Shown: piece by piece, positions 1 to 64,000 of the stretch
How positions within the stretch are numbered: the first letter of the stretch is position 1
Layout: each line of letters starts with the position of its first letter
From: Acidobacteriota bacterium
Lineage (GTDB): Bacteria > Acidobacteriota > Vicinamibacteria > Vicinamibacterales > JAKQTR01
Assembly: GCA_026393675.1 (NCBI GenBank)
Contig: JAPKZQ010000003.1
Location: forward strand, 62,001-126,000
Direction: 5' to 3'
DNA length: 64,000 nt
The notes under the pieces: model-generated
The model's input: only the letters and a program-made list of their open reading frames with translations
Database searches by the model: none
What the model was told of the DNA's origin: nothing
Made by a program: the position numbers and the translations under genes

Positions 1-1
1 C

Positions 2-271
2 GGCGTGCATCGGTTTCGGCGGGGACGCGTGCTGGAAGCCACAGGCAATCGCGCCCGCGCGCTGGTCGATTTCGAACGGGCCCTGCAGGCGCGGCCGGCG
101 CCACCGCCGCCGTTTGTTGCCGGCTCGTTTGTCGCGTGTGGCCGGCTGTACGAAGCCGCCGGCGATCGCACGCGCGCCATCTCGAACTACGAGTGGGCCG
201 CGCGCGTTGCTGGTGCCGACGCGCCGACACACGATGCCGCCACGCAAGCGCTGGCGCGCCTCCGCCGCTGA
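2..271 (+). CDS. TPR-like protein, C-terminal fragment
   Basis: The frame is open from the window edge, so the true start lies upstream and only about the last 90 residues are visible. They contain two helical hairpins of TPR type (an ALVDFERAL-like helix and an AISNYEWAARVAG-like helix, separated by a proline-rich turn), ending in a run of Ala/Leu/Arg. TPRs mediate protein-protein contacts. The partner and the full domain order cannot be seen. The next transcribed unit, a small basic peptide gene, has its own promoter about 100 bases downstream, so the two are probably independent. Confidence 0.6.
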   Translation, partial: GVHRFRRGRVLEATGNRARALVDFERALQARPAPPPPFVAGSFVACGRLYEAAGDRTRAISNYEWAARVAGADAPTHDAATQALARLRR

Positions 272-376
272 TCATCCGCCCGCACGCGTGTCGCATTCGG
301 TCGACAATCGACGCCTCACATCACTCACCGGGCTCGAGGCGTCTGGAGAAATCACTCATCGTACGTCACTTTGTGC

Positions 377-404
377 TTGACATCGCTTTTTTCTCACCGA
401 TAAT
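377..404 (+). promoter_or_regulatory. Strong sigma70-type promoter for the first 17-residue peptide gene
   Basis: A perfect TTGACA (377-382) is followed after 16 bases by GATAAT (399-404), in an AT-richer stretch of otherwise GC-rich DNA. The predicted transcript starts near 411 and carries a leader of about 87 bases to the start codon at 498. Confidence 0.7.
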
Positions 405-497
405 CTACATATTGTATGAGCCTGGATTGCTCAGCCCAGTGCTTGTGATCGTTTGAAGACGGTAACCAGCTGGGCAGCTACAATCCTAGGAGGACAA

Positions 498-551
498 ATG
501 GCGAAGAAGACTGCGAAGAAGGCCACCAAGAAGGCGGCCAAGAAGCGCTAA
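498..551 (+). CDS. 17-residue Lys/Ala-rich basic peptide, copy 1
   Basis: The reading frame encodes MAKKTAKKATKKAAKKR. It is preceded by a full AGGAGG Shine-Dalgarno (488-493), a near-consensus promoter at 377-404, and followed by an intrinsic terminator (569-595), so it looks like a complete monocistronic gene. A second gene at 660-713 encodes exactly the same peptide with seven synonymous third-base differences, which argues strongly that the peptide is translated and conserved. The composition (nine Lys/Arg, no acidic residue, KKAxKK periodicity) resembles histone H1-like tails and small basic ribosome- or nucleic-acid-binding proteins. Function is unknown; nucleic-acid binding is inferred from charge only. 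Confidence 0.75.
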   Translation: MAKKTAKKATKKAAKKR

Positions 552-568
552 GCGCTTCACATCATCTG

Positions 569-595
569 CGGGGGTGGCGTCACCCCCGTTTTTTT
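569..595 (+). terminator. Intrinsic terminator after peptide copy 1
   Basis: The stem CGGGGGTG (569-576) pairs perfectly with CACCCCCG (581-588) around the loop GCGT, followed directly by seven T residues. A second hairpin, CTCCCG/CGGGAG (604-609 with 615-620) followed by TTTT, lies just downstream and may act as a back-up. Confidence 0.9.
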
Positions 596-659
596 GCGCG
601 CACCTCCCGGCAGACGGGAGTTTTCACTCACACTGAACACGCCGAAAGGGGGGATTACG

Positions 660-713
660 ATGGCGAAGAAGACTGCAAAGAAAGCGACGAAGAAGGCCGC
701 GAAGAAGCGTTAG
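660..713 (+). CDS. 17-residue Lys/Ala-rich basic peptide, copy 2
   Basis: It encodes the same 17 residues as the gene at 498-551 (MAKKTAKKATKKAAKKR), but seven codons differ at the third position and the stop is TAG instead of TAA. There are no amino-acid differences. A purine-rich AAGGGGGG tract (646-653) lies 6 bases upstream of ATG, and a terminator follows at 736-765. No clear promoter of its own was found between the copy 1 terminator and this gene, so it may rely on read-through or a weak promoter. Its flanks do not resemble those of copy 1, so this is an old duplication held constant at the protein level. Confidence 0.75.
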   Translation: MAKKTAKKATKKAAKKR

Positions 714-735
714 GCCTTGTTGAGTCGTGAACGCG

Positions 736-765
736 AGGGGGCGGCAGTCGCCCCCTTTGTTTTTT
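736..765 (+). terminator. Intrinsic terminator after peptide copy 2
   Basis: The stem AGGGGGCG (736-743) pairs with CGCCCCCT (749-756) around a five-base loop and is followed by TTGTTTTTT. Confidence 0.88.
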
Positions 766-834
766 CCGCCCTGATTCAAGCCCCGGCCCGGAATGCCGAT
801 TAATCCTGCAGGTCGTTGCATCCGAGGCTGAACC

Positions 835-1920
835 GTGCCAAACGAGATTATCGAACTCGCCCTGAACCAGAAATCCAACGACGACCGGGTGCCCGTGCTG
901 CTCACACTGGCGGACCAGCTGCTGGTGATGATCGGGAAGTACGTGCCCGACTCGTCCTCCCGTCGCGCGCCTGCCGTACGGAACCATGTCGCCGAGTGGC
1001 GCTCGCGGCTGCGCGTGGAGCCCGGCCCCGACGCGCTGTCGGCCGTGGCCGATCAGGTGGTCGCCGACTGCGAGACGTTGCTCGAGAAGGTCCGAATCGA
1101 CCGGGCCGACCGCGAAGCCGAGCTGACCGATCTCATGCGGGTGCTCCGCGAGGTCGTCAATACCTTGCGTGGAGATGCCAGAAAGTTCGAAGCCGAACTG
1201 CAGCGGTCGACCACCGTGATGGAAAGCATGGTCGAGATCCAGGACATCCGCGAACTGAAACGCCAGTTGTCGCGGGAGATCGTCACGCTCAAACAGACCG
1301 TTGCCCGTCGCGAGGAAACCGACGCCAGGCAGTGCGAACTCCTGTCGTCCCGCGTCGAAGCGCTCCAGCAGAGTCTCAAGTCGGCACGAGCCGAGGCGGC
1401 CACCGACCCGCTGACGAGCCTGCCGAACCGCGGGGCGCTCGACGTCGCGCTTCGCGAGTGGATTGCCAGGGCCGCCCGGACCTCCACACCGTTTACAGTC
1501 GCGATGATCGACCTCGACGATTTCAAGCGGATCAACGACAAGCACGGCCACCAGGTCGGGGACCGGGTCATCGTCGCCGCGTCGCAGATTCTCGCTGCCT
1601 GTCTCGAAGGCGGCGACATCGCGGCGCGCTGGGGTGGCGAGGAATTCGCGCTGCTGTTCCAGACCGGGTCGACCGCGAGGGCGCGGGAGCGGCTTACCGC
1701 GTCGCTCGGCCGCATCTCGCCGTCCTACGAGTACGATCTGGGCGGCGAGCGACGGTTCGTCACGTTCACGTTCAGCGGTGGGGTCACGGCGTGGGCCGAA
1801 GGGGACACGCCGGAAGCGATGATCAAGCGGGCGGACAAGGCGCTCTACTCGGCGAAGCGCGCCGGCAAGAAGCGAATCGAGACGCGCTCACGCTCGTTCC
1901 TGCACGCGCTGGTCAGCTGA
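835..1920 (+). CDS. GGDEF-domain diguanylate cyclase
   Basis: A cytoplasmic enzyme expected to make cyclic di-GMP from two GTP. Residues 1 to about 185 are helical, with a long charged coiled-coil-like stretch (about 95-185) and no membrane segment. The C-terminal GGDEF domain starts at a DPLTSLPNR motif and carries the metal-binding IDLDDFKRIND segment and an active-site GGEEF at residues 267-271, so it should be catalytically competent. The inhibitory I-site (RxxD five residues upstream) reads EGGD, so its arginine is missing and product feedback inhibition is probably absent. The start is GTG. The stop codon directly abuts the stop of the convergent HEAT-PPIase gene with no spacer. Confidence 0.9.
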   Translation: MPNEIIELALNQKSNDDRVPVLLTLADQLLVMIGKYVPDSSSRRAPAVRNHVAEWRSRLRVEPGPDALSAVADQVVADCETLLEKVRIDRADREAELTDLMRVLREVVNTLRGDARKFEAELQRSTTVMESMVEIQDIRELKRQLSREIVTLKQTVARREETDARQCELLSSRVEALQQSLKSARAEAATDPLTSLPNRGALDVALREWIARAARTSTPFTVAMIDLDDFKRINDKHGHQVGDRVIVAASQILAACLEGGDIAARWGGEEFALLFQTGSTARARERLTASLGRISPSYEYDLGGERRFVTFTFSGGVTAWAEGDTPEAMIKRADKALYSAKRAGKKRIETRSRSFLHALVS

Positions 1921-4113
1921 CTACTTGACGGTCAATTCGACGCCGTCCCACGTCCGCACCCGGCGGATCATGTCCCACTGCTGCAGCCGATCCACACACT
2001 CCATGCCGGCCACCACGTGGCCGAACACGGTGTAGCGTCCATCCAGATGCGGCTGTGGCGAGTGCGTGATGAAGAACTGGCTGCCACCGGTATCCTGCCA
2101 ATCGAGCGCCATACCCACGGTTCCGCGCAGGAACGGGCGCTCGTTCAGTTCGTCGCGAATCGTGTAGCCCGGGCTCCCCTCGCCATCGCCGCGCGTGTCG
2201 CCGTCCTGCACGACGAAGTTCGGGACGACGCGATGGATGGCCACGCCGGAAAAGGCCCCGCTGCGCGCAAGCGCGAGGAAGTTCGCCGCCGTCAACGGTG
2301 CGTCGAGTACGGCCAGTTCGATTTCGATGGTGCCCTTGTCGGTCTCGATGTACACGTGGGGCGACACCGCTGGCGACACCAGCAATGGCGACGCGTAGCG
2401 GTCGGCCGCGGAGCCGGGAGCCGGGCGGATGGCCGCGCTGAAGTCGGTGGCCGGATCGAGATCGCGTGCGAGCGCAAGCGCTTTCACCCGCACGGCCCAG
2501 TCGCCATCGGTCAGGGCCTGCTTCAGAACCGGCATGGCGGGTCCGGATCCATACTTGGCGAGCGCGCCGAGTGCGGCCGCTCTGGCCTGGTACATGCCGT
2601 CACGCTCGCCCGCGCGGTAGGCCTCGGCCAGGGCGGCTTCCCCTCCGGGGAGCTTCACCTCACCGATGGCGGTCGCCGCCGCCGCCCGGACAATCACATC
2701 GTCGTGCTTGAGCAGGCGAAGGAGGGCCGACCCGATGTCGGGCGGCCGGAACCTGGCGAGGGCCTCGACGGCAGCCGGGATCACCCGCTCGTCCCGGTCG
2801 CCGAGCATCGCGGTCAGGCGCGGCACCGCGACGGCAGGATCCAACGTCCCGACAATCGAGGCCAGGGCGGCCCGGACACTCCAGTGTGGGTCCGCATCGA
2901 GGCCAGACAACACCATGAGGAACGTGTCGGGGTCGACCTGCCGCAGCGCGCGCAAGGCGGCCGCGCGCATGGCCGGCCAGGGATCGGCCGCCAGATCGAT
3001 CAAGCGATCGATCGACCCGGCGTCACCGAGCGCGCCGAGCGCCGCGACGATCTCGAGTCGAAGGCCGGGGTCGAGGAGGCGTGATTGAAGGAGTCCGCGA
3101 ACGACCGAAGCGGCTTCTGGCATGCCCAACTGCCCGAGAGCACGAATCGAAGCGACGGCGGCCCGGGGATCGTCCTGCCAGCCTTGGGCCCGCAGAATCA
3201 GCGCGCCCACGGCACTGCCGTCCTTGATTGTCTGCAAGCCTCGCGCGGCGAACGCGCGCGTCAGACTGCCGCTGCCGCCGACCAGCGTCATCAACGCTGG
3301 CACGAAGCGCTTGTCGTCGGTGCGCGACAGCGCGTACGCGACCGGCCACCACCGGGCCCGCGGCTGCCCTGCCTGGTCGAGAACGACCGACGCGAGTGCG
3401 TCGTACGACTTCAGCCGCGCCAGGGCATAGATACCCAGCCGAAACGCTTCGACGCCAGTCGACTGGGGGTACCTGAGGTCGTCCGGATCGAACGTCGCGA
3501 CGTTGCTGGCAGAAAGATGCCTGGTCGCCATGGCGGCGACGGCCGACGCGGACGCGGCATCCCCGACGAGACCCAGTGCCTCAGCGGCACGTCCCTGCAC
3601 AAGCGGAGACGAATCGTTCAGCGCCGTCCGAAGGGGCTCGATGGCAGCTCGCTGACCGATCAGGCCGAGCGCAAAGGCCGCCATCTGCCTGACTTCAGGC
3701 TCGGCATCGGCGGCAAGAATCTTGGCCAGCGGCTCGATGCCTTCCGCGAGCCCGACGTGGCCGATGGCCAACGCGGCGCGCCGGCGTACGCGCCCCTCGC
3801 CATCGCCGAGCAATCGCACCAGATCTGGCGACGCGACGACCACTGGCGCTGCGCTGCGCGTCCTCCCGGATGCGCGCGTGGCCGCGGAGGGCGTGGTCGA
3901 CACAGGTGGTGGCAGGTCGCGAAGGATCCGCTGATCTTCGAGCCTCAGCATCCACGCGAGTTTCTGCTCGTAGGTTGGTAGCGCCAGCGGCCCAGCCGGC
4001 TGGGCGGAAGCCAGCGCGGCAGCCCCAGCCCACGACATCGCCAGGAAACCGACGCACGTGATGCGGAACCCAAGACGAACGCGGAAAGACGCCCCGCCGG
4101 TTCGGGCGCTCAC
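1921..4113 (-). CDS. Secreted HEAT-repeat protein fused to a cyclophilin-type peptidyl-prolyl isomerase
   Basis: The N-terminus has a basic, then hydrophobic, signal-like segment ending near ALASAQ, so export to the periplasm is likely. Residues from about 85 to 560 are successive HEAT/PBS-lyase-like repeats (for example RRAALAIGHVG, VRAAAATAIGEV), an alpha-solenoid for protein binding. The last 150 residues form a cyclophilin domain with GTIEIEL, FSGVAIHRVVPNFVVQDGD, GGSQFFI and LDGRYTVFGHV, which retain the catalytic Arg/Phe/Gln signature, so it should isomerise Xaa-Pro bonds. At 730 residues it is far longer than a stand-alone cyclophilin. GTG start; it overlaps the MenC-like gene upstream by four bases (GTGA), so the two are translationally coupled. 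Confidence 0.9.
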   Translation of the reverse strand: MSARTGGASFRVRLGFRITCVGFLAMSWAGAAALASAQPAGPLALPTYEQKLAWMLRLEDQRILRDLPPPVSTTPSAATRASGRTRSAAPVVVASPDLVRLLGDGEGRVRRRAALAIGHVGLAEGIEPLAKILAADAEPEVRQMAAFALGLIGQRAAIEPLRTALNDSSPLVQGRAAEALGLVGDAASASAVAAMATRHLSASNVATFDPDDLRYPQSTGVEAFRLGIYALARLKSYDALASVVLDQAGQPRARWWPVAYALSRTDDKRFVPALMTLVGGSGSLTRAFAARGLQTIKDGSAVGALILRAQGWQDDPRAAVASIRALGQLGMPEAASVVRGLLQSRLLDPGLRLEIVAALGALGDAGSIDRLIDLAADPWPAMRAAALRALRQVDPDTFLMVLSGLDADPHWSVRAALASIVGTLDPAVAVPRLTAMLGDRDERVIPAAVEALARFRPPDIGSALLRLLKHDDVIVRAAAATAIGEVKLPGGEAALAEAYRAGERDGMYQARAAALGALAKYGSGPAMPVLKQALTDGDWAVRVKALALARDLDPATDFSAAIRPAPGSAADRYASPLLVSPAVSPHVYIETDKGTIEIELAVLDAPLTAANFLALARSGAFSGVAIHRVVPNFVVQDGDTRGDGEGSPGYTIRDELNERPFLRGTVGMALDWQDTGGSQFFITHSPQPHLDGRYTVFGHVVAGMECVDRLQQWDMIRRVRTWDGVELTVK

Positions 4114-5219
4114 CGCGTGAACTCCGCGCGGCGGAGCGTGGCCTGCTCGAGCCGATCGTCGACAACGTGGACGCCAATGCCGGGACCATCGGGAACCCGG
4201 ATCATCCCGTCTGGTTGAACCTCGATACCCGGCTCGATCAGATCAGGCTGGTAGTACCGGCGGCTGGCCGCCACGTCTCCCGGCAGCGAGAAGTTCGGCA
4301 AGGTCGACAGGTGGAGATTGTGCGCGCGCCCGATGCCCGACTCGAGCATCCCGCCGTGCCAGACAGGCACGTGCCTCGCGGCACACAGATCGTGGAGCCG
4401 GATCGACTCGGCGTGGCCGCCGACGCGTCCTGGCTTGATGTTGATGATGCGGCAGGCGTTCGCATCGAGTGCGTCGCGCCCAGCCCGGACAGAGTGGATC
4501 GATTCGTCCAGACAGATCGCGGTTGTCAGTTGCCGCTGGAGCGTGGCGTGATCCGCGATGTCGTCATAATCGAGGGGCTGTTCGATCATCATCAGGTCGT
4601 ACTGATCCAACCTGGCCAGGTGGCCGGCGTCTTCGAGACAATAGGCCGCGTTGGCGTCCACCATCAGGGGGATCGCGCCGAAGCGTTCGCGGACCAGCGC
4701 CACGGCCTCCACGTCCCACCCGGGTTTCACTTTGATTTTGATCCGGCGGTAGCCATCGGCCAATTCGGCGGCTACGCGCTCGGCCAACTGTTCGAGCGAA
4801 TCCTGGATCCCAATCGAGACGCCGGCGGCAATCTCGGTTCGTGCGCCTCCGAGCACCTGTTGCAGCGGTACACCCTGCTGCCGGGCAAACAGATCCCAGG
4901 CGGCCATCTCGATGGCGGCTTTGGCCATGTGGTGACCCCGCACGCGGTGCATCGCCGGGAACACCTCACGCGGATGCGTGAAGGTCACGCCTAGGACCAG
5001 TGGCACCAGGAACTGGCTGATCATCTGCCACGCGGTGTCGGTGGTCTCGGAACTGTAGTACGGGTTGTCGTCAGCCACGCACTCCCCGTACGCACACGCG
5101 CCCTCGCCGTCCAGTTTCGTCACCAGGAACGTCCGGTCGTAGACCCGGCCGAAGCTGGTTTCGAAAAAGCGGACCAGCGGCAACCGCACCAGTCTCAATT
5201 CGATGCGTTCGATTCTCAC
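4110..5219 (-). CDS. menC: MenC-like o-succinylbenzoate synthase / N-acylamino acid racemase (enolase superfamily)
   Basis: At 369 residues it has the size of the OSBS/NSAR subgroup. The enolase-superfamily catalytic set is visible: the KIKVKPG lysines on strand two, metal ligands in VDANAAY, IEQPL and LDESI, and the downstream NIKPGRVGG lysine loop. OSBS dehydrates SHCHC to o-succinylbenzoate in menaquinone synthesis; many relatives racemise N-succinyl amino acids instead, and sequence alone does not separate these roles. No other men gene lies nearby, and it is coupled to a HEAT-PPIase gene, which leaves the physiological substrate open. GTG start, with a TAACAT hexamer nine bases upstream in the short divergent gap to the kinase gene. 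Confidence 0.78.
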   Translation of the reverse strand: MRIERIELRLVRLPLVRFFETSFGRVYDRTFLVTKLDGEGACAYGECVADDNPYYSSETTDTAWQMISQFLVPLVLGVTFTHPREVFPAMHRVRGHHMAKAAIEMAAWDLFARQQGVPLQQVLGGARTEIAAGVSIGIQDSLEQLAERVAAELADGYRRIKIKVKPGWDVEAVALVRERFGAIPLMVDANAAYCLEDAGHLARLDQYDLMMIEQPLDYDDIADHATLQRQLTTAICLDESIHSVRAGRDALDANACRIINIKPGRVGGHAESIRLHDLCAARHVPVWHGGMLESGIGRAHNLHLSTLPNFSLPGDVAASRRYYQPDLIEPGIEVQPDGMIRVPDGPGIGVHVVDDRLEQATLRRAEFTR

Positions 5220-5241
5220 AACAGGTGTATGTTACCGCGCC

Positions 5242-5271
5242 TTGCTTCACCCGCGACGCGGTCGGTATACT
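5242..5271 (+). promoter_or_regulatory. Promoter placing transcription start next to the kinase start codon
   Basis: TTGCTT (5242-5247) and TATACT (5266-5271) are separated by 18 bases. The expected transcription start is near 5278-5280, at the TTG codon where homology to the kinase family begins, which points to a leaderless or near-leaderless mRNA. On the other strand TAACAT (5234-5229) lies nine bases before the MenC-like GTG at 5219. Confidence 0.5.
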
Positions 5272-5279
5272 CGCCCCAG

Positions 5280-5921
5280 TTGGACTATCGCTACCTGGCC
5301 ATCGAGGGCCCCATCGGCGTCGGTAAGACCGCGCTCGCTGAACGACTTGCGGCGCGAGTGGACGCCACTGCCATCCTGGAAGACACCGAGAATCCGTTTC
5401 TCGGGGACTTCTACCAGGACCGGCCGGGCGCGGCCTTCCAGACGCAGTTGTTCTTCCTGCTGAACCGTCACCGGCAGCTCTCCGGGTTGCGTCAGACGGA
5501 ACTGTTCAGCCAGGTGACGATTTGCGACTATCTGTTTGAAAAGGACCGCATCTACGCGTACCTGGATCTGAATGACAACGAGCTGTTCATCTACCAGCGG
5601 CTGTACGAACTGCTCGCGCGCGACATTCCGCGTCCCGATCTGGTGGTCTACCTGCAGGCGCCGACCGACGTGCTGGCCAAGCGCCTGAAGGAGCGCAGCC
5701 GCGACCCTGAGCAGCAGGCCTTCCGGCCCGATCCCGGCTACGTCAAGGGGTTGAACGAGGCCTATCAGCACTTCTTCTTCCACTACACGACGACCCCCCT
5801 GCTCGTCGTAGAGACCTCACAGATCGACTTCGGCCGGAGCGACGAGGCAATCGACGACCTGGTCCGGCAGATCAAGACGCTCGGCCGCGGCACGCAGTAC
5901 TACGTGCCCAGGACACGGTAA
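5280..5921 (+). CDS. Deoxynucleoside kinase (deoxyadenosine/deoxyguanosine kinase family)
   Basis: A cytoplasmic salvage enzyme that phosphorylates deoxynucleosides with ATP. The P-loop GPIGVGKT is at residues 10-17, followed by the family's DYLFEKDRIYA segment, LVVYLQAP and the lid-region arginines KRLKERSRDPEQ. The frame is open to an ATG at 5229, but family proteins begin with a sequence like MxYRYLAIEGPIGVGKT, which corresponds to the in-frame TTG at 5280. A promoter-like element at 5242-5271 would fall inside the longer version. I therefore prefer TTG at 5280 (213 residues). It is divergent from the MenC-like gene. Confidence 0.85.
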   Translation: MDYRYLAIEGPIGVGKTALAERLAARVDATAILEDTENPFLGDFYQDRPGAAFQTQLFFLLNRHRQLSGLRQTELFSQVTICDYLFEKDRIYAYLDLNDNELFIYQRLYELLARDIPRPDLVVYLQAPTDVLAKRLKERSRDPEQQAFRPDPGYVKGLNEAYQHFFFHYTTTPLLVVETSQIDFGRSDEAIDDLVRQIKTLGRGTQYYVPRTR

Positions 5922-5937
5922 AGCGCAGTCGGTAGTC

Positions 5938-5957
5938 GGGGTTCGGGGTTCGGGGGG
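5938..5957 (+). repeat. G-rich GGGGTTC repeat
   Basis: Consecutive GGGGTTC units follow the kinase stop codon. A complementary C-rich block lies at 6102-6125. The same loose unit (GGG plus ATT/TTC) recurs at 38306-38337 and 49874-49953. The rest of the 285-base gap up to accD shows no gene. Confidence 0.6.
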
Positions 5958-6101
5958 ACTCGGAGAGGCGACCTCCCGTCTCGTGACGTGCTTCTGCCGT
6001 TGATCGACCACTGGCTTCGGAGTGCCTGAACACCAGGCCTCCAGCGCGAAAGCTCAGGACGACAATCTCGGATTCGAGTCTTTCGTCTTTCGGCTGCCAA
6101 T

Positions 6102-6125
6102 CCCGAATCCCCAATCCCGAACCCC
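6102..6125 (-). repeat. G-quadruplex-type repeat upstream of accD (minus strand)
   Basis: Read on the minus strand it is GGGG-TTC-GGG-ATT-GGGG-ATTC-GGG, four G tracts with loops of 3-4 bases, which meets the standard intramolecular G-quadruplex pattern. It sits about 80 bases before the accD start. Confidence 0.6.
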
Positions 6126-6206
6126 GTCTGCTTACACCCCGCCCGTGGGCGCCTTGTTCGTGCGCCCTGCCCTGTCTGAGCCATCTTTTGATAAGCTGTG
6201 ACCGGA

Positions 6207-7082
6207 ATGCCCTGGTTCAAGAAGGAAAAGAAGACGCCGATTGCGACCACGAAGGACACGACCGTCCGTGTTCCCGAAGGCCTGTGGGTCAAGTGTCCGT
6301 CGTGCAGCCACATCATCTACAACAAGGATCTGCAGGCCAACGTGCATGTGTGTGGCAAGTGCGCGCACCACTTTCGCATGACCGCGGCCGAGCGCCTGCG
6401 GTCACTGTTCGATGGTGACTGGGAGGAGTACGACTCCGACCTGATGTCGACCGACCCGCTGGTGTTCACCGATACGAAACCGTACCGCGAGAGACTGGCG
6501 TCCTCAATTAAGTCTACCGGCCGGCGCGACGCCATCGTCACCGCGCGGGGCCTGCTCGATGGGATCCCTGTTCACATTGCGGCCATGGAGTACGGCTTCA
6601 TCGGCGGCAGCATGGGCGTGGTCGTCGGCGAAAAAATCACGCGGGCGATCGAGCGCGCCCAGGCCGAACGCACCTCGGTCATCATCGTCTCGTGCTCGGG
6701 CGGAGCGCGCATGATGGAGGGCGCGCTGTCGCTCATGCAAATGGCCAAGGTCTCCGCCGCGCTCGCGCGGCTCGACCGGGCCAGGCTGCCGTACATCTCG
6801 GTGCTCACCGATCCGACCACCGGTGGCGTGACGGCGAGCTTCGCGATGCTCGGCGACCTGAACATCGCCGAACCCAAGGCGCTCATCGGCTTCGCGGGGC
6901 CGCGCGTGATCGAGCAGACGATCCGCCAGAAGCTGCCCGAAGGATTCCAGCGCAGCGAGTTCCTCGTCGAACATGGCATGCTCGACGTCGTGGTGGACCG
7001 GCGGGAACTCAAGGCGACCATTGCCCGCGCGCTGCGGTTCATGAGAGCCGACGAGAAGAAACCAGTAGCCAGTAGCCAATAG
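6207..7082 (+). CDS. accD: Acetyl-CoA carboxylase carboxyltransferase subunit beta
   Basis: This subunit works with AccA to transfer the carboxyl group from carboxybiotin to acetyl-CoA, giving malonyl-CoA for fatty-acid synthesis. The N-terminal MPWFKKEKK and a four-cysteine zinc ribbon (C30, C33, C49, C52) are typical, and the crotonase-fold core has the GGSMGVVVGEKI and SGGARMMEG segments of the family. The open frame begins at a GTG at 6198, but the family start matches the ATG at 6207, which also has TAAGCT nine bases upstream. The last residues derive from a short TAGCCAGTAGCC-type direct repeat, so the C-terminal end is probably not functionally important. folC follows after 45 bases, as is common. 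Confidence 0.95.
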   Translation: MPWFKKEKKTPIATTKDTTVRVPEGLWVKCPSCSHIIYNKDLQANVHVCGKCAHHFRMTAAERLRSLFDGDWEEYDSDLMSTDPLVFTDTKPYRERLASSIKSTGRRDAIVTARGLLDGIPVHIAAMEYGFIGGSMGVVVGEKITRAIERAQAERTSVIIVSCSGGARMMEGALSLMQMAKVSAALARLDRARLPYISVLTDPTTGGVTASFAMLGDLNIAEPKALIGFAGPRVIEQTIRQKLPEGFQRSEFLVEHGMLDVVVDRRELKATIARALRFMRADEKKPVASSQ

Positions 7083-7127
7083 TCAGCAGACGGTAGATCT
7101 ACTTCTTCTCGCCTCTGGCTGGATCCC

Positions 7128-8426
7128 ATGGAATCCCTGGAATACCTCTTCGGCCTCGAGTTTCACGGCCACAAGTTCGGCCTGGAGAACATCAGGGCCT
7201 TGACCGGTGCCCTCGGACGGCCCCAGGCCGCCTACCGCACGGTCTGTGTCGCGGGGACCAACGGCAAAGGCTCGGTCTGCGCGATGGTCGCTCGGGCGTT
7301 GACCGCGGCAGGACATCGAACCGGTCTGTATACGTCTCCGCACCTGGTCACCCTTCGGGAGCGGTTCGTCGTCGACGGCGAGATGGTCACCGACGTCGAG
7401 ATGGCCGCCGCGCTCGATGAGGTGCGCACCACCATCGATCGGTTGCTCGAGCATGGCGGCCTGCGCGCCCAACCCACGTTCTTCGAGGTCGTCACCTCGA
7501 TGGCGTTGGTCATGTTCCGCCAACGTCGCGTGGACATCGCCGTGCTCGAAGTCGGTCTCGGCGGACGTCTGGACGCCACAACGGTGGCAACGCCAATAGC
7601 CGGCGCCATTACGACGATTGACCTCGATCATCAGGCGCATCTCGGCGGGACGATTCGAGCCATTGCCGCTGAGAAGGTGGGCATCGCCAAGCCGGGCATG
7701 GTTGTCGTGTGCGGCGAGCGAAAGCCGGAGGCCGTCGACGTGATCGATGAGGTCTGCCGCCGTCAGGGCGCATCGCTCGTTCAGGCGTGGGACGGTGTTG
7801 ACGTGTCTGCCTCGTCGAGGGCCGGATTGACGACGATGGCGCTGCGGACGCCGGCGCGGTCGTACGCCCCGTGCACCCTCGCCCTCCGCGGGGTTCATCA
7901 GATCGGGAACGCCGTGGTGGCGGTGCGACTCCTCGAAGCATTGGACGCGGCTGGCGTCTCCGTTCCGCCTCCAGCGGTCGTCGACGGCCTCACGCGGGCA
8001 CGATGGCCATGCCGGCTTGAGCTGGTGTCGTTCGACGATGGCCGCGAGATGCTGCTCGATGCCGCACACAACCCGGCCGGAGCCGAATGCCTCGCCGCCT
8101 ACCTCCGGGATGCCTATCCAGAAGGTCTGCCACTGGTGTTCGGCGCGATGCGGGACAAGGACATCGAAGGCATGTTGCGTGTGTTGCTCCCGCACGCAAC
8201 GCGAATCATGCTGACATCCCCACCGTCGCCCCGCGCGGCGCCTCCAGCCGAGCTCGGGGCCCTCATCGCGACACTCAAACCCGAACTGCCCATTCAGATC
8301 GAACCCGATCCGTCCAAGGCGGTTGCGTGCGCGTTTCAGTTCGGGCGCGCCATCTGCGTTGCCGGCTCGATTTTCCTCCTGGGAGCAATTCTGCCGACGA
8401 TTCCGCAACACGGTCGAACCGACTGA
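7128..8426 (+). CDS. folC: Bifunctional folylpolyglutamate synthase / dihydrofolate synthase
   Basis: A cytoplasmic Mur-ligase-family enzyme that adds glutamate to dihydropteroate and folates using ATP. The ATP-binding loop VAGTNGKGSVCAMV, the YTSPHL motif, the VLEVGLGGRLDATN-like motif (here VLEVGLGGRLDATT) and the LLDAAHNPAG segment of the C-terminal domain are all present. At 432 residues it has the usual length. It lies downstream of accD in the same direction, the order seen in many bacteria. It ends about 125 bases before the next gene. Confidence 0.95.
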   Translation: MESLEYLFGLEFHGHKFGLENIRALTGALGRPQAAYRTVCVAGTNGKGSVCAMVARALTAAGHRTGLYTSPHLVTLRERFVVDGEMVTDVEMAAALDEVRTTIDRLLEHGGLRAQPTFFEVVTSMALVMFRQRRVDIAVLEVGLGGRLDATTVATPIAGAITTIDLDHQAHLGGTIRAIAAEKVGIAKPGMVVVCGERKPEAVDVIDEVCRRQGASLVQAWDGVDVSASSRAGLTTMALRTPARSYAPCTLALRGVHQIGNAVVAVRLLEALDAAGVSVPPPAVVDGLTRARWPCRLELVSFDDGREMLLDAAHNPAGAECLAAYLRDAYPEGLPLVFGAMRDKDIEGMLRVLLPHATRIMLTSPPSPRAAPPAELGALIATLKPELPIQIEPDPSKAVACAFQFGRAICVAGSIFLLGAILPTIPQHGRTD

Positions 8427-8551
8427 CGCCGTAACCCGCGCGCTCTGGCGACCCGAGATCCGGCGGCCGGAGAGTCTGTCCGCTATGCTAGGATGCTGTG
8501 TTCCCCGCCATTCGCGGCCCAATCAGGGGAACAGCAAGGAGCCGGACCCTC

Positions 8552-9580
8552 GTGTCTTCCGAGAATAAACGCTGGCGCATCGGCGTCATTGGCGCGGGCG
8601 AATGGGGCCCCAACCACGTCAGGAACTTCGCCGCGCTTCCAGGAGCCGACGTCGTCGGCGTCGCCGACCTTCGGCAGGAACGCCTTGCCCGGATCAAATC
8701 GATACAACCCGGCGTCGCCACCTTCTCTACCGCCTCCGAGATGATGGCCACGGCCAAGCCCGACGCGGTGGTCGTGGCCACTCCGACCATGACGCACTTC
8801 GAGGTGGTGGGCCAGGCGCTTAAAGCCGGCAAACACGTTCTCTCCGAAAAGCCCCTGTGTCTCACCGGCGCCGAGGCCGACGAACTCGTGAAGCTCGCCG
8901 CCGATCGCAATCTGCGCCTGATGGTTGGCCACGTGTTCCTGTTCAACCCCGGCATCCTCAAGATCAAGGAACTGGTGACGGCGGGACATCTGGGCCGCGT
9001 CTTTTACCTGTTCGCCCGGCGGACCAACCTCGGCCCGATCCGCAGCGACGTGAACGCGGTGCTCGACCTCGCCACTCACGACATCTCGATCTTCAACTAC
9101 CTGCTCGACTCGGTGCCGGTCGAAGTCTCGGCGGTCGGCAAGGCCTTCCTCCAGCCGGGCATCCAGGATGTCGCGGTGATGACACTCCAGTACCCGGGCG
9201 ACGTGGTGGCCTCGATCCACGTGAGCTGGCTCGACCCGAAGAAGGTCCGCGAAATCACGGTGGTGGGCGAATCGCGCATGGCCACGTGGGACGACATGGC
9301 GACGATGGGCCCGGTGACGGTGTTTGACAAGGGCGTGCTGAAGAAGCCGCGCGAGTACGCGGACTTCGGCGAGTTCCAGTTGCTCGCCCGCGAAGGCGAT
9401 GTGACGCTGCCCAAGGTGCCGCGCGAAGAACCGCTCCGGATGCAAGCGCGCGCCTTCCTCGAAGGCCTCAACGCTCCCGAAAAACTCAGAAGCGACGGCC
9501 GGTTTGCCGCCGACGTGGTGCGCGTCGCGGCCGCCATCAACGAATCGATGTCGATGGGCGGCGCGCCGGTCAAGGTGTAG
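8552..9580 (+). CDS. Gfo/Idh/MocA-family NAD(P)-dependent sugar dehydrogenase (WlbA/WbpB-like)
   Basis: The N-terminal Rossmann fold has GVIGAGEWGPNHVRNF; the family's EKPLC lysine motif follows at the junction of the two domains, and a C-terminal alpha/beta substrate domain contains the LATHDISIFNYLL histidine. The frame is open to 8498, but GTG at 8552 is the better start: an AAGGAG Shine-Dalgarno (8536-8541) lies ten bases upstream, and the protein then starts just before the Rossmann strand. It is followed by an acetyltransferase, a glycosyltransferase and a DegT aminotransferase. In the WlbA-WlbC-WlbB route these activities oxidise, transaminate and acetylate a nucleotide-sugar at C3. 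The exact sugar is inferred from gene neighbours only. Confidence 0.85.
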   Translation: MSSENKRWRIGVIGAGEWGPNHVRNFAALPGADVVGVADLRQERLARIKSIQPGVATFSTASEMMATAKPDAVVVATPTMTHFEVVGQALKAGKHVLSEKPLCLTGAEADELVKLAADRNLRLMVGHVFLFNPGILKIKELVTAGHLGRVFYLFARRTNLGPIRSDVNAVLDLATHDISIFNYLLDSVPVEVSAVGKAFLQPGIQDVAVMTLQYPGDVVASIHVSWLDPKKVREITVVGESRMATWDDMATMGPVTVFDKGVLKKPREYADFGEFQLLAREGDVTLPKVPREEPLRMQARAFLEGLNAPEKLRSDGRFAADVVRVAAAINESMSMGGAPVKV

Positions 9581-9619
9581 CCGGGACGTTCAGCCGAGTC
9601 CCCCGGGGAGGGACTGATC

Positions 9620-10219
9620 ATGGGCGACTTCTTCAAGCATCCGCTCGCGCTGGTCGAAACCGACCAGATTGGCGATAAGACCAATGTCTGGGCCTACGCG
9701 CACGTGATGAAGGGTGCGGTGGTCGGCAGCCACTGCAACATCGGCGATCACGCCTTCGTCGAAAGCGGCGCGGTAGTCGGCGACGATGTGACGATCAAGA
9801 ACGGCGTGGCGGTATGGCAATACGTCACGGTGAAGAACCGCGTGTTCCTCGGCCCCAATTGCTCGCTCACCAACGACAATCGGCCCCGCAGCAAGCGCGA
9901 TTGGACACCGGTGGCCACCACCATCGAGGAGGGCGCCACCATCGGCGCTAACGCCACGATCGTCTGCGGCTGCCACATCGGGCGCTACGCGTTTATCGGT
10001 GCGGGCGCTGTGGTGACCAGGCCGGTGCCGGATTACGCGGTGGTCCTGGGCAACCCGGGCCGCGTGCGAGGCTACGTGTGCGAATGTTGCCAGCCGCTGA
10101 TCGGGCGCGGATCGCTGCTCACGTGCAAGAAGTGCGGGCTGCGTTACAGCAAAACGAGCAAGGGCGTGACCACACTCGAGGGTGATGCGAGGCCCGCGAG
10201 GAAGACCAAGAAGCGGTGA
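9620..10219 (+). CDS. Left-handed beta-helix acetyltransferase (WlbB/WbpD-like) with Cys-rich tail
   Basis: Residues 1-150 are hexapeptide repeats of the left-handed beta-helix family (VVGSHCNIGDHAFVESGAVV, GATIGANATIV, GAGAVVTRPVPDYAVVLGNPGR), consistent with acetyl-CoA-dependent N-acetylation of an amino-sugar nucleotide. After the helix comes a short tail with CECC and CKKCG pairs, a possible zinc ribbon, not usual for WbpD/WlbB, and then a basic end. GGGGAGG-type ribosome site before ATG. The last four bases (GTGA) overlap the start of the glycosyltransferase, so it is part of an operon with the flanking sugar genes. Confidence 0.85.
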   Translation: MGDFFKHPLALVETDQIGDKTNVWAYAHVMKGAVVGSHCNIGDHAFVESGAVVGDDVTIKNGVAVWQYVTVKNRVFLGPNCSLTNDNRPRSKRDWTPVATTIEEGATIGANATIVCGCHIGRYAFIGAGAVVTRPVPDYAVVLGNPGRVRGYVCECCQPLIGRGSLLTCKKCGLRYSKTSKGVTTLEGDARPARKTKKR

Positions 10220-10947
10220 CAGCCTCCCGCCCGGCCCTTCGCGTGATGGCCGCCTCGATTGCACACAACGAGGCCGCCAAGATCGGCCGCGTCCTCGACC
10301 GCTTTCCCCCTGGTCTGGTTGATCGCATCGTCGTCGTCGACGACGCGTCCACCGACAACACTCCCAAGGTGGCGGCTGGCAAAGGCGCGGTCGTGCTGAG
10401 GCACCCGACGCGGTCGGGCGCGGGTGCTGCCATCCGCACCGCCATCAAGTACGGTCTCGCCGAGAACTTCGACGTCGTCGTCATCCTGGCCGGCAACGAC
10501 AAGGACCGGCCGCCCGAAATCGAACGACTACTTGCAGCGATTGACGATGAGGGGTGCGACTTCGTGCAGGGGTCGAGGTACCTGCCGGGCGGCGATTTCG
10601 GCAACATGCCGTTCTACCGGCAGATAGCGACGCGCATCGTGCACCCGTGGCTGTTTTCGCTGATTGTGATGCGCCGCTTCACCGACACGACCAACGGCTT
10701 CCGCGCCATCCGATTGTCAGCGTTGCGCGCGTCGGGCATCGATCTTGACCAGCCGTGGCTTGACCACTACGAGCTGGAGCCGTACCTGTTCTACAAGATG
10801 GTCCGGCTTGGATACAAGGTGAAGGAAGTGCCGGTGACCAAGATTTATCCGCCGCACGAGCTCGGCTATACCAAGATGAAACCCATCACCGGGTGGTGGA
10901 GCATCCTGCGGCCTTTGATCCTGTTGGGACTCCATATAAAGAGGTGA
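10216..10947 (+). CDS. Family 2 glycosyltransferase
   Basis: A GT-A fold enzyme like polyprenyl-phosphate sugar transferases. It has IAHNEAAKIGRVLDRF, the nucleotide-binding VVVDDASTDNT motif and a GSRYLPGG segment. The DxD-like position reads GNDKD instead of the common DADG, so metal binding may differ. The C-terminal 30 residues end in one hydrophobic stretch (WWSILRPLILLGL). Coupled by a GTGA overlap to the acetyltransferase and three bases before the aminotransferase, it likely uses or transfers the sugar made by this operon. Confidence 0.85.
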   Translation: MTASRPALRVMAASIAHNEAAKIGRVLDRFPPGLVDRIVVVDDASTDNTPKVAAGKGAVVLRHPTRSGAGAAIRTAIKYGLAENFDVVVILAGNDKDRPPEIERLLAAIDDEGCDFVQGSRYLPGGDFGNMPFYRQIATRIVHPWLFSLIVMRRFTDTTNGFRAIRLSALRASGIDLDQPWLDHYELEPYLFYKMVRLGYKVKEVPVTKIYPPHELGYTKMKPITGWWSILRPLILLGLHIKR

Positions 10948-10950
10948 CGC

Positions 10951-12060
10951 GTGGACATCGTACCGTTTGTTGATCTGGCGGCTCATCATGCGCCCATCCG
11001 CGAGCAGTTGAACGAAGCGGTGGGCAAGGTGCTGACGCACGGCAAGTACATTCTCGGCCCCGAGGTGGAGGCGTTCGAACAGGGTTTCGCGAAGCTGGTT
11101 GGGGCCAGGCACGCCATCGGCGTCAGCTCAGGCCTCGACGCCCTGCGGATCGCCTTCGAGGCATTGGGCATCAAGGCCGGTGACGAAGTGATCGTGCCGG
11201 GCAACACGTTTATCGCGACGGCGCTCGCGGTGTCGGCGGTGGGTGCGGTGCCGGTGCTGGTTGATTGCGACCCCGAGACCTACAACATCAACGTCAATCT
11301 GATCGAACCCGTCATCACGAAGAAGACCAAGGCTATCTGCCCGGTGCACCTGTACGGCCAGGCGGTCGACATGGACGCGATCCTGGCGATCGCGAAAAAG
11401 CACGGTCTCAAGGTTGTCGAGGACGCATGCCAGGCGCACGGGTCGCGGTACAAGGGCAAGGGTTGCGGGTCGATGGGCGATTTCGGGACGTTCAGCTTCT
11501 ACCCGGGCAAGAACCTCGGCGGGATGGGCGACGGCGGCATGGTGACCACCAACGACGACGGGCTGGCGGCGACCGTGAGGCAGTTGCGGGCGTACGGCGA
11601 GTCGAAGAAGTACCACCACGTCGTGAAGGGCACCAACGCGCGGCTCGACACGATTCAGGCGGCGATTCTCGGCGTGAAGCTGCCGCGGCTCGAGGCATGC
11701 AATGCCTTGCGGCGCAAGCACGCCCACGCGTATGACGCGGGCTTGAAGGGGATTCCAAATGTCGTGGCGCCGAAGATTCCGGCGGACGACCCGTCACACA
11801 TCTACCACCTGTATGTCATCCGAACGCCGAAGCGCGAGCAGTTGCAGCACTTCCTGCACGAGAAGGGCATCCAGACCGGCATCCACTACCCGATTCCGAT
11901 CCACCGCCAGCCGGCGTATGCGGAACTGGCGTCGAGCGCGAGCCGTCTGCCGGTGACCGACGGGACCGCGGACCAGATTCTGTCGCTGCCGATGTTCCCG
12001 GAGCTGACGCAGGCGCAGATCGACCGCGTGTGCGCGGCTATCCGGGAGTTCCACGCCTAG
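10951..12060 (+). CDS. DegT/DnrJ/EryC1/StrS-family PLP aminotransferase (WlbC/WbpE-like)
   Basis: A sugar-nucleotide aminotransferase using pyridoxal phosphate. It starts with [10 protein letters not shown], typical of the family, and has [15 protein letters not shown], the [15 protein letters not shown] segment with the PLP-contacting aspartate, and the Schiff-base lysine in [10 protein letters not shown] (K187). 369 residues is the usual length. GTG start, three bases after the glycosyltransferase. Together with the upstream dehydrogenase and acetyltransferase it forms the three-enzyme set for a 3-acetamido sugar. Confidence 0.92.
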
Positions 12061-12150
12061 CGGGAAAGAGGTCGGGTGACTTTTTCCTTCCGGCGCCACG
12101 TGCGAGACGCTTCCAACATGCGGAAGAAATCACCCGACCCCGTTTCTTTG
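12061..12150. repeat. REP-like imperfect inverted repeat
   Basis: GGTCGGGTGACTTTTTCC (12070-12087) is matched in inverted orientation by GGAAGAAATCACCCGACC (12122-12139), 16 of 18 pairs, and the similarity continues weakly outward (GAAAGAG against CTTTC-type ends). The 34-base centre is itself GC-rich. A partial second copy with GAAAGAGGGTCGGG follows the next gene (14088-14110). The element lies across the possible starts of the membrane-protein gene. Confidence 0.6.
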
Positions 12151-14088
12151 CCGGCCTGGGCGCAGGCGGCCGACGCGATCACGCTCCTGCTCCTGGCCGC
12201 CGCCACTGCCATCTTCCTTTACGGCGGCTACCGCGGCCGTATCGCTGGCATCAAAGTCTCCCTGCTCGATCCGTGGCGGCCGGCCATTGCGGCCGTCGTG
12301 CTCCTCGTCATCCGCCACCTCGTCGCGCGGCACCATCCGCTTCATCGGCGGCTGTGGTTCGCCGTGCTGTGGCCGTTCCGAGTGCTGACGGTCGCCGCGC
12401 GCGCCGTGACGCGCATCCCGGTCACCAACGACATCGATGAATTCGGCGCGCCGGGCGGGAGCGCGCCGTGGGCCGGGGGCGCATGGGTTCGCCCCACTGT
12501 GATGTTTTTTGTGTTCTGGGTGCTGACGCTCATCATGACGTACCCCCAGGGGACGTCGATGATGACCGTGCGCGATCCAGGCGACCCGTACTTCACCGTG
12601 TGGCGGCTCTCGTGGGTCGCGCACCAGCTGCCGCGCGACCCGCTGCATCTGTTCGACGCCAACATCTTCTACCCGGAGCGCTTCACGCTCGCCTTCTCGG
12701 ACGCCATGTTGCTGCCGGGCCTGATTGGCGCGCCGTTTCTCTGGCTGGGCATGCACCAGCTGTTCCTGTCAAACCTCGCCGTGCTCGCCACCTTCGTCCT
12801 GTCGGCGATGGCCATGTTCAGCCTGGTGCGGGCGCTCACCCGAAACGACGGGGCGGCGTTTGTCGCCGCCGTCATCTTCGCGTTCTACCCGTTCCGTTTC
12901 GAACACTACTCGCATCTCGAGCTGCTGATGACGTTCTGGATGCCGCTGGCGTTGCTGTGCCTCCATCGCGTCATCGCACAACCCAGCGCGCGGCGTGGCG
13001 CCGCCACCGGCGTCGTGGTCGCGGCCCAGGCGCTGTCCTCGCTCTATTTCGGGATCTATCTCGCGACGTGGATGGTTGTGGTGTGGGGCGTGCTGGCCGC
13101 GGGCGCCCGGCGCGTGCGCGCGACGCTGGCACCGCTGGCCGTCGGTTGCGCCGTAGCCGGCGTCCTGCTGCTGCCGTTGGCGCTACCCTACCTGGCGAGC
13201 CGCGGCGTGGTGGGCGACCGCGACCTCTCAGGGATCCAGTTCTACAGCGCGCACTCCGTGAACTATCTCGGCGCCCTCGAACCCAGCATCGTCTACGGCC
13301 GGCAGTTGGCGCGGTTCCACGGCCCCGAGGCCTCGCTGTTCCCGGGCCTGACGGTCGTCGTGCTGGCCGCCGTCGCGTTGTGGCCGCCGTTCTCGCTGGT
13401 CCGGCTGGCCTACGGGGTGGGGCTGCTGTTTGCGTTTGATGCCTCGCTGGGTCTGAACGGCATCACGTATCCCCTGCTCTATCACGCGTTGTTCCCCTTC
13501 CGCGGCCTGCGCGTGCCGGCGCGCTTCTCGATGCTGGTCGGCGTGTCGCTTTCCGTGCTGGCGGGGTACGGCGTGGCGCGCATCACCGGCTGGCTGCGGC
13601 GGCCCTGGTCACGCTATATGCTGGCGGCCGCGCTGGCGGCCATCGTGCTGATGGAGAGCCGCGTGGTGCTCACCTTTGTGCCAGCACCCCGCAACCCGCC
13701 GCAGATCTACGAGTTCTTCAAGGGCCGGCCAGCCGGGGTCATCGCGGAGCTCCCGGTGCCCGACGCCGAGGCCAACTTCTGGAAGGAAGCGCGCTACGAG
13801 TACTTCTCGACGTTCCACTGGATGACGCTCGTCAACGGCAACAGCGGCTTCTTCCCGCGTTCGTACATGACGTTCCTGCGCGAGGCGCGCGCGTTCCCCG
13901 ACGACCAGTCGGTCATGATGTTCCGCCAGCGGCACGTCGAGTTCATCGTTGTGCACGAGGATGGCTTTGGCGCCACGCGCTACGACGAGGTGATCGCCGC
14001 CATGGCGCGCCGCCCGGAGCTGCGCCTGGTGGCTCTTGATCCCGGCCTCAGGCGTGGCGACGAGGCCCGCATCTACCAGCTCCGCTGA
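12076..14088 (+). CDS. Large polytopic membrane protein, GT-C glycosyltransferase-like
   Basis: About 12 hydrophobic segments span residues 25 to 520, followed by a soluble C-terminal part of about 130 residues. The first large loop, after the segment ending LTLIMTYPQGTSM, contains DPGDPYFTVW and FYPERFTLAFSD, an acidic loop as in GT-C transferases that use lipid-linked sugars. I do not recognise the exact family, and the transfer function is inferred from topology and from its place after a sugar-nucleotide operon. The start is uncertain: GTG 12076 (used here, with AGAGG four bases upstream), ATG 12118 and TTG 12148 all fall in or beside a REP-like palindrome, which may have replaced the original 5' end. 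Confidence 0.75.
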   Translation: MTFSFRRHVRDASNMRKKSPDPVSLPAWAQAADAITLLLLAAATAIFLYGGYRGRIAGIKVSLLDPWRPAIAAVVLLVIRHLVARHHPLHRRLWFAVLWPFRVLTVAARAVTRIPVTNDIDEFGAPGGSAPWAGGAWVRPTVMFFVFWVLTLIMTYPQGTSMMTVRDPGDPYFTVWRLSWVAHQLPRDPLHLFDANIFYPERFTLAFSDAMLLPGLIGAPFLWLGMHQLFLSNLAVLATFVLSAMAMFSLVRALTRNDGAAFVAAVIFAFYPFRFEHYSHLELLMTFWMPLALLCLHRVIAQPSARRGAATGVVVAAQALSSLYFGIYLATWMVVVWGVLAAGARRVRATLAPLAVGCAVAGVLLLPLALPYLASRGVVGDRDLSGIQFYSAHSVNYLGALEPSIVYGRQLARFHGPEASLFPGLTVVVLAAVALWPPFSLVRLAYGVGLLFAFDASLGLNGITYPLLYHALFPFRGLRVPARFSMLVGVSLSVLAGYGVARITGWLRRPWSRYMLAAALAAIVLMESRVVLTFVPAPRNPPQIYEFFKGRPAGVIAELPVPDAEANFWKEARYEYFSTFHWMTLVNGNSGFFPRSYMTFLREARAFPDDQSVMMFRQRHVEFIVVHEDGFGATRYDEVIAAMARRPELRLVALDPGLRRGDEARIYQLR

Positions 14089-14110
14089 AAGAGGGTCGGG
14101 CGCATTCTTG
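14088..14110. repeat. Partial copy of the GAAAGAGGGTCGGG repeat
   Basis: It begins at the stop codon of the membrane-protein gene and shares GAAAGAG(G)GTCGGG with the left arm of the inverted repeat at 12061-12150, so this gene has related repeat sequence at both ends. Confidence 0.45.
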
Positions 14111-14168
14111 CGCAAGTCGTAAGAAGTCAGCCGCTCCATTTCCTCTCATTTGATGGTGGTGGCCGGGG

Positions 14169-15383
14169 CTAGAACAGCGTCGACAGCCAGGGCGTTTCGA
14201 TTTCCGAGATGCCGGAGAGCACTGACAGATTGCCCACGATGACGAGCGGCCAGAACCAGCGGTGTGGCAGTTTGGCAATCTGGATGTTGAAGGCGATCGC
14301 CAATGGCAACAGCACGCGTGGGGCCGCGCCCGGGTCGCCTGTCCACACGGCGTAGCTCGTCACGACGAACAGCACGCAATAGGGCGCCGCCATTCGCCAC
14401 CACGGGCTCTTCCAATCCCACCGGGTCGCCAGATACACGGCCTGCACGGTCAACCCCACGAGCACCGCCGCATTGAGGGGCGCGGCCGACGCCCAGCCGT
14501 GTACGCGGAACTCGGTCAGCGTCGCCGACCATTTCGTCAGATAGCCGGCCAGCGGATAGCTGAAGCTGGCGGGGTTCGAATACATGAAGCTCGGGTACAC
14601 GGATCGGACATACATCGACCAGAGCAGGAACGGAAGGATGATGAGGGCAATCCGGCCGGCCGCGTTGAGGAGTTCGTCGCGCGTTCGTGGAATGCGATCG
14701 AAGAGCAGGAGGCTTCCGCCCATATTGGTTTCGCGCCCGAGGCCGGAAAGTCCCATGAGGCTGGCTGCCAGCCAGTGGCGCTGGCGCTCGTGGGCGAGGA
14801 TGGCCAGCGTCACCACCAGCATGCTCGGTCCATCGGCCAGCGACAACCGGACCGATCCGAGCAGTCCCGTCCCGTAGAGGCAGCCGATCCACGGCAGCAC
14901 GTTGCGCAGGCGCGACGGCGGCAGCCACCGCGCGAGCAGCCACGCGAGCGCGAGCCACGCCAGGATGTTCTGCAGCGCGAACGCCTTCAGGATCCACTCG
15001 GGTTGGCCCAGGCCCAGCAGGTAGGCCGTCCACGAAAACAGGATGCGTCGCGCGCGGTACGGCGGATTGTCGAGCGCGGTATCGATCTCCCGGTTGCGAA
15101 GCAGCGGCTCCACCGCCAGTTGCGCGTAGAACTGGCCGTCGTAGCCCCACGAATCCGGATACGTCGTGTGGGGAACGTTGCGGACGGCGGTCAGCGTGCG
15201 GTAGTAGAACTGGTCGCCGAAGTTGATGAGGGCGGTGAAGCCGGTCTTGCGATGATAGAAGTGCTTGATCGACACGAGGAACACGACGACGACCGCGATG
15301 TAGAGCAAGGTCGTGCCGATCGTCGCCCACTGGGCACGCGACGGTCGCGGAATGCGGGAGGACAGCGAGAATGTCAGCGCCAC
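14169..15383 (-). CDS. Polytopic membrane protein, tandem paralogue A
   Basis: 404 residues with about ten hydrophobic segments. The first extracytoplasmic loop contains YDGQFYAQLAVEPLLRNR and ALDNPPYRARRIL, a pattern seen in GT-C-like or mannosyltransferase-related membrane proteins; the end is EIETPWLSTLF. No confident enzyme assignment is possible. GTG start with GGAGG four bases upstream. It is the downstream member of a tandem duplication: the neighbour at 15489-16703 has exactly the same length, the same loop motifs and a matching leader. The pair converges with the GT-C-like gene and diverges from the radical SAM gene, which suggests a surface-polysaccharide setting. Confidence 0.8.
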   Translation of the reverse strand: MALTFSLSSRIPRPSRAQWATIGTTLLYIAVVVVFLVSIKHFYHRKTGFTALINFGDQFYYRTLTAVRNVPHTTYPDSWGYDGQFYAQLAVEPLLRNREIDTALDNPPYRARRILFSWTAYLLGLGQPEWILKAFALQNILAWLALAWLLARWLPPSRLRNVLPWIGCLYGTGLLGSVRLSLADGPSMLVVTLAILAHERQRHWLAASLMGLSGLGRETNMGGSLLLFDRIPRTRDELLNAAGRIALIILPFLLWSMYVRSVYPSFMYSNPASFSYPLAGYLTKWSATLTEFRVHGWASAAPLNAAVLVGLTVQAVYLATRWDWKSPWWRMAAPYCVLFVVTSYAVWTGDPGAAPRVLLPLAIAFNIQIAKLPHRWFWPLVIVGNLSVLSGISEIETPWLSTLF

Positions 15384-15456
15384 CAGGCCTCCGGACGCGG
15401 GGTGGGTCCCCGAGGTTCATCTACTCTCTGGTGCGCTTCGCGCTTTGTCAAGCCGG
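15384..15456 (-). promoter_or_regulatory. Leader block of paralogue A, duplicated before paralogue B
   Basis: About 73 bases with strong similarity to 16704-16776. Both carry TTGACA on the minus strand (plus-strand TGTCAA at 15446-15451 and 16767-16772), a shared CTACTCTCTGGTGCGCTTCG tract and GGAGG before GTG. No good -10 was found at normal spacing, so the promoter call is tentative. Confidence 0.45.
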
Positions 15457-15488
15457 AGACGGGCAGACTCAACCGACGCTGTGGCGTG

Positions 15489-16703
15489 TCAGAACAGCTG
15501 CGACAGCCAGGGCGTCTCGATGGCGGCGATCCCGGAAACGACTGACAGGTTTCCCAGGATGACGAGCGCCCAGAAACTCCACCCCTCCAACCTGGCCACG
15601 AGCACATTGAAGGCGAAGGTGAGCGGCAACAGCACGCGCGGGGCCGCGCCCGGCGAACCGCCCCAGACAGCGTAGCTCGTCATCGCAAAGAGCAGGCAGT
15701 AGGGAGCCGCCATCCGCCACCATGCGCTCTTCCACTCCCACCGCAGCGCCAGGAACGCCATTTGCACCGACAGGCCGATCAGGACGGCGAAATTGAAGCG
15801 GGCATTCGAATGCCAGCCGTACTGGTAGTACTCGCCAAGCGTCGTTGACCACTTGGTCAGGTAGCCCGAGAACGGCACGGCGAAGCTGGCAGGGTTGGTG
15901 TAGGAGAAATTCGGGTAGATCGATGACACGTAGAGCGACCACAAGAAGAACGGGAGCAGGATACATGCCGCGGTCCCACACACCGTCAGGATCTCCTGGC
16001 GCGTGCGCGGCACCCGACTAACGAGCAGCCCGCTCCCGATCATGTTGGTTTCGCGGCCCAGACCGGACATCGCCATCAAGCCCGTTGCGAGCCAGCCGCG
16101 CTGACGCTCGTGCGCGAGGATGGCGAGCGTCACGACCAATATGCTCGGCCCCTCGAGCATTGACAATCGGACCGAGATGAGCAGGCCCGCGCTGTACAGA
16201 CATCCGATCCACGGCAGCACGTTTCGTGCGCGCACAGGCGGAAACCAGTAGAGCAATGCGCCGGCCAGCGCGAGCCACGCGACGATGTTCTGCATCGCGT
16301 AGGCTTTCAGGATCCACTCCGGCTCTCCTCGACCGGCGAGGTAGGCCGTCCACGCGAACAAGATCCGGCGCGAGCGGTAAGGCGGGTTGTCGAGAGCGAC
16401 GTCGAGTTGTCGATTGCGGAGCAGCGGCTCCACCGCCATCTGCGCATAGAACTGGCCATCGTCGCCCCAGTCGTCAAGCGAGATCGCATGCCGCGCGTAG
16501 CGGACGGCGGGCAGCGTGCGATCGTAGAACTTGCTGCCGAAGTGGATGAGTGAAGTGAATCCAGTGTTCTTCTGGTAAAAATGTCTGATTGAAATGAGGA
16601 ACACGACAACGACCGCGATATAGAGCGCAATCGTCCCGATCCTCGCCCACTGGGCGCGCGCGAGGAGCGGGATGTGCAACAGCGACGGAAGAGTCAGCGC
16701 CAC
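15489..16703 (-). CDS. Polytopic membrane protein, tandem paralogue B
   Basis: 404 residues, the same length as paralogue A, with matching landmarks (FYAQMAVEPLLRNR, ALDNPPYRSRRILFAWTAYL, GLGRETNM, AIETPWLSQLF). The open frame extends to 16802, but alignment with A and a GGAGG four bases upstream place the start at GTG 16703. The two genes have diverged clearly at the protein level, so the duplication is not recent, yet leader DNA is well preserved. Function is unknown; a role in sugar or lipid-linked transfer is suggested by topology and neighbours. Confidence 0.8.
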   Translation of the reverse strand: MALTLPSLLHIPLLARAQWARIGTIALYIAVVVVFLISIRHFYQKNTGFTSLIHFGSKFYDRTLPAVRYARHAISLDDWGDDGQFYAQMAVEPLLRNRQLDVALDNPPYRSRRILFAWTAYLAGRGEPEWILKAYAMQNIVAWLALAGALLYWFPPVRARNVLPWIGCLYSAGLLISVRLSMLEGPSILVVTLAILAHERQRGWLATGLMAMSGLGRETNMIGSGLLVSRVPRTRQEILTVCGTAACILLPFFLWSLYVSSIYPNFSYTNPASFAVPFSGYLTKWSTTLGEYYQYGWHSNARFNFAVLIGLSVQMAFLALRWEWKSAWWRMAAPYCLLFAMTSYAVWGGSPGAAPRVLLPLTFAFNVLVARLEGWSFWALVILGNLSVVSGIAAIETPWLSQLF

Positions 16704-16776
16704 CGGGCCTCCGAGCGCGGGGGCGATCCCCCGAAGTTCATCTACTCTCTGGTGCGCTTCGTGCTTTGTCAAGCCG
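16704..16776 (-). promoter_or_regulatory. Leader block of paralogue B
   Basis: The counterpart of 15384-15456 with the TTGACA hexamer at 16772-16767 on the minus strand and the same GGAGG ribosome site. The nearly constant 1,320-base offset between the two blocks shows that the duplicated unit was leader plus gene. Confidence 0.45.
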
Positions 16777-16839
16777 GTCGGTGTGCGTGAGCATGCGCAC
16801 ACTCAGCCAGGATGCGGCGAACTGTTATATCGTGTCGAC

Positions 16840-18294
16840 GTGAGCCCATTGGCATCCGCCCTCGGCCCTCCAGCCGGCGTGTTGATTGAGATTACCAGCC
16901 GCTGCAACCTGACGTGCAGGATGTGTCCGCTCACCACCGGCCGAACGCCGTCGAGCGCGCAGCCCGGGCCCATGTCCGACCAACTGTGGCAGGCTGTCGT
17001 GCCGTTCGCGACGCAGGCCGGCCATGCGAATATCGGCGGCTACGGCGAGCCGCTGTTGAATCCCAGGTGCCTCGACTATCTGCGGGAGCTCGACCGGGAG
17101 GGCATTCACACGACGCTCACGACCAACGGCACACTGGTCACGCCGGCCATCGCCGCGGAACTCGCCGCGCTCGTACACCTCGATAGTGTCAATGTCTCGA
17201 TCGACTCGCCCGACGCCGCCATCTACAAGGCCATTCGCGGGGGGCTGGTCGAGAAAGCACTGACGGGGGTGGGACATCTCGCAGCCGCGCTCAAACCGTC
17301 GCAGCGCACGGTGTCGTCCGTCATGATGCGCACCAACATTGAGAGTCTGTTCGCGTTTCCCGCCCGCCTCGCGGAGTTGGGCGTCCGGACGTACGTGCTC
17401 CAGGGACTCGTGGACTACACGCCAGGCCTCGAGCCCGAAGAGACGCGCTGGCGAGACGGTCTGGCGGCAGATGTCGCGAGGCTGCAGGAGGAGTCCGACC
17501 GCGCCGGGTTGAACCTGGTATTCGAGTTGCCGGAACGCGTGGCGGCCGAGACCCACGATCCGGCCGATCTGCTGCGCCCGCCGGCTGAAGAGCGGCGCCC
17601 ATCTGAGACAGACACGAAGCAGTGCTTCGCGCCGTGGGACGTGCCCATCATCGACAAGGACGGCAAGGTTTTCCCGTGCTGCTACGCCCTTAGCAACGCG
17701 ACCGCGATGATGGGCGACCTCAACGAGGCCAGCGCGAACGACATCTGGCAGGGCGAACGGTTCGAGGCGTTTCGTGCCGGCATTGTTGATGGCCGCACGA
17801 TGCCCGGCATTTGCCGAAGCTGCACCGTGGTTCCCACCGGGCCGCATCCGCTGCGCCTGTACTCGATTCGCCTGCTGCCGGCGCAATCAACGCTCGAGGG
17901 CGGCGTCGAGATGTGCCTCGCCGTGCAGAACGCAGGCGCATCCACGTGGACCGCGAGCGACACGATCCTCATCGGCACAGCCAATCCGAGGGATGGTCAT
18001 TCCGCGTACTACGATCCGAGCTGGATTGGGCGCAATCGGATCTGCTCGTTTGCGGAAGCCGCGGTTCCACCGGGCGGCACCGCGACATTCCGCTTCAGAA
18101 TCGCGCCGTCCGAGCAGGTCGCCGAAGAATCGTTTCAGCTGGTCGTCGAACACCAGTGCTGGGTGCCTGGCACGCGGTTCCAGGTGGGCGGTCGCGTAAC
18201 AGGACGCGAAGCACTCGCGGGCGGCGGCGAACCGCGAACCGAATCCACGGGCTTGCGGGCGATCGTTCGCCGGCTCGTCGGCCCCCGCACGTAG
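16840..18294 (+). CDS. Radical SAM/SPASM protein with C-terminal Ig-like domain
   Basis: Residues C22, C26 and C29 (ITSRCNLTCRMCP) form the CxxxCxxC site for the SAM-binding 4Fe-4S cluster, followed by GGYGEPLLNP. A SPASM-type region (about residues 260-330) has CFAPWDV, FPCCYA and GICRSC cysteines for a further cluster. The last 140 residues are different: a beta-rich domain with NAGASTWTASD and DPSWIGRNRICSF motifs that resembles Ig-like (Nbr1 FW-type) modules. GTG 16840 is chosen over the open frame from 16672 because homology begins there and a TATATCGT sequence (16826-16833) lies six bases before it. The substrate is unknown; peptide or sugar modification are both possible. Confidence 0.82.
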   Translation: MSPLASALGPPAGVLIEITSRCNLTCRMCPLTTGRTPSSAQPGPMSDQLWQAVVPFATQAGHANIGGYGEPLLNPRCLDYLRELDREGIHTTLTTNGTLVTPAIAAELAALVHLDSVNVSIDSPDAAIYKAIRGGLVEKALTGVGHLAAALKPSQRTVSSVMMRTNIESLFAFPARLAELGVRTYVLQGLVDYTPGLEPEETRWRDGLAADVARLQEESDRAGLNLVFELPERVAAETHDPADLLRPPAEERRPSETDTKQCFAPWDVPIIDKDGKVFPCCYALSNATAMMGDLNEASANDIWQGERFEAFRAGIVDGRTMPGICRSCTVVPTGPHPLRLYSIRLLPAQSTLEGGVEMCLAVQNAGASTWTASDTILIGTANPRDGHSAYYDPSWIGRNRICSFAEAAVPPGGTATFRFRIAPSEQVAEESFQLVVEHQCWVPGTRFQVGGRVTGREALAGGGEPRTESTGLRAIVRRLVGPRT

Positions 18295-18310
18295 ACAGCT
18301 GCTGTCGACC

Positions 18311-18480
18311 ACATCCTGCCGAATGAAGCACGTTTCCGTCACCGCGGCGCGAAGATGGATCTCACATCGAGATCGTCATGCCGGCAGAAGCCGGGGTCCC
18401 CGACGCGGCAGCCGCGTTGGGGTGGCAGCCGGCATCCAGAGTGGTACATGACTGGATTCCGGCATTCGCCGGAATGACGG
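18311..18480. repeat. Dispersed composite palindromic repeat, copy A
   Basis: It contains an ATCCTGCCGAAT unit, a CACATCGAGATCGTCATGCC segment and a GGATTCCGGCATTCGCCGGA palindrome. The reverse complement occurs at 61938-62105. This copy carries 38 extra bases (18395-18432) with a CCCCGACGCGG/CCGCGTTGGGG hairpin, flanked by AGCCGG at both ends, which are absent from the other copy. The remainder of the 243-base gap shows no gene. Confidence 0.75.
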
Positions 18481-18523
18481 AATGGAAGGGACTCTTCCGA
18501 CGCCGACAACCGGACTGCCGGGT

Positions 18524-18529
18524 TACTAT
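18524..18529 (+). promoter_or_regulatory. TACTAT -10 element before the RNase Z-like gene
   Basis: TACTAT ends eight bases before the GTG start at 18538, which would give a leaderless transcript. No convincing -35 was seen. Confidence 0.4.
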
Positions 18530-18537
18530 GGTCGTCA

Positions 18538-19392
18538 GTGCTCACCCTCCAGGAAACCATCTCCGGCTTCTCTCGCGCCATGTACAGCAACTGGCTGTGG
18601 CACCGGCCGCTCCAGTTGCTGATTGACGCGGGCGAAGGGCTCCAGCTGGCCCTCGGCCAGAAGGTGTGGGCACCGGACATCGTCGCGATCACGCACGGGC
18701 ACGCTGATCATCTGCTGGGCCTCCCGGGTTTCATCGCCTCACGTCGCTTCAGCAAGGGCGCGCAGGACAAGCCCGTCACGATTATCTATCCCGAAGGCAC
18801 GGCGGGCGTCGAGACGATCCGCGATCTGGTCGGCCGCCTCTGGTCACACGAGCAGTTTCCGGTGACGTGGATCGGCGTGAAGGCCGGCGACGAGCGCCCG
18901 TGCGGTCGCACGCGCGTGTTGCAGGCGTTCGCGTCAAGGCACGGCATCTCCGAGCTGACGCTCGGGTATCGTGTCCTCGAGGTGCGCCGTCACCTGAAGG
19001 CCGAGTTCACGGGACTGCCCGAATCCGAGGTGCGCGAGCGCGTTCGCACGATGGGCCGCGACGCCATCATGGAGGAATACCGCCATGTCGTCTTTGCGCA
19101 CACGGGCGACACGATGCCGATTCCGCCAGAACTGGTGACGAAGGCCGACCTGCTGGTCCACGACGCGACGTTTCTCGATGCGGACGAGCGCAAGTGGGAC
19201 ATTCACGCCACGGTGGGCGAGGCGCTCGAGGTCGGACGCGCGGCCGGCGTCCGCTGCCTGTTGTTGCACCATCTGTCGATCCGTTACGAGCGGGGCGACG
19301 CACTTCGCCGGCTGCGTGCGCTCGTCGCCGAATCGGGCTTCGCCGGCGATTGCTGGCTGCTCGACGATGGACGGATGATCAACCTTCGGTAG
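18538..19392 (+). CDS. Metallo-beta-lactamase-fold hydrolase, ribonuclease Z-like
   Basis: 284 residues with the metal-binding THGHADHLLGLPGF motif (HxHxDH), a second histidine in VVFAHTGDT, an aspartate in LLVHDATF and HHLSIRY near the end, matching the order of metal ligands in RNase Z/ElaC. RNase Z removes 3' trailers from tRNA precursors lacking encoded CCA. The flexible exosite arm is not obvious, so a related MBL-fold hydrolase remains possible. GTG start with a TACTAT hexamer eight bases upstream and no Shine-Dalgarno. Confidence 0.8.
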   Translation: MLTLQETISGFSRAMYSNWLWHRPLQLLIDAGEGLQLALGQKVWAPDIVAITHGHADHLLGLPGFIASRRFSKGAQDKPVTIIYPEGTAGVETIRDLVGRLWSHEQFPVTWIGVKAGDERPCGRTRVLQAFASRHGISELTLGYRVLEVRRHLKAEFTGLPESEVRERVRTMGRDAIMEEYRHVVFAHTGDTMPIPPELVTKADLLVHDATFLDADERKWDIHATVGEALEVGRAAGVRCLLLHHLSIRYERGDALRRLRALVAESGFAGDCWLLDDGRMINLR

Positions 19393-19683
19393 GGGTGATT
19401 CAGCGCTCACGACCGACGACGTGCTCAATTCCACGGAATGGCTTGGGCCGGACAGGCCTGATATCGCGACGAATAGCGCCTAATCTCGCCCGCGGGGCCC
19501 CTGGTCGGCCGCCTCCGCCTTCGGCTACGGCGAGCCAAGGCCGCGTGCGCCGTCTCGGGTGTTTTCCGGAGACCGCCTCCGGCGGTTACCCCTGTCAATC
19601 CCGGGCTGATGCGACCGCGCAAATCAGCACGTTCGGCCCCACAAATCCGCACTATTTCCCTGTGAATCCGGGCATTATCCCGA
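19393..19683. other. Non-coding region with short palindromes
   Basis: No gene is evident. It holds a CGCCTTCGGCTACGGCG motif (19516-19532) that recurs at 38281-38297, and a GACCGCCTCCGGCGGT palindrome. The composition changes to AT-richer DNA toward the promoter of the next gene. Confidence 0.5.
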
Positions 19684-19712
19684 TTGAGAAAATCGTGTCG
19701 CGGCCGTAGATT
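19684..19712 (+). promoter_or_regulatory. Promoter of the small membrane protein gene
   Basis: TTGAGA (19684-19689) and TAGATT (19707-19712) are spaced by 17 bases, inside an AT-rich pocket continuing TATATAG. The predicted leader is about 70 bases, ending in AAGGA four bases before ATG 19792. Confidence 0.55.
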
Positions 19713-19791
19713 ATATATAGAAGGTGAGAGTGAGAAACGGGACAGAGAACAACGGGCAACGAACTGGCACTGACATAGAAAGAAGGACATC

Positions 19792-20184
19792 ATGGCACAC
19801 GAAGGCGGCACCAAGGTCAACTACGGGTTCTACTGGAGCGCCAGGGCCTGGGACATGGCGATGATTCCGGCCGAGGGCGGTCTCCTGCCAGGCGGATCGG
19901 ATCGGCGCTACACCCGGATCCCGAGCTTCCTGTTCCTGCTGATGGCTCCCTTCATGGGCGCCCTCTACGTGGTGTTCCTGCCCTTCGTGGGCTTCGCGAT
20001 GGTGGCCGGTTACGCCGCCCGCGGCATCAAGCGGCTGGCGACCAACGCTTTCATGAACATCGCGGTGGCGGTGAGCCCGCACTGGGCGCCCGGCGAGGCC
20101 TACCTGGCTGGCCGGCGGAAGGCGAAGGCTGATAAGCTTGCGGCGCGCAAGACCGCGAAGCCCGGGCACGGCGGGCACGAGTAG
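19792..20184 (+). CDS. Small membrane protein of unknown function
   Basis: 130 residues: a soluble N-terminus with two aromatic-rich segments (YGFYWSARAWDMAMIPAEGG), a long hydrophobic region at about 46-75 that can form one or two membrane spans, and a basic Lys/Ala tail ending in a His/Gly motif. No family was recognised. It stands alone with its own promoter (19684-19712) and a good AAGGA ribosome site, so it is probably well expressed. The segment that follows (20185-20367) shows nothing recognisable. Confidence 0.7.
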   Translation: MAHEGGTKVNYGFYWSARAWDMAMIPAEGGLLPGGSDRRYTRIPSFLFLLMAPFMGALYVVFLPFVGFAMVAGYAARGIKRLATNAFMNIAVAVSPHWAPGEAYLAGRRKAKADKLAARKTAKPGHGGHE

Positions 20185-20367
20185 ACGGGTCGATAGGACG
20201 CGAGGACGGCACGACAAGGCCGGATCCGCGCTTCGCGAGAAGAGATTGAGCGGCTGCCCGCGTGGCAGGCTCAGCAAGAACGGGCGGTGTCGGGAGGACG
20301 GATGCCGGATGGGGGCCCGGCACCTGGACTCCTGCACCGCCCGGAGTGTTTTCCTGGCGAGAGATGG

Positions 20368-20577
20368 TCAGGGCGTGATGTCGGCCTCGACCTTCGCTCG
20401 GCAATCCGGGCAGATGCCGTGGCTGAAGGTGGCTTCGGTGTGATTGCGCACGTAGACTTCGATCTGCTCCCAGGAGCCGCTGTCATTTCGGACCTTCTTG
20501 CTCCACGCACAGATCGGGAGCAGCCCGTGCGGCCCGCCCTCCCGCCGTATAATCGTCCGGTACGCTCCCTCGTTTTC
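20368..20577 (-). pseudogene. Remnant of a signalling-protein C-terminal Cys-rich tail
   Basis: A 69-codon frame between TAG (20580-20578) and TGA (20370-20368) encodes LLPICAWSKKVRNDSGSWEQ, then IEVYVRNHTEATFSHGICPD, CRAK. This closely matches the terminal motif of many PAS-containing sensors and response regulators (PIC..CKKIR....WEQ.E.Y......FSHGICP.C). There is no ATG, GTG or TTG in frame before the motif, and nothing upstream encodes the expected sensor or receiver domain. One cysteine of the first pair is serine. I interpret it as the decayed 3' end of a lost gene; a short functional gene with an unusual start is less likely. Confidence 0.65.
20548..20553 (+). promoter_or_regulatory. 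TATAAT -10 element upstream of the M16 peptidase leader
   Basis: A perfect TATAAT in GC-rich surroundings. No TTGACA-like -35 is evident. A transcript starting near 20560 would contain the 51-base palindrome at 20579-20629 and a second hairpin before the start at 20717. Confidence 0.45.
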
Positions 20578-20578
20578 C

Positions 20579-20629
20579 TAAGTCCTTCGATTCATAAATT
20601 CGGCGACGAATTTATTCACTCAGGACTTA
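20579..20629. repeat. 51-base AT-rich palindrome in the M16 leader
   Basis: The arms run from TAAGTCCT (20579-20586) to AGGACTTA (20622-20629), with inner arms ATAAATTCG/CGAATTTAT around the loop GCGA; about 20 of 23 positions pair. There is no T tract after it, so it is not a standard terminator for the + strand. Confidence 0.75.
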
Positions 20630-20660
20630 GTGCTGAGCGAGCATCTTTCACCGCAGTCGC

Positions 20661-20690
20661 CTCGCAAGAATACGCAAGCGTCCTTGCGAG
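20661..20690 (+). promoter_or_regulatory. Second leader hairpin
   Basis: CTCGCAAG (20661-20668) pairs perfectly with CTTGCGAG (20683-20690), only ten bases before the AAGGAG ribosome site at 20701. It could affect translation initiation. Confidence 0.5.
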
Positions 20691-20716
20691 TCGAAGCACT
20701 AAGGAGAACAGCAACC

Positions 20717-22156
20717 GTGCTTACCACCAGTCGGCGGATCGCCGGAATCGGTCTGCTGGCCCTGGCCTGTCTCGCGGCGGCGCAGCGCCCACCCGCCCGA
20801 GACGCCGGTGCCGCGTCAGACACGATCAAAATCCCATTTGAAAGCTACACACTCGCCAATGGACTGACCGTCATCCTATCGGTCGACCATACGACACCGA
20901 CCGTCGCGGTCAATGTCTGGTATCACGTCGGATCGAAGAACGAGGTGCCTGGGCGAACCGGATTTGCGCACCTGTTCGAACATGTGATGTTCACCGGGTC
21001 GGGCCACGTGCCGTACGGGCTGCAGGACAAGCTGACGGAAGGGGTAGGCGGCAGCAACAATGGGACCACGTCGAACGACCGCACGACCTATTACGAGACC
21101 GTGCCCTCCAACTACCTGGAATCGGCGTTGTGGATTGAATCCGACCGCATAGGCTTCCTGCTCGACACGCTTGATATCGCCAAGCTGAACGCGCAGCGCG
21201 ACATCGTCAAGAACGAGCGCCGGCAGAGCGTGGACAATCAGCCGTACGGCCGCGTCACCGAGATCCTCGCGCAGGCCACCTACCCGGCCGGCCATCCCTA
21301 TTCGTGGGACGTCATCGGCAGCATGGAAGACCTGTCGGCGGCGTCGGAAGCCGACGTGAAGGACTTCTTCCGCATCTACTACGCGCCGAACAACGCATTT
21401 CTCGCGATTGTGGGCGACTTCGACCCGGCGCAGGCGAAGGCGTGGGTGTCTAAGTACTTCACGGACATCCGGCGCGGCAAGCCCGTCACGCGGCCCGTGG
21501 TGGCGCCGGTCACGCTCACCGCCGAGAAGCGGCTTGTTTACGAGGACAAGGTGCAGGTGGCGCGCCTCTACGCGCAGTGGCCCACCGTCGGCGAGACCCA
21601 CGACGATGTCTACGCGCTCGACGTGATGGGGGCCATCCTGTCGGGCCGGCGCACCGCGCGCATCACGAAGGCGCTGGTCTACGACGAGCAGGCGGCCGCC
21701 TCGGTGATGGCCGGTCAGAGCTCGAACGAGGACGTTGGCGAGTTTCAGCTCGTCATCACGCCGCGGCCCGGCCACACCCTGACCGAACTCGAGGGGGCGG
21801 CCGACGGCGTCATCGCAAAGTTGAAGCAGGATGGCCCGACGGCCGAGGAAATCCAGCGGGCCCTGGCCGGAGAGGAGTTCAGCTTCCTGGTCGGCCTCGA
21901 ATCGAACCTGGGCAAGGCGATGCAGTTGTGCGACGGCGCCGGGTTCCACGGTAACGCCGGGTTCTTCAAGACGGCGTACCAGAAGTCGCAGGCCGTCACG
22001 CCGGCCGACGTGAAGCGAGTGGCCAACAAGTACCTCACCAGCGGCCGCGTGGTGCTGAGCGTGGTTCCGACAGGCAAGCTCGAGCAGGCGTCGAAGCCCG
22101 CGGAGAGCAAGAAAGTGACAGGCGACAGCCTGCCGAGCCCGGAGGTGCAGCGATGA
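20717..22156 (+). CDS. M16 zinc metallopeptidase, catalytic subunit
   Basis: It carries the inverted zinc motif HLFEHVMF (HxxEH) in a FAHLFEHVMFTGSGHV context, the distal glutamate in KNERRQSVDNQPYGR and two M16 halves, so it should be an active insulinase-family peptidase. The N-terminus is hydrophobic (IAGIGLLALACLAAA), with a cysteine that could be a lipobox, so it is probably exported to the periplasm. The open frame starts at 20630, but GTG 20717 has AAGGAG ten bases upstream and begins the signal sequence. The stop overlaps the next M16 gene by four bases (ATGA); the two products probably form a heterodimer. Confidence 0.9.
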   Translation: MLTTSRRIAGIGLLALACLAAAQRPPARDAGAASDTIKIPFESYTLANGLTVILSVDHTTPTVAVNVWYHVGSKNEVPGRTGFAHLFEHVMFTGSGHVPYGLQDKLTEGVGGSNNGTTSNDRTTYYETVPSNYLESALWIESDRIGFLLDTLDIAKLNAQRDIVKNERRQSVDNQPYGRVTEILAQATYPAGHPYSWDVIGSMEDLSAASEADVKDFFRIYYAPNNAFLAIVGDFDPAQAKAWVSKYFTDIRRGKPVTRPVVAPVTLTAEKRLVYEDKVQVARLYAQWPTVGETHDDVYALDVMGAILSGRRTARITKALVYDEQAAASVMAGQSSNEDVGEFQLVITPRPGHTLTELEGAADGVIAKLKQDGPTAEEIQRALAGEEFSFLVGLESNLGKAMQLCDGAGFHGNAGFFKTAYQKSQAVTPADVKRVANKYLTSGRVVLSVVPTGKLEQASKPAESKKVTGDSLPSPEVQR

Positions 22157-23694
22157 ACGCGACACTCACCCGATTCACCCGCACCTCGCTCGTCGTCGCC
22201 GCACTGGTGATGCTACCGATTGCGCTTGCGCCCGTGGCTGCGCAGCAGACAGCCGCCAAACCGGCGGCTGCGCCCGTCAAGCCGGCCGCGGCGAAACCCG
22301 CGCAGGCAGCGCCCGCCTTTGATCGCACGAAGATCCCGGGGGCGGGCAAGACGCCCGTGCTGCGCGTGCCGACATGGACGAAGACCACGTTGTCGAACGG
22401 CGCGGAGCTTATCGTGTCGGAAAAGCACGATCTCCCTCTCGTGTCGTTCTCGATGAGCTTCATGGGCGGGTCGGCCCAATTCGAGCCGGCGGGCAAGCGC
22501 GGCTTAGCCAGCATCACAGCCTCGATGATGAGCGAGGGCACGAAGACCCGCGACGGCGAGGCGCTCTCAAACGCCTTGCAGTTGCTCGGCACCGGGATCG
22601 GCGTCAGCATCGGCGCCGAATCAGGCGGCGTCGGCTTCGGCTGCACGAAGACGAAGTTCGCCCAGGCGCTCGACCTGATGGCTGACATCCTGGTCAACTC
22701 GACGTTCCCGGCCGATGCGCTCGAGCGGATTCGCGCGCAGCGGCTGGTCGGCCTCACGCAGGCCAAAGCGCAGCCGGGCTCAATTGCCGCGCGCGTCTTC
22801 CCGCGCGTGCTCTACGGCACGTCCCATCCGTACGGCGCGATGACGACGGAGGAATCGCTCAAGGCCATCACGAGAGAGGATGTCGTCGCGTTGCAGAAGG
22901 CGTACTACCAGCCCGGGCGCGCCGTCATCATCGTCACGGGCGACGTGAATGCGGCAACGGTCAAGGCGACCATCGAGAAGGCGCTGGCCGGCTGGCCCGC
23001 CGGCGGCACGAGACCGCCGTTCTCGTACCCCGCTGTGCCGGTGCGGCCGACGACGACAATTTACCTCGTCGACAAGCCTGGCGCGGCGCAGTCCACCTTC
23101 GCGATCGGCCTCCCGGGGCCGCCGCGGAGCACGGCTGACTACTATGCGCTGCAGGTGATGAACACGATGCTCGGCGGGTTCTTTCAATCGCGGCTCAACG
23201 CCAATATCCGCGAGGAAAAAGGCCTGAGCTACGGCGTCAACTCGTCGTTCTCGTACGGGCGCGGCCCGGGCGCGTTTCGCGCCGGCGGCGACATCATCTC
23301 GGCAAAATCCGACGTGGCCCTGATCGAGTTCATGAAGGAGTTGAAGGGCATCGGCGGTGCTCGGCCGGTGACCGACGAGGAACTGAAAACAGCGAAGGAC
23401 GCGCTGGTGCAGCGGCTGCCGGCGACCTTCGCATCCGTCGGCAGCATCAGCGGCGCCATCACGACGCTGTGGACGCAGGGCCTGCCGGATACGTATTACC
23501 AGCAGTACGGCGGGGCGGTTGCAGCGGTGACCACGGCGGATGTCGTGCGCGTCGCGAAGCAGTACATCGATCTCGACCACCTGGCGATCGTGATCGTCGG
23601 GGATCGGGCCACCATCGAGGGGCCGCTGAAGGCGACCGGCATCGCGCCGATTGTCAACCTGGACATCGACGGCAACGTGGTGACCGTCAAGTAA
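22153..23694 (+). CDS. M16 family peptidase-like subunit without zinc motif
   Basis: 513 residues with a signal peptide ending near APVAAQQ and an Ala/Pro/Lys linker. The M16 fold is clear (SNGAELIVSEKHDLPLVSF, GAMTTEESLKAITREDV, EEKGLSYGVNSSFSYGRGPG), but the place of HxxEH reads LASITASMM, so it cannot bind zinc there. The C-terminal half retains the Arg/Tyr-type substrate-binding region. This is the usual non-catalytic partner in two-gene M16B pairs. Translation is coupled to the catalytic subunit by an ATGA overlap. Confidence 0.9.
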   Translation: MNATLTRFTRTSLVVAALVMLPIALAPVAAQQTAAKPAAAPVKPAAAKPAQAAPAFDRTKIPGAGKTPVLRVPTWTKTTLSNGAELIVSEKHDLPLVSFSMSFMGGSAQFEPAGKRGLASITASMMSEGTKTRDGEALSNALQLLGTGIGVSIGAESGGVGFGCTKTKFAQALDLMADILVNSTFPADALERIRAQRLVGLTQAKAQPGSIAARVFPRVLYGTSHPYGAMTTEESLKAITREDVVALQKAYYQPGRAVIIVTGDVNAATVKATIEKALAGWPAGGTRPPFSYPAVPVRPTTTIYLVDKPGAAQSTFAIGLPGPPRSTADYYALQVMNTMLGGFFQSRLNANIREEKGLSYGVNSSFSYGRGPGAFRAGGDIISAKSDVALIEFMKELKGIGGARPVTDEELKTAKDALVQRLPATFASVGSISGAITTLWTQGLPDTYYQQYGGAVAAVTTADVVRVAKQYIDLDHLAIVIVGDRATIEGPLKATGIAPIVNLDIDGNVVTVK

Positions 23695-23700
23695 GGGCGC

Positions 23701-23757
23701 GATTGATCCGCCTTCGCGTAAAGCTTCGGCGGACCGCCGTAGCCTTGGCGGAGGCGG
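23701..23757. repeat. GCCGTAGCC-type short palindromic repeat
   Basis: Interrupted inverted repeats built on CTTCGGCGGACCGCCGTAGCC and related to the CTTCGGCTACGGCG motif seen near 19.5 and 38.3 kb. Confidence 0.4.
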
Positions 23758-23774
23758 TCGCGCTCGACAGGAAT

Positions 23775-23826
23775 GGGGGCAGGCCCGATCTTCAGAGTGA
23801 TCTCTGGAGAAACTGGACCTGCCCCC
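23775..23826. repeat. REP-like palindrome GGGGGCAGG...CCTGCCCCC
   Basis: Nine-base outer arms (23775-23783 and 23818-23826) enclose a second small hairpin, CAGAG/CTCTG (23793-23806). This nested form is typical of REP sequences mobilised by RAYT-type transposases, but no such transposase is present in the window. The element lies between the convergent M16 and arsM genes. Confidence 0.6.
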
Positions 23827-23857
23827 TTGTGTTGATGCAGGCGTTCGCCGGGGCGCT

Positions 23858-24679
23858 CTATGCGCCTGGTTTACGCGCGCGGATGAAGCCGCTGAAGAAG
23901 CGCTCGTCGACAAGCGGCGCAATCAGGTCGACATCGATGCCGTGACCCTCGAGGAACTCGCGCGCATCAGCCGCGCGGTAGACGCGGGTCGGTTCAATCG
24001 ACACCTCGATGAAACCCGCGCGGCGCAATCTCGCCAGGTAGTCCGACTCGTCGAGCGCACCGGCCAGACAGCCAATCCACAGTTCCACGTTTCGGCGAAT
24101 GGCGGCGGGGATGTCGCCGCGGACCACCACGTCGGAGACCGCGAGGCGACCGCCTGTTTTGAGCACCCGGAACGCTTCGGCGAGCACCTTGTCCTTGTCG
24201 GCGGAGAGGTTGATCACGCAGTTCGAGATGATCACGTCGACCGAGTTGTCGGGCAGCGGGATCTGCTCGATCTCCCCTTTCAGGAACTCCACGTTGGTGA
24301 CGCCGGCCTTCTGCTGGTTGGCGCGGGCCAGGGCGAGCATCTCATCGGTCATGTCCAGGCCGTAGGCCTTGCCGGTCGGCCCCACGCGCCTGGCCGACAG
24401 CAGCACGTCGATGCCGCCTCCCGATCCGAGGTCGAGTACGACCTCGCCCGGGTTCAATTGCGCCAGTGCGGTCGGGTTGCCGCATCCGAGTGAGGCGAGC
24501 ACGGCCTCGGCCGGCAGGCCCTCGGTTTGCTTTCCGTCGTACAGGTTGGCGGTGATGGGATCGACGGCGCCCAGCGGGGCCTGGGCGCAGCCGCAGCCGC
24601 AACTTCCGGCCTTACCGCTGACGACCCGCAGCGCCGCCTGGCCGTACTTTTCTTTCACAACATCCTTGATGCTCGACAT
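23858..24679 (-). CDS. arsM: Arsenite S-adenosylmethionine methyltransferase
   Basis: A cytoplasmic enzyme that methylates As(III), giving volatile or less toxic methylarsenicals. The SAM-binding loop [16 protein letters not shown] is present, along with the conserved ArsM cysteines: a GSCGCGC cluster near the N-terminus, [15 protein letters not shown] and IGCLAGAL, the last two being the As(III)-binding pair. The frame extends to 24694, but ATG 24679 has GAGGAG seven bases upstream and begins the family-typical [13 protein letters not shown]. arsR lies upstream on the same strand after about 170 bases, so arsenic-dependent control is likely. Confidence 0.93.
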
Positions 24680-24728
24680 GATGACACTCCTCACCGGGGT
24701 GGTTGGCCTCCCGCGTGTCGCTCAGCCC

Positions 24729-24847
24729 GGATTATTCACCAAGGCGTCAATAATCCGCCCTCCGTGGTTCGGCTTCGCTCACCACGCCCTGAGCTTGTCG
24801 AAGGGCGGGCTTCGACTTCGGCCTTGATTGATGGCCTTCGCTCAGGG
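24729..24847. repeat. Palindromic repeats between arsR and arsM
   Basis: CGGATTATT/AATAATCCG (24728-24757) forms a nine-base-pair hairpin. It is followed by a CCCTGAGCTTGTCGAAGGGCG repeat of a type widespread in bacterial intergenic DNA and also seen in altered form near 34405-34500. Confidence 0.55.
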
Positions 24848-25201
24848 CTAGCATTCGCAGGCGCGGACAATAGAGGCCGGGTTGATGACTTTGTTTCGCG
24901 TGCAGCACTCGCCGTAGAGAAACGTGACGAGGGACCGCAGGGCGTCGGCGTTCGCCGAATAGCGAAGAAACGTGCCCTCCCGCTGCACATCGACCAGTTG
25001 TTCGTGCTTCAACTTGTCGAGGTGATGCGACAGCGTAGACGCGTTGATGCCGAGGTCCTCCTGGATGTCGCCGACGACCAGGCCGTCCGGGTGGGCCGAG
25101 AGCAGCAGGCGCATGATGCGCAGCCGGGTTTCGGTGCCCATGGCGGCGAGCATGTCGGCGAACCGAGGCAGGTCGTCATAGTCCGGTGCGCTCGTCTTCA
25201 T
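24848..25201 (-). CDS. arsR: ArsR-family metalloregulatory repressor
   Basis: 117 residues with a winged helix-turn-helix (ETRLRIMRLLLSAHPDGLVVGDIQEDLGINASTLSHHLDKLK). The usual ELCVC metal site in the recognition helix is absent. Instead, cysteines occur near the C-terminus (GECCTRNK and the final ACEC), a placement known for As(III)-sensing variants. It would release its operator when arsenite binds. ATG lies six bases after a TAATAT -10, so its mRNA is predicted to be leaderless, and a TTGATA-N10-TATCAA operator overlaps that promoter, which implies autorepression. arsM lies downstream. Confidence 0.9.
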   Translation of the reverse strand: MKTSAPDYDDLPRFADMLAAMGTETRLRIMRLLLSAHPDGLVVGDIQEDLGINASTLSHHLDKLKHEQLVDVQREGTFLRYSANADALRSLVTFLYGECCTRNKVINPASIVRACEC

Positions 25202-25236
25202 GTTTTGATATTATTGGAATTATCAATTTATGTCAA
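25202..25236 (-). promoter_or_regulatory. arsR promoter with overlapping palindromic operator
   Basis: On the minus strand TTGACA (25236-25231), a 17-base spacer and TAATAT (25213-25208) form a near-perfect promoter six bases before ATG. The inverted repeat TTGATA-N10-TATCAA (25205-25226) covers the -10 and part of the spacer, a good position for an ArsR operator. Confidence 0.75.
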
Positions 25237-25332
25237 GCGGGACTCCCGGACGGGACAGACACACCGCCCCATCGCGCCCTTGGCCGCGGTCCGGTTGGCG
25301 GGGTGGGCGTGCCGTGGTAACCTTCGAAACGC

Positions 25333-27720
25333 ATGAATCGACTCCTGTTAGCGGTCGTGTCGGCACTCGCGTTGGCCGTGTCACCGGCGCTTGCGCAGCA
25401 GGCCCAGCCGCCCGTTCCGTCGCAGCAGGCCCGGCCGCCGGTTCCGCCGTTGCAGATCCAGTTGCCGGTTCCGTCGCTGCCCGGCATCAGCTCGAACTTC
25501 CAGTGGCGCGTCGAGCGCATCGGCGAATACCACTGGAGGCTGATCGGCGATGTCGAGGTGGAAAAAGACAACCTCAAGATCTCCGCCGACGAGATGGATA
25601 TCTTCACGGACAAGGACCTCCTCACCGCCAAGGGCAACGTCACGCTCACGACCCTCACTGAGCGGATATCCGCGGAATCGCTCGAGTTCAACACGCGAAC
25701 CAAGCTGGGCGTCTTCCACCATGCGTCGGGCAGTTCCCAGATCGAGAACGATCCCCGGAAGCTCAAGAACCAGTTCGGGGCGCAGGAGATCGAGATCCTC
25801 TTCTACGGCGAGACGATCGAGAAGATCGGCTACAGCAAGTACCGGATCACGAACGGCGGCTTCACGACCTGCGTGCAGGCCAACCCGCGCTGGATGCTCA
25901 CGTCCAAGTCGGTGGTGGTCAACGTCAACCACTATGCGATGCTGCGTAACGCGGTGGTCAAGGTCAAGGGCGTGCCGGTGCTCTACCTGCCGGTGGTCTA
26001 CTACCCGATCAACAAGGAGGATCGCGCATCCGGGTTCCTGCTGCCCGCCTACGGCACCTCGTCTTTGCGGGGCCAGACGATCAGTAATGCGTTTTTCTTG
26101 ACTCTCGGCCGGAGCCAGGACGCCACCTTCATGCTGGACTGGTTCTCGAAGACAGGATACGGCTTTGGCAGCGAGTATCGCCGTGTCGCCAGCGGGGGCT
26201 CAAACGCGAATCTGCGGTTGTATCGCCTCAATGAACGGCCCATCACCTACCCGAATCCCATCACAGGCGACCCCGTGTCCCAGGCAGGCCGACAGAGCTT
26301 CCAACTGACCGGATCGGCCATCCAGAACCTGCCGCTCGGTTTAAGGGCCCGGGCCAATCTCAATTACTTCTCGAGCGTCTCGGTCCAGCAGACCTACAAC
26401 ACCAACGTACTCAGCGCGACCTCCAACCAGCGCTTTGTCGGCGGGAGCGTCAATGGTAACTGGGGTTCCTACGGGGCGGCGGTCACCTTCGACCGGAGCG
26501 AGTACTTCTACAACAGCACGCAATCCACCGTATCGGGATCGGCCCCGCGGGCCTCGTTCTCGCGCAAGGAACAGCCGCTGTTCGGGTCGCCGGTTTACTT
26601 CAGCGTCGGCGGCGAATTCGCGGACCTGGTCCGCGAGACGGTGACCGCCGGCGCGGACGGCACGCGCACGACGACGGACACGGGAGTTCAACGCTTTGAC
26701 GTGATGCCCGGGATCCGCTTTCCGTTCACAAAGTGGCCGTTTTTTACGGTCAGTTCGTCGCTGGCGTGGCGGTTCACCCGGTGGAACCAGAGCCTCAACA
26801 CATCCGGTGCGCAGGTGATGGTGCCGATCGACCGCAACTACTTCAACCTGTCCGCGCAGATTGTCGGCCCGGTATTCAACCGCGTCTGGAACACGCCGGG
26901 CGGCCGGTACGCCGAGAAGATCAAGCACACGATCGAGCCGTGGTTCAACATCCAGCGGCTGACCTCGATCGACAACTTCAAACAGATCGTCATCATTGAT
27001 GGCACCGACACGATTGTCGGCGGCTCCACCCAGATCCAGTTCGGGCTGAACAACCGGTTCTACGCGAAGCGGATGGTCGGTGGGGTCGCAGCCCAGAGCA
27101 AACAGATCTTCAGTGTCGGGATCCGCCAGACGTACTACACCGACCCGGCGGCCCAGCAGTACGACGCCGCGTATGCCTCGAATCTGTACACGGCAATGGC
27201 GAGGCCTCAGAAGCTGTCGCCGATCTTGCTGAACGCCAGCGTGACACCCACCGACAACCTGAGTGCGTCGTTCACGACTGAGTACAACACGTACGTCAAC
27301 ACGTATCTCTCGTTCGGCGCGTCGGGCACCTTCAGGTTCCGCGACTGGCTCGCCACTTCGGCCGGCTGGAACAAGCGAAACTTCGGGCCGAGCGGCATCG
27401 GGATCGAGTCCATCAGCCACTACCTCAACAGCGACACGTCGGTGAACTTCATGCAGAACCGGGTTGGCGGACACGTGTCGTTCAACTGGGACCTGGGGCA
27501 CAACACGTTTCTGCAGCGCCGGTTCGTCGGCTACTACAACGCACAGTGCTGCGGATTGATTCTGGAGTACCAGACGTTCGACTTCAGCGGGCTCTACGTC
27601 GGAGGCTACACTCCCCGTGTCCTCAAGGACCACCGCTGGAATTTCGCCATCACACTGGCGGGCGTCGGCACCTTCTCGAACATCTTCGGAGCCCTCGGCG
27701 GCGGCACGACAGGCCGCTAG
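25333..27720 (+). CDS. lptD: LPS-assembly protein LptD (OstA) family
   Basis: An outer-membrane beta-barrel that inserts lipopolysaccharide into the outer leaflet. Signal peptide (residues 1-21, ending ALA), a Gln/Pro-rich linker, then an OstA/LptA-like beta-jellyroll (ISADEMDIFTDKDLLTAKGNVTL) and a long C-terminal barrel domain with alternating aromatic strands. At 795 residues it is in the normal range. The four disulfide-forming cysteines of the E. coli protein are not obvious. Its presence shows a diderm envelope with LPS. TAACCT lies nine bases before ATG, with no Shine-Dalgarno. An operon of sugar-nucleotide genes starts 43 bases downstream. Confidence 0.88.
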   Translation: MNRLLLAVVSALALAVSPALAQQAQPPVPSQQARPPVPPLQIQLPVPSLPGISSNFQWRVERIGEYHWRLIGDVEVEKDNLKISADEMDIFTDKDLLTAKGNVTLTTLTERISAESLEFNTRTKLGVFHHASGSSQIENDPRKLKNQFGAQEIEILFYGETIEKIGYSKYRITNGGFTTCVQANPRWMLTSKSVVVNVNHYAMLRNAVVKVKGVPVLYLPVVYYPINKEDRASGFLLPAYGTSSLRGQTISNAFFLTLGRSQDATFMLDWFSKTGYGFGSEYRRVASGGSNANLRLYRLNERPITYPNPITGDPVSQAGRQSFQLTGSAIQNLPLGLRARANLNYFSSVSVQQTYNTNVLSATSNQRFVGGSVNGNWGSYGAAVTFDRSEYFYNSTQSTVSGSAPRASFSRKEQPLFGSPVYFSVGGEFADLVRETVTAGADGTRTTTDTGVQRFDVMPGIRFPFTKWPFFTVSSSLAWRFTRWNQSLNTSGAQVMVPIDRNYFNLSAQIVGPVFNRVWNTPGGRYAEKIKHTIEPWFNIQRLTSIDNFKQIVIIDGTDTIVGGSTQIQFGLNNRFYAKRMVGGVAAQSKQIFSVGIRQTYYTDPAAQQYDAAYASNLYTAMARPQKLSPILLNASVTPTDNLSASFTTEYNTYVNTYLSFGASGTFRFRDWLATSAGWNKRNFGPSGIGIESISHYLNSDTSVNFMQNRVGGHVSFNWDLGHNTFLQRRFVGYYNAQCCGLILEYQTFDFSGLYVGGYTPRVLKDHRWNFAITLAGVGTFSNIFGALGGGTTGR

Positions 27721-27763
27721 CCGGTGGCGCGCCCACCCGCCTCCGACCCGAAAGGAACAGACC

Positions 27764-28261
27764 GTGGCTGAACCCGCCAAGTACTCGGAACCGGCCGTCA
27801 AGGCACCGCGCATCGCCGGCGTCCACGTGAAGCCGCTCAAGCTCATCGCGGACGAGCGCGGCTACCTGCTTGAAATGCTGCGCGCCGACGACCCCTTCTT
27901 CACCAAGTTCGGCCAGGTCTACATCTCGGCCACCTACCCGGGTGTGGTCAAGGCGTGGCACTACCACACGGTGCAGGTGGACTACTTCGTCTGCATCACC
28001 GGCATGGTCAAGCTGGTGTTGTACGACTCGCGCACGGATTCGCCCACCCACGGCGCCATCAATGAGTTCTGCCTGGGCGAGCAGAATCGCAGCCTGGTAG
28101 TGGTGCCGAATCTGGTATACCACGGCTGGAAGTGCATCAGTCCGGAGATGTCGCTGGTGGTGAACATCCCGACCGAAGTGTACCGATACGACAATCCCGA
28201 CGAATATCGCGCGGAACCGCACGGCGTGCTGCCGTACGACTGGACGCGGAAGGACGGCTAG
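27764..28261 (+). CDS. RmlC-like cupin (dTDP-4-dehydrorhamnose 3,5-epimerase family)
   Basis: 165 residues. LIADERGYLLEMLRADD, SATYPGVVKAWHYHTVQ and CITGMVKLVLYDSR follow the RmlC pattern, including the active-site histidine (WHYH). RmlC epimerises dTDP-4-dehydro-6-deoxyglucose at C3 and C5; related proteins act on one carbon or as isomerases, so the exact reaction is open. The open frame begins inside lptD at 27617, but GTG 27764 with AAGGA seven bases upstream is the credible start. rmlB follows after two bases. Confidence 0.85.
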   Translation: MAEPAKYSEPAVKAPRIAGVHVKPLKLIADERGYLLEMLRADDPFFTKFGQVYISATYPGVVKAWHYHTVQVDYFVCITGMVKLVLYDSRTDSPTHGAINEFCLGEQNRSLVVVPNLVYHGWKCISPEMSLVVNIPTEVYRYDNPDEYRAEPHGVLPYDWTRKDG

Positions 28262-28263
28262 GC

Positions 28264-29283
28264 ATGGTTGACGTGTTGGTGACAGGCGGCGCAGGGTTCA
28301 TCGGCAGCAACTTCGTCCGGTACGCGCTTCGGACGCACCCAGACTGGCGGGTGACGACGCTCGATAAGTTGACGTATTGCGGGCGGCTCGAGAATCTGCA
28401 GGACGTGATGGCCGATCCGCGACACCGATTCGTCAAGGGCGACATCGGCGACGAGGCCGTATCGGCGCCGCTCGTCAAGGCGTCGGAGATCGTCGTGCAC
28501 TTCGCGGCCGAAACCCATGTGGACCGGTCGCTGCAGAATGCGGGCGAGTTTATTCACACGGACGTCTTCGGGACGTTCGTGCTGCTCGAAGCCGCACGTC
28601 AGGCGCCCGACCTGCGACGCTTCGTTCAGATTTCAACCGACGAGGTCTACGGGTCCGTGCCGACCGGCGTGTCGAGGGAAACCGACGAACTCCGGCCACG
28701 CAATCCGTATTCGGCGAGCAAAGCCGGCGCAGACCGGCTGGCGTACAGCTACTGGGCCACCTATCACGTGCCGGTTGTCATCACGCGTGCGTCGAACAAC
28801 TACGGGCCCAACCAGTTTCCCGAAAAGGTCATCCCGCTGTTCATCACCAACGCCCTCGAGGATCGCGGCCTCCCGCTCTACGGCGACGGCCTGAACGTGA
28901 GGGACTGGCTCCACGTTGAGGATCACTGCCGGGGTGTCGATCTGCTGCTGGAAGAGGGCGAGCCGGGCGAGGTCTACAACATCGGCGGCGGCAACGAAAT
29001 CCCCAACGTCGAGCTGACCAGGCGGATCCTGCAGTTGACGGGCAAGCCCAACACGCTCATTACGCCGGTCGCCGACCGCGTGGGCCACGATCGGCGCTAC
29101 GCGCTCGACACGTCGAAGCTCAAGGCCCTCGGCTGGACGCCGCAGGTGGCCTTCGCCGACGGGCTTCGCGCCACGGTCGACTGGTATCGAGGAAATCGGT
29201 GGTGGTGGGAACCGATCAAGCACCACGACCCGGCGTTTCAGTCGTACTACAAGGCCCAGTACGAGACGCGCCGTGGAGCCTAA
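28264..29283 (+). CDS. rmlB: dTDP-glucose 4,6-dehydratase
   Basis: A short-chain dehydrogenase-type enzyme that makes dTDP-4-dehydro-6-deoxyglucose. It has the NAD-binding VTGGAGFIGSNF, LDKLTYCGRLENL, the catalytic STDEVYG (Thr-Asp-Glu) and NPYSASKAGAD (Tyr/Lys) motifs, plus ASNNYGPNQFPEK and VRDWLHVEDH. These are highly specific to RmlB. 339 residues. The chosen ATG lies two bases after the RmlC-like stop; the longer frame runs into that gene. rmlA and rmlD are not adjacent, so the product may feed another 6-deoxysugar made by the next genes. Confidence 0.94.
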   Translation: MVDVLVTGGAGFIGSNFVRYALRTHPDWRVTTLDKLTYCGRLENLQDVMADPRHRFVKGDIGDEAVSAPLVKASEIVVHFAAETHVDRSLQNAGEFIHTDVFGTFVLLEAARQAPDLRRFVQISTDEVYGSVPTGVSRETDELRPRNPYSASKAGADRLAYSYWATYHVPVVITRASNNYGPNQFPEKVIPLFITNALEDRGLPLYGDGLNVRDWLHVEDHCRGVDLLLEEGEPGEVYNIGGGNEIPNVELTRRILQLTGKPNTLITPVADRVGHDRRYALDTSKLKALGWTPQVAFADGLRATVDWYRGNRWWWEPIKHHDPAFQSYYKAQYETRRGA

Positions 29284-29321
29284 GTGAAGCAGGCGGCGCG
29301 CGTGACGGCGCCGGAGAATCC

Positions 29322-30272
29322 ATGAGCCGCCACACGACGGTGCTGGTCACGGGTGCGGCCGGATTCGCAGGCAGCCACCTGCTCGACGTGCTGCTCGCGC
29401 GCGACTGCCGCGTAGTCGGGTTGCGACGGCCGGGCATCGGCGCCGAGGTGCAGGCGCGGTACCCCCAGGTTGAGTGGCTCGAAATCGAGTTGCTCGATCG
29501 CGATGTTGTGCGGCACACACTCGTAGGCATCGCGCCCAATGTGCTGTACCATCTGGCCGGCGCACCGCACGCGGGACAATCGTGGGGAAATTCCACCGAC
29601 ACGCTCGCCATCAACGTGCTGGCGACGCACCACGTGCTCGAGGGCATTCGCGTCGCCGGGCTGCAGACGCGAGTCATCATCCCGAGTTCGGCGTATGTCT
29701 ACCGGCCAGCCAATCATGCGCTCCGCGAAGACGATCCGATCGAGCCGGTCAATCCGTACGCCATCAGCAAGATCGCCACGGAGCTGGCTGCCCGGCGGGC
29801 CACCATCCACGATGGGATCCCCGTGGTGGTTGCCAGGTCCTTCAATCATCTCGGGCCGCGTCAGGCTTCGTCGTTCTTCGGCTCCGCGGTCGCCCGACAG
29901 ATCGCGCAAATCGAGGCGGGCCGCCTCGAGCCGGTGATTCGCGTCGGCAATCTCGACGCGCGCCGCGACTTTACCGACGTACGCGACACGGTGCGGGCCT
30001 ATGTCGCCCTGGCTGAGCGCGGTGTGCCCGGTCGGATCTACAACGTCTGCTCCGGTCAGGCGCGAGTGGTTCGCGAATTGCTCGATGGCCTGACAGCCCT
30101 GTCGCGGGTGCCGGTCACGGTGCAGCCTGACCCGGATCGGTTCCGGCCGAATGACACGCCGCTGCTGCTGGGCAATCCGTCGCGGATCACCAGCGAGATC
30201 GGCTGGAGACCAGAAATCCCGTTCGGCCAGACGCTGCAGGATCTGCTCGACTACTGGCGCCAAGCCTTGTGA
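29322..30272 (+). CDS. GDP-4-dehydro-6-deoxymannose reductase-like NAD-dependent epimerase
   Basis: 316 residues of the extended SDR family: VTGAAGFAGSHLLDVLL, YHLAGAPHAGQSW, the NPYAISKIATE catalytic motif and SFNHLGPRQ, the last typical of GDP-6-deoxymannose reductases (RMD). It probably reduces a 4-keto-6-deoxy nucleotide sugar, here perhaps the RmlB product. ATG 29322 starts the Rossmann strand. Its last four bases overlap the next gene (GTGA). Confidence 0.82.
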   Translation: MSRHTTVLVTGAAGFAGSHLLDVLLARDCRVVGLRRPGIGAEVQARYPQVEWLEIELLDRDVVRHTLVGIAPNVLYHLAGAPHAGQSWGNSTDTLAINVLATHHVLEGIRVAGLQTRVIIPSSAYVYRPANHALREDDPIEPVNPYAISKIATELAARRATIHDGIPVVVARSFNHLGPRQASSFFGSAVARQIAQIEAGRLEPVIRVGNLDARRDFTDVRDTVRAYVALAERGVPGRIYNVCSGQARVVRELLDGLTALSRVPVTVQPDPDRFRPNDTPLLLGNPSRITSEIGWRPEIPFGQTLQDLLDYWRQAL

Positions 30273-31249
30273 GGCGGTACGTGCAAGTCCTTGTCACCGG
30301 AAGTACCGGGTATCTTGGGCGAGCCATTGTCAGCGCCCTCCAGCGATCGGGACATGCCGTGGTCGCCTATGGCCGATCAGCCTCTACGAGCGGACTTCCG
30401 GCAACAGCTATCGATGGCGACATTCGCGACGCGGCGGCCGTGGCCCGGGCGGCCGGTGACTGCGACGCCATCATCCACGCCGCCGCACTCGTGGCGGTGT
30501 GGCGCAAACAGCCCCGAGAATTCGACGACATCAATGTCGGCGGTCTGGCCAACGTGCTCGAGGCCGCGCGCCAGCACGGAGTCCCGCGCATTGTCTATAC
30601 CTCGTCATTTCTCGCACTACCACCCGACGGCTACAGGGGCATCTCGGCCTGGAACGATTACCAACGCACTAAAGCCCTGGCCTCGCAGATGGCCGACCGC
30701 GCCGTGGCCCAGGGGGCGCCGCTCATCCGTCTCTACCCTGGCGTGATCTACGGCCCCGGGCGCATGACGGACGGCAACCTCGTTGGAAGAATGATCGCGG
30801 ATCACCTGGCGGGCCGGCTTCCCGGGCTCGTGGGGAGCGATCACATCTGGTCGTTTGCCTATGTGGACGATGTGGCGGCTGCGCATGTGGCGGCGCTCGA
30901 ACGGGGCCAGATTGGTGGCCGCTATCTTCTGGGCGGCGAGAACGCGCCGCAGATGCGCGCCTTCGACATCGTCCGCGAAATCACGGGGCGACCGCTGCCA
31001 CGCCGCCTGCCTGACTGGCTCGCGTCGTGCGCGGCGCTGGTCGACGAACTGCGGGCCACGTGGCTGGGCGCGACGCCGCAGTTGACCACGGGTACGCTCG
31101 AAATCCTCCTCCATGATTGGCCGCTCGACAGCACGCGCGCCGAACAGGAACTTGGGTACCATGTGACGCCGCTGCGGGACGGCATCGCGAACATCGTGTC
31201 GTGGCTGGCATCGGAACGCTTAGCGGTCCAGGGGGCATCGGCATCGTGA
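30269..31249 (+). CDS. NAD-dependent epimerase/dehydratase, HpnA/dihydroflavonol reductase-like
   Basis: 326 residues; LVTGSTGYLGRAIVSALQRSG is the cofactor loop and YQRTKALASQM the catalytic YxxxK. The order and the VIYGPGRMTDGNLVGRM segment resemble hopanoid-associated sugar epimerase HpnA and related reductases, but a specific substrate cannot be given. It overlaps the preceding and following genes by four bases each (GTGA), so it is translationally coupled to the prenyl-kinase fusion gene. Confidence 0.8.
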   Translation: MRRYVQVLVTGSTGYLGRAIVSALQRSGHAVVAYGRSASTSGLPATAIDGDIRDAAAVARAAGDCDAIIHAAALVAVWRKQPREFDDINVGGLANVLEAARQHGVPRIVYTSSFLALPPDGYRGISAWNDYQRTKALASQMADRAVAQGAPLIRLYPGVIYGPGRMTDGNLVGRMIADHLAGRLPGLVGSDHIWSFAYVDDVAAAHVAALERGQIGGRYLLGGENAPQMRAFDIVREITGRPLPRRLPDWLASCAALVDELRATWLGATPQLTTGTLEILLHDWPLDSTRAEQELGYHVTPLRDGIANIVSWLASERLAVQGASAS

Positions 31250-32589
31250 CGCGCAGCTATTCGGAAACCCGGCGGAAGCTGCTGCACATCGGCATGGGCG
31301 GGTTTGCGCTGCTGCTGCGCGTGCTGACGTGGCAGCAGGCCGCGCTCGGTGCCATCGCCGCGCTCCTCTTTAATCTGTTCGTGCTGCCACGGCTTTTCGG
31401 CGCCTCGCTCAACCGGCCGGCCGACCAGTCGCGAGGGTACCCGATCGGCATCCTGCTCTATCCGCTCGCGGTGCTGCTGCTGATCCTGGCATTTCCATCG
31501 CGGCTCGACATGGTCGCCGCCGCGTGGGGCATCCTGGCGTGCGGCGACGGTGCTGCGACGGTTGCCGGGCGCGCGTGGGGACGCCATCCCGTGCCGTGGC
31601 AACCACAGAAGTCGCTGGAGGGCCTTGCCGCCTTCGTCGTCTTCGGCGGCATCGCGGGCGTGATGCTGGCCTGGTGGACCGCGCCAGCGGTCAACCCTCG
31701 CCCGCCCATCGAGTTCATCGTCGTGGCACCATTGCTCGCGGCGGTGGCCGCGGGACTGGCCGAGACGGTGCCCATCCAACTCGATGACAACCTGACGGTC
31801 CCGGCTGTCGCAGGCGCGACGCTGTGGCTGCTCGGGCTTGTCACCGCCGATGTGTGGACGGTGGCGCAAGCTGTCGTCTGGCAGCAGTTGCCCATGGCGC
31901 TGGCAGTCAATTCGGTCGCGGCTCTGGGAGGATGGCGCGTTGGGACGGTCCGCATCTCGGGCATGCTCATCGGCTGGACGATCGGCGTCGTCGTCTACAG
32001 TTGCGCCGGCCTGGGGGGATGGACGTTGCTCTTCGCGGCGTTTCTCGCGGCAGCCGTGTCGTCGAGGCTGGGCCTGAGGAAGAAGGCGCTACTCGGAATC
32101 GCCGAGGAGCGAGGTGGCCATCGCGGGGGTGGCAACGCGTTCGCAAACACGGGCCTCGCGGCGGTGGCGGCGCTGGCGGTTGTCCTCACGCCCTACCACG
32201 ACGCGGCGCTACTAGTGTTTGTGGCCGTCCTGGCCACGGGCGGCAGCGATACGGTAGCCAGCGAAATCGGAAAGGCGTGGGGCGGCAAGACGTACTTGAT
32301 CACGACGTTCTCGCATGTGCGACCCGGAACGCCAGGCGGGATGTCGCTCGAAGGCACGGTGGCTGGCGTGCTGGCGGCACTGGCGCTGGCCATGCTTGGC
32401 GCCTGGCTCCACTTGATCCCGGTGTCGTTGGTCTGGGCGGTCGTCGCGGGCGCCATCGCGGGGTCGCTTGTCGAGAGCGCATTGGCCGCGACGCTCGAGG
32501 CTCCCGGCATCGTCAACAACGACGTGCTCAATTTCCTCAACACCGCCACGGGCGCCATTGTGGCGCTTGTTCTGATGAGGGTGTGCTGA
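31246..32589 (+). CDS. Fused phytol/dolichol kinase-like (VTE5) and DUF92 (VTE6-like) membrane protein
   Basis: 447 residues, almost all membrane helices. The N-terminal half begins SETRRKLLHIGMGG and has CGDGAATVAGRAWG and KSLEG, the motif set of CTP-dependent phytol and dolichol kinases (VTE5-like). The C-terminal half has ATGGSDTVASEIGKAWG (residues 331-346), KTYLITTF and RPGTPGGMSLEGT, typical of DUF92/TMEM19 proteins, which include plant VTE6, a phytyl-phosphate kinase. One protein could thus make a prenyl diphosphate from a prenol by two steps. The open frame reaches 31117, but GTG 31246 overlaps the upstream stop (GTGA) and starts the family motif. The UbiA gene follows with a one-base overlap. 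Confidence 0.82.
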   Translation: MTRSYSETRRKLLHIGMGGFALLLRVLTWQQAALGAIAALLFNLFVLPRLFGASLNRPADQSRGYPIGILLYPLAVLLLILAFPSRLDMVAAAWGILACGDGAATVAGRAWGRHPVPWQPQKSLEGLAAFVVFGGIAGVMLAWWTAPAVNPRPPIEFIVVAPLLAAVAAGLAETVPIQLDDNLTVPAVAGATLWLLGLVTADVWTVAQAVVWQQLPMALAVNSVAALGGWRVGTVRISGMLIGWTIGVVVYSCAGLGGWTLLFAAFLAAAVSSRLGLRKKALLGIAEERGGHRGGGNAFANTGLAAVAALAVVLTPYHDAALLVFVAVLATGGSDTVASEIGKAWGGKTYLITTFSHVRPGTPGGMSLEGTVAGVLAALALAMLGAWLHLIPVSLVWAVVAGAIAGSLVESALAATLEAPGIVNNDVLNFLNTATGAIVALVLMRVC

Positions 32590-33503
32590 TGCTTTCGGAT
32601 CGCATGCGCACGGTGGTGGATCTGGCCCGGCCGTTCACGTTGATCGCGCCGGCCCTCGGCTTCGTGTCGGCGGCGGCCACGGCGATTGGCGCGCAACCGC
32701 GTGAGACGTGGAGTTGGTGGCTCGTGTTGCCGCCCGTCCTTGGCGCGATCATGGCGGCGGTCCTCAACATCGCATCAAACGGCCTCAACCAGATCTTCGA
32801 TCTCGAGGTCGACCGCATCAACAAGCCGAAGCGGCCGTTGCCAAGTGGACGGATGGGATTAGGTGAAGCGTGGGGCATCACGTTCACGGGTTTCGCGATC
32901 GCGTTCGTGCTGGCGTGGTTCGTGGCTCCGGGCGGCCGGCACGAGTGCTTCTGGATGGTCCTGGCAGCCGCCGTCATCACGACGCTCTACTCGGTGCCCC
33001 CGTTCCGCACGAAGCGGCTGGGCATCTGGGCCAATGTGACGATTGCGATCCCTCGCGGCGTCCTGCTGAAGGTGGCGGGCTGGTCGTCGGTGAAGAGCGC
33101 TGCCGGGCTCGAGCCATGGTACCTGGGCGCGATTTTCGGTCTGTTCCTGCTTGGCGCGACCACTACGAAGGATTTCGCCGACATGGAAGGCGACGCGCGG
33201 GGCGGATGCCGGACGCTGCCCATTCAGTATGGCGTGGCGCGGGCGGCGTGGATGATCTCACCGTCGTTCGTGCTGCCGTTCCTCATGATCCCGCTAGGCG
33301 TGTGGCTGCGCATCCTCACCGGCAACCCCTTGCTGCTGCAGGGGCTGGGTGTGGTGATGACGGCGTACGGTCTGTATGTCTGCTACCTGATGCTGCGCCG
33401 GCCCGACACGCTCGCCATCGAGGAGAACCACGTGTCGTGGGCACACATGTACCGCATGATGTTCGTGGCCCAAATCGGCTTCGCGCTGGCGTACCTGCTG
33501 TAG
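32589..33503 (+). CDS. UbiA-family prenyltransferase
   Basis: 304 residues with about eight membrane helices. The first aspartate-rich motif is NGLNQIFDLEVDRINKPKRP, the second DFADMEGD, both needed to bind Mg and a prenyl diphosphate. The pattern fits homogentisate/chlorophyll-type and archaeal DGGGP-type UbiA enzymes as well as quinone ones; the acceptor is unknown. TGATG overlap with the VTE5-VTE6-like fusion gene suggests the upstream protein supplies the prenyl diphosphate. Longer open frame to 31824 is out-of-family sequence inside the upstream gene. Confidence 0.88.
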   Translation: MLSDRMRTVVDLARPFTLIAPALGFVSAAATAIGAQPRETWSWWLVLPPVLGAIMAAVLNIASNGLNQIFDLEVDRINKPKRPLPSGRMGLGEAWGITFTGFAIAFVLAWFVAPGGRHECFWMVLAAAVITTLYSVPPFRTKRLGIWANVTIAIPRGVLLKVAGWSSVKSAAGLEPWYLGAIFGLFLLGATTTKDFADMEGDARGGCRTLPIQYGVARAAWMISPSFVLPFLMIPLGVWLRILTGNPLLLQGLGVVMTAYGLYVCYLMLRRPDTLAIEENHVSWAHMYRMMFVAQIGFALAYLL

Positions 33504-33510
33504 CCGATCG

Positions 33511-33538
33511 TCGGGTCTGAAGACCCGGCTTCCTTCTA
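33511..33538 (+). terminator. Probable terminator between ubiA-like gene and htpX
   Basis: CGGGTC/GACCCG (33512-33527) with a TGAA loop followed by a pyrimidine-rich TTCCTTCT tract, at the convergent end of two transcripts. It could serve both strands. Confidence 0.5.
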
Positions 33539-34372
33539 GGCCTGGCCGAGCAGCGCGCGGATGCGCGATTCGGTTGGCGGATGTGTGCTGAAAATGGACA
33601 TCAACCCCGACACGGTGAACGGCTTGATGATGAACATGTGCGCCGTGGCCGCATTGGCATCGAGCGGGATCCGCTTCGACGCAACTTCCAGTTTCTTGAG
33701 CGCGTCCACCAGGCCGTAGGGCGAGCCGGCAATCGCGGCCCCGCCGGCGTCCGCTTCGTACTCGCGCGACCGCGAGATGGCCGACTGGATGAGGATGGCC
33801 GCCAGCGGCGCGAGGATGATCGTCGCCAACAGGGCAATGGGGTTCGATCCTTCGCGATCGTCGCTCCGGCCTCCTCCGAAAAACGCCGCCCAGCGCGCCA
33901 TGTTCGCGATCATCATGATGGCGGCGGCGAGCGTCGCCGCAATCGAGCTGATCAGAATGTCGCGGTGCTTGACGTGCGACAGCTCGTGGCCGATGACACC
34001 TTCCAGTTCGCGATCGTCCAGGATGCGCAGGATGCCCTCGGTGGCCGCCACGGCCGCATGCGACGGGTCGCGCCCGGTTGCGAACGCGTTTGGCGATGGG
34101 TCCGGAATCACGTACACCTTCGGCATCGGCAGATTCGCGCGCTGCGCCAACCGCGCCACCGTCTGATAGAGCCGGTGTTCGGGCCCGACCGGCTGCGCGT
34201 TGTACATGCGCAGAACGATTTTGTCGGAGAACCAGTACGAGCCGAAGTTCATGACGACGGCGAAACCAAACGCGATGACCATGCCGTTCGCCCCGCCGAG
34301 GCTCTGACCTATCACCATCAACACACCGCTCAGAAGTCCCAACAGGAGTGTCGTTTTGACTGTGTTTCCCAT
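33536..34372 (-). CDS. htpX: Membrane zinc metalloprotease HtpX (M48)
   Basis: 278 residues: two N-terminal membrane helices, the zinc motif HELSH (129-133), two further helices (ISSIAATLAAAIMMIANMA and LLATIILAPLAAILIQ) and the third zinc ligand in SREYEADAGGAA. HtpX degrades misfolded membrane proteins and is often stress-induced. The ATG at 34372 starts the hydrophobic helix; the open frame to 34543 adds low-complexity residues without family support. The gene converges with the prenyltransferase gene. Confidence 0.93.
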   Translation of the reverse strand: MGNTVKTTLLLGLLSGVLMVIGQSLGGANGMVIAFGFAVVMNFGSYWFSDKIVLRMYNAQPVGPEHRLYQTVARLAQRANLPMPKVYVIPDPSPNAFATGRDPSHAAVAATEGILRILDDRELEGVIGHELSHVKHRDILISSIAATLAAAIMMIANMARWAAFFGGGRSDDREGSNPIALLATIILAPLAAILIQSAISRSREYEADAGGAAIAGSPYGLVDALKKLEVASKRIPLDANAATAHMFIIKPFTVSGLMSIFSTHPPTESRIRALLGQA

Positions 34373-34404
34373 GTTCTTTTCCGTATGAAGACCGCTGAAC
34401 ACCC

Positions 34405-34500
34405 AGTTTAGCCCGGGTTGTCGATGGAGGCCTTCGACAACCCGCCCTCCGGGCTTCGACTCCGGCCCTGATGGTCCGCCTCCGCTCAGGGCAGGCGCGA
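34405..34500. repeat. Short palindromic repeats near the M20 gene end
   Basis: GTTGTCGATGG...CCTTCGACAACCCGCCCTCC and a CTTCGACTCCGGCCCTGA segment, related to the repeat between arsR and arsM. Confidence 0.45.
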
Positions 34501-35628
34501 CAGGATTCGCTCGATCAAACCGGCAATGAGCGCCGCGCGCCACGGCACCTCGGGGATATCCACGTGCTCATCAAACCCGTGCGCACCCGCGCCGATGGCG
34601 CCGAGCCCATCTATTGTTGGGACGTTCAAAGCCGCCGTGAGGTTTCCGTCGGAGCCGCCGCCGGTGGAACCTTCGCCAAGTGTTCGCCCAAGGTTCGCCG
34701 CCACCTCCTGCGCCTGGCGAAAGAGCGCCTCGACCGCCGGCGTGCGTTCGAACGGCGGCCGGTCGATGCCGCCCGTCACGCTGATCGCGGCTCCCGGGAT
34801 CTGCGGCCGGAGCGCCTGCATCGCACGAGTCACCCGGTCGGCGTCGTCCGGGGTCGCCGCGCGCACGTCGATGATGGCCTCGGCCTCCGCCGGAATCACG
34901 TTGCCGCGCGTGCCGCCCCGCACGATGCCGACGCTGAGCGTGGTTCCGCGGGCGGGATCCTGCAGCGACTCGATAGCGAGAATCTGTCGGGCCAGCTCGC
35001 GGATCGCGCTGACACCGCGCTCGGGCTCTATCCCTGCGTGGGCCGGCTTGCCCGTGACGCGCAGGTGGAACTCGCCGCAGCCCTTGCGCGCGGTCTTGAG
35101 TGCGCCGCCCGGGAGCGGCGGTTCGAGGACGAGCACGGCTTCGCTCCGACGCGCCTCGTCTTCGATGATACTCCGCGACGTGGCGCTGCCGGTTTCCTCG
35201 TCGCTCGTCAGGAGCAGCATCACACGACCAGGCAGCCCCGACGCCGAATCCTGCAGCGCGCGGATCGCGAGCATTGCGAGTACGATCCCGGCCTTCATGT
35301 CGAAGACACCCGGACCGAAGAGCATGTCGCCCTCGCGCCGCAGCGGCCGCCGTTCCAGCTCGCCCACGGGCCAGACCGTGTCGATATGCCCCATCACCAG
35401 CACCTGACGTCGGCCGGACCCGAACTCGGCCAGCAGGTGGTCACCCGCGGTCTCGCCCGGCAGCACGCCGACACTGCCGCCGAGTTGGCGGAGCAACCGG
35501 GCCACTTCCCTGCCGCACGCGTCGACAGCCGCCTTGTCGCCGCTCGGCGATTCGAGGCACACGAGCGCCTCAATCGTCTCCACCGCCCACGGCAGTGCCG
35601 CTTCACAGAACGCCAGGTGAGTCCTCAT
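34486..35628 (-). CDS. M20-family metallopeptidase (glutamate carboxypeptidase-like)
   Basis: 380 residues. The zinc ligands are visible in VMGHIDTVWP (His-Asp), FDMKAGI (bridging Asp), LTSDEETGS (catalytic Glu followed by Glu) and a final His in GAHGFDEHV. The dimerisation domain lies in the middle. The layout matches carboxypeptidase G2 and ArgE/DapE relatives; no signal peptide, so cytoplasmic. The substrate is not predictable from sequence. Divergent from the secreted protein gene at 35659 with only 30 bases between the starts. Confidence 0.88.
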   Translation of the reverse strand: MRTHLAFCEAALPWAVETIEALVCLESPSGDKAAVDACGREVARLLRQLGGSVGVLPGETAGDHLLAEFGSGRRQVLVMGHIDTVWPVGELERRPLRREGDMLFGPGVFDMKAGIVLAMLAIRALQDSASGLPGRVMLLLTSDEETGSATSRSIIEDEARRSEAVLVLEPPLPGGALKTARKGCGEFHLRVTGKPAHAGIEPERGVSAIRELARQILAIESLQDPARGTTLSVGIVRGGTRGNVIPAEAEAIIDVRAATPDDADRVTRAMQALRPQIPGAAISVTGGIDRPPFERTPAVEALFRQAQEVAANLGRTLGEGSTGGGSDGNLTAALNVPTIDGLGAIGAGAHGFDEHVDIPEVPWRAALIAGLIERILSRLP

Positions 35629-35646
35629 GAGGTATGTCGCAACCTA

Positions 35647-35652
35647 TATAAT
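35647..35652 (+). promoter_or_regulatory. TATAAT -10 element, leaderless arrangement
   Basis: A perfect TATAAT ends six bases before the ATG at 35659 in the 30-base divergent gap. There is no Shine-Dalgarno, so the transcript is predicted to begin at or next to the start codon. Confidence 0.6.
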
Positions 35653-35658
35653 GACTCC

Positions 35659-36270
35659 ATGTTCCGCCTTCAGTACGTGAGCGGCGTTCTGGCGTGTGCA
35701 GCGATTCTTGGGCTGGCCGCGCAGGCCCAGGCTCAGCCGCCCGTGGCCAAGCCGCAGCCGCCGCCACCTGTGGCGGGGACCACGCAGCCGCAGCAGCCGA
35801 CCCCAGCCAAGCCCGTTGCGCCCGTGGCCAAGCCGCAGCCGCCGCTGGCGACACAGCCGAAGATCCAGCCGCCAACCGACACGGCCACTGAAGCGCCGCC
35901 GACCGATGCACAACTCGGCGTGCGAGTCTATCCTGGCGCCAGGTTCATCGGATCATACGACGCGGGGCGCGGGCAGCGCTTCTACCTGTTCGGCACACTG
36001 CAGCCGTTCGCCGAGATGGTGGCGTTCTACAAGAACGAACTCAAAGACAAGGGCGAGCTTGTGTTCGACGTGCCGCCAACGCACATGTTCGACGTCGGCA
36101 AGTTCCGCGAAGAGACGATGGCGTTTCCGCCCAGCGTGACGATCAAGGACTACACGTGGGGCGGCTCGCCGGGCTATGCGAACCCCAAGCCTGGCACAAC
36201 GCCGACCGCGTTCCCGACGGTGATCCAGATCGTGGCGCCGCCAGCCGCGCCCGCCGGTCCAATCCGGTAA
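35659..36270 (+). CDS. Secreted protein with Pro/Lys/Gln-rich linker
   Basis: 203 residues. Signal peptide (VLACAAILGLAAQAQA), then about 60 residues of repeats on PVAKPQPPP and PATPAKPVAP type, likely extended and possibly cell-wall or membrane spanning, and a globular C-terminal domain (GVRVYPGARFIGSYDAGRGQ, FYLFGTLQPFAEMVAFYKNE) with no family that I recognise. The frame is open far upstream to 34471, antisense to the M20 gene, but the signal peptide and the TATAAT six bases before ATG 35659 fix the start. Confidence 0.75.
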   Translation: MFRLQYVSGVLACAAILGLAAQAQAQPPVAKPQPPPPVAGTTQPQQPTPAKPVAPVAKPQPPLATQPKIQPPTDTATEAPPTDAQLGVRVYPGARFIGSYDAGRGQRFYLFGTLQPFAEMVAFYKNELKDKGELVFDVPPTHMFDVGKFREETMAFPPSVTIKDYTWGGSPGYANPKPGTTPTAFPTVIQIVAPPAAPAGPIR

Positions 36271-36293
36271 CCCGCCCGCTAGCGCCCTCGCTT

Positions 36294-38087
<1,794 letters not shown>

Positions 38088-38129
38088 TCAACCTGGAACC
38101 TGGATGTGATGGAGAACGGGCAAGGCGGG

Positions 38130-38215
38130 ATGCCGCGCTCCCTCCGCCGGTCTCAACCGGTTCAGGTTCCAAGGGTGTATCTCAATCCCAGCAGGGATAC
38201 CCCTGACGGCTCTGG
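38130..38215 (-). promoter_or_regulatory. TPP (THI-box) riboswitch of thiC
   Basis: On the minus strand the conserved elements occur in order: CAGGGGT, a small stem CCCTGCTGGG, TTGAGATACACCCTTG, GAACCTGAACCGG and CCGGCGGAGGGA. These match the TPP aptamer (CUGAGA and ACCUGA cores). It is about 95 bases before the thiC start; a GCCGG/CCGGC hairpin near 38053-38072 may form part of the expression platform. A TATAGT at 38225-38220 (minus) may be the -10. Confidence 0.92.
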
Positions 38216-38305
38216 GGCCACTATAGCATGCGCGGGATTCGCTGCCCTTGGGACGCCGAAGCTGCCGCAGGCAGCGAAGGCGCCTTCGGCTACGGCGTGG
38301 CAAGC

Positions 38306-38337
38306 GGGGGTCGGGATTCGGGGTTAGGGATTGGGGG
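38306..38337 (+). repeat. G-quadruplex-type repeat at the res 3' end
   Basis: Five G tracts (GGGGG-TC-GGG-ATTC-GGGG-TTA-GGG-ATT-GGGGG) with loops of 2-4 bases. It overlaps the last codons and stop of res, whose C-terminal residues LTPNP are encoded by it, so the repeat has replaced or extended the original gene end. Confidence 0.7.
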
Positions 38338-41300
38338 TCAGCATCTCATCCAACGTGGTCCGCACGTGCTGAAGCGATCGCACCTGGCGATACACCCACC
38401 GACCGTAACGGCCGTCCGCATTCACCGCCGACACCCATCTCGCGGCAGAAGCGGCCTTCACGTCGGCAAGCTCATCGAACCCTTTCGTCTCCAGAATCAA
38501 GTAGACCACCGGATTGGATTTCAGCCTGACGATAAAGTCGGGCTGGTAGTCGTGAGTCTGACCATTGTGCAGGTAGGGAATCGCAAACCCGAGACCCGCG
38601 TTTTTGACGAACGCCTCGACCGAAGGATAAGTGTCGAGCGCGTACGCGGCGGACTGCTCCCACATCTTCGTGTCCGCCACGACGCAGTTGACGTGGCTTC
38701 TGACTACCTCGCGCACGTCCTTGGTGGTCCAGTAGTCCACCTCTGAGGTCGATCCCGGTCCGCGGCTCGTCTCGAAGCGCGGCACTTCAGGCGCCTCGCC
38801 GTGGGCTGCGTCGGGCCGGATGGCTTCGACCAATCGCTCGATGGCCCACCCGTAGTACGGCGACAGGAACAGGTCCACCCGCTCGGCGGGCTTCACGGGA
38901 ATGACCTTTTCATCGACGAATCGCTGAGCGATCCGGGCCAACTGCGGAAACAGCACATGCGTGGGAGCCGCAGCCTGCCCGCTCCCCACGTAGTCGCGCG
39001 TCAGGTCCGCCGCGAGCTCGAAGGCGAGTTCCTGCAGCCGCCGCCCGCGCCGGTAGGGATTGAGCGTGACGTCCTCGAGGCGCCCGGGACCCATGAGTGA
39101 AGGCCGGCCTGTATTGGTCGGCAACGCGGCCTTCATCTGGACTTCCGGCGGGATCTTCGTCGGGTCGAGCCAGAGTGGCGGCACCTCGTCCCAGTTGACG
39201 CACACCCGGTTACGGATGGCCTGCCGGTAACCTTCGACGCGGGGGAACGTGATCTCGAGGGAGGCGCGCGCCGGAAGTGCGTAGATGTGCCGACGCTTCG
39301 TTTGTTGATCCGGCCCTCCAGCTCCGCTGGCCTTGAATGGGATCACCTGGAACGGCACGCCAAAGACCTTGGCCACTTCCTCGGTCATCAGTTCCCTGCC
39401 GTTCACCTCTCGGACTTCGTAGCTGCGGCGGCGCAGGCCGCGGCCGACAACCTGCTCGGACAGGAGTTGCGACATGAACGGCCGCAGCCCCACGATGTGC
39501 GTGACGGTGCTGCAGTCCCAGCCCTCGGTCAGCATGCCCACCGACACGATGCATCGCACATCGCGGCCCGGAGGATGCAGCATCTCGCCCGGTCTCTGGC
39601 GGGCCAGTTCCTCGAAACCCTCCGGGTAGATCGGATTCCCCTGGCGGTCTTTCGGCCACGCCGTCTTGCCCACGGTGTCAAGCATGAACCGCATCCACTG
39701 GACATCGTCCGATTTCGCCCGACCCGAATCGGTCTCGTGCACCACGCGGGAATCGACGCGGATGGTGTTGACGCGGCCGTCGGTGTTCAAGAAACCCGGA
39801 ATGCCCGCCGGCGGCACACCCATCGGGGGTCGATTCTCGCCCAGCCATTCGTGGACGACCTTCGCGATCGCCGTGTTCTTGCAGACGAGAATGAACACAG
39901 GGGGCCTGTGATCCTCTTTGGACTGCGCCCACTCCGCCCGCAGGTCTTCCCAGAGCCCGCCCAGCATCGAGATGGGCGTGTTCGCCCACTTCAGGATTGC
40001 CTCAGGCTTGGCGGAGCCCTTGCGCCCGCCGCGCTCGGCCGGCGTCAGCCGCGGCAGGATCCATCGCCAGATGTTCAGATACCCCGGGATTTCCTGACCG
40101 GTTGTGTCCCGCACCGCCAACTGCGGAATCTTGACGAGGCCAGATTCGATGGCATCAGTCAGCGAAAAGTCGCTCACCACCCACGGGAACGGCCGATTCG
40201 CGTCCACGCCGACGCGCCCGAGATAGTACGGCGTCGCTGACAGATCCACGGCGAAGTTGATGCCCCGGAGCTTGTGGATGCGGTCGAGCCCCTCCACCCA
40301 CACGGTGGCCTCTTTGTAGAACGCCTCGGCCTCTTCCTCTTCTCCGTAGAGATCCAACTCGCCGGGATCCGGCTCCTCTTTGCGGATCCGGTACGCGTGG
40401 TGCGCCTCATCATTGAACACCAGGATGTTCTGCTTGCCTCCGACCTCGCGCCCGAGAACCCGGTTCACCAGGGCTGTGTCGCTCTCGACGTACCGCTCCG
40501 CTTCCACGTAGACGCGCGTGAGGCTGCCATCGTTGCCGCGCTCTTCATCGAGCACCTCCAGCAACCCCGCGTTCACCTGGCGCGTGTACTCCTCAAGCGT
40601 GAGGTAGCGCCGTCCCCTGGCGACAGTCGACTTGTCACCGATCGAAATGAACTCCCGGAGCCGCTTCCGGACACCCGCTTTCAGGACTTTCGCGCTGACG
40701 CCGCCGGTCTGAATCCCCTGGGGCTCGAACACGTGCCAGTTGGTGACGAGTACACGCCCTTTCGTCAGATCCGCCATCAGGTGGGGCGGCACCAGGTCGC
40801 GCGTCCGATAGAGGCTGGCCTCTCCGCGCTGCGGGTCGATCTCGCCGAGCCGGCTCCGGATCGTGACGTTCGGGCACACCACGAGCACGACGTCCGAGAA
40901 GCGCCCATCGGCGTGCTCGTGGACCTTGTTCAGAATGCTCCAGGCGGCGAGCATCCCCATCACCGTCGTCTTCCCTGCTCCCGTCGCCATCTTGCACGCG
41001 TAGCGGCGAAACGCCCGGTGCCCGAACTCCTCTTTCTGGCGATCGCTCGGCTCGTCGTACGGGATCTCCAGCCCGTGGAGATAATCGCGCCGGGCCTCCG
41101 TGAGAAAGACAATCGTCTCGGCCGCCTCGAGCTGGGCAAAGAACAGGCGGTGCTCGCGCCCTTCCCGACGCCAGTACTGCAACAACTCCAGCGTCGTCCC
41201 GGTCGACCCAATCCAGCCGTCGGCGCGCCACTGCTTCACGCGGGCGCGAACGAGGGTGACCGTCTTCAGTTCAATGGCGAGCCCTGTGGCTGGTCGGCCA

Positions 41301-41452
41301 TCGTCGCTCGCGCCCGGCGGCGTGTAGTAATAGACGGACGGACGGCGACCCGCCCGGCGTTCGGGAGGCTCGCCCTCAGCAAGGTACCAGTGCTCAGGCG
41401 GCTCCTCGTATGGGCTGCTGATGATCGGTTCCGGAACTTCGAAGTCGGTCAT
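38324..41452 (-). CDS. res: Type III-like restriction enzyme Res subunit (SF2 helicase with nuclease motif)
   Basis: 1042 residues. The SF2 translocase has Walker A in MATGAGKTTVMG (near residue 155), a DEAH-type box in VFNDEAHHAY and motif VI in SEQVVGRGLRRR. The C-terminal DYQPDFIVRLKSNP followed by YLILETKG gives the PD...ExK nuclease signature of Type III Res proteins. With Mod it would cut DNA that lacks methylation at its recognition site, after ATP-driven movement. It is the last gene of a mod - ATPase - res operon, overlapping the ATPase gene by four bases (ATGA). The 3' end contains a G-rich repeat. Confidence 0.88.
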   Translation of the reverse strand: MTDFEVPEPIISSPYEEPPEHWYLAEGEPPERRAGRRPSVYYYTPPGASDDGRPATGLAIELKTVTLVRARVKQWRADGWIGSTGTTLELLQYWRREGREHRLFFAQLEAAETIVFLTEARRDYLHGLEIPYDEPSDRQKEEFGHRAFRRYACKMATGAGKTTVMGMLAAWSILNKVHEHADGRFSDVVLVVCPNVTIRSRLGEIDPQRGEASLYRTRDLVPPHLMADLTKGRVLVTNWHVFEPQGIQTGGVSAKVLKAGVRKRLREFISIGDKSTVARGRRYLTLEEYTRQVNAGLLEVLDEERGNDGSLTRVYVEAERYVESDTALVNRVLGREVGGKQNILVFNDEAHHAYRIRKEEPDPGELDLYGEEEEAEAFYKEATVWVEGLDRIHKLRGINFAVDLSATPYYLGRVGVDANRPFPWVVSDFSLTDAIESGLVKIPQLAVRDTTGQEIPGYLNIWRWILPRLTPAERGGRKGSAKPEAILKWANTPISMLGGLWEDLRAEWAQSKEDHRPPVFILVCKNTAIAKVVHEWLGENRPPMGVPPAGIPGFLNTDGRVNTIRVDSRVVHETDSGRAKSDDVQWMRFMLDTVGKTAWPKDRQGNPIYPEGFEELARQRPGEMLHPPGRDVRCIVSVGMLTEGWDCSTVTHIVGLRPFMSQLLSEQVVGRGLRRRSYEVREVNGRELMTEEVAKVFGVPFQVIPFKASGAGGPDQQTKRRHIYALPARASLEITFPRVEGYRQAIRNRVCVNWDEVPPLWLDPTKIPPEVQMKAALPTNTGRPSLMGPGRLEDVTLNPYRRGRRLQELAFELAADLTRDYVGSGQAAAPTHVLFPQLARIAQRFVDEKVIPVKPAERVDLFLSPYYGWAIERLVEAIRPDAAHGEAPEVPRFETSRGPGSTSEVDYWTTKDVREVVRSHVNCVVADTKMWEQSAAYALDTYPSVEAFVKNAGLGFAIPYLHNGQTHDYQPDFIVRLKSNPVVYLILETKGFDELADVKAASAARWVSAVNADGRYGRWVYRQVRSLQHVRTTLDEMLTPNP

Positions 41453-43086
41453 GCCTGAAAGGCTGCGACGATGGCGTCGAGCTTCTCCGTGATTTCCGGG
41501 TGGATCTCGTCCGGCAGCATTCCGCCGGCAATCTCGTGGTATCGCGAGTACGGCAGGTTGGGCAACCCCGCCGCATTCAGCGTTGGCGGCAGGATGTCCT
41601 TCCTGGCCTTGGTCGTCACAAGATAGGGGTGCTCGTCGAGGGGGCGAGCCACTATTGCCGGAGGCAATTCACTGTTGAGGTACTCCATCATCGCGGCCAC
41701 GTGCGGCGCGGCCGCGCCCTCTCCGACCATGCGTGTGACGAAGCGGGCGAGCGCGGCGGGATGTACCAGGTAGCTCTCGATCTCGTATCGCCGCCAGCGC
41801 GCGCGCTGAAACCCGCGGCCGCTGATCGTGCTGCCCTGGATCCCGGGATGACTGTCGCCGTCCACCAGTTCCAGCGCCGGAATCTCCCTGACCAGGCACA
41901 ACGCGTCGTAGTGTTCCCGAGCCTTAACGCCGGGGCCGCCACCAGCCGTATCGGCCACGGTCGGCTTCCAGAAGAGCCGCGTCGTCAGCAGATCGAGTGC
42001 CGGGTGATGCAGGACCCGCGCGAACGCGCGCAGGATCTCGAGGTCGGTGTGGCCTTCGAGGTAGAGAATGCCCGGCGCTTGCATCGCTCTCATGATGTCG
42101 TCGTTTGAGAGCACCCTGAGCGACGCGATGAGCGTCTGGCGCTCGGCGTTGTCGGCGAGCATCACCGGCCTGTCCAGCAACACGCACACTTCCCGGGGAT
42201 CCGCCGCGTTGATGATGACCTCGGAGTGGGTGGCCACGATCAGTTGCGCGCCTGTCCTGACGGCGGCCTGGCGAAGCTCTCCGAAGATGGCGTCTTGCAG
42301 AAACACATGCAGGTGGGCATCTGGTTCGTCGAGCAGGAGCACCGAACCGGGGCGTGTGTTGAGGAGCGCGAGCAGCATCAACACCTGCTGGAATCCGCTG
42401 CCGCCGCTTGCCACGTCGAAGCTCGGCCCGTCGGGGACGTGACGGTATTCGGCAACGATGTGCGCCCCAGTCCCATTCGGCGGCAGCAAGTGGTAGCCGA
42501 ACAGCCTCCCGATCGCGTCCTGCAGATTGTCCCAGGCCGGCTGCGAACCGCTCGCCTGCAGCAACAGGTTTCGAAGCATCTCGCCGGGGCGCGCCTGGCC
42601 CAGCAACTGGTCGAGCTTCGGTCGCTGATAGACCGGCTCGTCCGTGCTCAACCCGGTCATGGGCGGAATGAGCACCGTCGTAACGGCGATCGGCCTCAGG
42701 TGGTCCGGGTCAATTGAACCGGGGCGTACGTACATCTGCTCGCTGCTGTTGGGCTTGAACTCCATCGCGAGCGACCAGTCGTCGGTCTGGAGCGTGATGC
42801 GGACATCGCGGAGGTACTCGCGGTTGCGCCACAGAAGATCGAACGACCTCAGCGGCACCGCCGAAAACGCCTGCCGTGCGATGGGCGCCTTGGTGTAGGC
42901 CCCGCCGTGGCGCTGGAAATCGTTCAGCTCCCTCCATCGCTGCAGCGCCAGGTTCCACGCCGCAATCGCCTGGAGCACCGTCGTCTTGCCCGTGTTGTTC
43001 GGGCCGGCCAGAACGATGTGGCCGGGCAGCGCGAACTCGACCCGGTCGAAGCGCTTGAAGCCCTCGATGATGACGCGTCGGATCAT
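41449..43086 (-). CDS. ABC-type AAA ATPase with TOPRIM-like C-terminal domain (OLD/PARIS-like)
   Basis: 545 residues. Residues 1-330 are an SMC/ABC-like ATPase: Walker A GPNNTGKTT (28-36), signature-like SGGSGFQQVL, Walker B VLLLDEPDAHLH and the H-loop IVATHSEV. The remaining 215 residues contain LYLEGHTDLEILR, ELVDGDSHPG and RRYEIESYL, which fit a TOPRIM-like fold (conserved Glu followed by Asp-x-Asp), as in OLD nucleases or DUF4435-type effectors. It lies between mod and res with four-base overlaps on both sides, so the three are made together. Such proteins serve as defence effectors or sensors elsewhere. An active nuclease is inferred, not shown. Confidence 0.75.
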   Translation of the reverse strand: MIRRVIIEGFKRFDRVEFALPGHIVLAGPNNTGKTTVLQAIAAWNLALQRWRELNDFQRHGGAYTKAPIARQAFSAVPLRSFDLLWRNREYLRDVRITLQTDDWSLAMEFKPNSSEQMYVRPGSIDPDHLRPIAVTTVLIPPMTGLSTDEPVYQRPKLDQLLGQARPGEMLRNLLLQASGSQPAWDNLQDAIGRLFGYHLLPPNGTGAHIVAEYRHVPDGPSFDVASGGSGFQQVLMLLALLNTRPGSVLLLDEPDAHLHVFLQDAIFGELRQAAVRTGAQLIVATHSEVIINAADPREVCVLLDRPVMLADNAERQTLIASLRVLSNDDIMRAMQAPGILYLEGHTDLEILRAFARVLHHPALDLLTTRLFWKPTVADTAGGGPGVKAREHYDALCLVREIPALELVDGDSHPGIQGSTISGRGFQRARWRRYEIESYLVHPAALARFVTRMVGEGAAAPHVAAMMEYLNSELPPAIVARPLDEHPYLVTTKARKDILPPTLNAAGLPNLPYSRYHEIAGGMLPDEIHPEITEKLDAIVAAFQA

Positions 43087-45851
43087 GGTTCGTCCTGTTG
43101 CGGAAGCCTCCGCACGACCAGCAGTTCGTTCCCCCGGTCGTCAATCACCTTGACCGCCACCTGACGCGAGGCGCCCGCTTCGAACGGTGCGCTCGTCGTG
43201 CCCGCAAGATGGTCCCACACGCTGTCGTCGTAGTCCGCTTTCAGGGCCTTGCGTAGCCCCTCCCAGGCGCTCGTTCGCGGGAAGAACGCCTGCGAGACGT
43301 GGAAGCACAGGTCGTTGTAGTCCGTGTCGAGGAGCCACGCCGGCACATCGTTGCCGTCGCGGTGTTCCGGCTTCATCGTGGTCGGGTCGAACGTGTCGAG
43401 GCCCAGCAGCTCGACCTGGTAGCGGATTGGGTCGCCCTTCTTCTCCGGCTTCACCGCGTGCAGCTTCACTTCAGGCAGGCCGCACACGCTGAAGATCTGG
43501 CTTGATCGCATCGTCTTCAGGAGGTCGCCCATCATGAGGTCTGGCGTGGCCTGGACGTAGGTGGCGGGCGGAAACCCGGCGTCGGTCGATTTCTCGACCA
43601 GTTCGCGCGCATGGGCCTGAATGGCGAATCCGATGACGTAGAGGTGGGAGTAGCGCTTGATGTCGGCTTCCTTGAGCGCGGCGTGGACCAGTTTTTCGCT
43701 GACGGCACCGTTCTCGGGGCCGAAGACAAACGCCACGGGCTTCTCATCAGCCTCGCCAGCCAGCGCCTCCGCCGACAACGACAGCGTCTTCGCAGGGCGC
43801 CGCACGTTCCAGAGCTTCACGGTCTTCCCGCCGCCGACGTGGAGCACGGGCGAGCGGCGCAGCACTTCAATCATGCGGTCGATGAAGGAACTGTAGTCAT
43901 CTGACTGCTGAGCGCCCGAATCCTCAACGCCGTCCTCCTCCCAGTCCACCGGGGTGGGAATCGTGGCTTCGAGCGCAAACGGCCCGGTTACGCGCACGTA
44001 CTTGTTGTCGACCTCAGGTCGATCGACCAGCACCTCTTCGTCGGGCGGCTCGTTGTTCGCGATGCTTTTCAGCGTGACGTGCGGGACGATACCGCCGACT
44101 TCCTCGCCCTTCTTGTTTTGCTTCCTCTTGTAGACAAAGCCACCTGATGGCCCGCGGCTGTTGTCCTTCAGCTCGTACCACGAAAAAGTCGCCGTCAGGA
44201 GCCGCTGCCGAGCCAGAGCGAGCGGCACGCGGCTGGTGTCAATCGTGATCCACCGCCGCCCCCACTGCTCGGCGACATACGCCGTCGTCCCCGACCCGCA
44301 CGTCGGATCGAGGACGAGATCCCCGGGATCGGTCGTCATGAGGATGCAGCGCTGCACAACCCGGGTGGCAGTCTGAACGACGTACGACTTCAGTTCCCGA
44401 CCTGCATAGGTTCCACCTGGCTGTGTGTCAGTCCAAAGTGCGTTGATCGAGATGAACGGGAAGTCATCAAAGTAGCGCTTGTAGAAGACGCGGTCGCCCG
44501 AAGCAATGATCCTTCCCACCTCGCCAAGTCTAGTAAGCCCTTGCAGGTGGGTTTTCCAGTAGCCACGACCCGGCAAGTAGGTCCTATCACCGTAAGGAAA
44601 CTCGAAACTACCAGGTGGCCTCGATGAAGTCAGGTTGTCACGCGCGAACACCCGAGCTTGGGCTGGAAGTTCATCGTGTTCCCGCTCTCCCAGCATCTCA
44701 ACCCGGCCGCCAGGTAATTCTACCCAGTCGTAGAGACCCTCGTCGACGGACCTGGATCGGTAGAGTTTGCGGAACTTCACTCGCTGCCGATCGCGCGAGT
44801 ACCACAAGAGATGATCTGCCACGGCTGCCAGAACGTCGTTGGTTTGGCTACTCGTGGTCTTGAAGGCGATCTGTCCGCAGAAGTTCTCCGCCCCGAACAC
44901 CTCGTCCATGAGTTCGCGAACGTGGTGGACGTTCTCGTCGCTGATCTGGACGAACACGCTTCCACTGGGCGTGAGTAACTCCCGCGCGAGCAACAACCGG
45001 TCGCGCATGTAGGTCAGGTACGAGTGCAGGCCCAGCTCCCACGTGTCGCGGTAGGCCTTCACCATCTCCGGCTCGCGTGTCAGATCCTCATCGTCGCCGT
45101 GCGACACGTCGCGCTTGCGCACGAACGGCTGGAAGTTGCTCCCGAACTTCACACCGTACGGCGGATCGATGTAGATCATCTGCACCTGGCCACCGAGGCC
45201 CTCGTAGCGCAGCAGCGAGTTCATCACCACCAGCGAGTCGCCGAGGACGAGCCGGTTGACCCACTTGTCCTGGTACTCGTAGGCCCTCAGCGTCTGATCG
45301 ACGACCGAGTGCTGCGGGTCGCCGAACAGATCCCACATGTTCGACTGGGCCGATTTCATCCGGTGGCCGACCAGTGTTTCGACGATAGCTTTGGTCGACA
45401 GGCGTTCGTGGACGAAGAGCGGCAGCGTCGGGACGTCGAATGACAGACGCTCGGCCTTGCCGGCCCAGTTCAGGAACGGCCTCCCGAGACGCCTGAGCGC
45501 GTCAACCGCGTCATGCAGCGACCGCACCGTGACGAGCACGCGTCCGTCGAGCGCGCGGAACTCCTGTGGCGCATCGTACGTATGCGGCGCAGGCAGGGCG
45601 GCGCCTTTCTCGATGAGCGCCAGCAGCCACTCCCCCAGTTCGCGCGCGCCGTTCTGACCGTCCCACTCCAGCGATGGCGCCAGCGACGAGTCGTACCGCC
45701 AGGTCGTAGGCGGCTTCTTCTTGCGGAATTGCGGCTGCGTGCCAATGTCCGGCCGCATGGGGCTCGTCTCGCCCGGATGCGTGTACCGCTCGGCCGTCTT
45801 GCCGGGTTTGCCGCTGCCGGCGGATGTCTTCGACTTTGGTGTGCGCGCCAC
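43083..45851 (-). CDS. mod: Type III-like DNA methyltransferase Mod subunit
   Basis: 922 residues. Motif IV DPPY (229-232, in IYIDPPYGVKFG) precedes motif I (DPTCGSGTTA, 515-523), the beta-class order of Type III Mod enzymes, which make N6-methyladenine and recognise the target for Res. The region between should hold the target-recognition domain. The N-terminus is Lys/Ser-rich and disordered-looking. The C-terminal about 400 residues beyond motif I are not part of the standard Mod fold and make it much longer than the EcoP15I type; they include VAFVFGPENGAVSEKLV and no motif known to me. First gene of the operon, transcribed toward the ATPase. Confidence 0.88.
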   Translation of the reverse strand: MARTPKSKTSAGSGKPGKTAERYTHPGETSPMRPDIGTQPQFRKKKPPTTWRYDSSLAPSLEWDGQNGARELGEWLLALIEKGAALPAPHTYDAPQEFRALDGRVLVTVRSLHDAVDALRRLGRPFLNWAGKAERLSFDVPTLPLFVHERLSTKAIVETLVGHRMKSAQSNMWDLFGDPQHSVVDQTLRAYEYQDKWVNRLVLGDSLVVMNSLLRYEGLGGQVQMIYIDPPYGVKFGSNFQPFVRKRDVSHGDDEDLTREPEMVKAYRDTWELGLHSYLTYMRDRLLLARELLTPSGSVFVQISDENVHHVRELMDEVFGAENFCGQIAFKTTSSQTNDVLAAVADHLLWYSRDRQRVKFRKLYRSRSVDEGLYDWVELPGGRVEMLGEREHDELPAQARVFARDNLTSSRPPGSFEFPYGDRTYLPGRGYWKTHLQGLTRLGEVGRIIASGDRVFYKRYFDDFPFISINALWTDTQPGGTYAGRELKSYVVQTATRVVQRCILMTTDPGDLVLDPTCGSGTTAYVAEQWGRRWITIDTSRVPLALARQRLLTATFSWYELKDNSRGPSGGFVYKRKQNKKGEEVGGIVPHVTLKSIANNEPPDEEVLVDRPEVDNKYVRVTGPFALEATIPTPVDWEEDGVEDSGAQQSDDYSSFIDRMIEVLRRSPVLHVGGGKTVKLWNVRRPAKTLSLSAEALAGEADEKPVAFVFGPENGAVSEKLVHAALKEADIKRYSHLYVIGFAIQAHARELVEKSTDAGFPPATYVQATPDLMMGDLLKTMRSSQIFSVCGLPEVKLHAVKPEKKGDPIRYQVELLGLDTFDPTTMKPEHRDGNDVPAWLLDTDYNDLCFHVSQAFFPRTSAWEGLRKALKADYDDSVWDHLAGTTSAPFEAGASRQVAVKVIDDRGNELLVVRRLPQQDEP

Positions 45852-45975
45852 TGAATGCCCTTCAGAACCGTGCCAGCGAGCCCGGCACCAGACTCGGCGC
45901 CCGGCCGGGCACTACTGACTTCGGAATCGTGGCTGATTCTACCAGACCGCTAGCCTCGGCGTTCGGCAGGCATGG

Positions 45976-45997
45976 TAGTCTGAATTCTCTGCAGGAG
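45976..45997 (+). promoter_or_regulatory. Promoter/ribosome site of the SEC-C gene in the divergent gap
   Basis: TGGTAGTCT (extended -10 type, TAGTCT at 45976-45981) precedes AGGAG (45993-45997), seven bases before ATG 46005. The 153-base gap also must hold the mod promoter, which I could not identify. Confidence 0.4.
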
Positions 45998-46004
45998 ACA
46001 TTCG

Positions 46005-47453
46005 ATGGCCACCGGCCGAAATGACCCATGCCCGTGCGGGAGCGGGCGCAAGTACAAGCAGTGCTGCCTCTCGAACAATGAGCAAGGCGAAGCCAGGTGG
46101 CGGGCCTGGCGCGAGGCCGAAAGCGCCGTGGTCACGGCGGTCATAGAGTTTGCCGGTGACACGTGGGGCGAAGCGTTCCTGAAACACGCGTTCGAGGAGT
46201 TCTACGCCGGCTCGCCGGACCCGGAAGACCCTATGACGCGCGGCCAGTGGGAACAGCTCTTCCTGCCGTGGTTCGCCTTTGATTTCATTCCCCGGCCGCC
46301 GAAGCGCGCGAAGCAGACGGCGTCGTGGCCGGTGACCACGCTGGCAGAAGCGTATCTGAGTGCGCATGGCCAACACGTCCCGGCGGCGGAAGTGCGCTTA
46401 CTCCGAGCCGGGATCGAGGCGCCGCTCAGTTTCATGGTCGTCACGTCGGCAGAGGCGGGCAAGTCGGTCGATCTCAGGGACATCCTGCTGGGGGATGTCC
46501 ATCACGTGGTGGAGCGGAGCGCCTCAACGAGTCTTCGCCCCGGACATGTCGTCCTGAGTCGCGTGATCGCGGATGGTGATCTCGCGATCATGTCCGGGCT
46601 GGGACCGTTCCCGCTGTTCCCGACAAGCCACCAGACGGTGATCAACTACCGCGAGAGATTCCTTCGACCGGGTGGACCCGTCACTCGGACGGCCGTGAAG
46701 GCCGCGGCGCCGGAAGTCCTCGGGCTCTACCACCGGCTGGTCCACGAGGTGCTGCACCCGGCACCGCTGCGACTCCAGAACACCGACGGCGACCCGCTAG
46801 CGCCGGCGACGCTGGAGTTCAAAGTGCGGTGCAGCGTGCGCGACGCGTTCGACCGTCTCAAGTTGCTCACACTGGCGAACGACGACGACGAATTGCTGGA
46901 CGATGCGTCGTGGTCGGAGTCGGGTGAATTGACCGCCGTCGACTTGGTCTGGAGCAAGTGGGGGAACAAGCTGCACCGTGAATGGGACAACACGACGCTT
47001 GGCAACCTCTCGTTGTCGCCAGGGCAGTTGAGCGTGTCCGTGAATTCGACGAAAAGGGCCCGGAAGATCAGGCGCCTCGTCGAGAAGCATCTGGGAAGCG
47101 ATGTGCTGTTCCTGCGAGAGACGATTGAATCTGTTGATGCCTTGCTCGAAGCCGCGAAGCACGGTGGCAGTCCTGGCGATGACGCTAGTGCGGGGCCAAG
47201 CTTCGAGGACACGCCGGAGGCCCGGGCCATGCTCGACGAGATGAGCCGGCGTCACTGGGAGGCCTGGTTTGACGAGGAGATTCCAGCGCTCGGCGGCGTC
47301 ACCCCGCGCGAGGCCGCGAAGACCCGGCTCGGCCGCGAACGTCTGGAAGCCCTTCTGGCCGAGTACGCATGGCGAGACGAGGCCGGGCCGCGCAACCAGT
47401 TCAAACCGGAGGTGGCGTGGCTGCGGGAGCGCCTGGGCCTGCCGGGCGTGTAA
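46005..47453 (+). CDS. SEC-C metal-binding domain protein of unknown function
   Basis: 482 residues. The N-terminus is a perfect SEC-C motif (GRNDPCPCGSGRKYKQCC, residues 4-21), a zinc-binding tail known from SecA. The rest (residues 30-480) is mixed alpha/beta, with no family that I recognise. It is divergent from and adjacent to the mod - ATPase - res operon, so it may belong to the same defence island, though it has its own ribosome site and composition is ordinary. SEC-C proteins are often found near toxin or defence genes, but a role here is only suggested. Confidence 0.75.
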   Translation: MATGRNDPCPCGSGRKYKQCCLSNNEQGEARWRAWREAESAVVTAVIEFAGDTWGEAFLKHAFEEFYAGSPDPEDPMTRGQWEQLFLPWFAFDFIPRPPKRAKQTASWPVTTLAEAYLSAHGQHVPAAEVRLLRAGIEAPLSFMVVTSAEAGKSVDLRDILLGDVHHVVERSASTSLRPGHVVLSRVIADGDLAIMSGLGPFPLFPTSHQTVINYRERFLRPGGPVTRTAVKAAAPEVLGLYHRLVHEVLHPAPLRLQNTDGDPLAPATLEFKVRCSVRDAFDRLKLLTLANDDDELLDDASWSESGELTAVDLVWSKWGNKLHREWDNTTLGNLSLSPGQLSVSVNSTKRARKIRRLVEKHLGSDVLFLRETIESVDALLEAAKHGGSPGDDASAGPSFEDTPEARAMLDEMSRRHWEAWFDEEIPALGGVTPREAAKTRLGRERLEALLAEYAWRDEAGPRNQFKPEVAWLRERLGLPGV

Positions 47454-47499
47454 GGGCGGGCCCCGGTGCCCGCCCAAGGGCAACCACGGGGCGTTGCCC

Positions 47500-47655
47500 C
47501 TACGACAGCAATCGCGCGAGGAAGTCCGGGTGCAGCGCCCAGCCGAACAGCCCCGCCAACCCCCATCAGCACGCCGAACGCGGTGGGTACCAGCGCCAGC
47601 CAGAACAGCCATGTCTTGTGCGTCAACGCGGTCAGGGCGAGCAGCGCGATCGCGG
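47500..47655 (-). pseudogene. Truncated, frameshifted copy of the DUF4337 gene tail
   Basis: About 155 bases closely match the 3' end of the intact gene at 50019-50630, same orientation. It encodes ALLALTALTHK and LFWLALVPTAFGVLMG, then a one-base insertion (five C against four) shifts the frame, after which GLFGWALHPDFLARLLS and a stop continue in the other frame. No 5' part is present. Confidence 0.75.
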
Positions 47656-47803
47656 GCGGAGATGGAGAATCGCCTTCACTGAAATCCGCGCAAACGAAGC
47701 AACGCTGCGTCAACCGGACACGCGAGGCGTCGTCACCGCGTTTGTTCTGCCCCCGTCGTTGAATTGTCCGTTCACTGGAACCCAACCCCGCCGGAGGTGT
47801 CTC
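47656..47803. other. Non-coding DNA between the pseudogene fragment and a small frame
   Basis: No gene or clear regulatory site seen. A CGCCGGAGG tract near 47793 could serve the downstream frame as a ribosome site. Confidence 0.4.
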
Positions 47804-48106
47804 ATGCGGACAATTGGTATCATCTCATTGGTCGCGTCAGTGGTGGCCGTGGCCGTCCGTCCAGTCCCCCGCAAGCTGAAGTGTCAGAAACGGATAGGTA
47901 ACACCGTCTGTGGAGCGTCACGTCACAGGCATGCGGAGAATCGAATTGCTGGCAGATCTAGGCAATCAGTGGTGGCCACGGCGCGAATTGGTGCGCCTTT
48001 CGAACGTCAGGGCATGACTTTCCGCCAGAATCCCGGTCTAACTAAGCTGGTGTCGGTTGATGTCATCTACGTGACGATGCCGAGCACGGAACTTCTCAGA
48101 GCCTAA
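47804..48106 (+). CDS. Hypothetical 100-residue protein
   Basis: It starts MRTIGIISLVASVVAVAV, a hydrophobic stretch that could be a signal or membrane anchor, followed by a basic region. No family recognised. Its TAA overlaps the ATG of the flippase (TAATG), an arrangement typical of coupled genes and the main support for this frame. Codon use is less GC-biased than in neighbours; it may be spurious. Confidence 0.35.
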   Translation: MRTIGIISLVASVVAVAVRPVPRKLKCQKRIGNTVCGASRHRHAENRIAGRSRQSVVATARIGAPFERQGMTFRQNPGLTKLVSVDVIYVTMPSTELLRA

Positions 48107-49638
48107 TGAAACTATTGTTCAAGCCAACAGTTGTCGTATCAGCGTTCAATTTCGTGGCGCTGATCATCTCCTTTGCGTGTCAACTGATTGTCGCCGCCAC
48201 CTTCGGTACCCGCGCGCAAATGGACGCGTATCTCGCGGCATCGGCGTTGCCCACCGTGATCGCGGCTACGCTGAGCGGCCCGGTGGCGTTCGTCCTCATC
48301 CCGGCCATCATGCGTCGTCGGTCGTCCGGAGGGCTGGCGGCAGGATGGCAGGTTGCCAGCGGCGTCCTGAATCTTGCCGCATTGGGGCTCGGTCTGCTCA
48401 CGGTGGTGGGCATGCTCTTGCGCCGCTCCTTGATGGGAATCATCGTTCCAGGCCTCACGCCGGCGACGAGCGCACTAGCCGCCGAGCTCTCAATGATCCT
48501 CTGGCCGACGGTGCTGTTCGTAGGACTGAGTTCGATTCTCATCAGCTTGATCCAGGCCGAACAACGGTTCACCTGGCCGGCTTTTGTCCCGCTGGTTGGT
48601 TCGGGACTGCAACTGATTATCCTGCTCCAGTTCGGAAGCCAATTGGGAATAAGGGGGCTGGCCGCGGCGGTCCTGGTAAACAGCATCGCGCAACTGGTCC
48701 TGCTCTTGCCGGCAGCGTTTCGGAAGGGACGGTACAATCTCCTGGCTGGTTGGCACTCCTCTGCGGGGAGGGGGGTCATCTACACGCTCATCCCTGTGGC
48801 TGGCGGCCGCATCCTTCTGGATGCGTCGATCTTGATCGACCGGTACCTCGGGTCCGAAATGGCGTCCGGGAGTATCGCTCAACTCAATTACGCCAGCAGA
48901 ATACCGACGGTGGCGCTGACTCTGTTCTCGGCAGCCTTGTCGATCACGATCTTCCCGACGTTCGCCAGAGAGGCTTCTGAAGGCGATCTGGCCGGACTTC
49001 GGCGGACGTACTGTGCTTCAATCCGGTACTCATCGTTGTTCTACTTCCCCGTCGTGGTCATCCTCTGCGTCCTTTCGAGGCCGCTGGTTGCCACGTTGTT
49101 CGAGCGCGGGGCGTTTCGACCGTCCGACACGGCGGTTATCGCCGCCATTCTGCCGTGGTACCTGGTGTCGATGGCGGCGACAACCCTGAAGAATATTTCG
49201 TGTCGAGTGATCTACGCACTGAATGAGCCGAGACTTATGGCGGCCTTGAATGCGGCGTCGGCGGTTGTGTACGGACTTGTGGCAGTGTTTCTGGTGCGCA
49301 AGTGGGGCATCTTCGGGATTCCAATCGCGGCCGCCTTCACCGGTTGGCTCTTCTACCTCGCACAGTTTGTGATTGGCTTCTTGAAGACGGGCCGCGTCCT
49401 GGAAGCCGGCTTTCTTACGGACATCGCCCGAATCACGCTCGCGGCCTTGGCTGCTGGTGCCGCCAGTTGGTCGGTGCAGCGTCTCTCGACATTGCCGGAC
49501 CCGGTTCTGCTGGTCGTCAGTGGGCTGACTGGCCTCGCCGCGGATGCGGCAGTACTGCTGCTCTTGCGCGATCCAGAAATGACGACGTGCCGCCGCTATA
49601 TAGAGAGTGGTTTCCGTCGGGCACTAACGTCTTGGTGA
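48106..49638 (+). CDS. MurJ/MviN-type lipid-linked polysaccharide flippase
   Basis: 510 residues with about 13-14 membrane helices. It has the MOP-superfamily pattern, for example AATFGTRAQMDAYLAASALP and an ARG/GAFRPSDT-type loop (FERGAFRPSDTAVIA), the latter close to MurJ. It would flip lipid-linked oligosaccharides across the inner membrane; whether lipid II or a surface polysaccharide is not certain, though its location outside the cell-division region favours the latter. Its codon and base use is AT-richer than flanking genes. It is flanked by a broken and an intact DUF4337 gene tail, which suggests insertion or rearrangement. Confidence 0.85.
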   Translation: MKLLFKPTVVVSAFNFVALIISFACQLIVAATFGTRAQMDAYLAASALPTVIAATLSGPVAFVLIPAIMRRRSSGGLAAGWQVASGVLNLAALGLGLLTVVGMLLRRSLMGIIVPGLTPATSALAAELSMILWPTVLFVGLSSILISLIQAEQRFTWPAFVPLVGSGLQLIILLQFGSQLGIRGLAAAVLVNSIAQLVLLLPAAFRKGRYNLLAGWHSSAGRGVIYTLIPVAGGRILLDASILIDRYLGSEMASGSIAQLNYASRIPTVALTLFSAALSITIFPTFAREASEGDLAGLRRTYCASIRYSSLFYFPVVVILCVLSRPLVATLFERGAFRPSDTAVIAAILPWYLVSMAATTLKNISCRVIYALNEPRLMAALNAASAVVYGLVAVFLVRKWGIFGIPIAAAFTGWLFYLAQFVIGFLKTGRVLEAGFLTDIARITLAALAAGAASWSVQRLSTLPDPVLLVVSGLTGLAADAAVLLLLRDPEMTTCRRYIESGFRRALTSW

Positions 49639-50018
49639 TGCCACCCGACAGATGGACGGTAACGCCCGCCCGTCTTCAGCCCGTTTGTCTGTCGACTGTG
49701 GCAACCGACCCGACCTCGACAACAGAGAGTGACCCAGTAGTTCTGACGGTAGCGGGTGAAACCGCGCCAACGAAGGCCATCTCCCCGCCTTTCCCCGCCG
49801 GCCTCCTGAACGCGTCTGGTTGCAGCCAATCACTCGCCCCAGAGAAACGTCCGCCTAGTCTCGTAGCGTGCTCGGGATTGGGGGTTTGGGATTGGGGATT
49901 CGGGGTCTCGGAGTCGGGGTTCGGGAGTCGGGGTTTGGGAGGGCTGGTTGACGGGCGAATTCCCGGGACCGCCGGGCTCCGTCCCGGCCACGCTGGAGCG
50001 TGGCGATCCCGAGGACGA
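49639..50018. other. Non-coding region carrying a G-rich repeat block
   Basis: No gene. The first 220 bases show nothing recognisable; a long G-rich block follows at 49874-49953, and then the DUF4337 stop codon. Confidence 0.5.
49874..49953 (+). repeat. Long G-quadruplex-type repeat block
   Basis: At least ten G tracts of three or more, spaced by ATT, TTC, TTT or AGTC, over 80 bases. Same loose unit as at 5938, 6102 and 38306. Confidence 0.75.
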
Positions 50019-50630
50019 TTAGGACAGCAATCGCGCGAGGAAGTCCGGATGCAGCGGCCAGCCGAACAGCCCCGCCAACCCCATCAGCGCGCCGAACGCG
50101 GTGGGTACGAGCGCCACCCAGAACAGCCACTTCTTGTGCGTCAGCGCGGTCAAGGCGAGCAGCGAGATCGCGAGCGCAACCAGCGCGTCCGAGAGGTCGA
50201 ACTGATCGTCGCGGTAATTGAGCGCGTCGTAGGTCTTCTGATCCTGTTCGGCCTGCTTCCGCAGATCGTCTTTTTTCTGCGACTGGTCGGCAACCAGCTT
50301 CTCGTAGGTCTTGATGGCCTCGCGGTACTTGTCGAGCTGGGATGCAGGCGCGCCCTCGACGGCGAGCAACAGTTGCGCCAGCGTCGCCCTGCCAACCTCC
50401 TCGCGGATATTGCGCGCCTGGTAGAAGTTCCAGTGGTCGAGCTTGTCGGCCTGGGCCTGTTGCATCGCCTGAACGATGTTGTCGTCCTTCACCTTGCAGA
50501 CGCCGAGAAACGTTGCGAGCAGCGCCACCGTGATCGCCACCCACGTGCTGAGGCGGGCCGAGTCGGCCGCCGACGCGCGGGCCTGTTCTTCGGATGCATT
50601 GGTCGCGGATTCCATGGGGTCGAGGTCCAT
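50019..50630 (-). CDS. DUF4337-like membrane protein
   Basis: 203 residues. An acidic N-terminus, a first hydrophobic helix (WVAITVALLATFLGVCKV), a charged helical middle with KLDHWNFYQARNIREEV and a QKKDDLRKQAEQDQ coiled coil, then two C-terminal helices (ALVALAISLLALTALTH and FWVALVPTAFGALMG). The DNIVQAMQQAQADKLDHWNF pattern fits DUF4337. Function unknown. The chosen ATG (50630) lies five bases from the rlmI stop, so the two are probably cotranscribed. A truncated copy of its 3' end is at 47500-47655. Confidence 0.8.
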   Translation of the reverse strand: MDLDPMESATNASEEQARASAADSARLSTWVAITVALLATFLGVCKVKDDNIVQAMQQAQADKLDHWNFYQARNIREEVGRATLAQLLLAVEGAPASQLDKYREAIKTYEKLVADQSQKKDDLRKQAEQDQKTYDALNYRDDQFDLSDALVALAISLLALTALTHKKWLFWVALVPTAFGALMGLAGLFGWPLHPDFLARLLS

Positions 50631-50635
50631 TGCTC

Positions 50636-51811
50636 CTACCCTACCTTCCGGACGATGAAGCACTTGAGGTAGTAGGTCTCCGGCACGCCGAGCAGCACGG
50701 GGTGGTCGCGCGCCTGCATGCGCTTTTCGACGACGACGACGCGGGCGCGGGCGTCGATGGAGGCCTCGTAGACGATCTGGCCGAACGTGGCCTCGTCTAT
50801 GTTGTACGAGCAACTGCAGGTGACAAGCGTGCCACCGGGTTTCAGGATCTTCAGGGCGCGCAGGTTGATTTCCTTGTACCCCGCGAACGCCTTTTCGACC
50901 GCGTCCTTACTCTTGGCGAACGCGGGAGGATCGAGCACCACCATGTCGTAGCGCTCACCCGCCCGTTCGAGACGCCGCAGTTCGTCGAACACGTTGACGC
51001 AGTGCGCCTCGATGTTGGTGATCTTGTTGCGTGCGGCGTTCCGCGCGATGTGGCCGACGGCTTCTTCTGACACGTCGAGCGCCGTCACCTGATCGCAGCA
51101 ATCCGCCAACTGCAGGGCGAAGGCGCCGTGATAGCTGAAACAGTCGAGCAGCCGGCCGCGGGCGTATTGCCGCGCGGCAATCCGGTTTTCGCGCTGATCG
51201 AGAAAGAGCCCCGTCTTCTGCCCGTGCCACAGGTCCACGTCGTGCTCGATACCGCCCTCGCGCACCGTCACAAGCGGCGGCACCTCGCCAGCGAGCAGCG
51301 TGACGCACTGCTCGAGGCCCTCGAGTTGGCGCACGCGCACATCATGTCGCGCGAGAATGCCCGCGGGGGCCAGCGCGTCCTGCAACATCTCCACGATGCG
51401 AGGCAGCAGGCGCTCGGTCCCCTGGGAGAGCGCCTGCACGACGAGGTGGCGGTCGTATTGATCGACGACGAGCGACGGCATCAGGTCGGCCTCGCCGTGC
51501 ACCAGCCTGAAGGCCGTCGCATCGATCGCGAGTTGTCGGCGAAAAGCGATGGCCGCATCAAGCCTGGCGCGCCACAGATCGGGCCCGGCCGGCGCCTCGC
51601 CAATCGTGAGCAGCCGCAGCGCAATCTGCGACTTGTCGCTGAACAGGGCGTGGCCGAGGATCCGGCCGCGCGGGTTCACGACAACCACCGTATCGCCGCC
51701 CTGTGCCCGCACATCCGCAACATCAGTGCGGTATATCCACGGATGTCCGGCGCGCGCGCGATCTTCGCCGCGGGCGGTGACGACGACTTTGGGTTCGACG
51801 GGGTTGCTCAC
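50636..51811 (-). CDS. rlmI: 23S rRNA cytosine methyltransferase RlmI-like (class I SAM)
   Basis: 391 residues: an N-terminal PUA-like RNA-binding domain (RARAGHPWIYRTDVADV, VVVNPRGRILGHALFS), then a SAM-binding Rossmann domain with VDQYDRHLVVQ, LLDCFSYHGAFALQLA, VTALDVSEEAV and MVVLDPPAFAKSK, and the catalytic cysteine in VTCSCSYN. RlmI methylates C1962 of 23S rRNA; related enzymes may differ in base specificity. GTG start. The gene is divergent from rpiB and probably cotranscribed with the DUF4337-like gene. Confidence 0.88.
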   Translation of the reverse strand: MSNPVEPKVVVTARGEDRARAGHPWIYRTDVADVRAQGGDTVVVVNPRGRILGHALFSDKSQIALRLLTIGEAPAGPDLWRARLDAAIAFRRQLAIDATAFRLVHGEADLMPSLVVDQYDRHLVVQALSQGTERLLPRIVEMLQDALAPAGILARHDVRVRQLEGLEQCVTLLAGEVPPLVTVREGGIEHDVDLWHGQKTGLFLDQRENRIAARQYARGRLLDCFSYHGAFALQLADCCDQVTALDVSEEAVGHIARNAARNKITNIEAHCVNVFDELRRLERAGERYDMVVLDPPAFAKSKDAVEKAFAGYKEINLRALKILKPGGTLVTCSCSYNIDEATFGQIVYEASIDARARVVVVEKRMQARDHPVLLGVPETYYLKCFIVRKVG

Positions 51812-51888
51812 GGTTCAGTTCTACCTGGGAAACCTGACCATCATGACAGAAAGAAAAGGGGTTTTCTCAGGGGGCCGCGCAGATCAGG

Positions 51889-51894
51889 TAAAAT
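51889..51894 (+). promoter_or_regulatory. TAAAAT -10 element before rpiB
   Basis: TAAAAT ends eight bases before GTG 51903, with no ribosome site between, so the rpiB transcript may be leaderless. No clear -35 is visible. Confidence 0.5.
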
Positions 51895-51902
51895 TCGGGG
51901 TT

Positions 51903-52352
51903 GTGCGCATTGCCATTGGCTCAGATCACGGCGGCTTCGACCTCAAGGAACACCTCTTGCACCTGCTGGACGAGTTGAACGTCCCGTACGAGGACTTCGG
52001 CACCTTCACGCCGGATCCGGCCGACTATCCCGACATCGCCGCGCCGGTGGCCCGCGGCGTCGCCGACGGCACCTTCGAACTGGGCATCCTGATCTGCGGT
52101 ACCGGCATCGGTATGTCGATCGCGGCCAACAAGATCCCGGGCGTCCGGGCCGCGCTTGTCACCGACGTCGAAACCGCCCGCCTGAGCCGCGAACACAATG
52201 ACGCCAACATCATGACGATTGGCGGACGCACGACGCCGGTCGATCGCGCCCGCGACATCGTTCGCACTTTTCTCCAGACCCGTTTCGACGGGGGCGGCCG
52301 CCACAGCCGCCGCGTGCAGAAGATCGCCGCGCTCGATTGCAAGGACTCATAA
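51903..52352 (+). CDS. rpiB: Ribose-5-phosphate isomerase B
   Basis: 149 residues, cytoplasmic; interconverts ribulose 5-phosphate and ribose 5-phosphate. IAIGSDHGGFDLKEHL at the N-terminus and the active-site LICGTGIGMSIAANK (catalytic Cys) and HNDANIMTIGGR are diagnostic. The longer open frame (from 51549) runs antisense through rlmI; GTG 51903 is where homology begins and has TAAAAT eight bases upstream. glyA follows after three bases, so they form an operon. Confidence 0.94.
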   Translation: MRIAIGSDHGGFDLKEHLLHLLDELNVPYEDFGTFTPDPADYPDIAAPVARGVADGTFELGILICGTGIGMSIAANKIPGVRAALVTDVETARLSREHNDANIMTIGGRTTPVDRARDIVRTFLQTRFDGGGRHSRRVQKIAALDCKDS

Positions 52353-52355
52353 GCC

Positions 52356-53633
52356 ATGGATACCAGCACTCTCATCGCGGCTCATCGCCGCTCGCTCCGC
52401 GATACCGATCCCGACATCGCACAGGCCATTCGCAACGAAGTGAACCGCCAGGCGTCCGGTCTTGAACTGATCGCCTCAGAGAACTTCGTCAGCAACGCGG
52501 TACTTGAGGCGGCCGGATCGGTGTTCACGAACAAGTACGCCGAAGGCTATCCAGGCCGCCGGTATTACGGCGGCTGCGAGTACGCCGACGTGGTCGAACG
52601 CCTCGCCATCGAACGCGCGAAGGCGCTGTTCGGAGCGGATCACGCCAACGTGCAGCCCCACTCGGGCGCGCAGGCGAACATGTCGGTGTACTTCACGCTG
52701 CTGAAGCCCGGCGATACGGTCCTCGGCATGAACCTCTCGCACGGCGGCCACCTGACGCATGGCCACCCGCTGAACTTCTCCGGCAAGCTCTACAACATCG
52801 TCGCCTACGGCGTGCGCAAGGAAGACGAGCGGCTCGACTATGACGAACTCGAGCGGCTCGCCATGGCGCACAAGCCGAAGATGATCATGGTTGGCGCGAG
52901 TGCGTATCCGCGCGTGATTGATTTTCCGCGCTTCCGGGCGATCGCCGATCGGTCAGGCGCGGTGATGGTGACCGACATGGCGCACATCGCCGGACTGGTC
53001 GCCGGCGGCGTGCACCCCAGTCCCGTGCCGCATTCGGATTTCGTGACGACTACCACACACAAGACGCTACGCGGTCCCCGCGCCGGCATGGTGTTGTGCA
53101 AGGAAAAATACGCCAAGGATCTCGACAGGAGCGTGTTTCCGGGCGTCCAGGGCGGGCCGCTCGTGCACATCATCGCGGCCAAGGCGGTGTGCTTCAAGGA
53201 AGCGGCGGAACCTGCGTTTGCCGCGTATCAGAAGCAGATTGTCGCCAACGCGGCACGCCTCGCCGCCGTCATCGCGTCTCACGGCTTCAGACTGGTATCG
53301 GGTGGCACGGACAATCACCTCATGCTAGTCGACGTGTTCTCCAGAGGCGTCACCGGCAAAGCAGCGACCGCCGCGCTTGGCAAGGCCGGCATCACGGTCA
53401 ATCAGAACACCATCCCGTTCGATCAGAATCCGCCGCTTGTCGCCAGTGGCATCCGCGTCGGCACGCCCGCCGTCACGACCCGCGGCATGGCCGAAGCCGA
53501 GATGGAGGTCGTGGGCGACCTGATCGCCCGCGTGCTGGCCGGGCCCGATGACGAGCACGTGCACACGATGGTCCGGGCCGAAGTGGAAGCACTGTGCAGA
53601 AAGTTCCCCCTGTATCCGGACAAGCTGATCTAG
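52356..53633 (+). CDS. glyA: Serine hydroxymethyltransferase
   Basis: 425 residues; a PLP enzyme that converts serine and tetrahydrofolate to glycine and 5,10-methylene-tetrahydrofolate. [15 protein letters not shown] contains the Schiff-base lysine; [16 protein letters not shown] and LIASENFVS are also signature segments. Its last 40 bases overlap the dinG-like frame. Together with rpiB it forms the start of a short run of housekeeping genes. Confidence 0.96.
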
Positions 53634-55606
53634 CAGCCGCCGTCGATCAGGTCTTCGCCGGCGACGGCCCTCTGGCGCGAGCCGTGGCCGAGTTCGAGCC
53701 ACGGGAGGGCCAGCGCGACATGGCCGCGGCGGTCTCGCGCGTCTTCGCGCGCGGCGGTGTGCTGCTGGCCGAAGCCGGCACGGGCACCGGCAAGACGCTG
53801 GCCTACCTGGTTCCGGCCATTCTCTCCCGCCAGCGCGTTCTCATCTCGACCGGCACCAAGAACCTCCAGGAGCAGATCTACTTCAAGGACCTGCCCATTC
53901 TGCGCGAGGCCCTGGGCCTGCCCTTCACGGCCACCTACATGAAAGGGCGTGGCAACTACCTGTGCCTCCACCGACTCGCCACGTGGCGCGATGACGTCGA
54001 GGCTGGCTCGCCGGCTGACCGCCTCTATCTGAAGCTGGTGGACGACTGGGCAGCCACCACCGAGACGGGCGATCGGGCCGAGATCCAGGACCTTCCGGAA
54101 GATGTCGCGTTCTGGAGTGATATTGCCGCCACGGCAGAAAACTGCATCGGCACACAGTGTCCGGAGTACGACGACTGCTTCGTCACGCTCATGCGTCAGC
54201 GTGCCGCCCAGTCTGACGTGGTCATCGTCAATCACCACCTGATGTGCGCGGATGCCGCAGTGCGCCAGAACGCCTATGGCGAGGTGATCCCGGCATGTCC
54301 GCTGGCGGTGATAGACGAGGCGCACCAACTGGAGGATGTGGCGACACAGTATTTCGGGTTTTCGATCAGTAACTATCGCTTCGACGAGCTGACCCGGGAT
54401 TTCGAGCGGCTGTTCGCCTCACGCGAGATCGCCGACCGGGAAGGCCAACTGGGACGAGCGCTGAACCGGGTTGACGACCGCGCGCGGCTGTTCTTCTCGG
54501 CGCTCGCATTGGCCAGGCACGACTATCCGCCATTGGCCAACGCGTTCACCGGCCCTGGTGGCGAAGACCGCGCGAGAATCTCGCCGGACATGCTCGAGCC
54601 CGTGCGGGAGCCCGGACGGTACCTCCTCGACGCGCTCACCGGTCTTGAAGCCACCGTCGCACTCGCGCGCGAGTCATCCGAAGACCTGCATGCCATCGGC
54701 CGCCGCGCCGCCGAACTGCGCGATGAACTCCGCTTCCTGCTCGATGCCAACGACCGAGACTACGTCTTCTACCTCGAGTTCCGGGGGCGCGGTCTGTTCC
54801 TGCGTGCCTCACCTATCGATGTCTCCACGCTGGTTCGCAACCTGCTGCTCGATCGTTTCGCGGCCACGGTGCTCACGTCAGCCACGTTGACCGTCGAGGG
54901 CAGGTTCACCTACCTCCGCAGCCGCCTTGGGGTGGAGCGCGCCGAAGAACTCCAGCTCCTATCGGAGTTCAACTACCGCGAGCAGGCCATCCTCTACCTG
55001 CCACCGCGGATGCCGTCGCCCAAGACGCCCGCCTTCGCGCAGGCTGCCGCACGCGAGGTGGTGGGCATCCTCACGCGCACGCAGGGTCGGGCATTCGTGC
55101 TGTTCACCAGTTACGCGATGCTCAGACTGGTGCAGCCGGTCGTCGAATCGGCGCTCGACTACCCGATCCTGGTCCAGGGCACCGCGCCGCGTTCGGCGCT
55201 GCTGCGGCAATTCCGTGAGACGCCGCATTCGGTGCTGCTGGCGACGTCGAGTTTCTGGCAGGGCGTGGATGTGGTGGGCGATGCCCTGAGCTGCGTGATC
55301 ATCGATCGCCTGCCGTTCGCCTCGCCGGGTGATCCGGTCATTGCGGCTCGCATTGATGCGATTGTTCAACGTGGCGGTGACGGCTTCGCGGACCTCCAGG
55401 TGCCGCTGGCCGTCCTGACGCTGCTCCAGGGTCTCGGGCGGTTGATCCGCCACCGGCGCGACCGCGGCGTCCTCGCGATTCTCGACCCCCGCATCACGAC
55501 GATGCCCTATGGACGGCGGTTCCTGGCGTCGCTCCCCCCCGCTCCCGTCACCTCCGATATCGAGGACATCGTCAGGTTCTTTGCGGACGCCCAACGCCCC
55601 GCTTGA
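53594..55606 (+). CDS. dinG: ATP-dependent DNA helicase DinG/YoaA-like
   Basis: 670 residues of the XPD-like SF2 group. Walker A is in [16 protein letters not shown], motif II in [11 protein letters not shown], and motif VI in [14 protein letters not shown]. Four cysteines ([18 protein letters not shown]) fit the Fe-S cluster domain of this family. It would unwind R-loops or stalled structures after DNA damage. The first start codon (GTG 53594) overlaps glyA by 40 bases; a later start would lie within the first 40 residues, but no better ribosome site was found. The overlap suggests coupled translation. Confidence 0.88.
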
Positions 55607-55794
55607 CGGATTGCCGCCGCGGGTCGCTCAAAAGGCCAGAATTTCTGTGTGTTTCCCGTTGGTATGTCATGTGCAGATGAATGGGCTGGCGGTTTCGCCC
55701 GGCGCCGCCTTTGATGTAAACTGAGCCGGATTGACTCTCGTGTTTTGGTAGTTCTTTCAACGTCCTGCTCTCTTTTTTCCTACGGAGGAGCGCT
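55607..55794. other. Leader region of the TPR/CarboxypepD-reg gene
   Basis: 188 bases with no gene. A weak TTTCGC-N18-TAAACT promoter is possible (55693-55722). It ends with GGAGGAG just before the start, a strong ribosome site. Confidence 0.35.
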
Positions 55795-56841
55795 ATGCTT
55801 CGCCTCATCTCCGGCCGCCGCCTGCTGGTATTCGCCTTGATGGCGATGGTGGCCGTCTCGTTCGCAGCCCCTGTGTTTGCTCAGACCGGCGCCCTCAAGG
55901 GCAAGGTCGTCGATCCCAAGGGTAAACCGGTCGATAAGGCCGTCATCCTGATCGAGTACGCCGACGGCATCAATTTCAAGGTCGACACCAAGACCAACAA
56001 TAAGGGCGAGTTCATCCAGATTGGCCTTCGGCCCGGCAACTACAAGGTGACGGCCTCGACCAAGGAGTTGGGTGCGCAGGCGTTCAATGTCCGCGTCACA
56101 CTTGGTGATCCCCGCGACGTCAATTTCATCCTCGGCGGCGTCAACAACGCGGCGGCGGCGGAAGAAGTCGTCAAGACCGCAGCGCTCAAGAAGACGTTCG
56201 AGGACGGCGTGGCCGCGAGCAAAGCAGGTAGCCTACTGCTCAGCGGCGACCCGCAGGCCGTGGGCAACATGAGCAAGGAAGAAGCCGCGAAGGCAGGTGC
56301 GGCGAAGTTCGACGAGGCCGTCACCAAGTTCACAGAAGCCGCCACCCTGGTGCCGAAGTGCTTCGACTGTTACTACAACGTCGGCTTCGCGCACATGCAG
56401 AAGAAGGAGTACGACAAGGCCGAAGAGGCCTTCAACAAGTCGATCGAGTTGAAGCCGGACTATGTCGAGGCGTACAACGGGCTGGCGACGGTGTACAACG
56501 CCCAGAAGAAGTTCGACAAGGCCGGGGAAGCCAGCCAGAAGGCGGCCGACCTGGCGGCGGCGGCCGGACCAGCCGGCGGCAGCGGCGGCGTGGATGCCGA
56601 GTACAACAACGGCGTCATCGACTGGAACGCGGGCAAGATCCCGGAGGCCCAGGCCCACTTCGAGAAGGTCATTGAACTCAAACCCGACCATGCCGAGGCG
56701 CACTATCAGCTGGGCATGGCGTTCCTCAACCAGGCGAAAATGCCCGAAGCGATCGCCATGTTTGAGAAGTACCTGGTGCTGGCGCCGCAGGGACCGAACG
56801 CGACGACGGCCGCAGGTATCCTGAAGCAGATCAAGAAGTAG
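55795..56841 (+). CDS. Secreted protein with carboxypeptidase-regulatory-like domain and TPRs
   Basis: 348 residues. Signal peptide (residues 1-29, ending VFAQT), then a transthyretin-like CarboxypepD_reg domain (LKGKVVDPKGKPVDKAVIL, IGLRPGNYKVTAS) and TPR repeats from about residue 160 (AKFDEAVTKFTEAATLVPKC, YDKAEEAFNKSIELKPDYVE, AQAHFEKVIELKPDHAEAHY). This arrangement is common in Acidobacteriota periplasmic proteins. It likely scaffolds other proteins; no enzyme motif. Strong GGAGGAG ribosome site. Nine bases before yggS, so coexpression is possible. Confidence 0.85.
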   Translation: MLRLISGRRLLVFALMAMVAVSFAAPVFAQTGALKGKVVDPKGKPVDKAVILIEYADGINFKVDTKTNNKGEFIQIGLRPGNYKVTASTKELGAQAFNVRVTLGDPRDVNFILGGVNNAAAAEEVVKTAALKKTFEDGVAASKAGSLLLSGDPQAVGNMSKEEAAKAGAAKFDEAVTKFTEAATLVPKCFDCYYNVGFAHMQKKEYDKAEEAFNKSIELKPDYVEAYNGLATVYNAQKKFDKAGEASQKAADLAAAAGPAGGSGGVDAEYNNGVIDWNAGKIPEAQAHFEKVIELKPDHAEAHYQLGMAFLNQAKMPEAIAMFEKYLVLAPQGPNATTAAGILKQIKK

Positions 56842-56850
56842 CGCAGAAAG

Positions 56851-57561
56851 GTGGAGTCCTTGTCGCTGCAGGACGCCATCGCTGCCAGTCTCGCCGAGAT
56901 TCGAAGCCGGCTGACCCGTGCCACGGAACGGGCCGGCCGACTTCCGACTGATGTTCGCCTCGTTGCCGTCTCCAAGACCTTCCCCATCACCCACGTCCTG
57001 GCCGCCCACGCCGCCGGCCAACGGGTCTTCGGCGAAAATCGGGTCCAGGAAGCCCTAGAGAAGATCAGCCTATCGTCCGATACATCAATCGAGTGGCATC
57101 TGGTTGGCCACCTGCAGACGAACAAGGCCCGGAAAGCGGCGTCCTCGTTCGCGTGCATCCATTCCATTGACAGCGTGGAACTTCTGCGCCGGGTGGATGG
57201 GGCCGCTGAGGAGGACGGGCGTCAGCCCGAACTGCTCATCCAGGTCGACCTGGCGGGTGAACCAACCAAGCACGGCACGGCGGTCGACGCGCTGCACGCC
57301 ATCTTCGAGGTGGGTACGGCGTGCCGGGCCGCACGCGTCACCGGGCTTATGGTGCTGCCGCCGTTCATGGACGATCCCGAGGATGCCCGCCCGTACTTCC
57401 GGCGGCTCCGCGAGATTCGCGATGAACTGGCGAGCCGTGGTGTTCCCCGTTCGATGCTCCATGAGCTGTCGATGGGCATGAGCCATGACTTCGAGATTGC
57501 CGTCGAGGAAGGCGCGACTCTCGTCCGGGTCGGTACCGCCATCTTCGGTGGCCGCGGCTAG
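56851..57561 (+). CDS. YggS/PROSC-family PLP-binding protein
   Basis: 236 residues. It has VRLVAVSKTFP with the PLP-linked lysine, VFGENRVQEALEK, WHLVGHLQTNKAR, LSMGMSHDFEIAVEEGATLVRVGTAIFG. A TIM-barrel protein that buffers pyridoxal phosphate rather than acting as an enzyme. GTG start, nine bases after the TPR gene. The DivIVA gene follows after 27 bases, the common yggS - divIVA neighbourhood. Confidence 0.93.
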   Translation: MESLSLQDAIAASLAEIRSRLTRATERAGRLPTDVRLVAVSKTFPITHVLAAHAAGQRVFGENRVQEALEKISLSSDTSIEWHLVGHLQTNKARKAASSFACIHSIDSVELLRRVDGAAEEDGRQPELLIQVDLAGEPTKHGTAVDALHAIFEVGTACRAARVTGLMVLPPFMDDPEDARPYFRRLREIRDELASRGVPRSMLHELSMGMSHDFEIAVEEGATLVRVGTAIFGGRG

Positions 57562-57588
57562 GGCACTTTCAGCCTTCAGGAGACCGGC

Positions 57589-58188
57589 ATGAACGTCACA
57601 CCGCTCGACTTGCGCCAGCAGCAGTTCCGCTCCTCGATGCGCGGTTACGACCGCGACGAGGTCACGGCATTTCTCGCGGAAGTCGCCGCCGACTACGAGG
57701 CGGCCCTGCAGGAAGCCGACCGGATGCGGCAGGAGGTGGCGCGGCTCGAGGGCCTCGTCAACGAGCACCGCGAGCACGAGCGCAATCTCCGCGACACGCT
57801 GCTCACCGCCCAGCGCCTCGCCGGCGAAGTGAAGGAAGCGGCCCATCAACAGGCCGCCGCCGTTGTGCGCGAAGCCGAGGGGCGCGCCGATCTGATTCTG
57901 GAAAAGGCGCAGGCCAGGGTCGAGGATGTGCACCGCGAGATCGACGGGTTGCGGATGAAGCGGCGCGAAGTCGAGACGTCGGTCGAGTCGTTGGTTGCGT
58001 CGCTCACCAACACGCTCGACTTTATTCACGATCAGGATCGGCGCGACCGCGACGACAAGATCGCCATCCATCGTCCCCGCCAGGCGGACGGCCGCGAGGG
58101 CGTGTCGATCTGGGGTCAGGATCGCAAGGAGCGCGAGGACCTGCCGCACACCGTCGCCGTCGCCGTCCCCGTCGAACGCCGCGCGTAG
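57589..58188 (+). CDS. divIVA: DivIVA-domain coiled-coil protein
   Basis: 199 residues. VTPLDLRQQQFRSSMRGYDRDEVTAFL is the DivIVA N-terminal membrane-curvature domain; a coiled coil follows (residues 35-125) and then a basic tail. DivIVA proteins mark cell poles and septa. The gene lies right after yggS, where the division cluster usually has sepF or ylmG, but those are absent here. The C-terminal third is low complexity. Confidence 0.85.
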   Translation: MNVTPLDLRQQQFRSSMRGYDRDEVTAFLAEVAADYEAALQEADRMRQEVARLEGLVNEHREHERNLRDTLLTAQRLAGEVKEAAHQQAAAVVREAEGRADLILEKAQARVEDVHREIDGLRMKRREVETSVESLVASLTNTLDFIHDQDRRDRDDKIAIHRPRQADGREGVSIWGQDRKEREDLPHTVAVAVPVERRA

Positions 58189-58231
58189 CACTACCCGGCG
58201 TCTGCCGGAGGCGGGCGCCGGTACTGAGTGG

Positions 58232-58237
58232 TACAAT
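58232..58237 (+). promoter_or_regulatory. TACAAT -10 element before the small two-gene unit
   Basis: TACAAT ends seven bases before ATG 58245, again without a ribosome site. Confidence 0.45.
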
Positions 58238-58244
58238 TACCCCC

Positions 58245-58463
58245 ATGCACGGCCAGGCCGAGCCATCGGACGAACAACGGTGGATTGAGGAGTTTGAGGC
58301 CGCGGCGAGGCGGCCACTCCCTCTGCGCGTTCGCTATGCGTTCATCAAGACGTACCGGCCTGTGCTCGACGACGAGCCGTTTCGCGCGTTTGACACGATG
58401 GAAGACTACCGGCGCTGGTGCGAGACCAACCTGCCAGATTGGCTTGGCTATGGCCGCGTTTGA
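58245..58463 (+). CDS. Small protein of a possible toxin-antitoxin pair
   Basis: 72 residues, helical and acidic, with a C-terminal YRRWCETNLPDWLGYGRV. I do not recognise a family. It overlaps the next gene by 14 bases, which is typical for paired antitoxin and toxin genes. TACAAT seven bases upstream suggests a leaderless transcript. The gene could encode an antitoxin or a DNA-binding partner; this rests only on the arrangement. Confidence 0.55.
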   Translation: MHGQAEPSDEQRWIEEFEAAARRPLPLRVRYAFIKTYRPVLDDEPFRAFDTMEDYRRWCETNLPDWLGYGRV

Positions 58464-58920
58464 GTACGCCCAGGCCGAAGAGATCCGGGACGCTTTCGCC
58501 CGCCATGGCGTCCGATACCTGTTCATTGGGAAGTCCGGCGCGATCCTGCTCGGATTCCCCGACACGACCCAGGACGCGGACCTGTTTGTCGAGCGCACCC
58601 CGGAGAACGGCGAAGCGCTTGTCGCCGCGATCAGGGGATTGGGGTTTGACTTGTCCCCCCAGCAAGCGACTGAGATCATCAGCGGCAAGGACTTCGTCCA
58701 GCTAAAGAACGGGCCGTTCGACCTGGATCTCGTCTTCGCACCCGACGGGATCGAGCGCTTCACGGACGCATGGAGCCGCCACATCGACGTCGAAGGATTT
58801 CCGGTGTGCCACCCGGACGACATTATTGCGAGCAAGGCGGCGACCAACCGCGTCAAAGATCGGGAGTCGTTGCCGAGATTGAGGTCGTTCCGCGATTACT
58901 GGATCCGCAGCCGCTCATAG
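58450..58920 (+). CDS. Nucleotidyltransferase-like protein (possible toxin)
   Basis: 156 residues. FIGKSGAILLGFPDTTQDADLFVE has a Gly-Ser and DAD arrangement like the GS...DxD site of minimal nucleotidyltransferases, and DLDLVFAPDG supplies a third acidic pair. HPDDIIASKAATNRVKD is similar to AbiEii/DUF6036-type nucleotidyltransferases. The longer frame to 58228 runs over the preceding small gene, so ATG 58450 is used. The pair resembles toxin-antitoxin modules where the nucleotidyltransferase modifies tRNA or the partner. Confidence 0.7.
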   Translation: MAAFEYAQAEEIRDAFARHGVRYLFIGKSGAILLGFPDTTQDADLFVERTPENGEALVAAIRGLGFDLSPQQATEIISGKDFVQLKNGPFDLDLVFAPDGIERFTDAWSRHIDVEGFPVCHPDDIIASKAATNRVKDRESLPRLRSFRDYWIRSRS

Positions 58921-58932
58921 CCTGGCGCTCGG

Positions 58933-58968
58933 TTCTTTCCCACAGACTTGCTTCTCGGGAGACGATGC
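58933..58968. repeat. 36-base repeat, copy 1
   Basis: It shares 31 of 36 positions, without gaps, with 60565-60600 (shared core GCTTCTCGGGA, common ends TCTTTCCCAC and ACGATGC). It lies 140 bases upstream of the small membrane-protein gene at 59109. Confidence 0.6.
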
Positions 58969-59108
58969 CCTTGTCCTGCGGGTGCGCCGCGGGATCAATG
59001 CGGTGGGATTGAATCGTCCTGCTCACGCGTCCGCCACGGTCCGCTGGCACCTGTCGAGAGCGCGTGGCCAACTCTGCCGAATCCTCAGTTGAGCGGGAGG
59101 AATCTTAG

Positions 59109-59486
59109 ATGTCCAGCACACGACGCCTTTCACCTGAGCAACTACGGGAGATGCTTCAGCGCGGCGATCCCGCCGGGGAGGACCACGCGCTGACTCTGGA
59201 AGAGCGGCGCGGAGTGCAGGATCACGTGCGCTCGGTGGCGTCGGCGCCAGTTCGGCGGCCGTGGCGATGGGTAACCCTCGCTGCCGGTGCATGCACGGTT
59301 GTCGCCTTGGTGGTCGTCGCGATGGGACCCTGGCGATGGAGCGGATGGCCCCGAGGCGACACGCCCGTGGTGACCGTGTCGTTTCGACCGGCTGTCGACG
59401 ATCCCCAGCCCGTCCGGCAGCTCCATCTGACCGGCAGCAACGGGACTCGCATCATCTGGATTCTCAATCCTGACGTTCCGTTCTAG
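59109..59486 (+). CDS. Single-pass membrane protein, anti-sigma-like layout
   Basis: 125 residues: a soluble N-terminal half beginning STRRLSPEQLREML with charged helices, one membrane helix (VTLAAGACTVVALVVVAM), and a short periplasmic part with VVTVSFRPAVDD and a C-terminal ILNPDVPF. GGGAGGA ribosome site. Unknown function; the layout resembles anti-sigma or membrane-bound regulators, but no zinc or sigma-binding motif is visible. It lies 26 bases upstream of the TonB-like gene, so they are probably coexpressed. Confidence 0.6.
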   Translation: MSSTRRLSPEQLREMLQRGDPAGEDHALTLEERRGVQDHVRSVASAPVRRPWRWVTLAAGACTVVALVVVAMGPWRWSGWPRGDTPVVTVSFRPAVDDPQPVRQLHLTGSNGTRIIWILNPDVPF

Positions 59487-59512
59487 ATGCAATCATGAGG
59501 AGACAACCGATC

Positions 59513-60433
59513 ATGCGTCTGACAACTCTCCGTCGTCTCACTGGTTCGTTGGTGCTCGTCCTCTTCTCCGCGGGAACAGCGGCCGCTGGATTGGCTCAGG
59601 ACAACCCAGTCAGCCCCCAGGCTGTCGCTCAGACACCAACGCCTAGCGGCGTAGACCGCAGTTGGCGCTTGGTCGCCACGCAGAAGTCCCCCTCCGATCA
59701 GTCGGCGGAAGCGAAGGGCTTCTACCTCGTCTTGTTGCTTGCGCATGCGAAACCTGGCACAACGGTCGAGGGATTGTCGGCGCGAGAGATGAACGCGCTG
59801 AAAGATGCGAGCGAGTTTCTTCCGTACAAGAGCTACCAGGTGCTGGACCGAGTCCTGGTCAGGGGTTCCCGCGCGCAGACGGTTCGCATGCAGGGACCCG
59901 CCGGTCGCGAATACTCCGGCACCCTCGACGTGGGACCTATGTACCCGCCGAGCGACCAGGAGGTCTACGTCAAGGTCAATCTGACTGACGGACAAACCAT
60001 CGGCAGCGTTCTCAAGACGGAATTCAAGATTCGGTTGGGGGAAACCGTTGTTGTGGGAACTTCCAGGGTCAAGGGCACCGACCAGGCGCTCGTGCTCCTG
60101 CTGACCGCCCTGCCCTCGGGGGAAGTTCGCGAGCCGGGCGAGGTCTACAAGCCCGGCAACGGCGTGTCGATGCCAGTATTGGTCGCTGAGGTCAAGCCGC
60201 AGTACACGGCCGAGGCCAAGTCCGCCAAGATTCAGGGGACCGTTATGCTTGAATGCGTGGTCCTCACTGACGGCAAGGTCGGACACTGCGGCGTGCTCCG
60301 GTCGCTCGACCCAGGCCTGGATCAGCAGGCGATCAAGTCTGCGCAACAATGGACCTTCAAGCCAGGTATGAAGGACGGGCGGCCGGTCGCGACACGAGTC
60401 GAAATCGAACTCACGTTTTCTCTTCGCAATTAG
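59513..60433 (+). CDS. TonB-family periplasmic protein
   Basis: 306 residues. A signal or membrane anchor (LTGSLVLVLFSAGTAAAG), then a middle domain of unknown type, and a C-terminal TonB-like fold (VLVAEVKPQYTAEAKSAKIQ, GTVMLECVVLTDGKV, LDQQAIKSAQQWTFKPG). The proline-rich linker of classical TonB is missing. It might pass energy to an outer-membrane receptor or, more likely, act as a TonB-domain binding protein. ATG 59513 has AGGAG ten bases upstream and is preferred over ATG 59495. Cotranscribed with the small membrane-protein gene. Confidence 0.78.
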   Translation: MRLTTLRRLTGSLVLVLFSAGTAAAGLAQDNPVSPQAVAQTPTPSGVDRSWRLVATQKSPSDQSAEAKGFYLVLLLAHAKPGTTVEGLSAREMNALKDASEFLPYKSYQVLDRVLVRGSRAQTVRMQGPAGREYSGTLDVGPMYPPSDQEVYVKVNLTDGQTIGSVLKTEFKIRLGETVVVGTSRVKGTDQALVLLLTALPSGEVREPGEVYKPGNGVSMPVLVAEVKPQYTAEAKSAKIQGTVMLECVVLTDGKVGHCGVLRSLDPGLDQQAIKSAQQWTFKPGMKDGRPVATRVEIELTFSLRN

Positions 60434-60456
60434 GCGTTCCTCGACTCGGGCAGCGC

Positions 60457-60541
60457 GCTACTTCGGACAGTCTCGTCACCACCTCCGAAGCGTACGCCGC
60501 TTGGAGGCTAGGTCAGAACTGCGGCGAATCTCCGAAGTAGC
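60457..60541. repeat. Nested inverted repeat between the TonB-like gene and hutI
   Basis: Outer arms GCTACTTCGGA (60457-60467) and TCCGAAGTAGC (60531-60541) are perfectly complementary over 11 bases. Inside lies a second hairpin with CCTCCGAAGCG and CGCTTGGAGG (60482-60507, one bulged base). No T tract follows, so it is a cruciform-type element rather than a standard terminator. Confidence 0.65.
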
Positions 60542-60564
60542 ACGCCAGCCGAAGCGCAATGTCC

Positions 60565-60600
60565 GTCTTTCCCACTGACAGGCTTCTCGGGATACGATGC
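60565..60600. repeat. 36-base repeat, copy 2
   Basis: The copy of 58933-58968. It ends across the ATG at 60597, so that ATG belongs to the repeat and a start further down is more likely for hutI. Confidence 0.6.
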
Positions 60601-60617
60601 ACACGTACCGGGGGTGT

Positions 60618-61871
60618 GTGGTGGGATCTGTCATCATCAGAAACGCGAAGACGGTGATCACATGTGCGGGATCCGCGCCCAAATGCGGTCCCGATCAGGC
60701 AGATGTCCGCCCCATCGCCGGCGGCGCGGTCGTCGCGACCGACGGCCTCATTGCGTTTGTCGGGACGACGGCGGAATGCGACAAGCGCTACCCTGCCCGC
60801 GACGGCTTCGACGTCATCGACGCATCGGGATGCACGGTCCTGCCGGGCTTCGTCGATCCACATACCCACGTCGTGTTTGGCGGTGATCGCCGTGACGAAC
60901 TGCGACGGCGGCTGGCCGGTGCCACGTACGCCGAAATCGCCGCCTCGGGCGGCGGGATCCTGTCGACGGTCCGAGCCACCCGCGCAGCCTCCGAGGAGGA
61001 CCTCGTCGCCGCGACCTCCGAGCGGCTCGATCAGATGCTCCGATGCGGCACGACGACATGCGAGGCCAAGAGCGGCTACGGGCTCGAGACCGACGCCGAA
61101 CTGAAAATGCTCCGCGTCATCCGGCGCCTCGACCAGCGGCACGCCATCGATCTCGTGTCGACCTTCATGGGTGCCCACGAAATCCCCATCGAGCATCGTG
61201 CGAATCGCCGCTTCTACATTGATCAACTGGTCCGGCAGATGATTCCTGCCGCGGCACGCGACGGGCTGGCCGAGTGGTGCGACGTGTTCTGCGAGGCCGG
61301 CGTCTACACACCCGAAGAATCGACGGAGATCCTCCAGGCCGGCAAGCGCCATGGGCTGAAGGCGCGCATCCACGCCGACGAACTGGAAGAAAGTGGAGGT
61401 TCGCTTGTCGCGGCCGCTGTCGGCGCGCGGTCCGCCGACCACCTCCTGTACGTCGCGCCGCGCGGCATTCACGCCATGAAACAGGCGGGCGTGGTGGCCA
61501 CACTGCTGCCCATCGCGGCGTTCTACCTGAAGCTTGGGAGATACGCACCGGCCAGAGAACTCATCGAGGCGGGAGTACCCGTTGCGCTGGCCACCGATCT
61601 GAATCCGGGCGGCGGCTTCTCGCCGTCGATGCCCTTTGCGATGTCGCTCGCGTGCTTCTCGATGCGGATGACGCTCGAAGAGGCGCTCGTCGCTTCCACA
61701 ATTAACGCGGCCTACGCCATCGACCGGCACGACCGGATCGGCAGCCTCGAAGTCGGCAAACAGGCCGACATGGTGATCGTCAACGGTGAAGCGGTCGATC
61801 TGCTGAAGGTGGGTGTGCCGGCCATCCGGATGGTCATCAAACGTGGCGAGGTTGTGGCACAGGGTTCGTAG
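60618..61871 (+). CDS. hutI: Imidazolonepropionase
   Basis: 417 residues of the amidohydrolase superfamily; opens imidazolone-5-propionate in histidine degradation. Metal ligands are in GFVDPHTHVVFGG, a second His in TFMGAHEIP and IHADELEESGG, and the catalytic Asp in ALATDLNPGGG. The hut partners hutH and hutU are not in the window. The open frame begins at ATG 60597 inside a repeat; GTG 60618 (or 60621) is the likelier start, because GSVIIRNAK is the usual beginning of the family. Confidence 0.9.
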   Translation: MVGSVIIRNAKTVITCAGSAPKCGPDQADVRPIAGGAVVATDGLIAFVGTTAECDKRYPARDGFDVIDASGCTVLPGFVDPHTHVVFGGDRRDELRRRLAGATYAEIAASGGGILSTVRATRAASEEDLVAATSERLDQMLRCGTTTCEAKSGYGLETDAELKMLRVIRRLDQRHAIDLVSTFMGAHEIPIEHRANRRFYIDQLVRQMIPAAARDGLAEWCDVFCEAGVYTPEESTEILQAGKRHGLKARIHADELEESGGSLVAAAVGARSADHLLYVAPRGIHAMKQAGVVATLLPIAAFYLKLGRYAPARELIEAGVPVALATDLNPGGGFSPSMPFAMSLACFSMRMTLEEALVASTINAAYAIDRHDRIGSLEVGKQADMVIVNGEAVDLLKVGVPAIRMVIKRGEVVAQGS

Positions 61872-61937
61872 CAAACCTCCGGCTCACACCACCGAGGCCT
61901 CTCGCCGCCAATCGGCGCTGGACGAGGCGTATCTGGT

Positions 61938-62105
61938 CCGTCATGCCGGCGAACGCCGGAATCCAGCCGTGTACCTCTCTGGATGCCGGCTTCCGCCGGC
62001 ATGACGATCTCGATGTGACATCCGTTCTTTCGCCGGGGTGACGAAGAATTGCTGTATTCGGCAGGATACCCCTGTGGAAAATGCCCACATTCGGCAGGAT
62101 GTCCC
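61938..62105. repeat. Dispersed composite palindromic repeat, copy B
   Basis: The reverse complement of the repeat at 18311-18480 but without the 38-base hairpin insert, and with two ATTCGGCAGGAT units (62056-62067 and 62089-62100) instead of one. It fills most of the 243-base gap between the convergent hutI and cydB genes. Confidence 0.75.
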
Positions 62106-62114
62106 TGACGATAT

Positions 62115-63134
62115 CTAGTACGACGTCGAATCCAGCTTCACCTTCCCACGGAAGACCCAGTAGATGCTGACGGTGTAGGTCAGCACGAGCGGAATCCCGA
62201 TGAGCGCCATGATCAGCATGATCCACAGCGTCTTCGGGGAGGACGCCGCGTTGTAGATCGTCAACTGTCTGGCCGGCTCCCACGCATTGACGAGCGTCGG
62301 GTACATGCCAACTCCAACCAGCCCGAACAGTCCCAGCACGGCGCACGAAGACGACAGGAACGCTTCCCCAAAGCGAAGGTGGTGGATGGCGCGCGGCACG
62401 TTCGCGATGGCCAGCATCGTCAGCACCGGCAGCGCGAACAGCACGGGGCTGGCCTTGATCGCCGCCGTCATCTCCGGCCGGTAGATCAATGTGGCCATCG
62501 TCGTCGTCGCATAGCAGATCAGGAAGAAGATGATCGTATTGGGGATCCACCCCTTCACCATCTCCTGGGTGTCGCCATCGGTCTTCAACATGAGGTAGAT
62601 CGCCCCGTGCATCATGAACAGCGCGACCGTCGTGACGCCCGTGAGCAGCGCGTAGGGAGTCAGGAGTGACAGGAACGACCCTGCGAACTCTCCGGCCCCA
62701 TCGAGCGGAACGCCCCAGATGATGTTGCCGAACGCCACTCCCATCAGCAGGCTGGATGCGACCGAGGCGATGGCGAAACTGCGATCCCATCCGCGCCGCC
62801 ACCACGCGCCGGGCTGTTTGCTGCGAAACTCGATGGCCACGCCACGAAAGATGAGCCCGACGAGCAGCAGGATCATCGCCACGTAGAATCCCGAGAACAC
62901 CGTCGCGTAGACGATGGGGAACGCAGCAAACAGCGCTCCGCCACCCGTCACCAGCCAGACTTCGTTACCGTCCCACACGGGGCCAATCGCATTGAAGAAG
63001 ATCCGGCGCTGCTCGTCCGTCCTGGCGAACAGGTGCAGCGCACCCACGCCGAGGTCGAATCCGTCGAGCACGGCGTACCCGGCCAGCAGGGCGCCAACCA
63101 GCAGAAACCACACGGTGTTCAGATCGAGGCTCAT
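62115..63134 (-). CDS. cydB: Cytochrome bd ubiquinol oxidase subunit II
   Basis: 339 residues, about nine membrane helices. The conserved VWFLLVGALLAGYAVLDGFDLGVG start, IGPVWDGNEVWLV and GYATTTMATLIY-type helices (here ICYATTTMATLIYRP) fit CydB. With CydA it forms a quinol oxidase that reduces oxygen at low concentration without proton pumping. The frame is open to 63233, but ATG 63134, ten bases after cydA, matches the family start. Confidence 0.94.
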   Translation of the reverse strand: MSLDLNTVWFLLVGALLAGYAVLDGFDLGVGALHLFARTDEQRRIFFNAIGPVWDGNEVWLVTGGGALFAAFPIVYATVFSGFYVAMILLLVGLIFRGVAIEFRSKQPGAWWRRGWDRSFAIASVASSLLMGVAFGNIIWGVPLDGAGEFAGSFLSLLTPYALLTGVTTVALFMMHGAIYLMLKTDGDTQEMVKGWIPNTIIFFLICYATTTMATLIYRPEMTAAIKASPVLFALPVLTMLAIANVPRAIHHLRFGEAFLSSSCAVLGLFGLVGVGMYPTLVNAWEPARQLTIYNAASSPKTLWIMLIMALIGIPLVLTYTVSIYWVFRGKVKLDSTSY

Positions 63135-63144
63135 GCCGATACCC

Positions 63145-64000
63145 TCACGCCCGATGACCCTCTCCGCCCGGGTGATCCTCGGCAAGCGGGCCGTGCTGGA
63201 TCTTCTCGTTGAGGAGGAACAGGAACAGCACAAACAGCAGCGCGTACACCAGCGTGAACAGCACGAGCGAGAAGATAACGTGCGACGAGTGGACGACAGG
63301 CGACAGCCCGTCGATGGTGCGCATCACCCTGTAGACGATCCAGGGCTGGCGGCCGATTTCAGCGGTGGCCCACCCGAGTTGGTTGGCGATCTGCGGCCCA
63401 ACCACCGCGCCGACAAAGATCCAGAGCAGCCACCGGGTTCTGAACAGCCTGCCCTTCGGCAGAAATGCCACGCCGCACACCACCACCGCCGCTAGCATCG
63501 TCCCAATCGCGACCATGACGTGAAACGTCTGGAACGTAGCGTTGAGCGGCGGGAGATCGTCCTTTGGAAACGCCTTCACGCCGGGGATGGGCGCGGTGGC
63601 ATCTCCCGCAATCATCCTGCTCAACAGACCAGGAATCTCCACGCCCGTCACGCGCTGGTTCGCGCCATCAACCCAGCCGAGGATGTGCAGGCCGGCTGGC
63701 GCCGACGCCTCCATCACGCCTTCCATCGCGGCGAACTTCTCCGGCTGATGTCGCGCGACCAAGCGGGCGGACCAATCCCCGGTGACGATCGACGCGAGTG
63801 CCGCCACCGCCGCCAGCGCGAGGCCGAGCCGCATCGACGCTCGAGCAAAGGCCTCGTGCCGCCGCTTCAGGAGGTAGTACGCGGCAATGGAAAGCACGAA
63901 GAACGCGCCAGTTGCCCACGCGCCGACGATGGTGTGCAGCAGGCGATCAACGCTCGACGGATTGAACACGACCGCCCAGAAATCGGTGATTTCCGCCCGC
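63145..64000 (-). CDS. cydA: Cytochrome bd ubiquinol oxidase subunit I, partial
   Basis: The gene runs off the right edge; about 284 residues from the C-terminal part are visible. AEITDFWAVVFNPSSVDRLLH, HQPEKFAAMEG and GWATAEIGRQPWIVYRVMRT are hallmark CydA segments; the last is the quinol-site region. The short Q-loop appears to be the kind found outside Enterobacteria. cydB follows ten bases downstream. The start and the first haem ligands lie outside the window. Confidence 0.95.
   Translation of the reverse strand, partial: RAEITDFWAVVFNPSSVDRLLHTIVGAWATGAFFVLSIAAYYLLKRRHEAFARASMRLGLALAAVAALASIVTGDWSARLVARHQPEKFAAMEGVMEASAPAGLHILGWVDGANQRVTGVEIPGLLSRMIAGDATAPIPGVKAFPKDDLPPLNATFQTFHVMVAIGTMLAAVVVCGVAFLPKGRLFRTRWLLWIFVGAVVGPQIANQLGWATAEIGRQPWIVYRVMRTIDGLSPVVHSSHVIFSLVLFTLVYALLFVLFLFLLNEKIQHGPLAEDHPGGEGHRA

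Follow-up and report, generated by a model that had tools for sequence, protein, structure and literature searches.

Paired mini-genes for one lysine-rich 17-residue peptide, and their relatives across the order Vicinamibacterales

The window, as the whole analysed stretch is called here, comprises 64,000 nucleotides of an Acidobacteriota bacterium of the order Vicinamibacterales (GenBank assembly GCA_026393675.1, contig JAPKZQ010000003.1, positions 62,001 to 126,000, forward strand). Close to its start lie two very short open reading frames (ORFs), designated copy 1 and copy 2, which the original prediction had described as separate genes for one 17-residue peptide. Both translate to MAKKTAKKATKKAAKKR, and a re-count gave the predicted seven of 17 sense codons that differ, every change being at the third base, or eight differences when the stop codons (TAA and TAG) are included. 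The promoter claimed for copy 1 was found, and each copy is followed by a terminator stem with a T run, as had been proposed. The purine tract said to mark a ribosome site at each copy held for copy 1 (AGGAGG), whereas copy 2 has six consecutive G instead. The features of the locus are given in Table 1.

Table 1. Features of the mini-gene locus and its neighbours, in window positions
Feature	Position	Strand	Details and basis
TPR-repeat gene, C-terminal part (upstream neighbour)	5..271	+	Pfam TPR
Sigma-70-type promoter	377..404	+	TTGACA-N16-GATAAT; sole sigma-70-like site in 200-900
Conserved 5' leader RNA	411..497	+	Start inferred from -10 position
Shine-Dalgarno of copy 1	488..493	+	AGGAGG; sequence
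Copy 1 ORF	498..551	+	17 aa, stop TAA; ORF translation
Intrinsic terminator 1	568..596 (hairpin 568-589)	+	9-pair stem, loop 4, T7
G-run start signal of copy 2	648..653	+	Run of six G; length 6-7 in most genomes
Copy 2 ORF	660..713	+	17 aa, product identical to that of copy 1, stop TAG; ORF translation
Intrinsic terminator 2	735..764 (hairpin 735-757)	+	10-pair stem, loop 3, T-rich tail
HEAT-repeat/cyclophilin gene (convergent, syntenic anchor)	1921..4113	-	Pfam HEAT_2, Pro_isomerase

The two copies differ in how they are introduced. Among 70 genomes with two copies, a canonical Shine-Dalgarno precedes copy 1 in 65 and copy 2 in only seven, whereas the longest G run ahead of copy 2 is 6 or 7 in 58. 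This G run, of the form GAAGGGGGGGATAA, stands at the expected Shine-Dalgarno position, and 79 of the 162 order genomes contain the copy-2 start pattern GGGGGAT-N1-9-ATGGCNAARAAR. The contrast between the two start signals is consistent.

The promoter was identified in a scan of positions 200-900, in which 0.1 sites were expected, and matches at 11 of 12 positions. Its order-wide form is GTGCTTGACA-N6-TTTTCTCATCCATAATCTACATC, present exactly in 49 of 162 genomes with one site each, and a relaxed form followed by a K-rich ORF was found in 113 genomes, with a spacer of 16 in 111 of them. Terminator-like hairpins lie 3' of copy 1 in 35 of the 70 two-copy genomes, 3' of copy 2 in 53 of the 70 and 3' of single ORFs in 48 of 60, as against 11 of 600 control windows. 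The scan of the window gave no second promoter ahead of copy 2, and in family f5 the only promoter found ahead of the single ORF is the same conserved one, so copy 2 is probably transcribed by read-through past terminator 1.

Between promoter and copy 1 lies the leader, which is conserved across the order over about the first 45 bases past the -10 element (consensus TACATCTGGTATGAGGGTGGATGGCTCAGCCCACCTGTTGTGA). Its helix GCTCAGC/GCTGAGC, which in the window is formed by GCTCAGC (429-435) with GCTGGGC (469-475), closes just upstream of the ribosome site and pairs in 87.6 % of cells. For the whole fold, in an alignment of 89 leaders that was fitted to the proposed structure, 80.7 % of cells pair as against 25-43 % in slid versions, 85 cells are altered on both sides against a shuffled mean of 35, and the covariation score is 0.206 against at most 0.063 in slid versions. 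The folding z-score of the window leader is -2.05, and those of individual leaders are unremarkable (-0.4 to -2.5); RNAalifold on a plain MAFFT alignment of all leaders gave almost nothing. The fold is therefore regarded as probable, mainly on conserved pairing and covariation in the structure-fitted alignment. An H-type pseudoknot (TGAG/CTCA with GGTGG/CCACC) was set aside by eye in favour of the long-range helix because TGAG is not kept in several families.

The end of the TPR gene also lies upstream of the locus in G001, a genome of the same genus. The convergent neighbour in the window is a fusion of HEAT repeats to a cyclophilin domain; of 162 genomes of the order, 159 have homologues of its C-terminal part, and the gene was used as the anchor for collecting peptide loci, also where sequence patterns failed. 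In the window, copy 2 and the cyclophilin gene are separated by a GGDEF diguanylate cyclase gene (835-1920) that is co-directional with the pair. Such an arrangement was seen only in the window genome (G000), and in G001 the cyclophilin match starts 183 bases past copy 2.

A search of relatives for the peptide and for tandem copies, as the original prediction had proposed, found the exact peptide pattern in all five examined genomes of the window's family; it did not occur in any of the 35 genomes sampled from elsewhere in the order. At least one lysine-rich mini-ORF lies beside the convergent HEAT-cyclophilin gene in 131 Vicinamibacterales genomes, 70 of which have two copies; on both counts the pair is not a chance occurrence. 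The collected loci cover 14 of the 15 sampled families, and in the remaining one (f7) a pattern search showed two copies. Of 193 genomes of the class, 102 have mini-ORFs ending in KKR, and every one of these belongs to the Vicinamibacterales; the 31 genomes from other orders lack the mini-gene pattern. In 396 genomes sampled across the phylum, the sole match outside the order was one Glu-containing, A-rich ORF, which was taken as a chance match.

The number and size of the ORFs vary within the order. In the window's family, G003 lacks copy 2, and G002 has in its place (L003:1692-1850) a 52-aa K/A protein ending in GCKAC, with a weak Hc2/H1-like match. A single ORF with a copy-2-type start is found in f5 (25 of 27 genomes), f10 and most of f11, with promoter and leader kept where readable. 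At L030, L037, L093 and other f5 and f10 loci, the promoter and leader persist with the copy-2 start signal, the copy-1 ORF being gone. Family f8 has one longer ORF of 35-65 aa, or none (genera g19, g81-g83 and g86). The 14 f8 genomes with no peptide locus beside the cyclophilin gene (L155, L159-L161, L168, L174, L179, L184, L186, L190, L193, L198-L200) form a natural knock-out set, and no compensating protein with the KK-repeat pattern was found in genomes that had lost the locus.

Collected peptides number 202 and range from 14 to 65 aa, mostly 16-17 aa. They consist of 49 % K, 28 % A, 7 % G and 5 % R, contain no D, E, F, W, Y or H, and have a net charge of +0.33 to +0.67 per residue. MAKK begins 195 and KKR ends 183 of the 202; lysine pairs recur every 3-4 residues and length grows by KK-xx units, with GG/GA replacements and added units tolerated. 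For example, MAKKTAKGGKKKGGKKR is present twice in f15 and f3, MAKKAKKAKKAKKR twice in f2 and MAKKGGGKKKGGKKR twice in f13, and 23 of 27 f5 genomes encode one constant 16-aa peptide. A pattern search of the window genome gave no other KKxxKKxxKK array, which leaves the pair as the sole source of chains of this type in that genome. An open-literature search found no account of the peptides, although a paper elsewhere is possible, and this family of tiny basic peptides from a soil and lake order is apparently undescribed.

The ORFs are under strong purifying selection, as had been proposed from the window pair. The eight f1 copies are separated by at least 10 changes, 10 synonymous and none nonsynonymous (P ~1e-6), and in the 23 f5 genomes with one 16-aa peptide all 7 changes are silent. 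In other groups, among them f15/f3 and f2, 10-21 changes are silent and 1-8 are replacements, against an expected silent share of one quarter (minimum counts; P from 6e-5 to 1e-8). Where the ORFs differ in length, the reading frame is kept. Together with the Shine-Dalgarno of copy 1, the excess of silent change and the in-frame length changes make strong sequence evidence that the ORFs are probably translated.

The agreement between the two peptides of a locus goes beyond family resemblance, since both are identical in 17 of the 70 two-copy genomes against a mean of 7.7 on within-family shuffling, and none of 10,000 shuffles reached 17. In 47 four-gene comparisons, which are non-independent and so give a direction only and no P value, 117 silent-site columns group by copy and 14 by genome, whereas 30 amino-acid columns group by genome and 17 by copy. 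Gene conversion is an unlikely source of the identity, because it would have made silent sites alike too, and these follow the copy. In f15, where most relatives have Thr at residue 5, both copies encode Ser in G041 (AGC and AGT) and in G047 (AGT and TCG); the two do not group as sisters in the cyclophilin tree, where support values are modest. Peptide identity alongside silent sites that follow copy orthology points to selection on the peptide rather than on gene identity, and suggests that the two copies share a role for which selection maintains a single sequence.

In their K/A-rich low complexity, even positive charge and length variation by repeat units, the peptides resemble Chlamydia Hc1/Hc2, Bordetella BpH1 and the Pseudomonas AlgP tail (PMC2848022, PMC9239181). 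The lysine-rich chain of Hc2 binds DNA and varies in length by K-rich units (PMC2848022), and the lysine-rich tail of AlgP binds DNA and is also found at polyphosphate granules (PMC9239181). Those are proteins of ~165-350 aa or their tails, whereas the present peptides are mostly 14-20 aa, free-standing and in tandem, with their own start signals. Profile scans covered the 65-aa and 52-aa variants, the 17-aa peptide being too short to scan; HC2 (Pfam PF07382) gave 19.1 and 21.5 bits against a cut-off of 40, and the H1-like profiles NF038052 and NF038053 gave 19.4 against 135 and 21.5 against 80 bits. Because these longest variants fall far below the curated cut-offs, the family was not filed under Hc2/H1-like proteins. 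The K/A repeats with evenly spread charge that mark HC2-type chains are present across the 202 peptides, which may by analogy work like an Hc2/H1-like protein, while the weak Hc2 matches are expected from low-complexity K/A composition alone. Lysine repeats are also attached to DNA-binding proteins in actinobacterial HU and topoisomerase I (PMC11229371, PMC7398561); there they form the tail of a folded protein, whereas in Vicinamibacterales the repeats are the whole gene product.

The composition, the near-consensus promoter and the terminators suggest high-level expression and a nucleic-acid- or ribosome-binding role, much as originally predicted. Disordered chains with dense lysine pairs are expected to bind polyanions through polyelectrolyte behaviour. 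As the peptides carry a lysine pair every 3-4 residues on what appears to be a disordered chain, they would be expected to behave in this way, and a coating or compacting action on DNA, RNA or some other polyanion is their most likely role. A strong housekeeping-type promoter and structured leader would yield a short mRNA on which copy 1 would be translated from a good Shine-Dalgarno and copy 2, beyond a leaky terminator, from the G-run start signal. The regularly spaced lysine pairs would bind DNA, RNA or polyphosphate, and the bound peptides would help to compact or neutralise these polyanions much as an H1/Hc2/AlgP-type lysine tail does, but in miniature and as a free-standing chain. A probability of roughly 0.55 is assigned to this reading as a whole, namely that the ORFs are genuine genes whose translated products are order-specific, short, disordered polycations that bind and compact polyanions like a mini H1-type tail. 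Some findings count against it. HU genes are present in the window genome, so there is no obvious vacant nucleoid role for DNA compaction, and the peptide was rejected as an HU replacement; and the f8 genera with no locus indicate that it is dispensable.

The main rival to polyanion binding is a lineage-specific, very short ribosomal protein held in an rRNA cavity, like eL41, bS22 and bL37, with the leader acting as an autoregulatory site of the kind found on r-protein mRNAs. The peptides share with those proteins a very short, highly basic and lineage-restricted form, their size and charge being near those of eL41 and bS22, which have 55-65 % positive residues (PMC10085706), and the order-wide conservation with a structured 5' leader and the shared sequence of both copies would also fit. 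The known proteins are fitted to an rRNA site, whereas simple KK-xx repeats in variable number are encoded here by two gene copies. Length is not constant within the lineage but spans 14-65 aa in one order through KK-xx additions, unlike a chain fitted to one rRNA pocket, and this variation disfavours a ribosomal protein; the peptides also lack aromatic or structured residues, and part of f8 lacks the locus. On balance this explanation is considered unlikely. A secreted or intracellular antimicrobial or other cationic effector would likewise be small and cationic, and bS22 and bL37 have antimicrobial side activity (PMC10085706), but no export or immunity gene is evident beside the locus, the KKxxKK sequences have no hydrophobic face, and the locus is single, conserved and housekeeping-like, leaving such an effector barely credible.

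Two further explanations place the function in the RNA. Were the locus a conserved regulatory RNA with incidental or secondary ORFs, the conserved leader, and its retention with the promoter in f5 and f10 despite loss of ORF 1, would be accounted for; yet one peptide ORF is retained in both families, and the ORFs vary freely at third positions and change length in frame, which also disfavours the untranslated-RNA alternative named in the original prediction. A known RNA family was rejected, as Rfam gave no match in window positions 1-3000 at the gathering score and nothing credible in 360-780 at a permissive threshold. Overall, a regulatory RNA is considered very improbable. Lys codons directly 5' of an intrinsic terminator, twice in a row, would suit attenuator leader peptides at which ribosome stalling controls the terminator behind each ORF. 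This was rejected as highly improbable because relatives have no co-directional downstream gene to regulate, the next gene being the convergent HEAT-cyclophilin gene and the GGDEF gene being peculiar to the window genome; moreover, GG/GA replacements and added units are tolerated, and half of the pairs have no terminator 1.

What is new in the polycation genes is their tandem, matched and minimal lysine-rich format. It is a tentative proposal, held at somewhat less than even odds, that free-standing polycations of 14-20 residues act as a histone tail with no histone attached, that a single structured mRNA with two different initiation signals yields them as a matched pair, that selection rather than gene conversion keeps the two identical, and that they rank among the smallest conserved bacterial protein families. 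An order-wide family of this kind can escape notice, since genes of 14-20 codons are too short for annotation thresholds and standard proteomics has difficulty in detecting what they encode. If the peptide is a stand-alone lysine tail, it offers a minimal natural system for the effects of charge and spacing alone on bacterial chromatin, ribosomes or polyphosphate, and the matched pair is a case of paralogues that keep one protein sequence without homogenisation of their DNA.

A phage origin of the locus was rejected, with no match in phage records. Two records titled Acidimicrobiia and Bifidobacterium breve (L228 and L230) carry the locus and are probably misnamed genome bins, matching the order members G023 and G054. 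Free-standing 17-aa ORFs of the form MAKKKAKKK(T/A)KKKSKKR were also found in two Phycisphaerales contigs (L226:819-872 and L240:440-493), which have a promoter-like stretch upstream in common and a conserved hairpin-rich 3' stretch. Their context is unrelated to that of the Vicinamibacterales locus, which suggests that the same kind of gene arose there independently.

Follow-up and report, generated by a model that had tools for sequence, protein, structure and literature searches.

A predicted two-domain prenol kinase and its near-constant UbiA prenyltransferase partner in Acidobacteriota

The 64,000-nt stretch of an Acidobacteriota genome analysed here (the window; positions 62,001–126,000 of contig JAPKZQ010000003.1) encodes a two-domain membrane protein, FUS, which in Acidobacteriota, bacteria of soil and water, is nearly always accompanied by one family of UbiA-superfamily prenyltransferase. 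The novel element is the strictness with which FUS and this UbiA family go together. We favour, with a probability of roughly 55%, the reading that FUS is a bifunctional CTP-dependent prenol and prenyl-phosphate kinase whose diphosphate product is passed to UbiA for the formation of an envelope prenyl lipid. The N half of FUS would convert an isoprenoid alcohol to its monophosphate, the DUF92 half would add the second phosphate, and UbiA would join the resulting prenyl diphosphate to an acceptor, yielding a membrane prenyl lipid. The domain architecture, the conserved motifs, the co-occurrence and the order of the genes are observed; the two phosphorylation steps and the transfer of the prenyl group are inferred from the families to which the proteins belong. 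If so, the FUS-UbiA operon would point to an envelope prenyl lipid not yet described in a widespread soil phylum.

The FUS gene occupies positions 31246–32589 of the window on the plus strand, from a GTG start at 31246 to a TGA stop at 32587–32589, and encodes 447 amino acids that form two halves of the CTP-transferase fold. The N half (31246–31845, +) resembles the phytol/dolichol kinases VTE5 and Sec59 and carries R10, H14, GDG at 100–102, K122, E173 and D181-N182, while the C half (31846–32586, +) is of the DUF92 type (VTE6, COG1836), with RGG..GNA, SDTVASEIGK, PGTPGG..EGT and NND. The earlier note had described a 447-residue fusion with both motif sets, and its frame, coordinates and quoted motifs were all recovered, namely RKLLHIG (residues 9–15), GDGAATVAG (100–108) and KSLEG (122–126) in the N half, and GGSDTVASEIGKAWG (332–346) and RPGTPGG (359–365) in the C half. 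The loss of catalytic residues that would have spoken against the fusion was not seen, as both halves keep their motifs and both fold like CTP transferases in the model. Prenol kinases of the VTE5/Sec59 type share the pattern GDG..G, K, E..DDN, and these motifs are invariant in the alignment of FUS N halves; many relatives have a degenerate form of KSLEG (KS/KT..G). PF01940 (DUF92) matched residues 224–436 with 133 bits (cut-off 27.5), and the DUF92 hypothetical equivalog TIGR00297 scored 156.7 bits, below its cut-off of 205.85. CTP_transf_1 scored 25.5 bits on residues 1–200, at the threshold of 24, and 22.9 bits on residues 1–235; in the test on residues 1–200, it matched 7 of 15 members at 0.01. 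The N half thus appears to belong to the CTP_transf_1-type prenol kinases (VTE5/Sec59), for which the sequence score alone is marginal.

The structure model of FUS (pLDDT 90.7, pTM 0.88) is consistent with this assignment. The N half folded alone had CarS (5guf) as its best PDB match (Z 8.8, rmsd 2.6 over 103 residues), with CdsA listed too, and the C half matched CarS (Z 9.0) and CdsA (4q2g, Z 7.2), all at Z of 9 or less, a range in which similarity of shape is enough to produce matches among helical membrane proteins. The same lists also contained TRIC channels and MATE transporters at Z 5–7, which we read as chance helix packing. The lists held no dolichol kinase structure, which is evidence neither way. 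Foldseek alone returned nothing at E ≤ 0.001 for either model, and FUS and its separate halves found no useful match among PDB sequences. The profile comparison of the N half with the C half gave E 0.045 and a probability of 1.2%, which by itself does not establish homology of the halves; the CarS matches of each modelled half do more in this respect.

CarS and CdsA are cytidylyltransferases; by sequence, FUS belongs to families of kinases. As the nearest solved relatives of both halves, they could fit a reversed order, in which UbiA would first make a prenylated alcohol and FUS would then phosphorylate it and activate it as a CDP- or diphospho-lipid, the DUF92 half acting as a CarS/CdsA-like cytidylyltransferase. 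The closeness of the UbiA scores to digeranylgeranylglyceryl phosphate (DGGGP) synthase models and an archaeal record (L133) with consecutive genes for FUS, UbiA and a polyprenyl synthetase would agree with this order. We regard it as quite improbable: CarS and CdsA are merely the solved structures for this fold, some genomes keep FUS without UbiA, and the C half is DUF92 by sequence, a family in which the plant protein that has been characterised acts as a kinase according to a review (PMC9782597).

Known prenol salvage supports the favoured kinase reading. In plants and cyanobacteria, VTE5 and VTE6 are kinases with a preference for CTP that act one after the other to produce a prenyl diphosphate, as predicted for FUS, and in plants a UbiA enzyme consumes this diphosphate. 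VTE5 and VTE6 are separate proteins that act on phytol from chlorophyll, whereas FUS holds both halves in one chain. The review names VTE5 as the phytol kinase and the DUF92 protein VTE6 as the phytyl-phosphate kinase of plants, and describes a consensus in which two independent enzymes carry out prenol salvage, with only a handful of genes known (PMC9782597). The two plant enzymes reportedly also accept geranylgeraniol and geranylgeranyl phosphate (PMC13415981). A bacterial version in one protein, nearly always paired with UbiA, would offer a compact, expressible system for studying prenol salvage.

The fusion itself has a precedent, as a Sec59-COG1836 fusion was described in archaea in 2015, in Methanosarcina barkeri Mbar_A3310 (arCOG02245) (PMC5898192). 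Compared with this published description rather than with the archaeal sequence, FUS likewise has both domains in one chain with the Sec59-like domain first, the dolichol-kinase-like half being N-terminal and the DUF92 half C-terminal in both proteins, and each half being of the cytidylyltransferase family with conserved aspartates (PMC5898192). The neighbourhoods differ: that paper gives uppS as the sole conserved neighbour of arCOG02245, whereas FUS in Acidobacteriota is found with UbiA, a reductase, sugar genes and LptD. A literature search found no paper that describes these genes together in Acidobacteriota; bacterial fusions may be mentioned by vom Dorp et al. (2015).

The coupling of FUS to UbiA, which had been proposed from the overlap of their genes (one base, TGATG, with the UbiA start ATG at 32589 and the FUS stop), proved very strong. 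Among 396 Acidobacteriota genomes, which are related, so that the counts are not independent, UbiA was found in 106, and FUS in all 106 of these (two as N-half matches only). UbiA is absent from 12 of the 116 genomes with a two-half FUS and from all 23 with a stand-alone DUF92 protein; of the 148 FUS genomes, four without coordinates (G125, G175, G176, and G229) are in neither class and five have N-half-only or cut matches. Linkage alone does not explain the pairing, because FUS and UbiA lie on separate contigs in several genomes (e.g., G093, G118, and G337). In a set of 80 related genomes, FUS is present in 31, its own genome counted, and UbiA follows it in most mapped loci, which places FUS far from chance. 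Of the 29 genomes in this set whose FUS is not decayed, 26 have UbiA, and in the other three (G025, G031, and G079) the contig is cut at FUS. The correlation of pairwise distances was uninformative as a sign of coupling, since that of FUS and UbiA (r 0.64) equals that of FUS and LptD (0.64) and hardly exceeds that of FUS and FolC (0.60).

The partner gene (32589–33503, +) belongs to the UbiA superfamily (PF01040, 123 bits, cut-off 34.2), whose hallmark is two aspartate-rich motifs; N67/D71/D75 and D195/D198/D202 (NxxxDxxxD and DxxDxxxD) are invariant across 23 sequences. It falls in an unnamed clade near DGGGP synthase, ChlG and homogentisate phytyltransferase, and its closest solved relatives are DGGGP synthase (6m31) and chlorophyll a synthase (9sau). 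These similarities could mean that the prenyl donor from FUS goes into the synthesis of tocopherol, chlorophyll or ether lipids of the archaeal type, which we consider highly improbable, since the scores of 127 bits for PRK12884, 109.6 for ChlG, 106.3 for homogentisate phytyltransferase and 89 for DGGGP synthase all stay below the cut-offs of 269, 313, 226 and 296, including the curated equivalog cut-offs of the last three functions. PcrB, the G1P-lipid enzyme, exceeded its cut-off in none of the 80 relatives, and tocopherol cyclase was likewise found in 0 of 80, in a search of unproven sensitivity, no clear positive having come from the control genomes. The data do not support phytol, tocopherol or archaeal-type ether lipids, and nothing points to phytol as such; no prenol-source gene was identified. 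The geranylgeranyl reductase superfamily, considered as a marker of chain saturation, matched 75 of the 80 relatives and was uninformative.

The 12 FUS genomes without UbiA indicate that FUS has a role without UbiA too, because most of the 10 examined (G194 and G297 were left out) keep sugar genes (seven genomes) or LptD alone (one). These 8 of 10 genomes would suit a role in carrier-lipid supply. On this reading, LPS or glycans would be assembled, with the neighbouring 6-deoxyhexose, on a monophosphate sugar carrier that the N half regenerates by rephosphorylating a long polyprenol, and the DUF92 half and UbiA would belong to a side branch. Two of the ten, L040 (G070) and L182 (G227), no longer carry the DUF92 motifs but retain GDG, K and E..DD in the N half, compared with none of the 27 aligned FUS with UbiA, a suggestive association only between motif loss and UbiA absence. 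The same 27 intact sequences, the presence of FUS in every UbiA genome and the lack of a glycosyltransferase within the conserved FUS block argue against a carrier-lipid role, and we consider it unlikely, though of some weight.

Upstream, the gene that had been called an epimerase (30269–31249, +) is present and overlaps the FUS start by four bases (31246–31249), as had been stated. It encodes an HpnA-like extended SDR, an NAD(P)-dependent reductase or epimerase, which scored 198 bits with TIGR03466, below the HpnA cut-off of 367.65, and it may therefore act on something other than a sugar. This reductase is present in 26 of the 80 relatives, on another contig in 11 of them; 25 of the 26 have FUS or UbiA, and in the remaining genome (G059) the contig ends immediately past the reductase. 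At the threshold used, 5 of the 29 FUS genomes lack it. Within the order to which the window belongs, the reductase thus tracks the FUS-UbiA pair, even from other contigs. The neighbours of the relocated reductase (a rhomboid protein, another SDR, leucyl/phenylalanyl transferase and a sigma factor) gave no hint of a pathway. Where present, the enzyme might, as a guess, interconvert prenal and prenol upstream of the kinase or modify the acceptor. FLDH of Arabidopsis is presumably an extended SDR as well. Together with FOLK, it provides a plant precedent for a reductase and a prenol kinase in series, in farnesal/farnesol salvage, and the pair has neither the fused second kinase nor the UbiA partner of the FUS system (PMC13415981).

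Ahead of the reductase lie genes for an LptD-like outer-membrane protein (25333–27720, +), an RmlC/WbuC-like cupin (27764–28261, +; PF00908, 54.8 bits), dTDP-glucose 4,6-dehydratase RmlB (28264–29283, +; TIGR01181, 445 bits, cut-off 365) and a nucleotide-sugar 4-reductase-like protein of the GDP_Man_Dehyd family (29322–30272, +), the last three with starts picked by script. The 4-reductase-like gene, conserved near FUS in other loci, overlaps the HpnA-like gene by four bases (30269–30272), again as previously described. The LptD-like protein matched PF19838 (LptD_2) with 33.8 bits (cut-off 22.5), the only such match and the sole LptD candidate in this genome, in the whole of which PF04453 (LptD) found none. 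A terminator-like hairpin stands directly 3' of UbiA (33510–33529, +), a weak signal, with seven in the region against 4.8 expected.

The link to sugar genes that had been noted here recurs in other classes. In several classes, FUS is preceded by an LptD-like gene and by genes for 6-deoxyhexose nucleotides, an arrangement that mostly persists in the absence of UbiA. In a scan with two peptide patterns from this group, which cannot show absence elsewhere, the best 80 of 90 named loci left 46 with enough flank (14 were excluded because they were not full-length and a further 20 because their flanks were short), and within 4 kb of FUS, LptD was found in 29 and UbiA in 36 of these. Because FUS and UbiA are accompanied by genes for an LptD-like exporter and for 6-deoxyhexose nucleotides, the lipid, or a precursor in common, might be placed in the outer envelope; this destination and the role of the sugar are guesses. 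FUS and UbiA might instead form a unit that has LptD and the sugar genes as chance neighbours, which would deny the envelope link only and is compatible with the kinase part. Six loci from records titled Terriglobia or Acidobacteria, with a core of UbiA, reductase and FUS and no LptD (L107, L109, L112, L113, L115, and L119), agree with such hitch-hiking. It nevertheless seems unlikely, if worth keeping in mind, as LptD and FUS recur in differently arranged loci of several families, LptD standing immediately before FUS in three (L173, L176, and L182), and sugar genes persist in L170, L180 and L181 despite the absence of both UbiA and LptD. LpxC was rejected as a marker: with 76 of the 80 relatives carrying it, LPS is almost universal across the order and does not distinguish genomes that have FUS from those that lack it.

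The glycolipid product suggested in the earlier note was only a guess from gene order. Extended to the present loci, it would be an undescribed Acidobacteriota prenyl glycolipid, in which a recycled prenol is activated by FUS, transferred by UbiA to a headgroup, decorated with a 6-deoxyhexose and exported or sorted to the outer membrane in connection with Lpt, a speculative account that we think improbable. In that account, the LptD gene opens the FUS operon. The upstream LptD-like gene, the HpnA-like reductase that accompanies the pair and the joint occurrence of FUS and UbiA across the phylum are additions to what had been noticed before at this locus.

In the source genome (3.25 Mb, 46 contigs, 98.6% complete), the 447-aa two-half membrane protein FUS is encoded at 31246–32589 of the window and overlaps by one base a UbiA prenyltransferase gene (32589–33503), which is directly followed by a terminator-like hairpin, itself weak evidence. 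An HpnA-like reductase gene (30269–31249) overlaps FUS by four bases and a nucleotide-sugar reductase-like gene ending at 30272 by another four. Read upstream from FUS, RmlB and an RmlC/WbuC-like cupin come next, and an LptD-like gene (25333–27720) is the first of the operon. The map agrees with the earlier note, which placed the fusion at the start of 31246–33503 with an overlapping UbiA gene and four-base overlaps upstream; its "epimerase" is present with such an overlap and is here assigned as the HpnA-like reductase. The dGK-AccD-FolC genes lie at 5229–8423, about 17 kb from LptD (25333), and adjoin LptD in most relatives, so the stretch that carries the radical SAM and M16 peptidase genes was inserted or rearranged in the window's genus.

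The C half of FUS matches DUF92 at 133 bits, and the N half reaches CTP_transf_1 at threshold only (25.5 bits for residues 1–200, 22.9 for 1–235; cut-off 24). Loss of catalytic residues from either half, which the earlier note had held out as an objection, was not the pattern found in 18 aligned FUS proteins: R10, H14, G100-D101-G102, K122, E173, D181, and N182 are invariant, and D335, S339, E340, K343, D426, and N432 are invariant or almost so, most DUF92 motifs being gone in a single protein (locus L040, genome G070). One family heads the PDB match lists of both halves: CarS (CDP-archaeol synthase, 5guf; Z 9.0, rmsd 3.7 over 118) and then CdsA (4q2g; Z 7.2, rmsd 3.9 over 151) for the C half, and CarS (Z 8.8, rmsd 2.6 over 103) and CdsA (Z 6.4) for the N half modelled alone, all Z values being modest for helical proteins. 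FUS, whose full-length model has pLDDT 90.7 and pTM 0.88, is therefore interpreted as a protein in which each half has the CTP-transferase fold.

The predicted kinase steps are based on VTE5 and VTE6 (PMC9782597; PMC13415981): by analogy, the N half would convert a prenol to prenyl-P and the DUF92 half would convert prenyl-P to prenyl-PP. UbiA would then join prenyl-PP to an acceptor, yielding a prenyl lipid. In the three-step dolichol route with DHRSX, an oxidoreductase seems to act beside a prenol kinase. The HpnA-like reductase may act on prenal/prenol, with FLDH as a parallel (PMC13415981). The suggestion that such a bacterial prenol system would be new holds in part. The fusion is already known, an archaeal protein having been published with the same reading of its two halves (PMC5898192). 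In the literature covered, which takes in only a minority of subscription papers, no description turned up of the FUS-UbiA-reductase set beside LptD and 6-deoxyhexose genes for Acidobacteriota.

Among 396 Acidobacteriota genomes, FUS or DUF92 was detected in 148 and UbiA in 106. All 106 UbiA genomes carry FUS, 104 with both halves and two (G296, G338) with the N part only; UbiA is absent from 12 genomes with a two-half FUS and from all 23 DUF92-only genomes. Fisher's exact test for both halves against UbiA gave p ~7e-79, too strong a figure given the kinship of the genomes. In some families (mainly f24), stand-alone DUF92 proteins replace the fusion, without UbiA (L157–L162). In the compared loci, the conservation of UbiA (mean distance 0.27) nearly equals that of the core enzyme AccD (0.26), with FUS at 0.48.

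In a closer sample of 80 relatives, including the source genome, FUS matches were found in 31, UbiA in 27, and the reductase (threshold E 1e-40) in 26. FUS is not intact in two of the 31 (DUF92-type half matches only in G013; DUF92 motifs lost in G070). UbiA occurs in 26 of the remaining 29, and FUS lies at a contig end in G025, G031, and G079; G069 lacks FUS, and its UbiA gene lies at the beginning of a contig. Twenty-four of the 26 reductase genomes contain FUS, the others being G069, with UbiA, and G059, whose contig ends seven bases past the reductase match. The reductase lies on a separate contig in 11 of the 26, and no reductase was detected at E 1e-40 in five intact-FUS genomes (G025, G039, G045, G050, G067). 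The relocated reductase of G075 (L148, ~9702–10646) has TGA and TAA within the match.

In the taxonomic order to which the window belongs, the usual layout is dGK, AccD, FolC, LptD, (RmlA), (cupin), RmlB, reductase-like, (HpnA-like SDR), FUS, UbiA. Within 4 kb of FUS, UbiA recurs in 36, sugar reductase in 32, LptD in 29, and SDR in 27 of 46 named loci, which have at least 4 kb of flank on both sides and come from the best 80 of 90 pattern matches, and in which SDR paralogues may cross-match. Four records titled Thermoanaerobaculia, Holophagales, Thermoanaerobaculum, and Acidobacteria (L104, L105, L114, L128) show LptD, a gene of the RmlA-type cluster, RmlD (assignment checked for L104), a pair of dehydratase/reductase genes, SDR, FUS, and UbiA. 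FUS is immediately preceded by LptD in L173, L176, and L182, and six records titled Terriglobia or Acidobacteria (L107, L109, L112, L113, L115, L119) have UbiA, SDR, and FUS without LptD. An LptD operon with FUS also occurs in L097, whose title, Acidimicrobiia bacterium, is probably wrong. In the archaeal record L133, SDR (opposite strand) comes before FUS, UbiA, and polyprenyl synthetase; beyond these lie DsbA-like and exosortase-like genes (9998–15372), neighbours that might suggest that proteins are anchored to lipid.

Alternatively, the N half may rephosphorylate a polyprenol sugar carrier, with the DUF92 half and UbiA forming a side branch. Ten UbiA-less FUS genomes were examined: seven (G070, G084, G098, G123, G302, G304, G382) have dehydratase/reductase genes just upstream of FUS, G227 retains LptD alone, and G169 and G231 retain neither. 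As eight of the ten keep sugar genes or LptD, the link of these genes to FUS is independent of UbiA, which counts in favour of this carrier-lipid alternative. Two two-contig 3.7 Mb genomes encode intact FUS without UbiA beside kinase/FGE-sulfatase genes (L163, 9089–10450; L183, 9042–10394).

The FUS-partner UbiA falls below every curated cut-off, its closest solved relatives being ChlG and DGGGP synthase. It is unlikely to be the respiratory quinone enzyme, given the genome's three further UbiA proteins (heme o synthase, MqnP/UbiA-like, decaprenyl-phosphate phosphoribosyltransferase-like). The last of these (L004, 1375–2328, G000:C9) reaches 302 bits for its family against a cut-off of 234, and occurs here in a bacterium with LPS. 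No PcrB over cut-off and no tocopherol cyclase, for which the search had a poor control, was detected in the 80 relatives. LpxC is present in 76 of the 80 and the LptD-like gene is the sole LptD candidate in the genome, so the first gene of the operon probably encodes the LPS exporter.
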